Virus record (IMG/VR): IMGVR_UViG_3300032323_003026
Span: 1-39,718 of that record
From: a virus
DNA length: 39,718 nt
Strand: one strand, 5' to 3'
Shown here: positions 1-39,718 of the stretch, in pieces
Numbering within the stretch: the stretch's first letter is position 1
How the letters are laid out: the number at the start of each line of letters is the position of its first letter
Notes under the pieces: model-generated
Told to the model about the DNA's origin: nothing
The model's input: the letters and a program-made list of their open reading frames with translations, nothing else
The model's database searches: none
Position numbers and translations under genes: made by a program

Positions 1-606
1 CATTGCAACTTGGTCAGATGTTAGCGAGTTTAAAAATTGCTGTCCTGATTCACAGTTATAAATGATCCATGGCGAGATGCGCCCTGCTGTGATGGCATAG
101 CACAGTGCAGGAACACTGCCATATCTCAAACAGTGATGTGATTGAGCATTGTGTTTTTCTGCCCAGTCCATGCTGAATTCTACACCACGTGCCAAGGCGT
201 CGGCTACATTTTCCAATGGCAAGTAGGTCAACAAATATTCAGTGTAGATTTGATCTGATGCCCAGTGATCTATCTTTTTGTTGTGTTTCAACAACCACTC
301 AAGAAACTGACGAGGATTGATCACTCGAGTATCCACACAGTATCTGCCAAACTTTACAAAAGCACGATAGTAGGCCGAATCAGCAAAGTCATCAAATGTT
401 TTGAGGCGAGCTGACCCTTGTGTGATTTCATAAAAGCGAATGTAGGCCTGGAACCCTAGTTCGACACCGCGTTCGTTGCGCTGTTGTCTGCGTCGTTTGG
501 CTTCACAAACATGCACTGCCAAACTGCTTTCTCGCACAAAGTTTTTTTGACAGTATTGACACTGATAGAGAATGTCAGTGGGTTTTTGGTGGGTTGACAC
601 TGTCAT
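1..606 (-). CDS. Zinc-finger-containing phage protein, C-terminus beyond window
   Basis: The frame is open from an ATG at 606-604 to the window edge (202 codons seen), so the C-terminus is missing. The start overlaps the stop of the upstream clamp-loader gene as ATGA, which indicates translational coupling. Residues 16-34 form a compact zinc-finger-like knuckle: CQYC (C16, C19), twelve residues, then H32 and C34, followed by a very basic stretch (EAKRRRQQR). The rest is rich in aromatic and charged residues and looks like an all-helical globular domain. A nucleic-acid-binding role is inferred from the finger, the basic tail and the neighbourhood of replication genes; I do not recognise the specific family. 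The H-x-C end of the finger is unusual compared with the standard C2H2 spacing, so zinc binding is likely but not certain. Confidence 0.7.
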   Translation of the reverse strand, partial: MTVSTHQKPTDILYQCQYCQKNFVRESSLAVHVCEAKRRRQQRNERGVELGFQAYIRFYEITQGSARLKTFDDFADSAYYRAFVKFGRYCVDTRVINPRQFLEWLLKHNKKIDHWASDQIYTEYLLTYLPLENVADALARGVEFSMDWAEKHNAQSHHCLRYGSVPALCYAITAGRISPWIIYNCESGQQFLNSLTSDQVAM

Positions 607-1046
607 TTGTCGTTGCCGGCGGCGCGATTGTATTCGTCTATTTCTTTTTGTGTGACAATGGCCATCATGACATCTATCTCGTCATCTTTGTAGTGGGGGA
701 AAATAGCTTCCAATGCCCGACGTCGGGCTGACGCACCAGACTGTTTTTTCTTTGGCGCTATCCAAGGATGTCGATGAGTGCCCAGACCTGGACTCACAGT
801 AGTGGCCATAAGCCATTGCAGCTTGGGATGCTTGGCCACTGAAAAGAAGTGTTTGTTGAATCGCTCGTTGGTCGCAATCACATAGAACTCTTGCAGGTCT
901 CTCGATCCTTCTACGGCCGAGCCCCAACGTATCATGAGATAGTTTGAAAACTTCTTGCGTTCTTCTGCAGTGAGATCGTCATAGAATGTTCTGATCTTGC
1001 GATCAAACATGCGCATTTCGTTGGCAATGTTTAGTTTGTCACTCAT
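603..1046 (-). CDS. 62: Clamp-loader small subunit, gp62-like
   Basis: This is a 147-residue protein. In T4, gp62 is the small subunit of the sliding-clamp loader (with the gp44 ATPase) and helps place the gp45 clamp on DNA for the polymerase. The central region resembles the gp62 core: a hydrophobic helix (KFSNYLMIRWG), an acidic/aromatic segment (EFYVIATNERFNKHFF), a second helix ending QWLMAT, and a basic patch near residues 90-100 (HPWIAPKKK). There is no Walker motif, as expected for this subunit. It is somewhat shorter than T4 gp62 (about 187 aa), as in many environmental T4-like phages. It lies at the end of the uvsW gene string, and gp44 and gp45 are not in the window, so they may lie beyond the left edge or elsewhere. 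The assignment rests on pattern and context rather than a diagnostic motif. Confidence 0.55.
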   Translation of the reverse strand: MSDKLNIANEMRMFDRKIRTFYDDLTAEERKKFSNYLMIRWGSAVEGSRDLQEFYVIATNERFNKHFFSVAKHPKLQWLMATTVSPGLGTHRHPWIAPKKKQSGASARRRALEAIFPHYKDDEIDVMMAIVTQKEIDEYNRAAGNDK

Positions 1047-1287
1047 GTTTTTTCTTTAGATTATACAACACAAACAGTTTTTCCAGCAGCTCGCGCATGG
1101 CTGGATCTGATTCAGCCATCAGTAGCACACTGTTGATATGATTTGCATAATATCTACGTTCTCTGGTTTCCTGAACTTTGCTATCGTAGCCCACAAGTTT
1201 TCTTTCAGAAGACCCAAACTCTCGTGCGTAAACGTGATTGCCATCGCGTTCATAGATATATGTGGCGCCAGGTTTAAGACTGCCCAT
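1039..1287 (-). CDS. Small conserved phage protein of unknown function
   Basis: This is an 82-residue protein if translation starts at the internal ATG at 1287; an ATG four codons upstream (1299) is also in frame. I prefer 1287 because the protein then begins MGSLKPGATYIYERDG, which matches the usual form of short phage proteins with this N-terminus. The sequence has a small beta-rich N-terminal part (TYIYERDGNHVYAREF) followed by helices rich in Arg, Asn and Leu and a basic end (NLKKKHE). It overlaps the 3-prime end of the 47-aa gene upstream and the start of the gp62-like gene downstream, so the three are probably co-translated. Function unknown; the context suggests an accessory role in DNA metabolism. 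Confidence 0.7.
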   Translation of the reverse strand: MGSLKPGATYIYERDGNHVYAREFGSSERKLVGYDSKVQETRERRYYANHINSVLLMAESDPAMRELLEKLFVLYNLKKKHE

Positions 1288-1417
1288 AACTATACCCATA
1301 CTGGTGGTAGGCCCAACGCAGAAATCTTTCTAGACCCTCACGATCTTCTGGATAGCTTTCCAAATAGATGCGCACCATCCTGTTCAACATTTCAAAAATC
1401 TGCGGTTCAGTGTACAT
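1274..1417 (-). CDS. Small conserved-looking protein, 47 aa
   Basis: This short ORF of 47 codons plus a TAA stop at 1276-1274 begins at ATG 1417-1415. The start codon shares its A with the TAA stop of the gene before it (TAATG), and its end overlaps the following gene, filling what would otherwise be a gap in a fully packed operon. The product is one amphipathic helical segment (EPQIFEMLNRMVRIYLES) followed by an aromatic tail (WAYHQYGYSYGQS). No domain is recognisable. The perfect start/stop junctions support it as a real gene; homology was not tested. Confidence 0.65.
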   Translation of the reverse strand: MYTEPQIFEMLNRMVRIYLESYPEDREGLERFLRWAYHQYGYSYGQS

Positions 1418-1917
1418 TACCAGGCCTTGTTGTAGTCCACAATCTCACAGTTACGACTTACGTCTTTGACAAAATACACACAGTCAGGATCAGGACCATC
1501 GCTGATAGGCACTGCCAGCAACTGCCCATTTTTTAACTTGGGTGCATACCAGCTGACCTCATGGTACACATCTAAAATTTCTATGTCTGGAAAGCTGGGG
1601 CGGAAGCTGGTTAGTGGATTGAACTGGAATACCTTGAAGCCACGATCATTGATTGAAGTCAACGGCAGCACTTCAAGATCTCCTATGTCGGGTTCGCCTA
1701 TTAAGACCTGCCAATCCATGGGCATTTTCAAAGTGTGCTGACCAATTCGCAACACCAAAGCAGGTGCATTAAAACTTTCTAAAAAAATCAAAGGTATGAA
1801 GTGGTAATCTGGCTCTGCTGGGTTAGAGTTGTCCAGTATTGAAAACCTCATGTCATCTACTTCTTCAGGTAAATGATCTAGATCATAGGGCTGGTTGTCC
1901 AGTGTTAGTATTCTCAT
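1417..1917 (-). CDS. Conserved phage protein of unknown function, own promoter
   Basis: This is a 166-residue protein beginning MRILTLDNQPYDLDHLPEEV. A longer reading frame could start at 1971 inside uvsW, but a sigma70-type promoter (-35 at 1947-1952, -10 at 1924-1929) ends six bases before the ATG at 1917. Transcription should therefore begin at or next to this ATG, giving a leaderless mRNA, and the upstream codons would not be in that transcript. The protein is beta-rich and acidic, with many Pro, Asp and aromatic residues and no recognised motif. It lies between uvsW and the clamp-loader gene, so a role in replication or recombination is possible but only inferred. Confidence 0.75.
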   Translation of the reverse strand: MRILTLDNQPYDLDHLPEEVDDMRFSILDNSNPAEPDYHFIPLIFLESFNAPALVLRIGQHTLKMPMDWQVLIGEPDIGDLEVLPLTSINDRGFKVFQFNPLTSFRPSFPDIEILDVYHEVSWYAPKLKNGQLLAVPISDGPDPDCVYFVKDVSRNCEIVDYNKAW

Positions 1918-1923
1918 GTTTGT

Positions 1924-1952
1924 AGTGTATAGAAAATTTATCACAAAGTCAA
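1924..1952 (-). promoter_or_regulatory. Sigma70-type promoter, predicted leaderless
   Basis: On the minus strand TTGACT (1952-1947) is followed by exactly 17 nt and TACACT (1929-1924). The ATG of the 166-aa gene begins six bases after the -10 box, about where RNA polymerase would start. The element lies in the last codons of uvsW and the region just after. Confidence 0.75.
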
Positions 1953-3422
1953 CTACTTTATCTGCATCCACTCGAGTTTTTCTTGTGAGAATGGGTAGTT
2001 GGCCTCACGATAGTAGGCTTTACGCTTGGTCAGGTGCCGGCGGGCAAATTTGCAGGTACTGGTTATGTCCCAGATTTGCACGTGGTCTTTGTCTTCGGCT
2101 TTGCGGATTCCCCGCCCAATGCTTTGTATGACTCGCACAAAACTCTTGCCGGGTTCAATGAGCACAAGATTGAAAATACGGGGGATGTTGATACCCACTG
2201 CGGCCACGCCATATGTGGCCACAATGATTTTATCTGTTGCCTCTGCCACTTGGTCATATTCGTCCTGTCTATCTTTGGCCTTGGTTGCGCCGGATACAAA
2301 CACAGCACGGTCGCCTAGTCGTGACACCAGTGCTGTGCCTGCTGCCACACGATCCACCAGCACCAAGGTATTGCCAGTTTGATTTACATGCTCTATGAGC
2401 TCGGCCATGGCATCTAGACGCCCTGACTCTTCCAGCAGATATTTAAGCTCACTCTGATAGTTGGCGTATTCAACATGATCCTGTAGTTGCACAATGTTCA
2501 CATGGCACTGAGCTAACACTCCTTGCTGTTGCAGTTCGTTGGCACTCAACTTGCCAATCACAGGACCCAAACTAACCAGCAAGGACTGGCTTTCAAATTT
2601 TTCTTTGGGTATGGTGCCGGTCAAACCCCAGCGAATTGGCACTCTGGCCATGACACCAGTGAGCAGGGTTTTCAGTGCATCGGCCTTGGCCATGTGCACC
2701 TCGTCCACAATCACACACACCACATCGTCGATGAAGTCTTGTATGGTGCAGTCGCCCACACCTGATTTGGTGTTTTTCAACAGCACATTGAGACTTTGCC
2801 AGGTGCAGATGGTGTGCCGATGACCGTGTTCTTTGCGATCACCAAAGTAAACTCCCACATCAAGCCCTACATTGCGATAGTCTTTTTCTGTCTGTGTCAC
2901 AAGACTCTTGTTGGGCACAATCACAATTGATCTGCCATAAGGCTCCACGCAGGCACTCATGGTAGCAGTCATTATGGTCTTACCTGCACCTGTGGCCACT
3001 TCTTGTATGCACTGAGGATTCTGCAAGAAGTTGTTGACAATTTCTACCTGATAGTCACGCAGCATAATGGGATGGCCTTCGGCAGGATGTCCTTTGGGCC
3101 ATGTCTTGTATGCCCAGCGATTTTCTTCTACCAATTCAAAGTCAAATGTAACCGAGTAATCACGTTGATCGTCTAGTTCAACATCCCAGTTGTATTGCTC
3201 CAGCAAGGGCAATATTTCAGGCAGCAGGTTGGTGTATGTAGATCCACCCAGTTGAAAGTAACTGACCTTGCCATCCCAACGGCCCAGCCTCACAGCTGGC
3301 AAGTAGCGAGCATATGGCACGTCATATTTGAACGCCGTGACCAGTCTGCGGCGCATGTCAAGATCCAGACCTTCTATCTTGATGTTGACTTCATCACGTA
3401 TGACAATTGTGGCTTGTTTCAT
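1953..3422 (-). CDS. uvsW: UvsW, recombination helicase
   Basis: This is a 489-residue superfamily-2 helicase. UvsW in T4 unwinds branched DNA and R-loops, drives branch migration and helps shift the phage from origin-dependent to recombination-dependent replication. After an N-terminal accessory domain, Walker A is seen at residues 143-149 (ATGAGKT), motif Ia around 168-176 (IVPNKSLVT), the TWQS motif near 207, DEVH (Walker B) at 240-243, the motif III-type segment LTGT near 275, and motif VI (QSIGRGIR) near 428. The length equals that of T4 UvsW (about 500 aa). The chosen start, MKQATIV at 3422, overlaps the stop of the previous gene as ATGA; an in-frame ATG at 3446 is less likely. All expected helicase motifs are present, so it should be active. 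Confidence 0.93.
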   Translation of the reverse strand: MKQATIVIRDEVNIKIEGLDLDMRRRLVTAFKYDVPYARYLPAVRLGRWDGKVSYFQLGGSTYTNLLPEILPLLEQYNWDVELDDQRDYSVTFDFELVEENRWAYKTWPKGHPAEGHPIMLRDYQVEIVNNFLQNPQCIQEVATGAGKTIMTATMSACVEPYGRSIVIVPNKSLVTQTEKDYRNVGLDVGVYFGDRKEHGHRHTICTWQSLNVLLKNTKSGVGDCTIQDFIDDVVCVIVDEVHMAKADALKTLLTGVMARVPIRWGLTGTIPKEKFESQSLLVSLGPVIGKLSANELQQQGVLAQCHVNIVQLQDHVEYANYQSELKYLLEESGRLDAMAELIEHVNQTGNTLVLVDRVAAGTALVSRLGDRAVFVSGATKAKDRQDEYDQVAEATDKIIVATYGVAAVGINIPRIFNLVLIEPGKSFVRVIQSIGRGIRKAEDKDHVQIWDITSTCKFARRHLTKRKAYYREANYPFSQEKLEWMQIK

Positions 3423-4273
3423 TGTAAGGTTACTTGCTGCACCCACTGACGTCGGGAAATTTGAAATAAAAGATCTTCTCGATCACCTGTGTATTCCAAA
3501 TCAGCAACAGGAAATCGCAAGGGCTGTGCTTTTACATTATACACACTTTTGATGTCGTGAGCAACAAAAAAGTTCTGATGTTGATCAATGTAGCGTTGCA
3601 CTGACCCATATATTTTGCTCAAATCTCTATCATAAAACTGCACATTGAAGTCAGCACTGTAGTGACTGAAAGGCCGGAAGGCATCATTGGCAATGTACTT
3701 ATCGTTGTCGTGCGCCAGATCCTCGACTGTTTTACCAATTTCACAATAGTTCAAATACACTGTGCCAAATTTAATAATAGGCTCGCCATAGACGGCTTGT
3801 AATTCTGAACTTAACTTGTGCACCTTGGGCATGCCGAACCAAGTGCAAACAACTCTTGGTCTATTGCCTGCGGCCACGCTTTCGCATCGGTGCACGGCCA
3901 AATTCAGTTCGGCCAAGGCCTGACGCACCGACTGTGGAGCATCAAACCAATAATCAGAATTTTGTTGGTCTAATAGTCCGTGATACCGTTCAAAGATATT
4001 GTGTAGGTAATTTAAACAATCTTGTGTGTACTCAAATGGCCTGTGTATGATTGGGTCCCAAAGATTGATTGTGGCAATACAGCGTTGGATGTCAGCCACA
4101 GCTCGTTCTCGCTCGGTTCGTGGAGTGCCAAAACCGTAAAATCTGTCAGGGTGATCCATGGGCCAATCAACACGTTCACGCATTCTTTTGATCCATAGGT
4201 CGGCCACTGGTGTATCACGCACACGAAAATTTAAGGTTAAAGGATCTTGCTGGCCTAGGGTAATGCAAAGCAT
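3419..4273 (-). CDS. Phage protein of unknown function ahead of uvsW
   Basis: This is a 284-residue protein with no recognised fold. It is rich in Trp, Tyr, His and Asp, begins MLCITLGQQDPLTLNFRVRD and has a mixed helical middle (about 80-130) and a central segment RPRVVCTWFGMPKVHKL near residue 140. The segment NYCEIGKTVEDLAHDND near 180 could hold a metal or active site, but this is speculation. It is the first gene of the uvsW operon: a strong promoter lies right at its start, and its stop codon overlaps the uvsW ATG. The promoter's -10 box ends only six bases before the ATG, so the mRNA is probably leaderless. I recall similar unnamed proteins near uvsW in aquatic T4-like phages, but cannot test this here. 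Confidence 0.75.
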   Translation of the reverse strand: MLCITLGQQDPLTLNFRVRDTPVADLWIKRMRERVDWPMDHPDRFYGFGTPRTERERAVADIQRCIATINLWDPIIHRPFEYTQDCLNYLHNIFERYHGLLDQQNSDYWFDAPQSVRQALAELNLAVHRCESVAAGNRPRVVCTWFGMPKVHKLSSELQAVYGEPIIKFGTVYLNYCEIGKTVEDLAHDNDKYIANDAFRPFSHYSADFNVQFYDRDLSKIYGSVQRYIDQHQNFFVAHDIKSVYNVKAQPLRFPVADLEYTGDREDLLFQISRRQWVQQVTLQ

Positions 4274-4279
4274 TGTAAC

Positions 4280-4308
4280 AGTATATACTTACCGCAAACC
4301 AAAGTCAA
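4280..4308 (-). promoter_or_regulatory. Sigma70-type promoter fused to a terminator
   Basis: TTGACT (4308-4303), a 17-nt spacer and TATACT (4285-4280) on the minus strand. The two leading Ts of the -35 box are the last bases of the U-tract of the upstream terminator hairpin (4313-4334). The -10 box is six bases from the ATG of the 284-aa gene, so the transcript is predicted to be leaderless. Confidence 0.8.
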
Positions 4309-4334
4309 AAAAAACAGGCACCGAAGTGCCTGTT
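4307..4334 (-). terminator. Rho-independent terminator with UUCG loop
   Basis: On the minus strand a nine-base-pair stem (arms 4334-4326 and 4321-4313, core ACAGGCAC / GTGCCTGT) closes a TTCG tetraloop and is followed by a run of Ts. It ends the transcript of the 242-aa gene (stop at 4392). The UUCG loop and strong stem make it a textbook intrinsic terminator. Confidence 0.93.
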
Positions 4335-4391
4335 GTAAAGCCTGGGCCGGAGCCAACCGTTTAAATGCCCAGGAAAACTCTATCTGCTACA

Positions 4392-5120
4392 TCATGCAAA
4401 CTGTGCGCCGTTGCTGAGTGTTGACCACACCTTGCGCTTTTCATAGTAGCGAGCCATGCCAGGCCAGTCTGCGGCATAGATGCTGAAGCTGTAACCAGGA
4501 CGATGGCACCAAGTGTTCCACTTCTTGTTCAAATGTCCGCCAGCACCGCCACCTGATCCAGTGTGGGCACGTTGACGTCCGGTTCTAAAGGTACCACTGG
4601 AGAACAAGTCACTGCCCAGATAGATGTAGTCAAACTCTTTGGGCCAGCGCACCAGCCACTCAATGTTACCATGCCAGCCAGGATAACCCTGTGGCGCTTT
4701 TTCGTCACGGCCGCCCCAGTTGGTCACACCGTTGTGTGGGCATGAGTGTGTGTTGCTGACTGAGTCACTCCAGCGCAGATCAAACTTGGTGAATTCCAAG
4801 ATTTTAGGGCAGGGCATGACAGTGGCATTTTTGCCGCGGCTGATTTTCTTTCCAACAGTGTCCCAGTCGCGCGGATCACCTGCGGCTGCTTCGGCCCAGA
4901 ACAGGTGCTGATTGTCAATGACCATCTGTGCCCATTGCTCAAGACTCTGCTCACGATTGTAGAATTCAATCCACACAGCATCCTTGGCTTCACGATCAAG
5001 ACGCAGTTTCTTTTGAGCCAAGCGATGGCGTGCCAGCTTGCGCAGGTGGGCTTGATACTTTGATTTGTCCTCAAAGATCTTGCCGTCAGATTCGCTTTTC
5101 CATGCTGTGATTTGTGCCAT
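4392..5120 (-). CDS. Phage protein of unknown function, 242 aa
   Basis: This is a 242-residue protein with a good ribosome-binding site (AGGAGC six bases before the ATG). Residues 1-50 are a Lys/Arg-rich helical region with a short N-terminal element (WKSESDGKIFEDKSKYQAHL) that looks like a small nucleic-acid-binding hairpin. The centre is rich in Trp, His, Cys and Gly (SCPHNGVTNWGG near residue 130, then GYPGWHGNIEW), and a glycine-rich loop (TGSGGGAGGHL) lies near 195. The Cys/His content could support metal binding. It is the last gene of a three-gene transcript (AAA+ ATPase, 34-aa membrane peptide, this protein) that ends at the terminator at about 4314. I do not recognise a family. Its constant association with the ATPase would be the best clue to function. 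Confidence 0.75.
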   Translation of the reverse strand: MAQITAWKSESDGKIFEDKSKYQAHLRKLARHRLAQKKLRLDREAKDAVWIEFYNREQSLEQWAQMVIDNQHLFWAEAAAGDPRDWDTVGKKISRGKNATVMPCPKILEFTKFDLRWSDSVSNTHSCPHNGVTNWGGRDEKAPQGYPGWHGNIEWLVRWPKEFDYIYLGSDLFSSGTFRTGRQRAHTGSGGGAGGHLNKKWNTWCHRPGYSFSIYAADWPGMARYYEKRKVWSTLSNGAQFA

Positions 5121-5136
5121 GATGTTGCTCCTGAAT

Positions 5137-5241
5137 CTAGAGCACTGCTATACAAAAAATCAAAAATGCAATGAATGGATGTCCAAACAACAAGGCCATT
5201 ATGGCAAGTATAGTGCCAAAGAAGGCCTTGTCGCTGTCCAC
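5137..5241 (-). CDS. 34-aa single-pass membrane peptide
   Basis: This short ORF has a GTG start at 5241, one base after the ATPase stop codon (TAAAGTG), and ends with TAG at 5139-5137, 16 bases before the next ATG. The peptide begins MDSDKAFFGTILAIMALLFG and continues with a hydrophobic stretch to its last residue, so almost the whole chain is one predicted membrane helix with an acidic N-terminal cap. A weak AAGG motif precedes the start. It fills the only gap in a three-gene operon and has no stop codon over a hydrophobic run, which supports it as real. Function unknown; it could anchor a partner to the membrane or perturb the membrane. Confidence 0.6.
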   Translation of the reverse strand: MDSDKAFFGTILAIMALLFGHPFIAFLIFCIAVL

Positions 5242-5242
5242 T

Positions 5243-6265
5243 TTAGGCTGCCTTCATGCAAGTGGTCTCAGCCAGGCGCTTCCAGTTCAACACACTGAGC
5301 TTGCGAAGATCCGCAATCTTCAGTGCCATGCGCAGGCTGACTTCACGCAGACGATCTTTGTTGACATTCATGAAGTCAATGATGTCATCTTGCACCGCAG
5401 GCTCAAAATCATAGTCTGCGAACAGCACGCCATCTTTGGCAATCTGCCGGATACGCAAGAGCTTGTCACGCATGGTATCCAAGGTCAGATCCAAGTAGTG
5501 GCAGCGGCTTTGCAGTGCATCCAAGTGATCGCGCAGCTTCTGGCTCTTCATGGTGTCAAACTTCAAGTTGGTGATAAAAATCACCGAGCCTTTGAACTCA
5601 AACTGGTCTGGGATGCCTTCGCGACGCAGAGTGCTGCTCTCACTCAGCCAAGAAATCTTGCGCTTCTTGCCTGAGTCCAGTGCGCCTTTCAGCAGGTTCA
5701 GTGCTACGTCATCCAGCAGGATGCTGTCGCAGTCGTCAAACACAACCACACAGTTGGAGTCACTGTATTTGTACAGAGTTTGATACAGGCCAATGGGAGT
5801 GGCTGAGCCTTTGACAACTTCAGCGCGAAGTCGTTTGTTGGCTAGCTTGTCAAACAAACAAGCCTTGTCAATTTCTTGCTCGACACCGTAGCTCTTGCCC
5901 ACGCCAGGAGGGCCCGACACAATCATGGCACGAATGTCACCACTGACACAGGCCTTGGTCATTTCTTGCAGGATTTCAAAACGCTCACGGATACGATCCA
6001 TGGCCTGCTCGTCAGTTTCGGCCGCAGCCGCATGCTTTTCAAATTTCACAGTGTTTTCTTGTGTCATTGGGGTAGTGTACTCGATATCCGAAATATCTTC
6101 AACTCGCACTCGGATTGTTTCGGGGCACTTAGGGAAGATGCCGTTGTTTTTGACAGTGACATAGCCGCCACGGGCACCAGTTTGAAACCCTGACACCAGT
6201 TCAAACACAGTGTCAATGACAGGGGTGCCGCGGTAGTTACCGTTGATGACTCGAATTGCACTCAT
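5243..6265 (-). CDS. AAA+ ATPase
   Basis: This is a 340-residue AAA+ family ATPase. Walker A is GPPGVGKS at residues 118-125, Walker B is VVVFDDCD at 173-180, and a sensor-1 asparagine sits in FITN at about 233. The N-terminal 100 residues are a beta-rich domain (GNYRGTPVIDTVFELVSG) plus a linker. The C-terminal part (about 250-340) is a helical lid. It is not the usual gp44 clamp-loader ATPase: the sequence around the P-loop, the SATPIGLYQTLYKYSD segment and the N-terminal domain are different. Similar ATPases of unknown role occur in other large myophages. It is first in a transcript from a near-consensus promoter at 6308-6336, with ribosome-binding site AAAGGAGC before the ATG, so strong and early expression is likely. 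The substrate is unknown. Confidence 0.88.
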   Translation of the reverse strand: MSAIRVINGNYRGTPVIDTVFELVSGFQTGARGGYVTVKNNGIFPKCPETIRVRVEDISDIEYTTPMTQENTVKFEKHAAAAETDEQAMDRIRERFEILQEMTKACVSGDIRAMIVSGPPGVGKSYGVEQEIDKACLFDKLANKRLRAEVVKGSATPIGLYQTLYKYSDSNCVVVFDDCDSILLDDVALNLLKGALDSGKKRKISWLSESSTLRREGIPDQFEFKGSVIFITNLKFDTMKSQKLRDHLDALQSRCHYLDLTLDTMRDKLLRIRQIAKDGVLFADYDFEPAVQDDIIDFMNVNKDRLREVSLRMALKIADLRKLSVLNWKRLAETTCMKAA

Positions 6266-6307
6266 GGTTGGCTCCTTTAGTGTGCGGTTGTTTCTTACTA
6301 TGCATCT

Positions 6308-6336
6308 ATTATAGCAAATGGCGAATTAATGGTCAA
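6308..6336 (-). promoter_or_regulatory. Near-consensus sigma70 promoter of the ATPase operon
   Basis: TTGACC (6336-6331), a 17-nt spacer and a perfect TATAAT (6313-6308) on the minus strand. The start codon of the AAA+ ATPase follows about 42 bases downstream with a good AAAGGAGC ribosome-binding site, so the leader is short and conventional. Confidence 0.88.
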
Positions 6337-6383
6337 CCAAATTAACCCGCCGTGTTGTGTGGCTTTTTTGCCACTATTTTTTG

Positions 6384-6608
6384 TTATTTTTCTGCGATCA
6401 TTTGCTGGATTTTGGCCTGATCTTGCAGCTGACCCAGGATCATGTTATAAAGAACATAAACAGCCATGATCATCAAAAACCCTACGCCTATCCAGGGCAG
6501 CAGATCAATACTGATCATCTTTATAATTTCCACAGTGGCCAGGGCTGCCACCACACTGCCGCCCAGGGCACCCAGGGTCAACAACAAAGCTTTGACTTTC
6601 AAGTTCAT
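6384..6608 (-). CDS. Small two-helix membrane protein, 74 aa
   Basis: The product has two predicted membrane helices: about residues 5-26 (VKALLLTLGALGGSVVAALA) and about 36-57 (LPWIGVGFLMIMAVYVLYNM), with a charged, glutamine-rich C-terminal tail. I chose the ATG at 6608 because AAAGGA lies eight bases upstream of it. An in-frame ATG at 6626 coincides with the predicted transcription start of the promoter at 6633-6661 and would be leaderless without need. A strong dedicated promoter suggests abundant expression early in infection. Function unknown; an envelope-acting role is possible. Confidence 0.75.
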   Translation of the reverse strand: MNLKVKALLLTLGALGGSVVAALATVEIIKMISIDLLPWIGVGFLMIMAVYVLYNMILGQLQDQAKIQQMIAEK

Positions 6609-6632
6609 ATTGAATTTTCCTTTCATGCTGTG

Positions 6633-6661
6633 ATTGTAGCATCAGCACAATTAACGGTCAA
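6633..6661 (-). promoter_or_regulatory. Sigma70-type promoter of small membrane gene
   Basis: TTGACC (6661-6656), a 17-nt spacer and TACAAT (6638-6633). The spacer of this promoter and of the one at 6308-6336 both begin with a T-T-A-A-T-T segment, so the two promoters look like relatives. It reads into the 74-aa membrane protein gene. Confidence 0.85.
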
Positions 6662-6674
6662 CCTTGTGGCAGAT

Positions 6675-7082
6675 TTACAACAAATATAAAAAGTTGTACA
6701 GTTGATCAGTGGGCACACTGTGTTGTTTGTAGCCTTCGATCACTGTGTCAAGGTATTGTTGCGTGGGCTGCGCATTGGCCACACCTGGCTGCATGAAATA
6801 ACAGTGAGCCATCACAGTGCGGCCCTGATGTTCCACTGCCAGTTCTCGGCGGTCATAATACCATGGATAGCCTTCTAGCCGGTCAAGACTATTTAGGTGA
6901 TGCTGATCAATGCTCCACAACACACCATCAACAAAACTGTCTTCGCAGGGAACCACGTCTGCATGCACAGCAAATCTAAAACCGTGCTTCAACAATCGAG
7001 CTGCACCCAGACTCAATGCGCCAGAGCAGCGTTGAGCCATACCAGATCGATTGGTGTTCATTCCATAGGAAAAATAAAGCAT
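6675..7082 (-). CDS. Gamma-glutamylcyclotransferase-like protein
   Basis: This is a 135-residue protein of the GGCT/AIG2-like fold. The family signature YFSYGMN at residues 3-9 forms the substrate-binding loop, and the glutamate in LDRLEGYP (E70) is at the place of the catalytic acid of the family. The segment YYDRRELAVEHQGR follows the usual strand order. Enzymes of this fold cyclise gamma-glutamyl amines to 5-oxoproline or cleave related gamma-glutamyl bonds; the phage substrate is unknown. The length fits a single complete domain. The gene has its own sigma70-type promoter and no clear ribosome-binding site. The family call is firm, while a role in host glutathione metabolism or in modifying a defence metabolite is only a guess. 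Confidence 0.85.
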   Translation of the reverse strand: MLYFSYGMNTNRSGMAQRCSGALSLGAARLLKHGFRFAVHADVVPCEDSFVDGVLWSIDQHHLNSLDRLEGYPWYYDRRELAVEHQGRTVMAHCYFMQPGVANAQPTQQYLDTVIEGYKQHSVPTDQLYNFLYLL

Positions 7083-7105
7083 GGTTTTTTAAATGATTAG
7101 CCTGT

Positions 7106-7134
7106 AGTGTAACACAGGTCTATAAATCAGTCAA
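7106..7134 (-). promoter_or_regulatory. Sigma70-type promoter of the GGCT-like gene
   Basis: TTGACT (7134-7129), a 17-nt spacer and TACACT (7111-7106) on the minus strand, in the gap between the 238-aa glycosyltransferase gene and the GGCT-like gene. The start codon is 23 bases beyond the -10 box. Confidence 0.78.
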
Positions 7135-7140
7135 GAACTA

Positions 7141-7857
7141 TCAACACCATAACTGTTGAATCACTGGATCATCAATTTGATGAGGTTTGGGCTGTCCGTG
7201 AAAAACCAACACAGAGGTTTCGCCGTCAATTGCTGCGCCTGTGCCTAACTTGTTGACTTGTCTAGTTTGAAAATTGTACCCACCATCTTTGACCTGCCAA
7301 CGATAACTTTGTACCAATTTTGTATCAAAGTAACGTAGATCGTTTTTGTCTATCGCTGCATTGAGGTAGTCTTGATCACCATAATACTGTTTCACAGTAG
7401 ACAAGATGTTTTTGCCATTGAACTGCTGCCAAACATTGTCAAACTTTGCAACATTCCACCACATCACACTGCTGTTAATTCCAACATATCTAGAATTTTG
7501 CAAATATTTAAAGTCTTTGATGGTCCAAAATTTTTCAGTAGACAATGCAGTAATCCAGGCAAGATCTCTCACTATCACACAATCAAGATCAAAATACAAC
7601 AAGTTGCCTTGATGATGTTCAGCATTGAACATTTGTATTTTATACCACCAAGATTTTTTGGGTCCTTTGATCCCAGGCCAATCTTCCAAACAGTGTTTGA
7701 TCATGTGTGGCGGCACTGATCGATCGTGCTCGGTGTAGACATGAAAACGTATGCGTGGTAAGTTACGGCACAACATGTTGTACAGTTTTTCAACATAGAT
7801 CCAGTCATACCCTGTTCCATGTATCACACATGCACAATCAATGACATGTTTGGTCAT
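7141..7857 (-). CDS. Glycosyltransferase, GT-A fold (DxD)
   Basis: This is a 238-residue nucleotide-sugar glycosyltransferase of the GT-A fold. The DLD motif at residues 90-92, after a beta strand (GNLLYF), is the expected metal and nucleotide-sugar site. The N-terminal strand-helix-strand layout (HVIDCACVIHG, later IRFHVYTEHD) and the C-terminal HGQPKPHQ segment resemble GT8-like and phage capsule-type transferases. The start MTKHVID at 7857 overlaps the stop of the GT17 gene as ATGA; the longer in-frame start at 7878 would lie inside that gene. It is the second gene of the GT17 transcript. Donor and acceptor are unknown; likely targets are host surface glycans or virion proteins. Confidence 0.82.
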   Translation of the reverse strand: MTKHVIDCACVIHGTGYDWIYVEKLYNMLCRNLPRIRFHVYTEHDRSVPPHMIKHCLEDWPGIKGPKKSWWYKIQMFNAEHHQGNLLYFDLDCVIVRDLAWITALSTEKFWTIKDFKYLQNSRYVGINSSVMWWNVAKFDNVWQQFNGKNILSTVKQYYGDQDYLNAAIDKNDLRYFDTKLVQSYRWQVKDGGYNFQTRQVNKLGTGAAIDGETSVLVFHGQPKPHQIDDPVIQQLWC

Positions 7858-8687
7858 GGTTGTAAGGCACCGCTCCACAAAGCTGGGTATTGTTTGGCCA
7901 GTCTAAGCAGATTCAAATCAAGTCCTTCAGTGCCAACTTTGACGGCTCGCATCTTGCCTTTCTTGACTACTTGATTGTACTGACCTTGTGTCATGCCTTG
8001 TGCAATATCTGTGCTGGTTTTGTTTAACTTTTGTTGCCAACCAGGACCTTCACGTTTGGCTGAAATTTGTTGTTCTTTCATCATCACATCGCCCATGAGA
8101 GTGAAATGCCAGCCTGCTTCCAAATAGGCAGGGCCATAATCGCCCCAGGTCTTGTTTTTGCTCATGTAAAGATTCTGTATGGGATCTGGTATGTTAGTGA
8201 CATGACACATCTTGGTTCCGGGCCAGCGCCCGCTTTGCGTTTGCCAATCAAAATATGCTGTGCGTACATCTTGAGACCAAAACATCTTGCCATGTTGATC
8301 AACTAGCTGTTTGGCTTGGTCAAAGCATCGGGTGTCGGGAAACTCGTCGAGGTCACTCATCATCATGTATTCATCTTGGCCCACCTGTTTGATCATAGAG
8401 GCCAAAGCATTGCGCATTTCTCGTTCTACATGGCGACTGTTGTTTTTGAAATTTTCTTCGCCAGGTTCAAACACACTGCGATCAATTTGAAGATAATGAT
8501 AGTCAATTTTGTTACGCTGTGACAGTGTGAGTTGTTGATAAACTTGGTCAAATTGTGCAGCATGAGGTTGGCAACTGAATGTGGTGTCTGTCTCTACAAT
8601 CACAAATCTTCGAACATAAGGTTCAAGATACTGTATTCTTAGAGCAAACAGGTCAGTTTCATTGAAATAGAGAAAACTGTCGATCAT
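7854..8687 (-). CDS. Glycosyltransferase family 17 protein
   Basis: This is a 277-residue member of GT17, the family of beta-1,4-N-acetylglucosaminyltransferases. The N-terminus MIDSFLYFNETDLFALRI followed by the strand RFVIVETDTTF is the family hallmark, and SDLDEFPD at 111-118 carries the acidic metal-binding motif. The middle REMRNAL and the late segment YLEAGWHFT also fit. I chose ATG 8687; the upstream TTG at 8693 is less likely. A late-type element (GGTAAATA at 8701-8694) ends six bases before this ATG. The gene is divergent from the FkbM methyltransferase gene only 39 bases away. It probably adds a sugar to a glycan made by this island. Confidence 0.88.
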   Translation of the reverse strand: MIDSFLYFNETDLFALRIQYLEPYVRRFVIVETDTTFSCQPHAAQFDQVYQQLTLSQRNKIDYHYLQIDRSVFEPGEENFKNNSRHVEREMRNALASMIKQVGQDEYMMMSDLDEFPDTRCFDQAKQLVDQHGKMFWSQDVRTAYFDWQTQSGRWPGTKMCHVTNIPDPIQNLYMSKNKTWGDYGPAYLEAGWHFTLMGDVMMKEQQISAKREGPGWQQKLNKTSTDIAQGMTQGQYNQVVKKGKMRAVKVGTEGLDLNLLRLAKQYPALWSGALQP

Positions 8688-8693
8688 GATCAA

Positions 8694-8701
8694 TATTTAC
8701 C
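8694..8701 (-). promoter_or_regulatory. Late-type promoter element GGTAAATA
   Basis: GGTAAATA on the minus strand, a variant of the T4 late -10 element TATAAATA, six bases before the GT17 ATG. It lies back to back with the plus-strand element at 8714-8721. Confidence 0.55.
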
Positions 8702-8713
8702 GTTAAAGGCTAC

Positions 8714-8721
8714 TATAAATA
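8714..8721 (+). promoter_or_regulatory. Late promoter TATAAATA
   Basis: Exact match to the T4 late promoter -10 element, five bases upstream of the FkbM methyltransferase ATG. T4-type late transcription would start at or beside the start codon, so the mRNA is predicted to be leaderless. Confidence 0.7.
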
Positions 8722-8726
8722 GTTTT

Positions 8727-9338
8727 ATGAAACAGCCCAGAATGATATCACAGTTCTTCCAACATCATTGGCCGCAAGGCCAGTCTGGATTCTATGTAGA
8801 GATAGGTGCGTGGAATGGTTACAAGAAAAACAGTACCAAACTGTTGGAAGATGCCGGTTGGGACGGTGTATGTGTGGAACCCACCCCTACCAGCTTTGCT
8901 GAGCTGGTCAAGAATCGCAGATGCCGATGTTTGAATGTGGCGGTGTTTGATCATGTTGGCGAAATGGAGTTTGCGGTGTTTGCAGACCGACCTGAATGGA
9001 ACGGCATACTCAAAACATTTGATATGGCACATGCCAAAAAAACTCAAGAAAAATACAATCAAACGCTGGAAATTATCCGAGTGCCTTGTGTTACATGGCA
9101 ACAACTGGAATTGCCTAGTCATATTGATTACTTGCAAGTGGACGTTGAAGGCGCAGAGCTGCAAATCTTAAACACTGTGCCCTGGAATTCTGTCAACATT
9201 GACTGGATCTGCCTCGAAGACAATGCCAGTATGTCTGGTGACTTGACCTATAGAAACTACATGAAAGATCTCGGATACGAAATTGTCAGAAACGATCGTC
9301 AAGATTATCTATACCGACGCTGTGTAACAGTCTACTGA
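8727..9338 (+). CDS. FkbM-family SAM methyltransferase
   Basis: This is a 203-residue class I methyltransferase of the FkbM (Methyltransf_21) family, which O-methylates sugars and other small molecules. Motif I is FYVEIGAWNG at residues 22-31, the acidic end of strand 2 is CVEP at about 49-52, and the post-motif segment HIDYLQVDVEGAELQIL near 134-150 is diagnostic of the family. It is one of few plus-strand genes here, driven by an exact TATAAATA element. Its last 53 bases overlap the 3-prime end of the minus-strand gene at 9286-10149. A likely role is capping or decorating the glycan built by neighbouring transferases. Confidence 0.92.
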   Translation: MKQPRMISQFFQHHWPQGQSGFYVEIGAWNGYKKNSTKLLEDAGWDGVCVEPTPTSFAELVKNRRCRCLNVAVFDHVGEMEFAVFADRPEWNGILKTFDMAHAKKTQEKYNQTLEIIRVPCVTWQQLELPSHIDYLQVDVEGAELQILNTVPWNSVNIDWICLEDNASMSGDLTYRNYMKDLGYEIVRNDRQDYLYRRCVTVY

Positions 9339-10149
9339 GTGGCAGGCCCAAAGCAATCTCGTTCACTGTCCATTCAGTGTGCGCCAACCAAGTCAGCCAC
9401 TGTTGACGTTGTGGATATTGTGGATTTTCAATCATAGACAGATCAGTATTACCAACTTCGGCAGCCAAACTGGCGTTGCCAACAAACACAGGTACTCCAG
9501 CTATTGCTGCCTGTGGCCCTGGCGCAGAGTTCCAATTTACTACTGCCCATGCATTGACCAAGGTGTTGTCAAAATCAAAACTGTCATAGGTGTTGGTCAA
9601 CAATCGTGGTTTCACTGACATACAACCTGCTGGTACTGTGACAGGGTACCTAGGGTGAGGTCTAACCACAATGGGTCTATCACTGTGCTGTCGAATCTTA
9701 TCAACAGTGTGTTGCAACCATTGATTGATTGCAGGTTGCCCATGCCATTGATAACTGTCAGCACGCTGCAAAGCAATCACTATGTTTTGCCCAGAACGCC
9801 TCCAAGGATGTATTTGCATGCCTAAAATTTTGTCACGATCTGGCTGATCTACTGCGTTGGGATAACACTGTCGGCCAGTGCCGTTGACCCCCAACTTCCA
9901 AGTACGTCCACGATCAATCATGCCTACTTCGGCCACAATCACGGTGCGCCCAGATTGTGTGTACGTCTGCCATACAGCTTGATTACGTCGCATACGGCCG
10001 GACCACAGCACGCTCCATATCACAGCTATGTCTGCAGAGTCGTTGTGATAACTCACCGAGATCCCCAATCTCTGTAGTCCTTGTGCAATGGCCTCAAACA
10101 CCGGTGCACTGTTTCTAGCACCAAATTGATTATAGAGGCTCACTTGCAT
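9286..10149 (-). CDS. Capsule-synthesis-like protein, copy 1
   Basis: This is a 287-residue protein starting MQVSLYNQFGARNSAPVF; the frame continues upstream to 10266 but that part would run into the divergent gene. It has the look of the capsule polysaccharide biosynthesis (KpsS/LipB-like, GT-B-type) family: a basic DRPIVVRPHPR segment near residue 160, then AWAVVNWNSAPGPQAAIAG and VPVFVG, as in nucleotide-sugar-binding C-terminal domains. The same block order is found in the genes at 10965-11870 and 12599-13396, along with a C-terminal NTDLSMIENPQYP motif, so the three are paralogues. It is divergent from the DxD glycosyltransferase at 10165 with only 15 bases between start codons. Its 3-prime end overlaps the FkbM gene tail to tail by 53 bases. 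Confidence 0.75.
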   Translation of the reverse strand: MQVSLYNQFGARNSAPVFEAIAQGLQRLGISVSYHNDSADIAVIWSVLWSGRMRRNQAVWQTYTQSGRTVIVAEVGMIDRGRTWKLGVNGTGRQCYPNAVDQPDRDKILGMQIHPWRRSGQNIVIALQRADSYQWHGQPAINQWLQHTVDKIRQHSDRPIVVRPHPRYPVTVPAGCMSVKPRLLTNTYDSFDFDNTLVNAWAVVNWNSAPGPQAAIAGVPVFVGNASLAAEVGNTDLSMIENPQYPQRQQWLTWLAHTEWTVNEIALGLPLSRLLHSVGIDNLDDRF

Positions 10150-10164
10150 GATGATAATTAATGT

Positions 10165-10977
10165 ATGAGGTATATTGTAGTTACCACGTTCAATCAAAAA
10201 GGGTACGAGAAGTACGGGCAGCGCATGATTCAAACTTTTTTGGCTCAATGGCCTGCGCATGTACAACTGGTGGTCTATGCAGAAAACTGCACAGTGCTGG
10301 AATCAGCTCCAAATCTCAAAGTTCTAGATTTACACGAAGCCAGCACTGCACTGGTAAGATTCAAAGATCAGTGGAGCACTGTGCCCAAAGCCACAGGCGA
10401 TGTCAGTGATGACCCTGTACGCAGTCAACGCAAAGATGCAGGCAAAGGATTTAAATGGAATGCAGTGAGATTTGCACACAAAGTTTACTCAATATTTCAC
10501 TGTGCCAAACACTATGCCTGTGACTGGTTAATATGGATGGATGCTGACATGGTGTGTCACTCACCCGTTACCATGCCTATACTGGATCAGTTCTGTCCAC
10601 TCAATCGCGATTTGTGTTATCTAGGGCGTGTGGGCAAATACAGCGAGTGTGGGTTGTACGCAATGAATCTCAACTCCAAGGCAACCAGAAATTTTTTAAC
10701 ACATTTTCAACAAATGTATGATGATGCCGAACATGGTATTTTTAGTCTGCAAGAATGGCATGACAGTTTTGTGTTTGATGCAGTGAGATCCAAGCATCCA
10801 TTGCGCACACTGGACTGGTCGGCTAACTTGATCAAAGGCGAAGGCCACCCCCTGATCAACAGTGGCTGGGGCGCCTATTTGGATCATCTCAAAGGCGATC
10901 GCAAAGAGCAAGGCCGCAGCAAATCCAAAGATTTAAAGATCAAAAGATCTGAGCCATATTGGCGTCAAACCCAATGA
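10165..10977 (+). CDS. Glycosyltransferase, GT-A fold, copy A
   Basis: This is a 270-residue transferase. The N-terminus MRYIVVTTFNQKGYEKYGQR gives the first strand and helix, and DAD at residues 126-128 in LIWMDADMV is the metal-binding motif. It is clearly paralogous to the minus-strand gene at 11845-12609, which has the same start (ITSMNQAYYEKCG) and LIWLDADVV. There is no ribosome-binding site, and only 15 bases separate its ATG from the divergent ATG at 10149; a degenerate late-like element (GATAATTA) lies four bases upstream. The last 13 bases overlap the convergent gene at 10965. Donor and acceptor unknown. Confidence 0.83.
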   Translation: MRYIVVTTFNQKGYEKYGQRMIQTFLAQWPAHVQLVVYAENCTVLESAPNLKVLDLHEASTALVRFKDQWSTVPKATGDVSDDPVRSQRKDAGKGFKWNAVRFAHKVYSIFHCAKHYACDWLIWMDADMVCHSPVTMPILDQFCPLNRDLCYLGRVGKYSECGLYAMNLNSKATRNFLTHFQQMYDDAEHGIFSLQEWHDSFVFDAVRSKHPLRTLDWSANLIKGEGHPLINSGWGAYLDHLKGDRKEQGRSKSKDLKIKRSEPYWRQTQ

Positions 10978-11870
10978 CGCATGTGTGCCCAACAAGCGCC
11001 TGAACTGAGTTCGTCAAACTTCCAATGAAACATAGAAATGCGCTGAAGCCAACTGAGTCGATCTGGCAACTGCGGTGTTTCAATCATGGACAACTCTGTG
11101 TTGGCAATGTCTTTGCACTGACTACGAGTAGGATCTGTAACAAAAACTGGATAGCCTTCTATGGCAGCTCCCACAACTGAACTGGAATTGTAATTGACCA
11201 CTGCCCAACAATTTTTAAGATCATGCTGCATGTCACAGCCTGTATCACTGATTGAAACTCCAGGTATGCCAACAAACTGTCCAAGATAAGCTGCACTGCT
11301 GCGATCACCTGGATGCGGTCTGATGCGTATGGGCCGGTCTGTGTGCTGTTTTAATTTTTGTATCACAGCGTGTGTCCACGCTGGCACAGCAAAGTCACCC
11401 ATGCTCCAGCCACCGTTGCGTTGTAGACACAGCAGCACATGATTTCCTTGTTGACGATAGTCTCGCACTGTGAGTTTGAGATCACTCTGAATTTGTTGCC
11501 AACGTCTAGGATCAATCACAGTGTCACAGTAAATGCCTGTGGTAGGAAAAATACCATTGAAACTGTATCTGAGATAATGTCCAGGGTTGGCACGATCTTT
11601 GTAGAGAAACAGATTGCTGTCCACAGCAACCACTCTTGAATGTTGTGCAATGGCTGCACCTCGCAGTTGCAAATGCGGCCTAGCACTGACTTCGTGAGTC
11701 CAACCTTGTATTACTCCAACGTCTGCTGGCACACATTGGTGGCCTGTGACATCAATTACTTTGTCACCACAGTATTTGGCACCAGTGGCAAATCGTGTGA
11801 GAATTTCAGGCTTTTCAGGATTCTTGTTGCCTGGCGGTACACTGTTATGATAGATTGCTAGAGTTGGCAT
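10965..11870 (-). CDS. Capsule-synthesis-like protein, copy 2
   Basis: This is a 301-residue paralogue of the 9286-10149 protein. It has the shared blocks TDRPIRIRPHPGDR near residue 190, CWAVVNYNSSSVVGAAIEG near 230, YPVFVTDP, and NTELSMIETPQLPDRLSWL near the C-terminus. The chosen start is MPTLAIYHNSVPPG at 11870; a longer frame begins at 11894. The start lies 26 bases inside the end of the DxD transferase gene at 11845, so the two are translated as a pair: a DxD glycosyltransferase followed by a capsule-type protein. A pairing of the same two families occurs at 9286/10165, which points to module duplication. Probable role: a sugar transfer in a surface or virion glycan. Confidence 0.75.
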   Translation of the reverse strand: MPTLAIYHNSVPPGNKNPEKPEILTRFATGAKYCGDKVIDVTGHQCVPADVGVIQGWTHEVSARPHLQLRGAAIAQHSRVVAVDSNLFLYKDRANPGHYLRYSFNGIFPTTGIYCDTVIDPRRWQQIQSDLKLTVRDYRQQGNHVLLCLQRNGGWSMGDFAVPAWTHAVIQKLKQHTDRPIRIRPHPGDRSSAAYLGQFVGIPGVSISDTGCDMQHDLKNCWAVVNYNSSSVVGAAIEGYPVFVTDPTRSQCKDIANTELSMIETPQLPDRLSWLQRISMFHWKFDELSSGACWAHMRHWV

Positions 11871-12609
11871 GTTGCAACAAACTTGCGCTGTCAAATGGAT
11901 CTTTGGCTCCGGCCTTGTAGTGTTTGATGTAAGGAGCCATCACACTGCGAGGAATGGGTGTTTTGTGTCGCTGTCCTGGATTCAACTCCATCATGTCAGC
12001 ACCAGCAGCAGACATTTCAGCCACTACTGCTCCGTACACCTCGCCGTCATAGAAACGTCGCAATTTGTAGCCTAAATCGTTGCGGTAGTAGTCTAGATAT
12101 CGCTGTGCAAAAGTGCCAAACATTTCATGACACTTGTTTACCACAAAAAAGCCAGTTTCACAACTGAAACTCATGCGATCAGGATCATCCTCGCTGGGCC
12201 AATCGTGCCATACACCATAGTGTGTGCTGAGCACATGATCTGGAGTGATCATGTCCAACAGCTGAGGATTCACTGCCATGGTTGTGACCACATCAGCGTC
12301 TAACCAAATCAATCTATCGCAGGCAATGTTTTGCATGGCATGAATCACGCTGAACGCTTTTTTTGCAAACTGTCTGGTGCGACTGCCAGTTTCGCGATTC
12401 ATGAAATTTGTATAGTCAACAGGCAAGTCTGACCAAGGAACATAACGTGCCCATTTGTTTTTTGGTGGGTCGACCATGTCTTCATTGTACACATACAGCG
12501 GAATGTTTTGTGGCCAATTCAATCCGTAGCTTTCAATACAGGCACGCCCACATTTTTCATAGTAAGCCTGGTTCATGCTGGTTATACAAACAAACTTTTT
12601 ACTGGCCAT
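11845..12609 (-). CDS. Glycosyltransferase, GT-A fold, copy B
   Basis: This is a 254-residue paralogue of the 10165-10977 protein. The first strand is KKFVCITSMNQAYYEKCG, and the DAD motif is at 104-106 in RLIWLDADVV. The C-terminal half contains SCETGFFVVNK and a YYRNDLGYKLRRFYDGEVYGA segment typical of acceptor-side loops. The start MASKKFV at 12609 is supported by GGAG six bases upstream; the frame is open for another 54 codons that would lie inside the preceding gene. It overlaps that gene by 11 bases and the next by 26 bases. Acts in the same glycan pathway as its neighbours. Confidence 0.85.
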   Translation of the reverse strand: MASKKFVCITSMNQAYYEKCGRACIESYGLNWPQNIPLYVYNEDMVDPPKNKWARYVPWSDLPVDYTNFMNRETGSRTRQFAKKAFSVIHAMQNIACDRLIWLDADVVTTMAVNPQLLDMITPDHVLSTHYGVWHDWPSEDDPDRMSFSCETGFFVVNKCHEMFGTFAQRYLDYYRNDLGYKLRRFYDGEVYGAVVAEMSAAGADMMELNPGQRHKTPIPRSVMAPYIKHYKAGAKDPFDSASLLQHANSSNLS

Positions 12610-13396
12610 GTTGCTCCGCCATGATGTGTTTGGCCTGTCCTGACTGTAACTCTTTGACATGACACTGACCATAGGCCAAGTGGCAAGCCCAGGCCTGTCG
12701 CAGATCTTCATCAGGCCAAAAAGGATCGTCAATGCTGTCAAGTGCGGCATTGGCCACAGGTGCAGCAGCATTGCACGGTGCCAAAACGAAAGCTGGCACT
12801 CCCTGCATCACTGCTTCTGTGGCAGCCACGCTGTTGAAAGTGACCAAAGCATGCACATCATCTGCCAGCACTTTGGCCAAAGGATCTTGATGCACACGGT
12901 CGTCTCTGCGTGGCGATCGCTGCCGTATTGTAATGGGTCTATCAGTGATTTTTTTTAGCGTTGCAACAGTGGTGGTCAACCAGTGTTGTTGATCTATGTT
13001 GTAGAACTTGCAAGGCTTTTCATCAGGCACAGCAATAACAATTTGTCTGCCATGTCGTCTAGGGTGCATGTCAATTGCCAGGCGCTCCCAACGATCTCTA
13101 GGACGATGCACAATGGTATTGTGTTGCAAATTGTTGGGCACAATACGATGCCAAAGTTTGTACCCATGCGGATTTTTTGGGCCAACATTGTTGCCGAAAT
13201 AACCTGAATCCATGTAAAAAAACTTTCTGCCTGACTGCATACATTGCTTGATTACTTTGTTGAGGATACCTCTCAACACCACTGGTTGGTCACTGGTTGC
13301 AAAATCAAAATCTTCAGTGTTGGTTGCTGGAACGCCGCAGCCCTGGGCCAACATGTTGATATATTGATCTTTGCCTTGCTTGCTTAAAAAAATCAT
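12599..13396 (-). CDS. Capsule-synthesis-like protein, copy 3 (divergent)
   Basis: This is a 265-residue, more diverged third member of the paralogous set. The blocks are ITDRPITIRQRSPRRDDR near residue 150, ALVTFNSVAATEAVMQGVPAFVLAP near 185-210, and a C-terminal VANAALDSIDDPFWPDEDLR that corresponds to the NTELSMIE motif. The RPHP tetrad of the other copies is changed to RQRS, so its catalysis or donor use may differ. It starts with ATG 13396 overlapping the previous stop as ATGA. It lies between two DxD transferase genes in one string of five overlapping minus-strand genes. Confidence 0.72.
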   Translation of the reverse strand: MIFLSKQGKDQYINMLAQGCGVPATNTEDFDFATSDQPVVLRGILNKVIKQCMQSGRKFFYMDSGYFGNNVGPKNPHGYKLWHRIVPNNLQHNTIVHRPRDRWERLAIDMHPRRHGRQIVIAVPDEKPCKFYNIDQQHWLTTTVATLKKITDRPITIRQRSPRRDDRVHQDPLAKVLADDVHALVTFNSVAATEAVMQGVPAFVLAPCNAAAPVANAALDSIDDPFWPDEDLRQAWACHLAYGQCHVKELQSGQAKHIMAEQHGQ

Positions 13397-14076
13397 ATGT
13401 TACTTTGTTCACAGTACTCAGTCAAAATACGCTGGCGATGCCATTCATCGCCCTGAGGTGTGTCAGCAAATTCGTGAAAGCAGGGTGCACCCAGGGTGTA
13501 ATGCAACAGCTTGGCATCGGTGTTGGCTCCGTATTCATCAGGCAGCCAATTCCATTCTGGCGGTAGTTGTCCTATTCTACTGTCATCTAGCCAGGTAAAA
13601 CGATGCAATTGAGCACCAGTTGACTGTTGCACAAACTCTGGGGTAAGTTTGCGATTAGGATAACTGTTGCAGTTCCAAAGTATGACGCTGCTCCAATTTT
13701 TTCTTGGATAATCTTCGTTTTTGGCGCCAAGATATTTTACAGGTCTGCAAGTTTTATATTCATGTTTGACCACTTGAACATCCGTGTCTAGTCGTCTCAA
13801 ATTCCACAACTCAGTGATGTCTCCTCGCACAATCATGTCGCCATCTATGAAGATTGCATGTCCTTGATAGTTTTGCAAATACGGCACTAGAAATCTAGTG
13901 TAGATAAAATGATTGCTGCCGTCTGTGTGAGTTTCTGTATAGTCTTTGAACAGGTTTAGTGCCACAGGTATGATAGCAACTGGTTGACTGGAGTTGCGTA
14001 TGATAGAGTTAACACACACATGATATGCAATGGCTTCTCTAGGATCATAACCGATGTATACCGGAATGGCTTTCAT
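13393..14076 (-). CDS. GT8-like glycosyltransferase
   Basis: This is a 227-residue transferase of a type widely found in aquatic T4-like phages. The first strand is AIPVYIGYDPREAIAYHVC, the region THTDGSNHFIYTRFLVPYL near 50-67 binds the nucleotide sugar, and IFIDGDMIVRGDI carries the DGD metal motif at 78-80. Further conserved blocks are KYLGAKNEDYPRKNWSSVI and the C-terminal KLLHYTLGAPCF, whose His is the usual third metal ligand. Start and stop overlap the neighbours as ATGA. The activity is presumably hexosyl transfer to the island's glycan. Confidence 0.87.
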   Translation of the reverse strand: MKAIPVYIGYDPREAIAYHVCVNSIIRNSSQPVAIIPVALNLFKDYTETHTDGSNHFIYTRFLVPYLQNYQGHAIFIDGDMIVRGDITELWNLRRLDTDVQVVKHEYKTCRPVKYLGAKNEDYPRKNWSSVILWNCNSYPNRKLTPEFVQQSTGAQLHRFTWLDDSRIGQLPPEWNWLPDEYGANTDAKLLHYTLGAPCFHEFADTPQGDEWHRQRILTEYCEQSNI

Positions 14077-14834
14077 TTTCTCTCAATGTCGTTTTCAATG
14101 CAGGCATCACCGAATTGAATTTCAATCAACTTCAACGGTTCTGTGGTTTCATTGCACAGCATATGCCATTGGTTGCGATCAATCCAAACATATTCGTGCC
14201 GTCGGAAACAACCTAGATGTTCGTGATCAGTACTGGAATCCAAGGTATACACTGTGGCTTCACCTTCGGCCACAAACCAAAACTCTGCACGTTGATCATG
14301 ACGTTGCATGCTCAAGCAAGTCTTGGGCATCACAGTGAGTTCTTTGAGTTTGGTATGGTCTCCCACTTCGTGAAGCACACGATAGTAACCCCAAGCTCGG
14401 TCAGTCTTAGGAGCTTTCCATTCTTCCAAGATCCAGCTGCTGCTGTTTTTTTTGTCTTCGCCGCCCACACCAAACACAAATTCTATGTTGGGATCTTCAA
14501 CATCCATTTCGGGAATGTTTTTTGCTGTGCGATCGCCACCGTTGGCAAATATCAGCGTGGCAGTGGGCCAGTGTGCTCTGACCTGTTGTATAAAATGCTT
14601 GGCCGACCCGTCGCTATCATCAAAGGTGTACACTTCGTCTACCATGCTGAGATTGTTGATCACAGCCAAGCGCTCATTCCAGGGCATGAATGCACGGCCT
14701 TTCTTTCTAGCCAGCCATTCATCGCTGTTGAGCCCCACTATGAGTTGATCGCCTAAATTGCGAGCTGCTTTGAAGTACGCAATGTGTCCTGAATGCACAG
14801 GATCAAAACCGCCGGTGACAAGTACAATGTTCAT
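14073..14834 (-). CDS. Nucleotidyltransferase-cupin fusion
   Basis: This is a 253-residue bifunctional protein. Residues 1-125 are a cytidylyltransferase-like domain with GGFDPVHSGH at 8-17 (the HxGH nucleotide-binding motif) and GGDR near 99. Such domains make CDP- or ADP-activated sugars or polyols. Residues about 145-245 are a cupin of the mannose-6-phosphate isomerase type, with metal-ligand-like H179 and E184 in QRHDQRAEFW and H224. The fusion suggests that one protein isomerises and activates a sugar for the neighbouring transferases. It has an exact TATAAATA late element five bases from the ATG and heads the string of five minus-strand glycan genes. Confidence 0.88.
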   Translation of the reverse strand: MNIVLVTGGFDPVHSGHIAYFKAARNLGDQLIVGLNSDEWLARKKGRAFMPWNERLAVINNLSMVDEVYTFDDSDGSAKHFIQQVRAHWPTATLIFANGGDRTAKNIPEMDVEDPNIEFVFGVGGEDKKNSSSWILEEWKAPKTDRAWGYYRVLHEVGDHTKLKELTVMPKTCLSMQRHDQRAEFWFVAEGEATVYTLDSSTDHEHLGCFRRHEYVWIDRNQWHMLCNETTEPLKLIEIQFGDACIENDIERK

Positions 14835-14839
14835 GCAGA

Positions 14840-14847
14840 TATTTATA
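14840..14847 (-). promoter_or_regulatory. Late promoter TATAAATA
   Basis: Exact T4 late element on the minus strand, five bases before the ATG of the nucleotidyltransferase-cupin gene. Only 12 bases away a plus-strand element (14860-14867) serves the divergent methyltransferase gene. Confidence 0.7.
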
Positions 14848-14859
14848 GGCTAACATTAG

Positions 14860-14867
14860 GGTAAATA
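14860..14867 (+). promoter_or_regulatory. Late-type promoter element GGTAAATA
   Basis: GGTAAATA on the plus strand, four bases before the methyltransferase ATG at 14872. The same variant occurs before the GT17 and tail-tube genes. Confidence 0.5.
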
Positions 14868-14871
14868 CAAA

Positions 14872-15441
14872 ATGAACCATTTTTATCAAGACATCCAAGG
14901 ATTTATGAGTCACAAAAACACAGTGATGCTAGACATTGTGTTGGATCGATTCCCGGTTGGCGGCCACTGGGTCGAGCTGGGAGCATGGACAGGAAAAAGC
15001 ACAGCCTATTGTGTGGTGGAACTGTGGCGTAGACAAAAATTAAACAAATTCTACTGTGTGGATACCTGGGACGGCGGTATCGAACTGATTGATCAAGACA
15101 TTGTAAAATCGCAAAGTCTTGAACAGGTTTTTCGAAACAATGTGGCTCCTATCATTGATCTAATTGAGCCTATCAAAAGTTTGAGTTGGGACGCAGCGGC
15201 CAGATTCAGTGACAGGTCTGTGGATTTTTGCTACGTGGATGCTGGGCACACCTATGAATGTGTGATTCAAGATTTACGGGCATGGTGGCCCAAGATCAAG
15301 CCAGGTGGTCAATTTGGCGGTGATGATTACACCAAAGGCCACCCTGGAGTGCAACAAGCTGTGCACGAATTTTTTGAAGCACTCAACATTAAGGTGTGCA
15401 GAGCTGGTCGGTGTTGGTTGGTAGACAAACCTAATTTTTGA
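14872..15441 (+). CDS. Class I SAM methyltransferase (Methyltransf_24 type)
   Basis: This is a 189-residue methyltransferase. Motif I is VELGAWTGKS at residues 34-43, the acidic strand-2 end is YCVDTWDG near 60-66, and DFCYVDAGHTYECV near 119-132 with the later KPGGQFGGDDYTKGHPGV is the pattern of the Methyltransf_24 family seen in sugar and cephalosporin-hydroxylase-like enzymes. It is read from the plus strand, divergent from the nucleotidyltransferase-cupin gene 37 bases away. It ends 38 bases before the convergent uvsY stop; no terminator is visible between them. Likely modifies a sugar or glycan terminus. Confidence 0.88.
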   Translation: MNHFYQDIQGFMSHKNTVMLDIVLDRFPVGGHWVELGAWTGKSTAYCVVELWRRQKLNKFYCVDTWDGGIELIDQDIVKSQSLEQVFRNNVAPIIDLIEPIKSLSWDAAARFSDRSVDFCYVDAGHTYECVIQDLRAWWPKIKPGGQFGGDDYTKGHPGVQQAVHEFFEALNIKVCRAGRCWLVDKPNF

Positions 15442-15479
15442 CCGCGCAGTTTGGCAACTTCAATATCTTCAGGTCCTAG

Positions 15480-15932
15480 TTACACCGTAATATCTTCCAT
15501 GCCCGCTGTGCGCAGTCGCACAATGTGACCCATTTGCCACTGTTTGGTATCAAGACCTTTCATGATGCCTAGCCAGCGATTGCGCAAATAAGCCACTTCG
15601 TTCACAATGGTTTCGTAGTCAATGACTTCGTCCTCGCCGTCAACGTACTTTTCGGCGTCTCGCGAAGTCAAGGCACGAGCATAACCTTCAAGGTACTTCT
15701 GAAAGTGCTTGCGTCTGATCTTGCGCAGTTGAATGTTGAGATAGTTCAATACTGCTTCAATCTCTTGCAGTTGATTGTATCTAAACTCAGTGATGCCAGG
15801 CAGTGCTGTGATATTTTTTTCTACCAACCCACTGATGCGGCAATCTTTTTTGGCTTCTTCTAGCTCACGTTCGTAGTGTGCAATGAAATCAGGAATAGCA
15901 CCAATGTTGGCAACTACTCTACTGTACCACAT
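15480..15932 (-). CDS. uvsY: UvsY recombination mediator
   Basis: This is a 150-residue protein matching UvsY, which loads the UvsX recombinase onto gp32-coated single-stranded DNA. The protein is largely helical and charged. The characteristic middle region RKHFQKYLEGYARALTSRD and the segment VDGEDEVIDYETIVNEV are typical of UvsY in environmental T4-like phages, as is the C-terminal LDTKQWQMGHIVRL. T4 UvsY is 137 aa. It is the last gene of the gp32-uvsX operon, and its ATG overlaps the preceding stop as TGATG. Identification is by sequence pattern and operon position together. Confidence 0.85.
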   Translation of the reverse strand: MWYSRVVANIGAIPDFIAHYERELEEAKKDCRISGLVEKNITALPGITEFRYNQLQEIEAVLNYLNIQLRKIRRKHFQKYLEGYARALTSRDAEKYVDGEDEVIDYETIVNEVAYLRNRWLGIMKGLDTKQWQMGHIVRLRTAGMEDITV

Positions 15933-16189
15933 CAGTTTTCCCAGTCGTTGTAATCTTCTTCCTCGGCTTCTTCTTCGTCTTCGTCAGAATAGTCACGGTC
16001 GTTGTCTAGGTAAGATGTTAGAGCACGTTTGATGTCACTGTCACTTTTGAATGCATCTGTGATTTCGTCTACGTCAATATCATGATCGATCATGATATTG
16101 ACCATTTGTAATGCAGCATCGCCACGATCTACAACGTTGATATAACGTTTCAACTCACCCCAAATTTCAGCTCCAATTAATGCACTCAT
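15932..16189 (-). CDS. Small acidic protein between uvsX and uvsY
   Basis: This is an 85-residue protein. Residues 1-60 form a helical domain (IWGELKRYINVVDRGDAALQM and later EITDAFKSDSDIKRAL), and the last 20 residues are extremely acidic (DEDEEEAEEED). Its start overlaps the uvsX stop as ATGA and its stop overlaps the uvsY start. The acidic tail is like those of single-stranded-DNA-binding and recombination partners, and the position between recombinase and mediator suggests it modulates UvsX filament assembly; that is inference. I cannot assign a family. Confidence 0.75.
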   Translation of the reverse strand: MSALIGAEIWGELKRYINVVDRGDAALQMVNIMIDHDIDVDEITDAFKSDSDIKRALTSYLDNDRDYSDEDEEEAEEEDYNDWEN

Positions 16190-17241
16190 TCTGCGTCCTC
16201 CTCAACTGTAGTTACCTCTTCCTTGCGTTTTCCAAATTCTGCCATCACAACATCCAAACAGCCGTTTTCATTTGACTCCCAGCCTTTGCGGAAGAATTTG
16301 ATAATTTCTCCATCCAATGTAGTATAAGCAAGACGATTGCCGTCCTTCTTGAGAAAGCCTTTTTTCTCTGCCAAGTCTGTTAGGCCTGAGTAAGGGTTCA
16401 TGCCTGTCTCATAGGGAATCTTGACCTGTACACCTTCAAAGGGTTTGGCATAGCGAGTTTTCATGACCTTGCAGGCACTGCGAATACCCATGACTTCTGA
16501 AATCTTGTTGCCGTCCTCATCCTCTTTGAGCTTGAGTTTTTTCATAGCCACCACAATAGAGCTGGCGTAAATGAAACCTTGACCGCCAGAGATTTTATCA
16601 TCGGGGTCAAACATATCCTGGCTGGCGTAAGTGTGATTGGTACAAACCAAACCCACGTTGTATGAACCAAACATGTTCACACAGTTACGCACCAAGGCAG
16701 TGAGAGCTTTGGGTTTACGTCCTAGATCACCCTTCATTTCGCCTGCGTCAAACTGATTCACATCAGTAGGCGTCAACAACATGCCCAGTGAGTCAATCAC
16801 AAACATGACTTTGGGACGCTCGCCTTCGGCTAGAGCCTTGTAGTCACTCATGAATGTTGAAATGGTCTTGGCCACATCGTCAATCATGGCCATGCTCAAC
16901 TTCAGCAATTTGCTTTCGCTGGTATCCACACCCAAGGCCTTGAGCCAGTCTTCATCCAAGGCGTTTTCACTGTCAATCAGCACCACAAAGATGCCTTGCT
17001 CTTGAGCGTTTTTAATAATATTGCCAGAGCAGATATAGCTTTTGCCAGCACCTGATTCTCCGGCAAACACAGTGACCTTGCCCAAGGGAATGCCACGATT
17101 GAAGTCGCCCGAGATCAGGTAGTTCAAGGCATAGTTGCCTGTGGAGACCCAGTCAGTGGGATCGTTGAAACCGATGGAGAGTCCATCGATTGATTTGGTT
17201 ATTTCTTTACGGAATTTTGAAACGTCAAAAGGTTTTCCCAT
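16186..17241 (-). CDS. uvsX: UvsX RecA-like recombinase
   Basis: This is a 351-residue RecA/RAD51-family strand-exchange protein, central to recombination-dependent replication. Walker A is GESGAGKS at residues 61-68, Walker B is VMFVIDSLGML near 145-155, and the L2-type loop is represented by NHTYASQDMFDPDDKISGGQG near 200-220. The C-terminal acidic tail (EEVTTVEEDAE) is usual for UvsX. It follows gp32 in the same direction; a ribosome-binding-type AAAGG lies upstream of the ATG, and a perfect hairpin at 17262-17285 separates it from gp32 and may set their relative levels. Confidence 0.95.
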   Translation of the reverse strand: MGKPFDVSKFRKEITKSIDGLSIGFNDPTDWVSTGNYALNYLISGDFNRGIPLGKVTVFAGESGAGKSYICSGNIIKNAQEQGIFVVLIDSENALDEDWLKALGVDTSESKLLKLSMAMIDDVAKTISTFMSDYKALAEGERPKVMFVIDSLGMLLTPTDVNQFDAGEMKGDLGRKPKALTALVRNCVNMFGSYNVGLVCTNHTYASQDMFDPDDKISGGQGFIYASSIVVAMKKLKLKEDEDGNKISEVMGIRSACKVMKTRYAKPFEGVQVKIPYETGMNPYSGLTDLAEKKGFLKKDGNRLAYTTLDGEIIKFFRKGWESNENGCLDVVMAEFGKRKEEVTTVEEDAE

Positions 17242-17252
17242 ATTGTGCCTTT

Positions 17253-17285
17253 AAAATAGAAACACACAGGGTTGCCCCTGTGTGT
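17253..17285 (-). terminator. Hairpin terminator or attenuator between gp32 and uvsX
   Basis: Minus strand: a perfect ten-base-pair stem (arms 17285-17276 and 17271-17262, ACACACAGGG / CCCTGTGTGT) with a GCAA tetraloop, followed by a T-rich but interrupted tail (TTCTATTTT). It follows the gp32 stop codon by eight bases. The weak tail suggests partial termination or a 3-prime stabilising hairpin for the gp32 mRNA. Confidence 0.8.
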
Positions 17286-17293
17286 AATTTTGA

Positions 17294-18292
17294 TTACTGC
17301 TTGTTTTGTCTAGCACGAATCATGGCCAGGATGTCGGCTGCATTGCCTGACGGCTTGGCAGTAGTCACAGGCGCTGCGGCTGCTGGGGCCTCATCGGTGT
17401 CAAACGGTGGATCATCATCCTGGGCAGCAGAGGCTGCCTTGGCCACAGGCACTGCCTTGGCCACAGGTGCTGGTGCAGCATCTTCGCTGTCGCCACGACC
17501 TGGTGCTTGAACGCCAGCTGGACGGAAGTACTGACCCCAACGCTCAGTGTCATAGGGCTGGCCATCCACTGAAGCTTCAAACATTTCTTTGATCACACGA
17601 AGCTCAACGTCAGTGGGCTTCTTGGGCAAGAATGTTGAAAGGTCAAACAGGCCATGTTTTTCAATGGCTGCCTGTTCGGCTTCTGTGAGTGCACTCTCTT
17701 TGCGAGCCCACTTAGAGCTGTTGTAGTCAGCAAAGCCACCTTTGGATCCTTTGCTGATGCGGAAGTCCAGACCACGCAGGTAGTCGGTTGGCAATTCTTC
17801 CAGCTCAGGGTCCATCAGTGCACCCTTGATGGTGGTAAAGATCTGCGGCCCAATGATGAACCTGCGGATAGGATTGTCTGGAGTCTTGTCATCGGCCAAG
17901 GGATTCTCACGTACAAAACCCTGGAACACATAGCTGCGTTTCTTCCAGTATTTGCGACCCATGTCCTCAAGACTCTTGTCTTTGAACCAGGTACGAACTT
18001 CGGCCAAAATAGGGCAAGCATCGCCCCACATCTCCACGCAGGGCACTTGCACCATGACCTGTTTGGATTCCATTTCGCCTTTGATGCCAGCAAAGGGCAG
18101 GCGAATCATTGCACGTTCGACCCAGAAAAATGTGTTCTTTGAGTTACCATCTGGTAGGAAGCGAATTGAGGCGCTTTGGCCTTCTTCCATGTTCCAGTGT
18201 GGGTAAATGGAGTTGTCTCCACCGGTGGATTGCCCACCTTGTTTGTTTTCAGCTGCCTGTAAACGTGCTCGAATTTCTGCTAAAGATGCCAT
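17294..18292 (-). CDS. 32: gp32 single-stranded DNA-binding protein
   Basis: This is a 332-residue gp32 homologue that coats single-stranded DNA in replication and recombination. The N-terminal basic region is followed by the OB-fold core (NSIYPHWNMEEGQSASIRFL, then KNTFFWVERAMIRLPF, and KKRSYVFQGFVRENPL). The zinc-loop region reads VQVPCVEMWGDACPI, which retains only two cysteines, so the full T4 zinc site (His plus three Cys) is not evident. The C-terminal part (about 270-320) is Ala-rich and acidic (DDDPPFDTDEAPAAAAP), as expected for the protein-recruiting tail. The ribosome-binding site AAAGGAGA precedes the ATG. It is read from the promoter at 18393-18421 with a leader of about 94 bases containing three direct repeats. 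Confidence 0.92.
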   Translation of the reverse strand: MASLAEIRARLQAAENKQGGQSTGGDNSIYPHWNMEEGQSASIRFLPDGNSKNTFFWVERAMIRLPFAGIKGEMESKQVMVQVPCVEMWGDACPILAEVRTWFKDKSLEDMGRKYWKKRSYVFQGFVRENPLADDKTPDNPIRRFIIGPQIFTTIKGALMDPELEELPTDYLRGLDFRISKGSKGGFADYNSSKWARKESALTEAEQAAIEKHGLFDLSTFLPKKPTDVELRVIKEMFEASVDGQPYDTERWGQYFRPAGVQAPGRGDSEDAAPAPVAKAVPVAKAASAAQDDDPPFDTDEAPAAAAPVTTAKPSGNAADILAMIRARQNKQ

Positions 18293-18311
18293 AGTATTTT
18301 CTCCTTTAAAA

Positions 18312-18358
18312 GTTGCCTATGTTGTGTTGCCTATCTAACAATGTAGATTGAGTTGCCT
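18312..18358 (-). repeat. Three direct repeats in the gp32 leader
   Basis: The heptamer GTTGCCT (AGGCAAC in the transcript) occurs at 18312-18318, 18326-18332 and 18352-18358, inside the predicted 5-prime leader of gp32. Repeats like this in an untranslated leader could be a binding site for gp32 itself or another regulator. Confidence 0.6.
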
Positions 18359-18370
18359 GTGACACAGAAC

Positions 18371-18403
18371 AAAAAAGCGCATACACCTGTGTAGTATATG
18401 CGC
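18371..18403 (-). terminator. Rho-independent terminator after the 749-aa gene
   Basis: Minus strand: stem GCGCATA (18403-18397) / TATGCGC (18383-18377) with a 13-base loop, then six Ts (18376-18371). It follows the stop codon of the 749-aa gene at 18435 and ends the late transcript. The loop contains the -10 box of the gp32 promoter. Confidence 0.88.
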
Positions 18404-18421
18404 CTTTGCTCCGGGTGTCAA
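18393..18421 (-). promoter_or_regulatory. Strong sigma70 promoter of the gp32 operon
   Basis: TTGACA (18421-18416), a 17-nt spacer and TATACT (18398-18393) on the minus strand. The predicted start near 18386 lies inside the hairpin of the overlapping terminator, so gp32 transcripts would carry only its distal half and would not fold it. Confidence 0.88.
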
Positions 18422-18434
18422 ATTTATTTATGAC

Positions 18435-20684
18435 TTATTTGCCCAAAGCCAATTTTTTCATTCTAGCCAATGCATCGCTTTCGTAGTAGCTGCCAGTGAT
18501 GGCTGCATTGCGATTGATTGGGTCGTCCTCTTTTTCTGACAGTGGCATGTTGGCTGTGTTTGGACGAGTGGCACCTATGCCTTGGCTGGCTGCTTGAGTT
18601 GATCCTTTTACGATGGCCGCGGTGCTAGAACTGGGTATGGGCACATTTTGTTCACTCATGCCACACTCGGCCAGGCCATGTTCAGGACAGTATTCACCTT
18701 CTGTGGTCATGTTGCAGCTACCTTCGGCCACAGGTGCGTCAAAGCCACTCATGACTTCAAATGTGCTGATGTTGTCGGCTTCGGGCATGACCATTTCAGA
18801 GTTGTTTTCGTCGAGGCCCGGCCTGTCTTGATAGTGGTTGTAGGCAGTGGCCACATCACTAATAAAGTCTTCGTCATAAGAAATCAAATTACGAGCAGCT
18901 TTTGGTGTCATGCCAATGGCAATTAATTCATGGTACACTGCACTGTAAAAGTCGTCGTTGGATTTATCTGTTGCCATGCCTGGTTTTTCACGGGCCAAAA
19001 TCTTGGCCACTTTTTCATAGGTGTATTCAGAATTTTCGTGAATCCGACTTTCCTTCACAGGCACGCCAGCATGTCGAAGCATGGCATCGAGGTCTTCCGC
19101 CACACCTTGTGACCTGTCATAGTCAAGTTGTTGCTGTTTTTCTTTTTCAAAATTTCTAGCCGTTGCATATTTTACATCTTGTGGAGTTAATTTGCCTGTA
19201 GCTTGTTTTTCGCGTGCCTTATATCCCAATGGGTCAAAGGTTTGCCCGGGAAGTTGTCGCATACCTGCACGATCCAACGAAACTTTACCAGCTCTAGTGT
19301 CTCCTGGGCCTTCATACGAATCATCGTAGGCAAAAGTTTGTCCTTGATATTTGGGATCGCGCCATTTTGCAGCCTCCGCCACACCTTGCTGGCCTGGTGC
19401 TGTGTCTTGTGCCACATCAGCAGGTTCAGCTTCAGTGCTCTGAGGAGTTTGAATGCCCAGTTCGGCTAAGCGTGCTTGCACATCTGTGTCGTTCCAGATG
19501 TTGGCTCTGGGATCACGCTGAGCCAAGTCGGCCAAGATGTCAAACAGTTGATCGTCACCTATCACATCATACAACTGCTCAGTGGCATTGGTAGCATCTG
19601 GGCCCACAATCAGTTCACTGCTCATTAGGTTGTCTAGTTTTTTTTGCGCATCAGGTGTGTCTGGAAGAGCCCAGGTTCCTTCCATGATCTGGTTTGCCCA
19701 GTTTTCAAAAATTTGTGCTTCTTTCATAGCTCTTCCTCTTTGTTGTATTTTGGCCAGTGTGGGCAGTGCTGCTTCAATTCTGGCATCCAGTGTTTGTTCA
19801 ATGAACATGGTCTTGAGATCTTCTACTAAAGCAGATTGATCTGCAATGTCAGCTGGTGACCATGATTCAAAATACTGTTGGTAACCGCGACCAGTGCTGA
19901 GACTCTGTAAGTCATCGCGGAGTTGTGCATAGTATTGCTGTGCTGTTTCCACCAAGGCCTGTGTAACGCCTTCAAACACTCGCTGTTGGCTGGCTCTGTT
20001 GAATCTGCTGAGCACAGACATTTCTGACACAATTTCAGCAATGTGCTGCCCGCGAATGTCGTAAGGGCGACCACCTTGACGCACATGCTCCAGCATGGCT
20101 CGGCCGCCAGACAATTTAGCAAATGGTAGTCGAAAACGTTCGCCGTCGGCAGTTTCGATAAACAAACTTTCCACATAACGATAGCGTTTGTCGTCCTCGC
20201 CTATCATGCGATTGTGACGTATGACCAAACGAGCTTCTGTAGGCTCGCCCATGTAGCTGACTCTGCGATTGCCATAGTAGCCTTCAAACAGGCCTTCTTT
20301 TATGGCAGCCATACCAGCCATGGTGTGTTTGAGTTGATTGATATTTTTGGGACTAAATGTGGCCAAGCCATGTGACGTGGCAAAACGTGACATTTCTTCC
20401 AAGAATCCAGGATGACGTTCGCTGCCAAACCAATCCAGTTTGTCATTGGGATCGTCCATGGTTCGGCCAATGTTGTCCCCAAAAAACAATTGCAGGTCAT
20501 TGTCGTCGCCTAGAATAATGACCACTGTGCCGTAGTTTTTGCCTGAACTGGCTATCCAATCAAATGCAAATACCTTGGCGTCAGCTGGAGTGCTGTCCAT
20601 GCCTTTTTCGTCGGTATATTTGACATCAAAGTTTTTGGTAGCCAACAAATCGGCTAGATCTTGTGCGAGATTTTCACGTGCCAT
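18435..20684 (-). CDS. Large candidate internal head polyprotein, 749 aa
   Basis: This is a 749-residue late protein. Residues 1-320 are a globular, helix-rich region (for example YFESWSPADIADQSALVEDL). From about residue 400 the chain becomes a series of low-complexity, Gln/Ala/Asp-rich linkers separating short modules. VAE tripeptides in a similar setting recur (QGVAEAAKW, QGVAEDLDAM, APVAEGSCN) and resemble cleavage sites of the T4 prohead protease gp21, which cuts after a hydrophobic-x-Glu motif. A Cys-rich stretch near 680 (EYCPEHGLAECGMSE) is unusual. A late-type GATAAATA lies seven bases before the ATG; there is no Shine-Dalgarno sequence. I infer a virion protein, perhaps a processed head-internal protein. 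It ends at the terminator at 18371-18403. Confidence 0.8.
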   Translation of the reverse strand: MARENLAQDLADLLATKNFDVKYTDEKGMDSTPADAKVFAFDWIASSGKNYGTVVIILGDDNDLQLFFGDNIGRTMDDPNDKLDWFGSERHPGFLEEMSRFATSHGLATFSPKNINQLKHTMAGMAAIKEGLFEGYYGNRRVSYMGEPTEARLVIRHNRMIGEDDKRYRYVESLFIETADGERFRLPFAKLSGGRAMLEHVRQGGRPYDIRGQHIAEIVSEMSVLSRFNRASQQRVFEGVTQALVETAQQYYAQLRDDLQSLSTGRGYQQYFESWSPADIADQSALVEDLKTMFIEQTLDARIEAALPTLAKIQQRGRAMKEAQIFENWANQIMEGTWALPDTPDAQKKLDNLMSSELIVGPDATNATEQLYDVIGDDQLFDILADLAQRDPRANIWNDTDVQARLAELGIQTPQSTEAEPADVAQDTAPGQQGVAEAAKWRDPKYQGQTFAYDDSYEGPGDTRAGKVSLDRAGMRQLPGQTFDPLGYKAREKQATGKLTPQDVKYATARNFEKEKQQQLDYDRSQGVAEDLDAMLRHAGVPVKESRIHENSEYTYEKVAKILAREKPGMATDKSNDDFYSAVYHELIAIGMTPKAARNLISYDEDFISDVATAYNHYQDRPGLDENNSEMVMPEADNISTFEVMSGFDAPVAEGSCNMTTEGEYCPEHGLAECGMSEQNVPIPSSSTAAIVKGSTQAASQGIGATRPNTANMPLSEKEDDPINRNAAITGSYYESDALARMKKLALGK

Positions 20685-20691
20685 AGTGCAT

Positions 20692-20699
20692 TATTTATC
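20692..20699 (-). promoter_or_regulatory. Late-type promoter element GATAAATA
   Basis: GATAAATA on the minus strand, seven bases before the ATG of the 749-aa gene, between it and the gp17 stop codon. Matches the T4 late element in seven of eight bases. Confidence 0.6.
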
Positions 20700-22283
20700 T
20701 TAGCGCATGATTGATATGAATGGCATGGGTTCCACTATGTTGTCACTGTGATCTTTGAGATGTGTGTCAAGATCAGCATGATAGGTCTGCAACATCAACA
20801 GCATGCGCACTGCCAACAAACACGCCATGACCAAATCGTCAGTTTCGCCTGGTTTGGCAGCATAGCTAGTGCCCTGAGCCACAAATGTTTTGAGTTCAGA
20901 AACCAACATCCTGCTGTTGATTTTCATGCGCCCTGATTCAATGAGAATTTTCAGTTTGTTGCAGGCCGTTATTTTGCTCTTGTTGGTTGTGTTGAATCCT
21001 TTGCGGAACCGGCGCCCTGTGCTGCCGGTCACTGAATTGTCACTGAGAAAATAGCCAGGAATATTGTCCTCGCCATATTCAGCAATGCTGATCAGCGCAG
21101 CTTCGCCTATGGTATTGTTTTCAATAGAATAGTAAATGCTTTTTTCATCGTTGACCACTGCATGCAGTTCTTTCACAATGTCTGCCAGTATTTTGACCTG
21201 TGTGGGCACATCAGTTTTGTTGTGACGCCATTCGGCAATTTGATCTGTGGTACGAGCATCAAAAACTTGTATGGCAGCAGGGTCGCCACCAGTGCCCAGG
21301 CTAGGGTCCAGTGCAACCACATACATGCCTTCTTTGACAGGATTCTTGTACCAGCGCACCTGCCCAGTTCTGTGCGTGGGCTCAATGCCTTCCAGATCCA
21401 TGAGACGGATGGGATTGATCAGTGTTTCATCGTTGATAACAAATTCACAGTCCATTTCTCTACGAAAACGTTCTTCGCCCAGCTGAGCCAATTGTTCTGC
21501 GCCCCATTGGTCTCCGCGGTCAGGATGCTCTCGCCAATAGCTTCTGAATGCCTTGAACCCGTTGATACCCAGCTCTGTGGTGTTGCCATGTTCATCTGTG
21601 GTCTTGTTGGCTCCTTTCCACAGAAACGCAAACTGATCTTCATCAGAGTTAGGAGTAGATGTAATGATTGCCTTACCACCAGTGGCCAGTGTAGGCGATA
21701 TGGAGGTCCAAAATTCTTTGGCAATGGTGGGTCTCACAAACGCAAACTCGTCAGCATACAGCAGCGAAATACTCATACCTCGACCAGTGGTCTCAGTGGT
21801 GGTCTGGCTCACAATACGTGACCCGTTTTCAAATTCCAGGCTGCCTTTGTTGTAACTGGTGGCACCAGCTCTGATATGATTGGGGCACAATTCATAGGCA
21901 TAGCGTATGCGCTGCATGATCTCTTGGGCACCAGTGTATTTGTGTGCAGCAATGAGGATGGTAGAATCTGGCACAAACATCGCATACCACAACAGATAGC
22001 CAGCAGCCGAAGTTGACTTGCCAGTTTGTCGTGGCATCAACGATATTGAGTATCTGTAGTTGTGATAAGTGGCAATCAGTCTTTTTTGATAGTCAAAAGG
22101 ATGATATAGCATCTTACCGCGTGTGGGATGCTGAATATAGAAAAAATGATCCATGAAGTATAACGGACCATTCTCTGGGTCAGCACACAGAGCAAATTCA
22201 GTGAGCTCTTGCTCGCTGTAGACTTCTCTGCGGTGCGGTGCTTTGACCAGCACAGTTTCAAGATTGTTTTTGAGACCAATCAT
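20700..22283 (-). CDS. 17: Terminase large subunit gp17
   Basis: This is a 527-residue DNA-packaging motor. The ATPase domain has Walker A MPRQTGKST at residues 83-91 and Walker B LLYADEF with D178 and E179; the coupling motif TSTPNS follows near residue 210. The nuclease domain contains VVALDPSLGTGGD near 320 and a later D-rich region (KPGETDDLVMA) as expected for RNase H-like terminase nucleases. The length is a little less than T4 gp17 (610 aa). Its ATG lies 26 bases inside the end of the SGNH-like gene. It is about 11 kb from the gp16-like gene, whereas T4 has them adjacent. Confidence 0.96.
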   Translation of the reverse strand: MIGLKNNLETVLVKAPHRREVYSEQELTEFALCADPENGPLYFMDHFFYIQHPTRGKMLYHPFDYQKRLIATYHNYRYSISLMPRQTGKSTSAAGYLLWYAMFVPDSTILIAAHKYTGAQEIMQRIRYAYELCPNHIRAGATSYNKGSLEFENGSRIVSQTTTETTGRGMSISLLYADEFAFVRPTIAKEFWTSISPTLATGGKAIITSTPNSDEDQFAFLWKGANKTTDEHGNTTELGINGFKAFRSYWREHPDRGDQWGAEQLAQLGEERFRREMDCEFVINDETLINPIRLMDLEGIEPTHRTGQVRWYKNPVKEGMYVVALDPSLGTGGDPAAIQVFDARTTDQIAEWRHNKTDVPTQVKILADIVKELHAVVNDEKSIYYSIENNTIGEAALISIAEYGEDNIPGYFLSDNSVTGSTGRRFRKGFNTTNKSKITACNKLKILIESGRMKINSRMLVSELKTFVAQGTSYAAKPGETDDLVMACLLAVRMLLMLQTYHADLDTHLKDHSDNIVEPMPFISIMR

Positions 22284-23025
22284 ATATCATTCGATTCGCT
22301 AATGCAATATGACCTTCGGGGCCGCTGTGCATGCGGTCCCGTGCATAACCAATTTGTTCTCGGCTGTGAGACATGTGATCAAACGTGTCATAGATGAAAC
22401 AAGGTATTTCAAATTCATCACAAATGGCTTTGATCGCTAACTTGTTTTTTTTGGCATTGAGTCTAGAATTTTCGTCTGCGGTGTGCCAGTGTTTCAAAAA
22501 ACTATCTACTTCGGTGGCGGATTTTACCGCACTGCTAGGCAAGTATACGTCTATAGGAGGATATCCTGCGGCCAGGATCAATTCAAATCGATTGGGCGGT
22601 GGCGTCAACATAAACACTGCTCGAGGTCTAAGACGTGGGATCCAATATTCAGCCAACCTAAAACAAGTGTCAGCTGAACTACCGCCCCAGGCCAAAGTAC
22701 GTGGCACTAGATTCAACGCTGCGCCCACCAACTGAGGCCATGTGGATTGCACGGGTAATCCTATGCCAACAGTAAAACTACAACCCAAAGCTATCATGCA
22801 GTCTCGATCATCAAATTCATCACAACGATATCCGTGGCTGTTGATTTTGTAAGTTATGGCGCCAGGTTCCAGCCAACCTTGTTTGCGAAAATATTCACTG
22901 TATTCAGGCACTTGGCACAGCCGTTCAAAACATTCTTTGGTATCAGATGGCAGAAATTCCAAAGTTTGATTGGCATAATTGATGCCTGGGTGCCAAGGAT
23001 CTTTTGATTTCATTTGATTTATCAT
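22258..23025 (-). CDS. SGNH/GDSL-hydrolase-like protein
   Basis: This is a 255-residue protein of the SGNH hydrolase fold. Block I is ALGCSFTVGIGLP near 79-91 (S83 would be the nucleophile), a Gly-rich block is GGSSADT at 114-120, and the C-terminal DRMHSGPEGHIALA carries the D-x-x-H catalytic pair. The N-terminal INSHGYRCDEF is a common lead-in for phage members. Such enzymes remove or transfer acyl groups, often acetyl from sugars. The start MINQMKSK at 23025 overlaps the preceding stop as ATGA. It is the last gene of the radical SAM/2OG/SGNH cassette upstream of gp17. Confidence 0.8.
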   Translation of the reverse strand: MINQMKSKDPWHPGINYANQTLEFLPSDTKECFERLCQVPEYSEYFRKQGWLEPGAITYKINSHGYRCDEFDDRDCMIALGCSFTVGIGLPVQSTWPQLVGAALNLVPRTLAWGGSSADTCFRLAEYWIPRLRPRAVFMLTPPPNRFELILAAGYPPIDVYLPSSAVKSATEVDSFLKHWHTADENSRLNAKKNKLAIKAICDEFEIPCFIYDTFDHMSHSREQIGYARDRMHSGPEGHIALANRMIYDWSQKQS

Positions 23026-23573
23026 TGAGCTGCTGGAACAATCCAAGTGTAAGTACTTAGTCTGTAACTGTCCGCAGGCACAGTGTCAAGCATGGCATGC
23101 CATAACAGTGGGCGATAGCCTGTTGAATCAGCTTGATTTATCATGATGTAGCCAGCATTGATTTGCGCAGGCACTGTGTATCTCAATGAGTTGGTATCTT
23201 TGTACCAATAAAAACTGGTGCCTGGGCCGCGCCAGGTCAGCTGCATGCTGCCTGGCATTTCACCGTCGGTATGCAATGGACACTGGAAGCCAGGTTCATC
23301 TACCCAGAAGGCAGTGTCAGTGTAGCCTTGTATAGGCACGGGCAACTGTGATTGAATAGTGGACCACACAGATTTGAGATAGTCATGCCATTGATCAATC
23401 CAGGCAATGGCCGTGTGTTTGATTCTTCTACGCCGCCATGACTCTTGACCTTGTTGCGGTTCCCAATCAAGCTCCAGCCACGATTCATTCAGCACCAAAT
23501 CTACAATGGATTTGGGAAACACATCTGTGATTCTAAACAAATTTGATTGGTGATCAACCGCAGTTATTTGCAT
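23022..23573 (-). CDS. 2-oxoglutarate/Fe(II) oxygenase-like protein
   Basis: This is a 183-residue protein with the cupin-type layout of 2OG-Fe(II) oxygenases: CPLHTDGEM (H-x-D metal motif) near residue 100, MQLTWRGPGTSFYW in the next strands, and a distal LLWHAMLDTVPADSYRLSTYTWI with the second His and the R-x-S-type 2OG-binding segment. The family hydroxylates proteins, nucleic acids or small molecules; the target here is unknown. I chose the start MQITAVDH at 23573; GGAG lies 11 bases before it, and an in-frame ATG at 23594 is the alternative. It overlaps the radical SAM gene by 10 bases. Confidence 0.72.
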   Translation of the reverse strand: MQITAVDHQSNLFRITDVFPKSIVDLVLNESWLELDWEPQQGQESWRRRRIKHTAIAWIDQWHDYLKSVWSTIQSQLPVPIQGYTDTAFWVDEPGFQCPLHTDGEMPGSMQLTWRGPGTSFYWYKDTNSLRYTVPAQINAGYIMINQADSTGYRPLLWHAMLDTVPADSYRLSTYTWIVPAAQ

Positions 23574-24712
23574 AGAAATGCCAACTCCGGCCATAGGCGC
23601 TCAAACTCTCCAGCTTTGTCTGGATGATATATTTTTTCATTGGTTGCAATATGATTTTTAAATGCAACACCTATGTTGGTAAACTTTTGCTCTTGCAAAC
23701 GAGATCGATAGTTATTCAACGCTTGATCAAAAAATTGCCGTTCAGCAGCAGTGGCAATATCCATGGCATAGAAACGTTCAATTTCATCAATGGCTTCTTG
23801 GGCCACTCCAGCGCCGTGCAAGAAAGGATCTAGGTATTCAGGCTGAAACAAGTTCTGCCACAGCACTGTGGTTTTGGTGTCTTCGGCAAACTGTCTAAGT
23901 TCGCAGATTCTAGTGGCATTGTAGATGTTGTACACTGCATGTATGCCACCCCATTGTCCTTGTGTGGTCATTAGATGTTTAATCTTGGAAAGATTTTCAT
24001 TGATCAATGTCCAACTGGCACCATGGCGTACATATTCCACACGTTCACCAGTGTTGTCAAAACTCATTGACCAACCAACTTTGGATCTTGTGGCCAGTTT
24101 GCGAAATATTTTGTTTGATTCAAGATCTACATTCAAATTGGTAATCAATGTGACAATGGCTTCTTGGGGTATGACATCCAACAGACGTTCATTCTCTGGC
24201 AGCAACAAGGGTTCACCACCAACCAAGGCCACTTCGTGTATGTGCTCATAGTGCTGTTCAATGAAGTCGCACACTGAATCATAGTAAGGTCTGGCACCAG
24301 ATTTGAATGGCATGCTTTTGATACTGGCCCATTTTGAACTGCATGCTTCACCGCAATAGTTGCAACTCAAATTGCACGTGGTGTTCCAGCGCACATCCAC
24401 AATCACAGGGTAGTGGTAAAGATCTCCAGCTCGAGCATAGTCAAACCCTGGATTGACGTCATTGTGCCATCGGCGTTCAGAGTCTGCGCCGAATCGTTCA
24501 GCTCGTACACAGTTAGAACAATACTCGTGTGGCTTTCCTTCGGCCAGGCTTTGGCGAATTTCAGCCATGAGGTCAGAGTTCAGTATTTGCTCAATGGTCT
24601 GGCTGTTGAGGTTGCCCAACATGTTGGGGTTGCCAGCACAGCAAGTTTTAACATCACCACGTGGATTGATGTGCAATCCACGCCATGGCGCTGCACAGTA
24701 AAAGTTACTCAT
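23564..24712 (-). CDS. Radical SAM protein with extra cysteine domain
   Basis: This is a 382-residue radical SAM enzyme. The Fe-S motif CNLSCNYC has C113, C117 and C120. An N-terminal segment with C6, C24, C25, C65 and C68 (CAAPWRGLHINPRGDVKTCC) resembles the SPASM/twitch auxiliary-cluster region, here placed ahead of the core; the GGEP motif (VGGEPLLL) near residue 166 is the usual SAM-contact. Relatives occur in many aquatic T4-like phages with unknown substrates; SPASM-type enzymes often modify peptides. A late-type TGTAAATA lies four bases before the ATG. The next genes encode a 2OG-oxygenase-like and an SGNH-like protein, suggesting a joint modification pathway. Confidence 0.92.
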   Translation of the reverse strand: MSNFYCAAPWRGLHINPRGDVKTCCAGNPNMLGNLNSQTIEQILNSDLMAEIRQSLAEGKPHEYCSNCVRAERFGADSERRWHNDVNPGFDYARAGDLYHYPVIVDVRWNTTCNLSCNYCGEACSSKWASIKSMPFKSGARPYYDSVCDFIEQHYEHIHEVALVGGEPLLLPENERLLDVIPQEAIVTLITNLNVDLESNKIFRKLATRSKVGWSMSFDNTGERVEYVRHGASWTLINENLSKIKHLMTTQGQWGGIHAVYNIYNATRICELRQFAEDTKTTVLWQNLFQPEYLDPFLHGAGVAQEAIDEIERFYAMDIATAAERQFFDQALNNYRSRLQEQKFTNIGVAFKNHIATNEKIYHPDKAGEFERLWPELAFLCK

Positions 24713-24716
24713 AAGG

Positions 24717-24724
24717 TATTTACA
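24717..24724 (-). promoter_or_regulatory. Late-type promoter element TGTAAATA
   Basis: TGTAAATA on the minus strand, four bases before the radical SAM ATG; it overlaps the stop codon of the upstream glycosyltransferase-like gene. Confidence 0.45.
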
Positions 24725-25754
24725 GGCTTTGTAAAGCGTGATTCAGTTTTGGCTGCCAACGAGCAAACCAAGGTCGAGATTGAATTGTACCACTGTTATG
24801 AGCAAACCAATCCCAATTATGATCAATTTGCTGTTGATGCTGCCGACTGTAATCAATGGCGTCCGGAGCTGTGGCAAAATTTTTGCAGATTTCCACAATG
24901 GGTTCAATGTCAAACTCTTGCGCATGTCGGGCAAAAAATCTTGGAGCAAACCCCAAATCCTCCAACACCTGATATCCAACTTCATGCATGTACACAGAAA
25001 AACAACTTTTGCTCAAGATACCTTTGGCTGTTTTTTCACAGATCAAAGTGTTTTGACCCACTTCAGTTTCTGTAATGATCACTATGCCTGTGTGCCAAGC
25101 AGGATGACTGATTCCGTAGTCGTTGGGAAATTGGTCTGGGTGCGTTTGTATCTGAGGAGGCCACTGGCGCTGAGCAGCATTGAACCAATCAATGCCAAGA
25201 TGCGAATTCAAATCAAAATAGTTATTGGTCCACAAATTAACAAAAGACACACTGTAACTGTCTATGTTAGGATCAAGCAACCCTTGATCAAGCAAATGAT
25301 GCATGAGCCAAACTCTATGAGCAGCATTACGACGATTGAGACAGCCAATGCGTCCAGATTTAGGCCGACTCACAATCTCAGGATAGTTCAAAATTAGAAA
25401 CAGGGGAAAGTAAACACAGCCAGGCAGGTTGTCATAGAAGTGTTGAGCTTTGGCACTGAGCATACAAACTTTTGAATTGCGCCATATGGATTGCAATTGG
25501 CCAAGTTTTTCTTGGAGCTCTTCATTGGTCAGAGTCACAGGATCCCAAGATGCTTCTATAAAAACATACTCAGGAGCTGTGATTTCATTGCTGAGGGCAC
25601 AGCAGCCCGACCAAAAAGTGTCCCAATCGTAGGAATGCCAGCCAGTGAATGGTGTCTGTTGCAATATGATATTGTCTGAAGGCAATACCACTTCGCCTGG
25701 AAAAGTGTCACCGTAAAAAACTAGCCGACCTTGGTCGTAATTGTAAGATGGCAT
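24720..25754 (-). CDS. Putative glycosyltransferase-like protein
   Basis: This is a 344-residue protein. The C-terminal half contains VIITETEVGQNTLICEKTAKGIL followed by a YMHEVGYQVLEDLGFAPRF segment, which resembles the nucleotide-sugar-binding end of fucosyltransferase-like (GT10-type) domains that occur in phages (pattern TEKT...GIL...PF). The first half is aromatic-rich without a motif (LFLILNYPEIVSRPKSGRIG near 120). It follows the nuclease gene by 12 bases and heads the modification cassette. Assignment is by weak resemblance; it could also be a non-catalytic relative. Confidence 0.6.
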   Translation of the reverse strand: MPSYNYDQGRLVFYGDTFPGEVVLPSDNIILQQTPFTGWHSYDWDTFWSGCCALSNEITAPEYVFIEASWDPVTLTNEELQEKLGQLQSIWRNSKVCMLSAKAQHFYDNLPGCVYFPLFLILNYPEIVSRPKSGRIGCLNRRNAAHRVWLMHHLLDQGLLDPNIDSYSVSFVNLWTNNYFDLNSHLGIDWFNAAQRQWPPQIQTHPDQFPNDYGISHPAWHTGIVIITETEVGQNTLICEKTAKGILSKSCFSVYMHEVGYQVLEDLGFAPRFFARHAQEFDIEPIVEICKNFATAPDAIDYSRQHQQQIDHNWDWFAHNSGTIQSRPWFARWQPKLNHALQSL

Positions 25755-25766
25755 CCCGCTCTTTGA

Positions 25767-26198
25767 TCAGCACCAAGACGTTTTGGCTTCGCCAAAATAT
25801 TCGCGAGCAAAGCCGTTTGCAATGAGACCTTGACGCAAGCTACGGCCGTCTAGAATGATATCTCCCAAAACACGACCACCGAACTTATCCCAGCCATAGA
25901 GAACAACTTGGCGTTGGCGGCTGGCAGCAATCGCACTTTTGGTAAATTCAGTTGCGGCCTGGCCTCGAGCGTTTTCCTGAGGGCACTGTGCTCGGTGTCC
26001 TTTTTCAGGTGTGTCAACGCCAAAGATTCGGACAGCGAGTTCGGGCTTGAGCGGCGCGGGTAGAAAGGGTGCTGCGATAACCACAGTGTCGCCATCGTTG
26101 ATGCGAACAATCTGTGCGTCATAGGTTACCCCTTGTGGTGTTTTTTGTGCCATGGCCAGGCATGGAATCAGTAGTAAAGAGAGTAGTAGTTTTTTCAT
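25767..26198 (-). CDS. Exported thermonuclease-like nuclease (SNase family)
   Basis: This is a 143-residue protein with an N-terminal signal peptide (MKKLLLSLLLIPCLAMA, cleavage after about residue 17). The SNase/thermonuclease fold follows, with VRINDGDTV near 31-39, VRIFGVDTPE (Arg, Asp, Thr, Glu of the active site) and WDKFGGRVLGDI (second active-site Arg). All residues equivalent to the Staphylococcus catalytic set are present, so it should be an active Ca-dependent nuclease exported to the periplasm. I start it at MKK (26198), since upstream codons would overlap the fibre gene. In a late virion operon it may degrade host or competing DNA, or act on entry. Confidence 0.88.
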   Translation of the reverse strand: MKKLLLSLLLIPCLAMAQKTPQGVTYDAQIVRINDGDTVVIAAPFLPAPLKPELAVRIFGVDTPEKGHRAQCPQENARGQAATEFTKSAIAASRQRQVVLYGWDKFGGRVLGDIILDGRSLRQGLIANGFAREYFGEAKTSWC

Positions 26199-26202
26199 AA
26201 TT

Positions 26203-28590
26203 TTAAGCGTAGACTGCCGAAGCATAGATATTGGCGGTGTCACCGTCGAGACTGTAGTAGGTGACTACTGCTGTGGTTTGTTGTGTGACTGTAAACGTTC
26301 CAGCACTGGTGGTATTCAACGCGGCTACGCCGGAAGTAATAACGTCACTATCAGCAGCAGAGGTATTGGTAGCTATGAGTGTGATTACTCTACCAGCAAC
26401 AATATTACTAAACGCCACAGTAAAATCAGTTGTAAATGTGCATTTAACAATGTCGTCTGTGGTCACATTGAGTGTTAATGTAGTGCCACCTACTGATCCT
26501 GCATTACGAATTGAGTGTGTGACCAATCCTGTATAGTTGGTGGCAGAAACATTGCCGCCTGTGATGTTGCCAGTGGCCGTGATTGTAGTAGACGCAGTCA
26601 ATGATCCAGTTGATGTAATACCTGCAGTGGTCAAGTTGCCACTTGAAATATTGCCGGTGGTAACAATACCATTGTTGATTGAGGTGTTGGGAGTTAATAG
26701 GTATCCAGAAGTTACAATATTGCCAGTGGCTACAACACGACCGCCGGTGGCTATGTTTCCGCTGGTGATGTTGCCAGTGGCCTGGATGGTTGTGGTTGAA
26801 CTTATGGCACCAAACTGAACTGTATTGGCTGTGCCAACTGCTTGACCAATTGAGAATGTCACGTTGCCTGTGGCGGCACTGACTGTGACACCAGTGCCAG
26901 CAATGGCCGCCGTAACGCCGGTGTTAGTCAAGGTAATTGAGTTGCCCAGTGCCACTGTCCCAGAACCAGTGAGTCCAATGCCTTGACCTGTTGATAAATT
27001 CCAAGCAGGATTGGCCAACTTGCTGTTGACAATACTACCTGCACTTAGAGCATTGGTTACATCACCACTGGTTAATGTGACAGCTCCTGTTCTGGTGTTG
27101 AAACTGCTTACGCCAATGGCTGTGGGTATCTTTTCCCACACGGTGCCGCTGTAGATCACAAAGTCGCCTTCGGCAAAAGTGATAGGCCCTGCTCCAAAGT
27201 TCACAGTACCAGCGGCACTGACTGAATATTGATCACCAGCTGAGCCCACACCGTTGGTCAAGGTAGGAGTGTTGGTTGCGGCACTCCAGGCGCCTTTGTA
27301 AACAGTTGCACCAGCTGGCAATTGACTTGTTGGAACTTTGCCCGATCCGTCCAAGGTAGCCACACCATTGGCATTGCCCCGCTGTGTCAAGGGAATGGCT
27401 GCTGTGGTCTGTAGTGTGCTGTCTTTGAACTTGATACCCACCATGTCCACTTCCATGTAACCGGTGTTGGTTCCTGCACCGACTATGAGATTGGCGCCAG
27501 AGTCAGCGTCCAACAAGCTGATGCCAGTGGTGGTCATCTGCATGTTGCCAATTTGTACTTTTTGTGTGCCATTGATCAACAACGCACCATTGTTGACTGT
27601 GAGTTCAGCGTCGGTGCCTAGTGTTTGATCTTGCATGAATATGCTGTCAGGACCAATGTATAAACTGGTCCACTTGTTGGTGGCATTGCCCAGCTGATAA
27701 AGGTTGTTTACTGTGGGTATGAGATTGCCGCCAAGATCAATGCCTTCGGGTTGGAATGTGGCTGTTATGACCTGTGTGTTGCTGCCATCGGGCGTGGTGT
27801 AGATTTGTACCTTGCTGCCTTGAGCCGTAGTGGTTTGATTTTCAGTTGCCACAAAGTCAATTTTGGCAAAACCCAAGGGTGTGAATCCAGCGGTGTTGGT
27901 GAGATAAGGGTTGGCCCCCAGTCTGCTGACCACTTGATTGGCCAACACTCCTGTGGGTGCGGCGGCTGTGCCGTTGAAACGTCGTCCCACATACAAGGGA
28001 TAATTGCTGATGCCATCGTTGTAGATTCTACTGGGTTCGTTGTTTTGACCAGTGACGTGAATCATACCTCCTGGATTGCCCAGAGGCACTACAGCACCAC
28101 TGGTTGATCCGATGATCTCCAAGGCTCCTGTATTGTTACTGCCCACTGGCACACGAATTGTGGTTTGTCCATTAGTTTTTACAGAAAAGTCTGGATCTAA
28201 ATCAATGTTTCCTGTGGCATGCACATCAACTGCACTTAGAATTTCAACAATACCGTTGCCCGCAGGATCAATAGTTATGCTACGATTGGCCACATTGCCA
28301 GCAATGGTTTGATCTGTTATTACTATATTGCCCAGAGTAGCCGAGGTAGCAATTACTATGTTGCCTTGTACTATTTCTGCACCGGCATTGATCACATTGG
28401 CTGTCACCACGTTGAACGTAGCGTTGCCACCGCTAGCAAGTCCTACAGGAACTCCGCCGGCTGTGTTGCCATCACTGGCATAAAAAGCGTTGGTCACAGG
28501 GTCCCACCACAAGCGGCCTGTTTGGCCTACATAGGTTTCGGCATTGGCATTGTTGTCGCGGCTGGTAAAAAGATTTTGAATGAAGCTCAC
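26203..28590 (-). CDS. Tail fibre or virion structural protein
   Basis: This is a 795-residue, Gly/Thr/Asn/Val-rich protein with a GTG start at 28590 preceded by AAGGAG. The N-terminus MSFIQNLFTSRDNNANAETY followed by GRLWWDPVTNAFYASDGNTAGGVPV is typical of virion-attached fibres. The rest is beta-repeat sequence: YQLGNATNKWTSLYIG near residue 300, a KVPTSQLPAG hinge near 430, and many short GN-I/V repeats (ATGNITSGN, TTGNISSGN) towards the C-terminus. No peptidase or chaperone domain is obvious at the end. Probably a receptor-binding or whisker-like fibre; repetitive regions make it prone to variation. Confidence 0.8.
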   Translation of the reverse strand: MSFIQNLFTSRDNNANAETYVGQTGRLWWDPVTNAFYASDGNTAGGVPVGLASGGNATFNVVTANVINAGAEIVQGNIVIATSATLGNIVITDQTIAGNVANRSITIDPAGNGIVEILSAVDVHATGNIDLDPDFSVKTNGQTTIRVPVGSNNTGALEIIGSTSGAVVPLGNPGGMIHVTGQNNEPSRIYNDGISNYPLYVGRRFNGTAAAPTGVLANQVVSRLGANPYLTNTAGFTPLGFAKIDFVATENQTTTAQGSKVQIYTTPDGSNTQVITATFQPEGIDLGGNLIPTVNNLYQLGNATNKWTSLYIGPDSIFMQDQTLGTDAELTVNNGALLINGTQKVQIGNMQMTTTGISLLDADSGANLIVGAGTNTGYMEVDMVGIKFKDSTLQTTAAIPLTQRGNANGVATLDGSGKVPTSQLPAGATVYKGAWSAATNTPTLTNGVGSAGDQYSVSAAGTVNFGAGPITFAEGDFVIYSGTVWEKIPTAIGVSSFNTRTGAVTLTSGDVTNALSAGSIVNSKLANPAWNLSTGQGIGLTGSGTVALGNSITLTNTGVTAAIAGTGVTVSAATGNVTFSIGQAVGTANTVQFGAISSTTTIQATGNITSGNIATGGRVVATGNIVTSGYLLTPNTSINNGIVTTGNISSGNLTTAGITSTGSLTASTTITATGNITGGNVSATNYTGLVTHSIRNAGSVGGTTLTLNVTTDDIVKCTFTTDFTVAFSNIVAGRVITLIATNTSAADSDVITSGVAALNTTSAGTFTVTQQTTAVVTYYSLDGDTANIYASAVYA

Positions 28591-28599
28591 TGCGGCTCC

Positions 28600-28983
28600 T
28601 TAGCTTTCCAACGGTTCGTCGTCAGACAGCTCACTGATCACAGCCGGATTGAGGCCTGCAGCTTTTTTGATCTTGGCCAATTCTGATTCAAAACTGGTGT
28701 CTTGTTGGCTGTCTGGACTGCCCACTTCATTGGTTTCTTCTCGTTCCGCATCAGTGCCGTCGTCGTAGACATTTTCCACGCCCACAGCTTTTTTCAACAG
28801 TTCCAATTTCATCTGTAATGGAGGCAGGAACAGATCTTCAGGATCTTCTGCGTTAGAGGTGATCACTACGTCTTCAGGATTGCTGAAATTGTTTAGATCG
28901 TCTCTGGCCTGTGGCACAGTTCGAGCAAGCTCAGCGCGGTCTATCATGTCTACTATTGATCTAAGTAATTCTGCAACTTTCAT
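28600..28983 (-). CDS. Small acidic virion-block protein
   Basis: This is a 127-residue, acidic protein. The N-terminal MKVAELLRSIVDMIDRAEL is an amphipathic helix similar in style to the capsid-targeting leaders of the adjacent genes, although without an AE cut site. The middle is disordered and Asp/Glu/Asn-rich, then FLPPLQMKLELLKKAVGVEN and ELAKIKKAAGLNPAVISEL form two further helices. A ribosome-binding site GAGGAAC precedes the start. Likely a head or scaffold-related component; no family assigned. Confidence 0.72.
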   Translation of the reverse strand: MKVAELLRSIVDMIDRAELARTVPQARDDLNNFSNPEDVVITSNAEDPEDLFLPPLQMKLELLKKAVGVENVYDDGTDAEREETNEVGSPDSQQDTSFESELAKIKKAAGLNPAVISELSDDEPLES

Positions 28984-28998
28984 ATTTGTTCCTCTAAA

Positions 28999-29391
28999 TT
29001 ATCTAGCGTAGCCCGCAAATGGTTTGATTGGACTTTGAGTGCTTACAGATTTGGGCTCTTTGCTGTCAGCGGTAGAAACCAATTTTTTACCACCAGGTGT
29101 GCGAGTCATTTTCAATGCCAAGTCTATCACTGCATCAACATTGGAATCAAAGCCTGATATTACGCCGTGCTCGCCAAATGCAGTTTCTGGCTGCCAGTCA
29201 ATGATATCTTTGTCTAGAATCTTTTGATCTTTGCCTAGGTCACTGCGAGCACGAGCCATGGCCACGCCAAATCTGTAGTTGCGATACGGGTCTGATGCAC
29301 TGAGGCCTGGCATGATATAAGTGTAACGCATGGGCTCAGCTATCTCTGGTGGCAGCTCGCGTTGTTCTGCAACAAATTCACGAGCTCTCAT
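28999..29391 (-). CDS. Candidate packaged head protein, MRAREFVAE type
   Basis: This is a 130-residue protein. The N-terminus MRAREFVAE resembles the T4 capsid-targeting sequence of internal protein III (MKTYQEFIAE): a basic, amphipathic decapeptide ending in hydrophobic-A-E, after which the gp21 protease cuts. The C-terminus SPIKPFAGYAR matches the end of the neighbour (SPMRAFKGYPR), although the middle regions are unrelated. Between them lies a globular core (YRNYRFGVAMARARSDLG). The start overlaps the preceding stop as ATGA. I infer a virion protein targeted into the head; the exact role is unknown. Confidence 0.78.
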   Translation of the reverse strand: MRAREFVAEQRELPPEIAEPMRYTYIMPGLSASDPYRNYRFGVAMARARSDLGKDQKILDKDIIDWQPETAFGEHGVISGFDSNVDAVIDLALKMTRTPGGKKLVSTADSKEPKSVSTQSPIKPFAGYAR

Positions 29392-29762
29392 CTAGGATAT
29401 CCTTTGAAAGCTCGCATAGGGCTGCTAACATTTACCGCAGGATGTTCTTGACTGCGCATGTCTCCGCTGTTGAGGTCATGATGTTTGCTGCCCACAGCTT
29501 TGTAAGCCAGTTTCAACATGTCAGCTTCTTGCTGGGTGTAAGGAGCAGCAACGTCGTGCCGACCGGCCCAGCTTTCGCCGTCAATTTCATTGGTAAATGT
29601 TTGTCCGTCATTGCTGGCCACAGCCATCATGATACGGTTTAGTTCATAGATACGGTCAGCAAACTGCCCGTCACGAAATTTGTGTAGGCCGCGGGTAGCA
29701 TAGCGCAACCTGGTACTGATGTCGCCTACTTTTTTCTCAGCAAGAAATTCGCGGGCTCGCAC
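29388..29762 (-). CDS. Candidate packaged head protein, MRAREFLAE type
   Basis: This is a 124-residue protein with GTG start at 29762, directly after the preceding stop, and a perfect GGAGGT ribosome-binding site eight bases upstream that is coded within the previous gene. The N-terminus MRAREFLAE and C-terminus SPMRAFKGYPR match the next gene downstream; the core (YATRGLHKFRDGQFADRIYE, then DGESWAGRHDVAAPYT) does not. The shared ends suggest a targeting leader and a second tag for assembly or docking. Inferred virion cargo protein, unknown activity. Confidence 0.78.
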   Translation of the reverse strand: MRAREFLAEKKVGDISTRLRYATRGLHKFRDGQFADRIYELNRIMMAVASNDGQTFTNEIDGESWAGRHDVAAPYTQQEADMLKLAYKAVGSKHHDLNSGDMRSQEHPAVNVSSPMRAFKGYPR

Positions 29763-29764
29763 AA

Positions 29765-30058
29765 TCAGCTACCTCCGCCAATCACTCCAGATTGAGCTGA
29801 ACTTGCTGTGCCCAATTCCAATGCAGTAAACGAGCTTGCGCACACAATGGTCACTTTGTTGCCGGCGCCAACATAGGTTTGATACACTGTGTTGGCAGGA
29901 ATGTTGATGGGTGCAGAATACAAGTTGCCCACAGCATTGGCAGTGCCCAGTGCAGTGGCATACACCTGCAGCCAAGCATTGGCAGCGTTGGTGCTGATTT
30001 CTAGCCGGTCAGTGTACACTGTGGCATTGCTGAGCGAGGTATAAACGTTGGCGGCCAT
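29765..30058 (-). CDS. Small virion-type protein, 97 aa
   Basis: This is a 97-residue Ala/Thr/Asn-rich beta-type protein (TVYTDRLEISTNAANAWLQV, later NIPANTVYQTYVGAGNKVTI). The composition and the Gly/Ser-rich end (GVIGGGS) suggest a surface or fibre-associated structural part. The start overlaps the stop of the 48-aa gene as TAATG, and it carries within its end the strong GGAGGT for the following gene. No known family recognised. Confidence 0.75.
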   Translation of the reverse strand: MAANVYTSLSNATVYTDRLEISTNAANAWLQVYATALGTANAVGNLYSAPINIPANTVYQTYVGAGNKVTIVCASSFTALELGTASSAQSGVIGGGS

Positions 30059-30204
30059 TATTTGGATTCTTTCTTGGGTTCATAAGGTTTGAACAATTGC
30101 GTGGTCTGTTGCAACACAGGTGGCACACTCTGCTCAGTTCGAAAAACTGGTTGCTGAGCAGGTTTGGCCTGTGCGGCATAGCTGTTTTGATAGGGTGGCA
30201 TCAT
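30058..30204 (-). CDS. Small proline/glutamine-rich protein, 48 aa
   Basis: The chosen start is the first of two adjacent ATGs (MMPPYQNSYAAQAKPAQQPV) at 30204, preceded by AAGGAG; a longer frame to 30252 would overlap the previous gene and has no ribosome-binding site. The product is Pro/Gln/Lys-rich and likely unfolded, with a basic end (PYEPKKESK). Its tight fit between neighbours in the virion block supports it as real. Function unknown. Confidence 0.65.
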   Translation of the reverse strand: MMPPYQNSYAAQAKPAQQPVFRTEQSVPPVLQQTTQLFKPYEPKKESK

Positions 30205-30215
30205 TTTGCATCTCC

Positions 30216-30917
30216 TTACCAGGCGCGGCAACTCCAGTAACGTGCTTTCCAACGAGGGCCTGGATTGTCACAGTTGTGTCTAGCACGAAAGTTTTTTCTA
30301 CGTCCAGGTATGCTCTTCTTGATCTTCATGCCTTTTTGACCAAAGTTCACTTTGACCACATTGCCTTTGGGTCCACGCACATACACTTTGCTTTTCTTGA
30401 CATCGCCTGCCATGGGCTTGCCCAAGGGTACTTCACGCCCCTGATACTTGGCTTCGTCCATGCTTTGACCTTTGTTGGCTTCCATGTAGTCAGCCGCAGT
30501 ATCAATATAGTCTGACGCTTTGGTAATTTTCATCTGCACCCACTCAGGCATGTTGTCGTTGTCGTCTAGCATGCCGTTGAGTCTGCGAGCAGCTCGCACA
30601 ATGGTCTGCAATTGGTCTTTGGCTTGATCACCTTCGTAGTCGTATTCGCCCTGGTCAACCATGTCTACTTGATCGCCATCACTGTCTGCTTCATAGTCTT
30701 GGCTTTCTGTGATAGATTCGCCCAAATAACCATAGTTTTCCAACAGGTTCATGCCTGCTTCGTCAGCGTAGATAACAATACCGTCAACAGTTTCGTCACA
30801 GATCCAAGTTTCAAACAGGGTTTCTTCGCGAATATTGATCGCAAAGTAGTCGCCGCGCACAGGTTGACTGTAGGCACGCTCTGATTCAGCAATGTATTCG
30901 CGAAGACTTTTCATCAT
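30216..30917 (-). CDS. Head-associated protein with capsid-targeting leader and basic C-domain
   Basis: This is a 233-residue protein. The N-terminus MMKSLREYIAESERAYSQ contains YIAE, matching the T4 internal-protein targeting and cleavage pattern. Residues about 65-145 are acidic and helical (NGMLDDNDNMPEWVQMKI, then DYIDTAADYMEANKGQSMDE). Residues 155-233 are strongly basic: SKVYVRGPKGNVVKVNF, then RRKNFRARHNCDNPGPRWKA with RYWSCRAW at the end. The latter resembles a Cys/Trp-rich module found at the C-terminus of many phage head proteins. The acidic-to-basic layout with an internal MDEA site suggests proteolytic release of a DNA-binding part inside the head; this is inference. Confidence 0.8.
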   Translation of the reverse strand: MMKSLREYIAESERAYSQPVRGDYFAINIREETLFETWICDETVDGIVIYADEAGMNLLENYGYLGESITESQDYEADSDGDQVDMVDQGEYDYEGDQAKDQLQTIVRAARRLNGMLDDNDNMPEWVQMKITKASDYIDTAADYMEANKGQSMDEAKYQGREVPLGKPMAGDVKKSKVYVRGPKGNVVKVNFGQKGMKIKKSIPGRRKNFRARHNCDNPGPRWKARYWSCRAW

Positions 30918-30918
30918 T

Positions 30919-32841
30919 TTAGCCCTTGTATTGTTTCCACAGACGTGTTATGTCAAGAATACTTTCTTCAACTTTGTTGTCTTCTTTGTCTTTAACGGCT
31001 TTTTTCATTGGCTCTTTTTTGTCACCATCTTTGTCCATGTCCAAGAAGTCAGGTTTTTTACCTTCGGCTACACCGGCCATTTCACGCAGTCTGGCCAATT
31101 CATTGTCGCCTTCGTAGGTCATCATGCGATTTTCTTGGCCTGCAATCACAGGCACAGTGGTCTGACCAGTGCTCTTGGGTTTGTTGAGTCCACCAGAATA
31201 TTGCAGTGCGTCATTGCTCTGCACTTTGTCTGTGGGCCATTCAGGCTGATTTTCGTCAACTTGTTCGTCAGGGCTGCCACAAGTTTCTGCGTTGGCATCG
31301 CTGCCAACTCCAGCCATCTTGAGCAATTTGCCCAACATCATGGCATCGTCGTCTGTGGCTGTCACTGTTAACGATTTGGAAGGGCCTCCGTGCATGTCAT
31401 TGTTCATGCTCATTGAAATGTTCATTGACTCGGCAATCATTTGTTCTAGCTCACGATTCATTGAGTCGTAAATGCCTTTGCCAAATTGCATGCCGCTTTT
31501 GCCTGCTTTGGGCGCAGCAGTGGCCACACTACCTGACACTGTGGTTTCTTCTACTTCTTCTTTTTTCTTGCCTTCAGGCTTTTTCTTCTCAGGCAGGCCT
31601 TTGTGTTTGGTAGCCGCAAAGTCTTCTGCGTCTTTCTTGCCCATTGATTTGGCCACTTTGGATACTTCTTTGCTGGCAGGCTTTTCACCTTTTTGTGCAG
31701 CATGCACCATGCCCATGAAACGCTGTTGCTTTTTGCTCACTGCTTTTTCATCCACTTGTTCAGCACCATCAGCCGCTTTGCTGACTTTGTATCCGGCTTT
31801 TTTCAACATGGCCATGGCCTGTTTGATTTCTTCACTGTCGTGTTCGGCTTCTTTGGTCATAAGTTTTGACTTGCCACTTGGTCCCTTGGCACCCATGCTC
31901 TTGCCTGTGCCTTTGGGACGGCCACGACCGCGTTTTTCGCCATCTGCTGGAGCGTCATCACCTGTGTCAGTTTCGCCTGTTTTGGCATCGTATCTGCGAG
32001 TGTGCTTGATGCCAGTGGCAGTTTTTTCAATTTCGCCTTTGGCGCCTTGCACCTTGTGGCCAGCTTTGACTTCGCCACGACGTTGATCAACAGCTTTGAT
32101 CATGTCATCCCAGCCTTCGTCAGTTTTTTCTTGTTTGCCACCTTGGCGCAGCATGGCAAAATCATTGGCATCAAGTTTACCGTTGTTGTTTTTGTCTAGT
32201 TTCTTTTGGCCGCCACGGAGTGCGCCACGCATGGCTTCAGCAGCCACATCGCCCAGCATTTCGTCAACTTCTTTTTTAGCGCCGGCAATTTTGTCAGCAA
32301 AAGTGACTTTGTCTGCTGGAGGTGCCAGCTTGGCAAAACTTTTTTGTTTTGCCGTCATGGGTTTTTCTTCCAGCGGGCCGTATTCTTCTTTGGCCATTTT
32401 TTTGTTCTTGATCTCGTTCATGCCGCCTGGGCCAGCAAAATTACTGACTTGACTGTCTTGATGCATGGGCGAGTAATTGCCTGGCTTACGTCCAGTTTGT
32501 GGAACTCCTACATCTCGCTGCAAATTTTTCAACAGCTTTTCATCGCTAGGAGCAACTACATCCATGGCCTTGGTGGCTGCTTTTTTTATGCCGCCGCCAA
32601 TGGTCTTAACAATAGATCCTAAACCTTCTTCTACTGAATCGTCGTATTTGTTGTATTTGTCTCTGATCTTGTCAAGATCTTTGCCTTGACGACCAGCTTT
32701 GGCCAAGGCCTGCATGCCTTCTTTGCCATATTTTTCAATGCCTTTGGCATGGCGACTCATGTCGCGCTCATTGAGTTTTTGAGTCACTGGCTTGTCTGCA
32801 ATGTCAGTTAGACGTTTGTTTAGTTCATAGAAAAAAGTCAT
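30919..32841 (-). CDS. Large Lys-rich candidate internal head protein, 640 aa
   Basis: This is a 640-residue, highly charged and mostly disordered protein. Seen in order: a helical N-terminus (residues 1-70), many Lys/Gly/Ala segments, a 12-residue EF-hand-like loop at 216-227 (DKNNNGKLDAND), an AT-hook-like GRGRPKG around 305-311, Lys-rich stretches (EKKKPEGKKKEEVEE near 430), a LEQMIAESMN site near 460 matching the prohead-protease pattern, a GVAEGKKPDF site near 590 and a second DKDGDKK loop. DNA contact is suggested by AT-hook and Lys content. I infer a packaged head protein cut into pieces by the prohead protease; calcium binding by the loop is possible. Confidence 0.78.
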   Translation of the reverse strand: MTFFYELNKRLTDIADKPVTQKLNERDMSRHAKGIEKYGKEGMQALAKAGRQGKDLDKIRDKYNKYDDSVEEGLGSIVKTIGGGIKKAATKAMDVVAPSDEKLLKNLQRDVGVPQTGRKPGNYSPMHQDSQVSNFAGPGGMNEIKNKKMAKEEYGPLEEKPMTAKQKSFAKLAPPADKVTFADKIAGAKKEVDEMLGDVAAEAMRGALRGGQKKLDKNNNGKLDANDFAMLRQGGKQEKTDEGWDDMIKAVDQRRGEVKAGHKVQGAKGEIEKTATGIKHTRRYDAKTGETDTGDDAPADGEKRGRGRPKGTGKSMGAKGPSGKSKLMTKEAEHDSEEIKQAMAMLKKAGYKVSKAADGAEQVDEKAVSKKQQRFMGMVHAAQKGEKPASKEVSKVAKSMGKKDAEDFAATKHKGLPEKKKPEGKKKEEVEETTVSGSVATAAPKAGKSGMQFGKGIYDSMNRELEQMIAESMNISMSMNNDMHGGPSKSLTVTATDDDAMMLGKLLKMAGVGSDANAETCGSPDEQVDENQPEWPTDKVQSNDALQYSGGLNKPKSTGQTTVPVIAGQENRMMTYEGDNELARLREMAGVAEGKKPDFLDMDKDGDKKEPMKKAVKDKEDNKVEESILDITRLWKQYKG

Positions 32842-32845
32842 GTTA

Positions 32846-33454
32846 TCATCCTCGAGGTTGGGCGCCAGTGGCTGGCTTGGGTGGTCGTTTGATATTGGTC
32901 ATAGGGCTGCGTGTGCCCTGTGGCAAATCATTACTGGTCTTGGCAGCAGGGGTCTTACCGCCTGCCACTGTAAAGTCTGAACGATATTGATTTTGTAACA
33001 CCACATGATTGTGCGCTTCAACACCGTAGTCCTTTTTCAGACCATCTTGTACTTTGTTGTTTTTGGGATAGTCAGTGTTGGCCAACAGATCTTTGTTTTC
33101 AGTTTCAACTCGGTCTGCTTCGTCAACTAAACCGTCAACATAATCTTGAGTCTGCATCACAACAAGATTGGGATTGCCGCCCATGAGTTGATACAGTTGT
33201 TTGATTTGAGGCTCAATGGCTGGATAACGAAAACTCACATCAAACATGGTCACAGCATCATTTTGATTGTTGGGAAAGTCTGTGAGAATTTTTTGTATGG
33301 GCGTGACCTTTACTTCGCCCATCTTCACAGGATCAAATTGATCCAGTTTGGATTTGAGGTCACGAACTTGTTCGTCCGGAATGCGACCGCACAGCTTGAT
33401 ACGATAATCGTATGTGCGTTCACTTTCTGCTAGATATTTGGCAAATGATTTCAT
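32846..33454 (-). CDS. Candidate head protein with MKSFAKYLAE leader
   Basis: This is a 202-residue protein. MKSFAKYLAESERTY closely follows the T4 internal protein III targeting pattern and shares the AESER piece with the 233-aa protein. After the leader a globular domain (RIKLCGRIPDEQVRDLKSKL, later MFDVSFRYPAIEPQI) and a disordered, Pro/Lys-rich tail (SPMTNIKRPPKPATG) follow. A late-type AATAAATA element at 33472-33479 and the ribosome-binding site AGGAAC precede it. Similar proteins are common in aquatic T4-like phages, without known role. Confidence 0.78.
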   Translation of the reverse strand: MKSFAKYLAESERTYDYRIKLCGRIPDEQVRDLKSKLDQFDPVKMGEVKVTPIQKILTDFPNNQNDAVTMFDVSFRYPAIEPQIKQLYQLMGGNPNLVVMQTQDYVDGLVDEADRVETENKDLLANTDYPKNNKVQDGLKKDYGVEAHNHVVLQNQYRSDFTVAGGKTPAAKTSNDLPQGTRSPMTNIKRPPKPATGAQPRG

Positions 33455-33471
33455 GTCAGGTTCCTGTGATA

Positions 33472-33479
33472 TATTTATT
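33472..33479 (-). promoter_or_regulatory. Late-type promoter element AATAAATA
   Basis: AATAAATA on the minus strand overlapping the gp16-like stop codon, 17 bases before the ATG of the 202-aa head protein, with AGGAAC between. Unlike several other sites this leaves room for a ribosome-binding site. Confidence 0.5.
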
Positions 33480-33960
33480 CATTTTGCGTTTTTTGATTCT
33501 TACCCAGAATACGTTCCAACAGTTCGTTGCGACTGAGCACATGCCCAGTGCCTTGTTGTGGTGTGGCTGCATCCGGAGGTTGTTGTTGATCCAGTCTGGC
33601 TTTTTTCAGCTGAAGGTCAATCATTTTGAGTTTTTTGTCTAGTTTGGCTGTTTTGGCAGTGATGGCATGACCCAACATGTTAGACGCCACTGAAAAAATC
33701 TCTGATGCAAAGCGGCTGTCCACTTGCATGCCCAAGTCCATGAGATCTCGATAGCTGTTAGTGGCCAAGTCGGCCAGGCCGTCCATTTCTGAATCAGTGG
33801 CTTCCAGTCCTCGCACGGCTGGCAGCGCAGAATCAATTTTGTTTATGGCCTGATCAATGTCTTGAATCAGTGCACGGTTTTCAGCCAAATTGGGCACAGC
33901 GGCTGCAACTTCTTGATCAGTAGGCGGCAGGTCAAACAGTTCTTCCAGTTTTCTTGTCAT
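33475..33960 (-). CDS. 16: Terminase small subunit, gp16-like
   Basis: This is a 161-residue helical protein that resembles gp16 of cyanophage-type T4 relatives, which recognises DNA and stimulates the gp17 packaging ATPase. The core SYRDLMDLGMQVDSRFASEI followed by FSVASNMLGHAITAKTAKLD and a basic KKLKMIDLQLKKARLDQQ helix is the feature I recognise. The N-terminus TRKLEELFDLPPTDQEV is also typical. A CATAAATA late-type element lies four bases before the ATG. Function by pattern and context with gp4; separated by about 11 kb from gp17. Confidence 0.68.
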   Translation of the reverse strand: MTRKLEELFDLPPTDQEVAAAVPNLAENRALIQDIDQAINKIDSALPAVRGLEATDSEMDGLADLATNSYRDLMDLGMQVDSRFASEIFSVASNMLGHAITAKTAKLDKKLKMIDLQLKKARLDQQQPPDAATPQQGTGHVLSRNELLERILGKNQKTQNE

Positions 33961-33964
33961 GCCA

Positions 33965-33972
33965 TATTTATG
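33965..33972 (-). promoter_or_regulatory. Late-type promoter element CATAAATA
   Basis: CATAAATA on the minus strand, four bases before the gp16-like ATG. Matches seven of eight bases of the T4 late element. Confidence 0.6.
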
Positions 33973-33975
33973 GGT

Positions 33976-34407
33976 TTAGGCACGACCGTTTCTAAACATG
34001 TCGTCTTCGGTGATCACTCTGAATGCTAGTCCTTGTTTTCTGCACCATTTGGTAGCAGCATCCCATTTGGCATAGTTCACAGCAATCACAGCTCGGTCTC
34101 TGGGATTTTGTCCTTCTTTGAGCTGGCTTTGACCTTTGGGTTTGATTTCAATCAACTCAGCTTTGACTGTGTTGTCTCTGGTACGATAGGTTATGAGAAA
34201 GTCAGGCACATAGCTGGTCATTTTGCCTGTGAGCGGATGCAGATAAGGAATGCGAATGCTTTCAGATGCCCACTGCAAAATATTGTCGTTGGTATCACAA
34301 AAGCGCATGAAGCTGTGTTCCCAGCCTGACCTATACCTAGGCTGACCGTTGCCCACGTATTTTTTGGCGTTGATTACTTGATAAACACCTTGTGCCCATT
34401 TGCTCAT
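33976..34407 (-). CDS. 4: Head completion protein gp4
   Basis: This is a 143-residue protein matching T4 gp4 (also called gp50/65), needed to finish the head after DNA packaging. The segments YRSGWEHSFMRFCDTNDNIL, QWASESIRIPYLHPLTGK and SYVPDFLITYRT, then ELIEIKPKGQ, form an endonuclease-like (PD-(D/E)xK) motif: PDF and E-x-K. T4 gp4 is about 150 aa. The start overlaps the upstream stop as ATGA. The conserved active-site residues imply it can cut or bind DNA ends. Confidence 0.87.
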   Translation of the reverse strand: MSKWAQGVYQVINAKKYVGNGQPRYRSGWEHSFMRFCDTNDNILQWASESIRIPYLHPLTGKMTSYVPDFLITYRTRDNTVKAELIEIKPKGQSQLKEGQNPRDRAVIAVNYAKWDAATKWCRKQGLAFRVITEDDMFRNGRA

Positions 34408-34769
34408 TGCAGCACAGCTCTTGCAGCGTAGAAGTTTGGCACCGGTTGAGAGTTCACGCCCAGCAATGTAGCACGGGTGCGAATATTGTTGAGATAATAA
34501 GCCATGTTCAGTGTCAACTCTAGCCCAGTTTGTCCTTTGATATTGTCTAAAAGAGTCAAAACTGGAATGTTGGTCTGATCAGCCACCTGGAACAGACTCA
34601 CAGTGAAATTCCCAGCCACTTCTGGATTTTTCATTATAGTGCGGAAATAGCTGTTGACTATGTCGTACTCTGCTGCTGGTACATTGGCTTCAAACTGATA
34701 GAATCTGTCATAGATCCGCACTGTTTGATCAATGTTGAGATTGGTATAGTTTACTGATCCTGTGGCCAT
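34404..34769 (-). CDS. Virion structural protein, neck or tail type
   Basis: This is a 121-residue protein. The ATG at 34769 overlaps the stop of the previous gene as TGATG; a TTG one codon upstream is also in frame. The sequence VRIYDRFYQFEANVPAAEYD and later SLFQVADQTNIPVLTLLDNI, with LNMAYYLNNIRTRATLLG, is conserved in style with a short virion protein between the tail tube and gp4 in other aquatic T4-like phages. It is probably a neck or tail-completion part; no T4 number can be given with confidence. Confidence 0.65.
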   Translation of the reverse strand: MATGSVNYTNLNIDQTVRIYDRFYQFEANVPAAEYDIVNSYFRTIMKNPEVAGNFTVSLFQVADQTNIPVLTLLDNIKGQTGLELTLNMAYYLNNIRTRATLLGVNSQPVPNFYAARAVLQ

Positions 34770-35956
34770 CAAACACCTCCACCGCCACGCAGCACTTCAC
34801 CAGATCTAGGATTGCTCAGCGCAGTGCCAATTTGTCGCTGAGCAGTGGCTGTAGGGAACACCCATCCGTCAGCTTTGTTGATTACTTGGCGTGTGGCAGC
34901 AGGTCCAAGATCTCTAATGGCACCTGTGCCTAGACTCAATGCTTCGCTCTTGACCACTGATCTAAGATTTTTACCTTTGAAGGTATTATAAGTTGCACCA
35001 GCTTTTTGTGCAGCGCCAATCAGACCGGCCACCGATCCAGACTCTAAGTCTTGCAAAATGCCTTGACCAGTGTTTAGTAAACCGCCTTGGCCAAAAATAC
35101 TGGCTGTTGATCCAGCTCGTGCCAACGGACTGCGTTCTGTATCATAGTGAGCAGTGTCTGGCCAGGCCACATTGGCGTCAGGCTTGCCCAGTGCACCGCT
35201 GAGATATTTTACAGTTTCATATCTTATGGTCATTGAATTTTGCATGATACCATTGCCTTCGCTGTAGTTGTAAGTATCATGATTGAAGTTAGCTACCACT
35301 GGGTTGATCAAAATATATCTTGCATATTTGTGTTGATCAAAACCATAGATCTGGATGTCTTTGAAGAACGGCGGCTTGCCGCTGGCTGAACTTGTGCCGT
35401 CCATGAAGTTCTCTCCAATGAAACCCCAGTCACTCACAGATCTATTTTGACTGTAGATATCTCTGTTGTTGTAATCAAATGGAACTTGGTTGCCAGTGGT
35501 CTGTCCAATACTGCCATTGGTAGTGGGAGCATTGTTCACATATTTTTGCGCAGGATCTTTGTAATAATAAGAATAGTATTGATACCACATCTCACGAATG
35601 TTATCGCCGCCATCGTCGTGAAAAGTTATGGTCACAGGTTCATAGTTAATTTTTGTTTGTACCACTCGCTTGCGGTTGTACTGATTCAGTGTGTGAGTGT
35701 CTATGCTAAATTTTGGCAGTTCTACAGTTTTTACTGCCAGACTGAGATTGTATACGTTTTCAGGATTGAAAATTTTAGCGTTTTTCAGAGCTGGTATTTC
35801 GTTGTAATTCAACGAGAACACCACGTGAAACAAAAACTTAAATCTGGGTTTAAGTTCGTAGGCATTGGTGCGAAAGGTTTTGCTTGCGTGAGTGTAATCA
35901 CGCAAGCTGGCCGTGGCCGTAAAACCTTTGAGAAAGTCTTGACCAAAACTAGACAT
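34769..35956 (-). CDS. Tail-tube-like baseplate protein
   Basis: This is a 395-residue protein that follows the tail tube gene by 13 bases. The N-terminal part (KPRFKFLFHVVFSLN near residue 37, then VKTVELPKFSIDTHTLNQYN and VTITFHDDGGDNIREMW) has the fold signature of tail-tube-like proteins, as in T4 baseplate-tube proteins gp48 and gp54. Residues 250-330 have a Gly/Ala-rich linker, and the end is Gly-rich (VLRGGGGV). I propose a baseplate-tube junction protein. It lies in the sheath-tube operon. Confidence 0.65.
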   Translation of the reverse strand: MSSFGQDFLKGFTATASLRDYTHASKTFRTNAYELKPRFKFLFHVVFSLNYNEIPALKNAKIFNPENVYNLSLAVKTVELPKFSIDTHTLNQYNRKRVVQTKINYEPVTITFHDDGGDNIREMWYQYYSYYYKDPAQKYVNNAPTTNGSIGQTTGNQVPFDYNNRDIYSQNRSVSDWGFIGENFMDGTSSASGKPPFFKDIQIYGFDQHKYARYILINPVVANFNHDTYNYSEGNGIMQNSMTIRYETVKYLSGALGKPDANVAWPDTAHYDTERSPLARAGSTASIFGQGGLLNTGQGILQDLESGSVAGLIGAAQKAGATYNTFKGKNLRSVVKSEALSLGTGAIRDLGPAATRQVINKADGWVFPTATAQRQIGTALSNPRSGEVLRGGGGV

Positions 35957-35969
35957 GGCCTACGCCTTA

Positions 35970-36605
35970 TTAGGCGCCTTGGCCTATGCCTGTTACAACG
36001 TCGTTGACTGTACGTCCAATAACACCACCAATACCGCCACCACCTTGATTGCCTTGGTTGGCGTTGTCGTAAGCAATGGTCAGTGTAATTGCCACTGCTT
36101 CATTGGAACCATAGTTCATTGGTCCATAGTCTGCGGCTTTGAGATAGCATCCATACAGTTCCCATGACTCTAGAACAATGGGCTCATTGGCGCCGTTGCC
36201 ACCATCAAGAATTTCAAACTTGGTCAGGAACTTGTAATCAATGCCCGATGCAGCCGAACTCATTTCCAAGAAGTCCATCTGTTTCTGCATCTGTTCACCA
36301 ATTAGTTTGCTGACATTGCCTGACGCATCGTCACGAATTTCAGTTTGTACATCTGCCCAGCTATGACGTCCAGCCAATTTGAGTGTGCTGTTATAGATTG
36401 GCAAAGCAATTTCTTCAAATGTAAGATTGGGTCTTGCAAAACTCACAACCTGTTTGGTCAATTCAGTGGTTGGTGTTGACACGCCCAGATTTTCAAACAT
36501 CACTCGAAAGCGATATCTCAGTTTGGGCATCAACAGACCTTGTGTGCTTGCACTTTGATCGCTGGCAAGCGGTACTGTCATTTTGTTTAGTGATGAACTT
36601 GGCAT
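35970..36605 (-). CDS. 19: Tail tube protein gp19
   Basis: This is a 211-residue tail tube protein. The N-terminal LRYRFRVMFENLG, then QVVSFARPNLTFEEIALPIY and STLKLAGRHSWADVQTEIRD are the beta strands that form the tube wall; ILDGGNGANEPIVLESWELY and the final EAVAITLTIAYDNA complete the fold. The length (T4 gp19 is 163 aa) is slightly larger. The gene has the ribosome-binding site AGGAGA and a late-type GGTAAATA 16 bases before the ATG, so high late expression is expected. Confidence 0.93.
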   Translation of the reverse strand: MPSSSLNKMTVPLASDQSASTQGLLMPKLRYRFRVMFENLGVSTPTTELTKQVVSFARPNLTFEEIALPIYNSTLKLAGRHSWADVQTEIRDDASGNVSKLIGEQMQKQMDFLEMSSAASGIDYKFLTKFEILDGGNGANEPIVLESWELYGCYLKAADYGPMNYGSNEAVAITLTIAYDNANQGNQGGGGIGGVIGRTVNDVVTGIGQGA

Positions 36606-36621
36606 GTATATCTCCTATGTT

Positions 36622-36629
36622 TATTTACC
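36622..36629 (-). promoter_or_regulatory. Late-type promoter element GGTAAATA
   Basis: GGTAAATA on the minus strand, 16 bases before the tail tube ATG, with AGGAGA in between. It lies just beyond the terminator after the sheath gene, so gp19 has its own transcription start. Confidence 0.6.
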
Positions 36630-36642
36630 TATGACACTAGTC

Positions 36643-36671
36643 AAAAAATAGGGCCTGAGCCCTATTTTTTT
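36643..36671 (-). terminator. Bidirectional-looking terminator after tail sheath
   Basis: A stem of AAAAAATAGGGC (36643-36654) and GCCCTATTTTTT (36659-36670) with a four-base loop, flanked by T-runs on both strands. On the minus strand it overlaps the sheath TAA stop codon (36672-36670) and leads to a T-rich tail, so it ends sheath mRNA. Confidence 0.85.
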
Positions 36672-39600
36672 ATGCGCCTCCTGCGATCTCTCCGGTGTTC
36701 TTGATACGCAGCGGTATGTAGATAAACTCCACTGCCTTCACTGGTTCAATGGCCACATCCACCCACAATTCATTGGCGTCAATGCGGGCTGGAGTGTTGT
36801 TGCTCAGATCGCACACAACCAAGTAATCGTACAATGCACGTTTTGCAACCAAATCTACCATCAAACTGTTGATGGTATTGGTGATTTCATTTCGTGTGAT
36901 TTGATCATTGGGTTCAAACAAATACAGTTTACCAATTTCTTCCAACCGTCCACGCAGGAATGCTACCAAACGTGCCACATTGATACGATCCAATGCTGTG
37001 GTTGTTGTGGTAGATGTCTTGTTGCCAAAGTTTGTGATACCCACACCATTGACAAATGTAATTGGGTTAACATTGTTGAGATACAAGATATCGCGCAGGG
37101 CTTGGTTAACACTCAGCGGCACAAATTCGCCTGTGGTTGCATTGATATAGCCCAATTGCAGTGCGTTGTCAACTACACCACGTCGGGTGCCAGCTGGTGC
37201 CAACCATGGGTAGCTCACTTCGTCACTGCGAATAATAGTACGAACCATCATATGGCTTGGTGCGGTAACCACAGTATTGCCACTCAAATCAGTGGTCTGG
37301 CAGCTGGGATAAAATGTAGCAGCGTAATTGCTAGTGGCCGCTTGACCGTCACCAGTGACAGTGCCCAGACCACTGTTGTTGGTAGCCCATTGTACCAAGC
37401 TGTTGCCATCACCAGGCAGGCGCATTGGAGTGTCACCAACCACAAACAATGTGTTGTTGCGCTCGTTACTGAGTGCAATCATGTTGGGGATCAACTCGGG
37501 ATAACCTGTGGCTGCAATTAGATTGTACTGAGCAGTTTCTTCTCTGGCGCCCAAGCTGGTGTCTATGCCTGACTTCATGGCTGCTACAATCATTTGTCGT
37601 TGAGCTTGGCGGCCTGAATACATTGCACCATTGCTCTTCAAACCGCTGGCAGATACCCAAGTGTAAGAATACTCAGGCAAGTTGCCAATGGTAGCTGGAG
37701 AAGCAGGATTGTATGCAGGTGCATCAGGGTAGTTGGCTGAAGTAAACACATTGGTAGTGAATCGCTTGACATTGTAACCAGATCTACGTGTGTTCCACAG
37801 CAGCATACCCTGTGGATATAGACTTGCGCTGGGCGCATCAAGATCAACATAGTTGCTGGTCAACAAACTTTCAATGGTAGCAATCTCGCCGGCTGCAGGA
37901 TCCACTGCTCCACTGGCAGCCCATCGAGCATCACCAAACAAGATACCATTTTGTGTCACTTGATCAGTGGTATCAACGGCTACCCATTGATCAGTGCCAC
38001 TGACAGATTCCCAACGATAAAGTTTGGGATAATTTTCTAAATCACTGCTGTCTACCCAAAGATCACCATACTGTAGTGGGCTTAGAGCTGCATCAGTTTG
38101 AGTGGTTGGTGCTGTGGCAGCAATGATTGGACCTGTGGCGTTGCACAAGGTCAGATCAAAACCGCGCACATCATTCGCTACTGTTTGGTAACCCACCCAA
38201 GCACCGTTGTTTTGAATCATGATGTCTGCCTGATCAACAGAACTATAGTACCACAATCTACCGTTGTCTGGATTGGTATCTGGTGCAGTTGGGCTAGCAG
38301 TGTATGTAAACAAAGGTGCAGTTACAAAATTGCTGCCAATGATAGAAACTCCATCAACTGGAGACAAACGGCACTTAGGCGTGTTTGCTGTGATGCCTGC
38401 CACACTCAATGGCGTGCCAGTGACTGGTGTAAATTGTATAGGGCCGCCTGCACTTTGAGTAAACACAATGTTGCCTGCGCTGTTGACGCTGGCAGAAACA
38501 TTGGCCACATCTGCAGCAGACACCGCAGCCAAGAAATCTGACACTGTACCAGTTCCTCCAATGGTCACGGTACCAGTGTCCAAATCAGTGCTGCCAGTGA
38601 CATATGTTGACAAGGTAAACTCATTACCTACAGTAAATGGCGTACCAGTGGGCACAGTGCTACCAGTGATCACTGTGGATCCTATGGCAATCTTTTCAAA
38701 AATTTCAAAAGAAAAAGATGACAACGGAGTGGTTTCATAGAAGTCTGAATTGGGACGAGCATATACTGAACCCACTGGCACGTTTTTGCCGCCACCAGCG
38801 GGATCTTTGGCAGCATTGTAAGCTCCGTCATTGGCATAAACAGGACAATCTACCAACACCCAATCGCCCAGTGTTATACTGTATTGTTTGAGTTTGACAC
38901 TGACGCCGTTGTTTACTGAACTGATATTGTTCCAGACACTGCCAGTTGGGCGTGGCCGAGATTGTCCTTCGGCCCAGCGAGGAGCTTGATAACTGTAGCC
39001 TGAAAAATATATTGGAGCATAATATTCAATGGCGCTGATGCCCAGCGCTGCCAACAGTGCAGTGCCGCCACTGCCAGCTTCAATGCTGACAACGCCAGCA
39101 GTTGCAGTGCTGCCATCGTTGGTAGCATTTTCATCTGCATAGATAAACAGTTTGCCGCTAGAAGCTGCTGCTGTGACACCAGCAATGGCTGCATTGTTAA
39201 TGGCTGTGGCAAATCCAGCCACAGTGGCTGCTGTACTGCCAGCTCCCACAGTGACCAAAGTGTCGTTGATAACAATAGAAGAGCCCAGTGTAAGACTAGC
39301 GGGAGTACCAGTGCCTCTGATTGTGGGCCATGAATTTTGCCAGTCAACTGTGCCTATTTGTACCCAGTCGTTAGAGGCATTTTTGTACCACCCATTAATC
39401 AATGGGTCAGTGACATTGGGCAATGTGACCACTGCATAATCACCAATGCTGCCTAGACTTTGCAAAGGAGTAAAATCACCACCGTCAGCATCTACTACAT
39501 CTGCTGAACTGTTGTAAATAGTAGGAGTACGCACAGTGAAGGTGTTAGTACTGGCATTCCATTCTTGGATTCCCCACAATGTGGTAGATGTATCTAGCCA

Positions 39601-39718
39601 CCAAGTGCCATCAGCTGGTATTCCCACTGGGCGACTCAATGAAGCAGTGAGTTCAGTGAGGTCAATGTCTGCTCGCTGAACATAGGCACGATTTGTTATA
39701 CCCAATGCACTATATGCA
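36670..39718 (-). CDS. 18: Tail sheath protein gp18, N-terminus beyond window
   Basis: The frame is open to the right window edge; a TTG at 39705 would be a start, but the upstream codons are also open, so the first part of the protein lies outside. At least 1,015 residues are seen, against 659 in T4 gp18. The C-terminal 150 residues (NNVNPITFVNGVGITNFGNK, ALDRINVARLVAFLRGRLEE, ELWVDVAIEPVKAVEFIYIP) are typical sheath. The N-terminal half has long insertions rich in Thr/Gly/Ala; two parts (near 39230 and 38540) read like flagellin IN-motif domains: INDTLVTVGAGSTAATVAGF with AINNAAIAGVTAAASS, and TVSDFLAAVSAADVANVSAS. Late gene ending at the terminator 36643-36671. Confidence 0.88.
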   Translation of the reverse strand, partial: AYSALGITNRAYVQRADIDLTELTASLSRPVGIPADGTWWLDTSTTLWGIQEWNASTNTFTVRTPTIYNSSADVVDADGGDFTPLQSLGSIGDYAVVTLPNVTDPLINGWYKNASNDWVQIGTVDWQNSWPTIRGTGTPASLTLGSSIVINDTLVTVGAGSTAATVAGFATAINNAAIAGVTAAASSGKLFIYADENATNDGSTATAGVVSIEAGSGGTALLAALGISAIEYYAPIYFSGYSYQAPRWAEGQSRPRPTGSVWNNISSVNNGVSVKLKQYSITLGDWVLVDCPVYANDGAYNAAKDPAGGGKNVPVGSVYARPNSDFYETTPLSSFSFEIFEKIAIGSTVITGSTVPTGTPFTVGNEFTLSTYVTGSTDLDTGTVTIGGTGTVSDFLAAVSAADVANVSASVNSAGNIVFTQSAGGPIQFTPVTGTPLSVAGITANTPKCRLSPVDGVSIIGSNFVTAPLFTYTASPTAPDTNPDNGRLWYYSSVDQADIMIQNNGAWVGYQTVANDVRGFDLTLCNATGPIIAATAPTTQTDAALSPLQYGDLWVDSSDLENYPKLYRWESVSGTDQWVAVDTTDQVTQNGILFGDARWAASGAVDPAAGEIATIESLLTSNYVDLDAPSASLYPQGMLLWNTRRSGYNVKRFTTNVFTSANYPDAPAYNPASPATIGNLPEYSYTWVSASGLKSNGAMYSGRQAQRQMIVAAMKSGIDTSLGAREETAQYNLIAATGYPELIPNMIALSNERNNTLFVVGDTPMRLPGDGNSLVQWATNNSGLGTVTGDGQAATSNYAATFYPSCQTTDLSGNTVVTAPSHMMVRTIIRSDEVSYPWLAPAGTRRGVVDNALQLGYINATTGEFVPLSVNQALRDILYLNNVNPITFVNGVGITNFGNKTSTTTTTALDRINVARLVAFLRGRLEEIGKLYLFEPNDQITRNEITNTINSLMVDLVAKRALYDYLVVCDLSNNTPARIDANELWVDVAIEPVKAVEFIYIPLRIKNTGEIAGGA

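Follow-up and report, generated by a model that had tools for sequence, protein, structure and literature searches.

An exchangeable locus of predicted glycan-building genes at a fixed address beside uvsY in freshwater T4-like jumbo phages

Results and Discussion

We find that a freshwater T4-like jumbo phage carries a gene island with which it probably makes an exchangeable sugar decoration of its own, and that this decoration is most likely placed on the virus particles. Phage virions are usually regarded as bare protein and, if this reading is true, a clade-wide, swappable and virion-timed glycan locus would give serotype-like variation of phage particles, bearing on adsorption and environmental persistence, and the published phage 'LPS clusters' would become a testable question of virion versus host surface.

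The stretch of DNA analysed (hereafter the window) is the whole 39.7 kb of a virus record (IMGVR_UViG_3300032323_003026), a fragment in which terminase, UvsX, UvsY, ssDNA-binding protein, tail sheath and tail tube were recognised. Its terminase is 72-94% identical to those of the best 80 IMG/VR loci, several of which lie on contigs longer than 300 kb, compared with only approximately 52% for named phages, the nearest being PA5oct-like Pseudomonas jumbo phages; a search of 50,697 phage records gave no near DNA match to window positions 5000-25000.

Genes of the island

The island (7141-15441) consists of eleven genes, all intact ORFs, encoding eight glycosyltransferase-type proteins, a nucleotidyltransferase-cupin fusion (NTcup) and two methyltransferases; an earlier sequence-only reading had counted ten, its own list having eleven, and the families which it named were all recovered as intact ORFs. 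Beyond the conserved left flank, an AAA ATPase gene (5243-6265, minus strand; phrog_1250, 2.1e-82), lie genes for a glycosyltransferase with a DLD motif, GTdld (7141-7857, minus; phage glycosyltransferase phrog_1962, 4.8e-21), a GT17 family glycosyltransferase (7854-8687, minus; Pfam PF04724, E=1.6e-16) and an FkbM methyltransferase (8727-9338, plus; PF05050, 2.5e-13; TIGR01444). Two interleaved paralogue families follow: B1 (9286-10149, minus), DAD1 (10165-10977, plus, divergent from B1), B2 (10965-11870, minus), DAD2 (11845-12609, minus) and B3 (12599-13396, minus). A GT8-family glycosyltransferase with a DGD motif (13393-14076, minus; PF01501, 7.7e-8; phrog_28018, 1.5e-36) and NTcup (14073-14834, minus), the first gene of the minus-strand run, precede a TylF-like Methyltransf_24 methyltransferase (14872-15441, plus; 6.4e-20) and the conserved right flank, a uvsY homologue (15480-15932, minus; phrog_231, 2.8e-13). 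The starts in the raw ORF list were too long for several genes, and the likely starts are 10149 for B1, 11870 for B2, 12609 for DAD2, 7857 for GTdld and 8687 for GT17. An NCBIfam search gave no names for the B, DAD, GT8 or DLD proteins.

Predicted folds and activities

The B proteins were placed by modelling of B3, which has a weak match to DUF6716. The top 12 Foldseek matches to its AlphaFold2 model (pLDDT 93.8) were all Kdo transferases (KrkA, KpsC and WbbB; E 1.6e-5 to 3e-3), with which it aligned at VIA-align Z scores of 9.5-11.7 across 208-234 residues, at a sequence identity of 8-12% and with B3 the shorter protein. By this model B3 has the GT-B fold of the retaining beta-Kdo transferases, and B1 and B2 are assigned to the same KpsC-like, GT-B-type family through sequence paralogy; an HP motif is kept in B1 and B2, and its histidine is lost from B3. 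The DAD1 model (pLDDT 95.0; D126 and D128 invariant) matched retaining GT-A enzymes, namely GT6, glycogenin and LARGE, and the chlorovirus PBCV-1 capsid glycosyltransferase 2p72 matched at a Z score of 14.1, tied with other retaining GT-A enzymes.

Both halves of NTcup matched Pfam families, a nucleotidyltransferase (6.7e-15) and a mannose-6-phosphate-isomerase-type cupin (4.3e-19), and the HSGH sequence of its HIGH-type nucleotidyltransferase and many cupin residues were invariant in an alignment of 28 sequences. Its best models were HldE domain II and glycerol-3-phosphate cytidylyltransferase, both scoring far under the cut-off, and the nearest cyanophage nucleotidyltransferases are 50-56% identical to its N-terminal half. 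Full-length homologues of approximately 50% identity were found in SAR11 and SAR86 genomes; the two examined sit amid unrelated housekeeping genes and so gave no clue to a pathway. No other island families lay near NTcup homologues among 80 fetched, with the exception of one contig filed as Neomarinimicrobiota. This contig has the full island along with uvsY and is most likely phage DNA filed in the wrong place.

A fixed address with varying gene content

Terminase-selected contigs that extend at least 1.5 kb past uvsY carry island families at that spot in 27 of 28 cases, and the 28th has DAD genes approximately 3 and 9 kb past uvsY (coordinates worked out by hand). This count is free of the bias of a second survey, of 45 complete islands after de-duplication, from 44 relatives and the window, delimited by uvsY on one side and the AAA or a helicase gene on the other. 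In this survey the B family averaged 3.8 copies and DAD was present in 45 of 45, figures that are biased because B3 and DAD1 had served as bait in retrieving the loci. GT8 was present in 41 of these islands, NTcup in 38, GTdld in 35 and GT17 in 7, and the DAD family was also found in all 12 long relatives. Accessory genes of the relatives' islands include FkbM and several more methyltransferases, GT25, GT17, GDP-mannose dehydratase, UDP-glucose/GDP-mannose dehydrogenase and polysaccharide pyruvyltransferase, and two loci also have SAM synthetase; a Gmd-family gene is present in 9 of the 45 islands, and long relatives have it at further sites. A substantial number of loci have inverted blocks. 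The locus thus has one position, flanked by uvsY and the AAA/helicase genes, and a varying set of genes. Because dozens of relatives have the same families in this position, the island is not a chance assembly, and the fixed address rules out a one-off insertion.

These results support a multi-sugar glycan with methylated ends well, as had been proposed from the sequence, and correct two further parts of that proposal. The island had been called a full route; that of the window has a single enzyme for nucleotide activation and lacks a dehydratase or epimerase for sugar nucleotides, with Gmd, SAM synthetase or a dehydrogenase of the UGD type added in some relatives. It had also been thought unusual for a T4-like phage, and is in fact clade-wide here, with similar cyanophage clusters already published.

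Cassette replacement shows in a comparison with one relative, L213. DNA identity between the two is 95% at 1965-3422, 87% at 5237-7839 and 77-83% at 13404-17285, and within 7839-13404 only two patches align, at 67-70%, so that the island segment from 7.84 to 13.40 kb has been largely replaced relative to L213. The helicase and AAA proteins of the two are 98-99% identical and the anchors stand at 95%, compared with a median of 57% for the island proteins. Across 641 pairs of loci, anchor proteins at 90-95% identity went with an island median of 69%, and anchors at 85-90% with 57%; the anchors are slow-evolving proteins, and rate explains part of this gap but neither the DNA block pattern nor the gene replacement. 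Some pairs, such as L140 and L211, have similar islands and exchange is therefore not constant. In this respect the locus resembles bacterial O-antigen loci, its gene content being exchanged between relatives.

The paralogues are real, since DAD1 and DAD2 match at 25% identity (E 3e-18) and B1 and B2 at 34% (3e-29), with B1/B3 at 31% and B2/B3 at 24%. In a maximum-likelihood tree of 101 B proteins, B1, B2 and B3 of the window each fell in a different well-supported clade, and all three clades drew on many loci. The tree thus dates the B duplications before the diversification of the clade, making these paralogues ancient. Of the duplicated pairs described from the sequence, the paralogy therefore stands and a recent origin does not: recent local duplication of the B genes is ruled out by the three clades and the 24-34% identities, and DAD1 and DAD2 share just 25%.

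A late-type promoter motif ahead of island genes

The late promoter is TATAAATA in T4 and NATAAATA in cyanophages (PMC2984593). The exact octamer TATAAATA has two copies in the window, both of them 5 nt ahead of a start codon of the island, at 8714-8721 (plus) for the FkbM ATG and at 14840-14847 (minus) for the NTcup ATG. Similar sequences across the whole window are no more numerous than expected by chance, and the signal is in the placement. Across the loci's 2482 ORFs, the distance from ATAAATA to a following ATG had a sharp peak at 5 nt (83 of 189) and a further cluster at approximately 17-22 nt, a pattern that control heptamers did not have. In 72 of 92 relatives, [AG]TAAATA lies 3-8 nt ahead of the ATG of NTcup and, with both spacings counted, the motif precedes g32846 in 31 of 34 cases, tail tube in 9 of 10 and g749 in 33 of 81, compared with 1 of 266 for uvsX, uvsY and ssb combined (Fisher p ~1e-55, uncorrected for relatedness and so overstating independence, because the members are related). 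At the tail tube gene, which has the second spacing, a Shine-Dalgarno sequence lies between motif and start, and this spacing therefore favours a promoter over a ribosome signal. As the motif stands before NTcup as it does before virion genes, the first island gene is probably expressed together with the virion, unlike its neighbours uvsX, uvsY and ssb, to judge from motif placement.

Where the glycan may go

We consider it reasonably likely that the island carries out late, cytosolic glycosylation of the phage's own virion proteins. NTcup would activate a phospho-sugar-like metabolite, and GT8, GTdld, GT17, the retaining GT-A-type DAD enzymes and the KpsC/WbbB-like GT-B-type B enzymes would add sugars singly, some B enzymes perhaps drawing on host CMP-Kdo, after which the FkbM and TylF-type methyltransferases would methylate the product. 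The acceptor would probably be a structural protein synthesised concurrently, and the decoration might change adsorption, shield the particle or evade receptors or grazers; here we infer the donors, the order of addition, the virion acceptor and the biological role. A 795-amino-acid tail protein (23% Ser+Thr) and the sheath (19%) stand out in Ser/Thr content, which is not evidence for an acceptor.

The phage-encoded transferases of the island are of soluble type, and the core island families include no recurrent transmembrane protein, only scattered near-threshold hits and small unrelated ORFs. Neither a Wzx flippase nor GtrA was found in 12-13 long relatives in searches with positive controls, and for GtrA, the flippase of Gtr-type O-antigen seroconversion, the count was 0 of 12 contigs that may be incomplete, the control being positive in 7 genomes. 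In unrelated phages, kindred genes lie by structural genes: Caulobacter phage CcrSC has B3 and GT8 homologues flanked by tail genes and endolysin, podovirus ct7QV12 (42.7 kb) has DAD and B directly upstream of terminase, and ctDrO704 has GT8 and FkbM amid structural genes. Pelagibacter phage Mosig has a DAD-GT8-B3 module with methyltransferases and a sulfotransferase. Together with the lack of hydroxymethylase families described below, these observations favour a late cytosolic acceptor, that is, a virion protein. A point against this reading is that the first gene of the Mosig module has no late motif close upstream. Both a virion and a host-surface destination had been suggested from the sequence, and the late-type promoters, the lack of detected flippase genes and the kindred clusters beside structural genes lend the former the better support.

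With one address and swapped gene content, close relatives would carry different coats. We suggest, tentatively and with rather less than even confidence, that the locus may be an O-antigen-like, late-expressed 'virotype' cassette, held at one address and exchanged by recombination, giving near-identical phages of this freshwater jumbo clade different methylated Kdo-type coats, built by a phage-diversified KpsC-like family common to unrelated phages.

Alternative readings

The main rival, which we regard as unlikely, is that the enzymes act in the cytosol on host LPS, capsule or their lipid-linked precursors, and so exclude superinfecting phages or modify adsorption. The B3 fold resembles those of KpsC and WbbB, enzymes of capsule and O-antigen synthesis, the relatives are highly polymorphic, and cytosolic transferases can act on host lipid-linked glycans before flipping; similar cyanophage clusters, including HIGH nucleotidyltransferases and cupins, have been interpreted in this way (PMC7824862; PMC2984593), those of P-SSM2 type being read as host-surface changes by their authors (Iyer et al. 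2021, PMC7824862). However, the late-type promoter shared with virion genes would act when superinfection exclusion gains least, and the undetected Wzx and GtrA and the position of kindred clusters within structural gene blocks also argue against it.

DNA hypermodification, in which the transferases would glycosylate modified bases of phage DNA, is highly improbable. T4-like and other phages glycosylate their DNA and many transferases are present here, but the thymidylate-synthase/hydroxymethylase family, to which the dCMP hydroxymethylase of T4-type DNA glucosylation belongs, was found in none of 13 long relatives (9 of 14 genomes matched the control; the window record itself is a 39.7 kb fragment), which led us to reject glucosylation of the T4 type. 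A search for TET/JBP, made without a positive control, gave no match. Eight transferases, FkbM and TylF, with the relatives' pyruvyltransferase and Gmd, suit polysaccharide chemistry better, and the late-type timing also speaks against base modification. Least likely of all is a soluble glycosylated metabolite or signal and no coat, with which the methyltransferases, the unusual nucleotidyltransferase-cupin and the secondary-metabolite-like clusters of cyanophages (PMC7824862) are compatible, but the 3-4 KpsC-like and 1-2 DAD-type enzymes per locus and the fast gene exchange resemble a polysaccharide locus, and no enzymes typical of secondary metabolism were seen in the islands.

Comparison with known systems

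Phage glycan clusters are already known. The cyanophage LPS/capsular polysaccharide clusters (P-SSM2 and other group 2.1 jumbo phages; PMC7824862) are likewise large and polymorphic, with paralogous glycosyltransferases, a HIGH-type nucleotidyltransferase and a cupin in T4-like phages. The window clade differs from them in its fixed uvsY-side address, fused nucleotidyltransferase-cupin, KpsC-like B family as mainstay and late-type promoter motif; complete cyanophage clusters also hold 1-4 NAD-dependent epimerase/dehydratases (PMC7824862), of which Pfam detected none in the window island. In the literature searched, we found no joint description of fixed-address exchange, a late-type promoter and a KpsC-like paralogue family that unrelated phages also have. 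Moraphages (PMC12619734) are also large phages of aquatic habitats that have several glycosyltransferase orthogroups in their core, but form a separately defined lineage with predicted Bacteroidota hosts, and the window layout does not appear in the part of their description that was consulted.

Glycosylation of virions has precedents. According to the same article, mycobacteriophages bear glycans on capsid and tail tube subunits (Freeman et al. 2023, cited in PMC12619734); relative to that account, the predicted enzyme set of the window phage is far larger, with methyltransferases and gene exchange. Chlorovirus PBCV-1 is described as encoding the assembly of a large, unusual capsid glycan (PMC7826918, PMC4691112), and the DAD1 fold matches its capsid transferase; it is a eukaryotic virus with another enzyme set, and nothing points to common descent of the systems. 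A practical test is offered by cultured phages with kindred genes, Caulobacter phage CcrSC and Pelagibacter phage Mosig.

Spacing of the late-type motif

Across the window and the fetched loci L001-L239, the T4-late-promoter-like motif [AG]TAAATA lies in most cases only 4-5 nt upstream of the ATG, and at this spacing there is no Shine-Dalgarno sequence between the two (window sites, up to the ATG: 8714-8726, 14835-14847 and 24713-24724). By T4 numbering, this places the transcript start at the AUG itself, and the late mRNAs of the window's clade may be leaderless. In the unrelated Pelagibacter phage Mosig, by contrast, a motif of this type precedes the start by 17-25 nt at three genes.

Near the terminase lies a radical SAM protein that carries a SPASM domain at its N-terminus (23564-24712, minus strand). 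In 34 of 97 relatives the late-type motif precedes its gene, and the protein is possibly a protein-modifying enzyme of the virion. After the terminase comes a virion-type protein of 749 amino acids (18435-20684, minus strand), about half of which aligns well across relatives, the remainder being highly variable.

Relatives of the island genes

Genomes of SAR11, SAR86 and others (L248-L327 except L257) encode full-length homologues of the island's nucleotidyltransferase-cupin, which share about 50% identity with it and, in both genomes examined, are flanked by unrelated housekeeping genes; the cellular homologue is an uncharacterised enzyme of marine bacteria. L257 (PBPT01000016.1), labelled Neomarinimicrobiota bacterium, carries uvsY, a helicase and a full glycan island, and is most likely a phage contig filed under the wrong organism. 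The gamma-glutamyl cyclotransferase (GGACT/AIG2) gene at the island's left edge (6675-7082, minus strand) occurs in only 3 of 45 loci.
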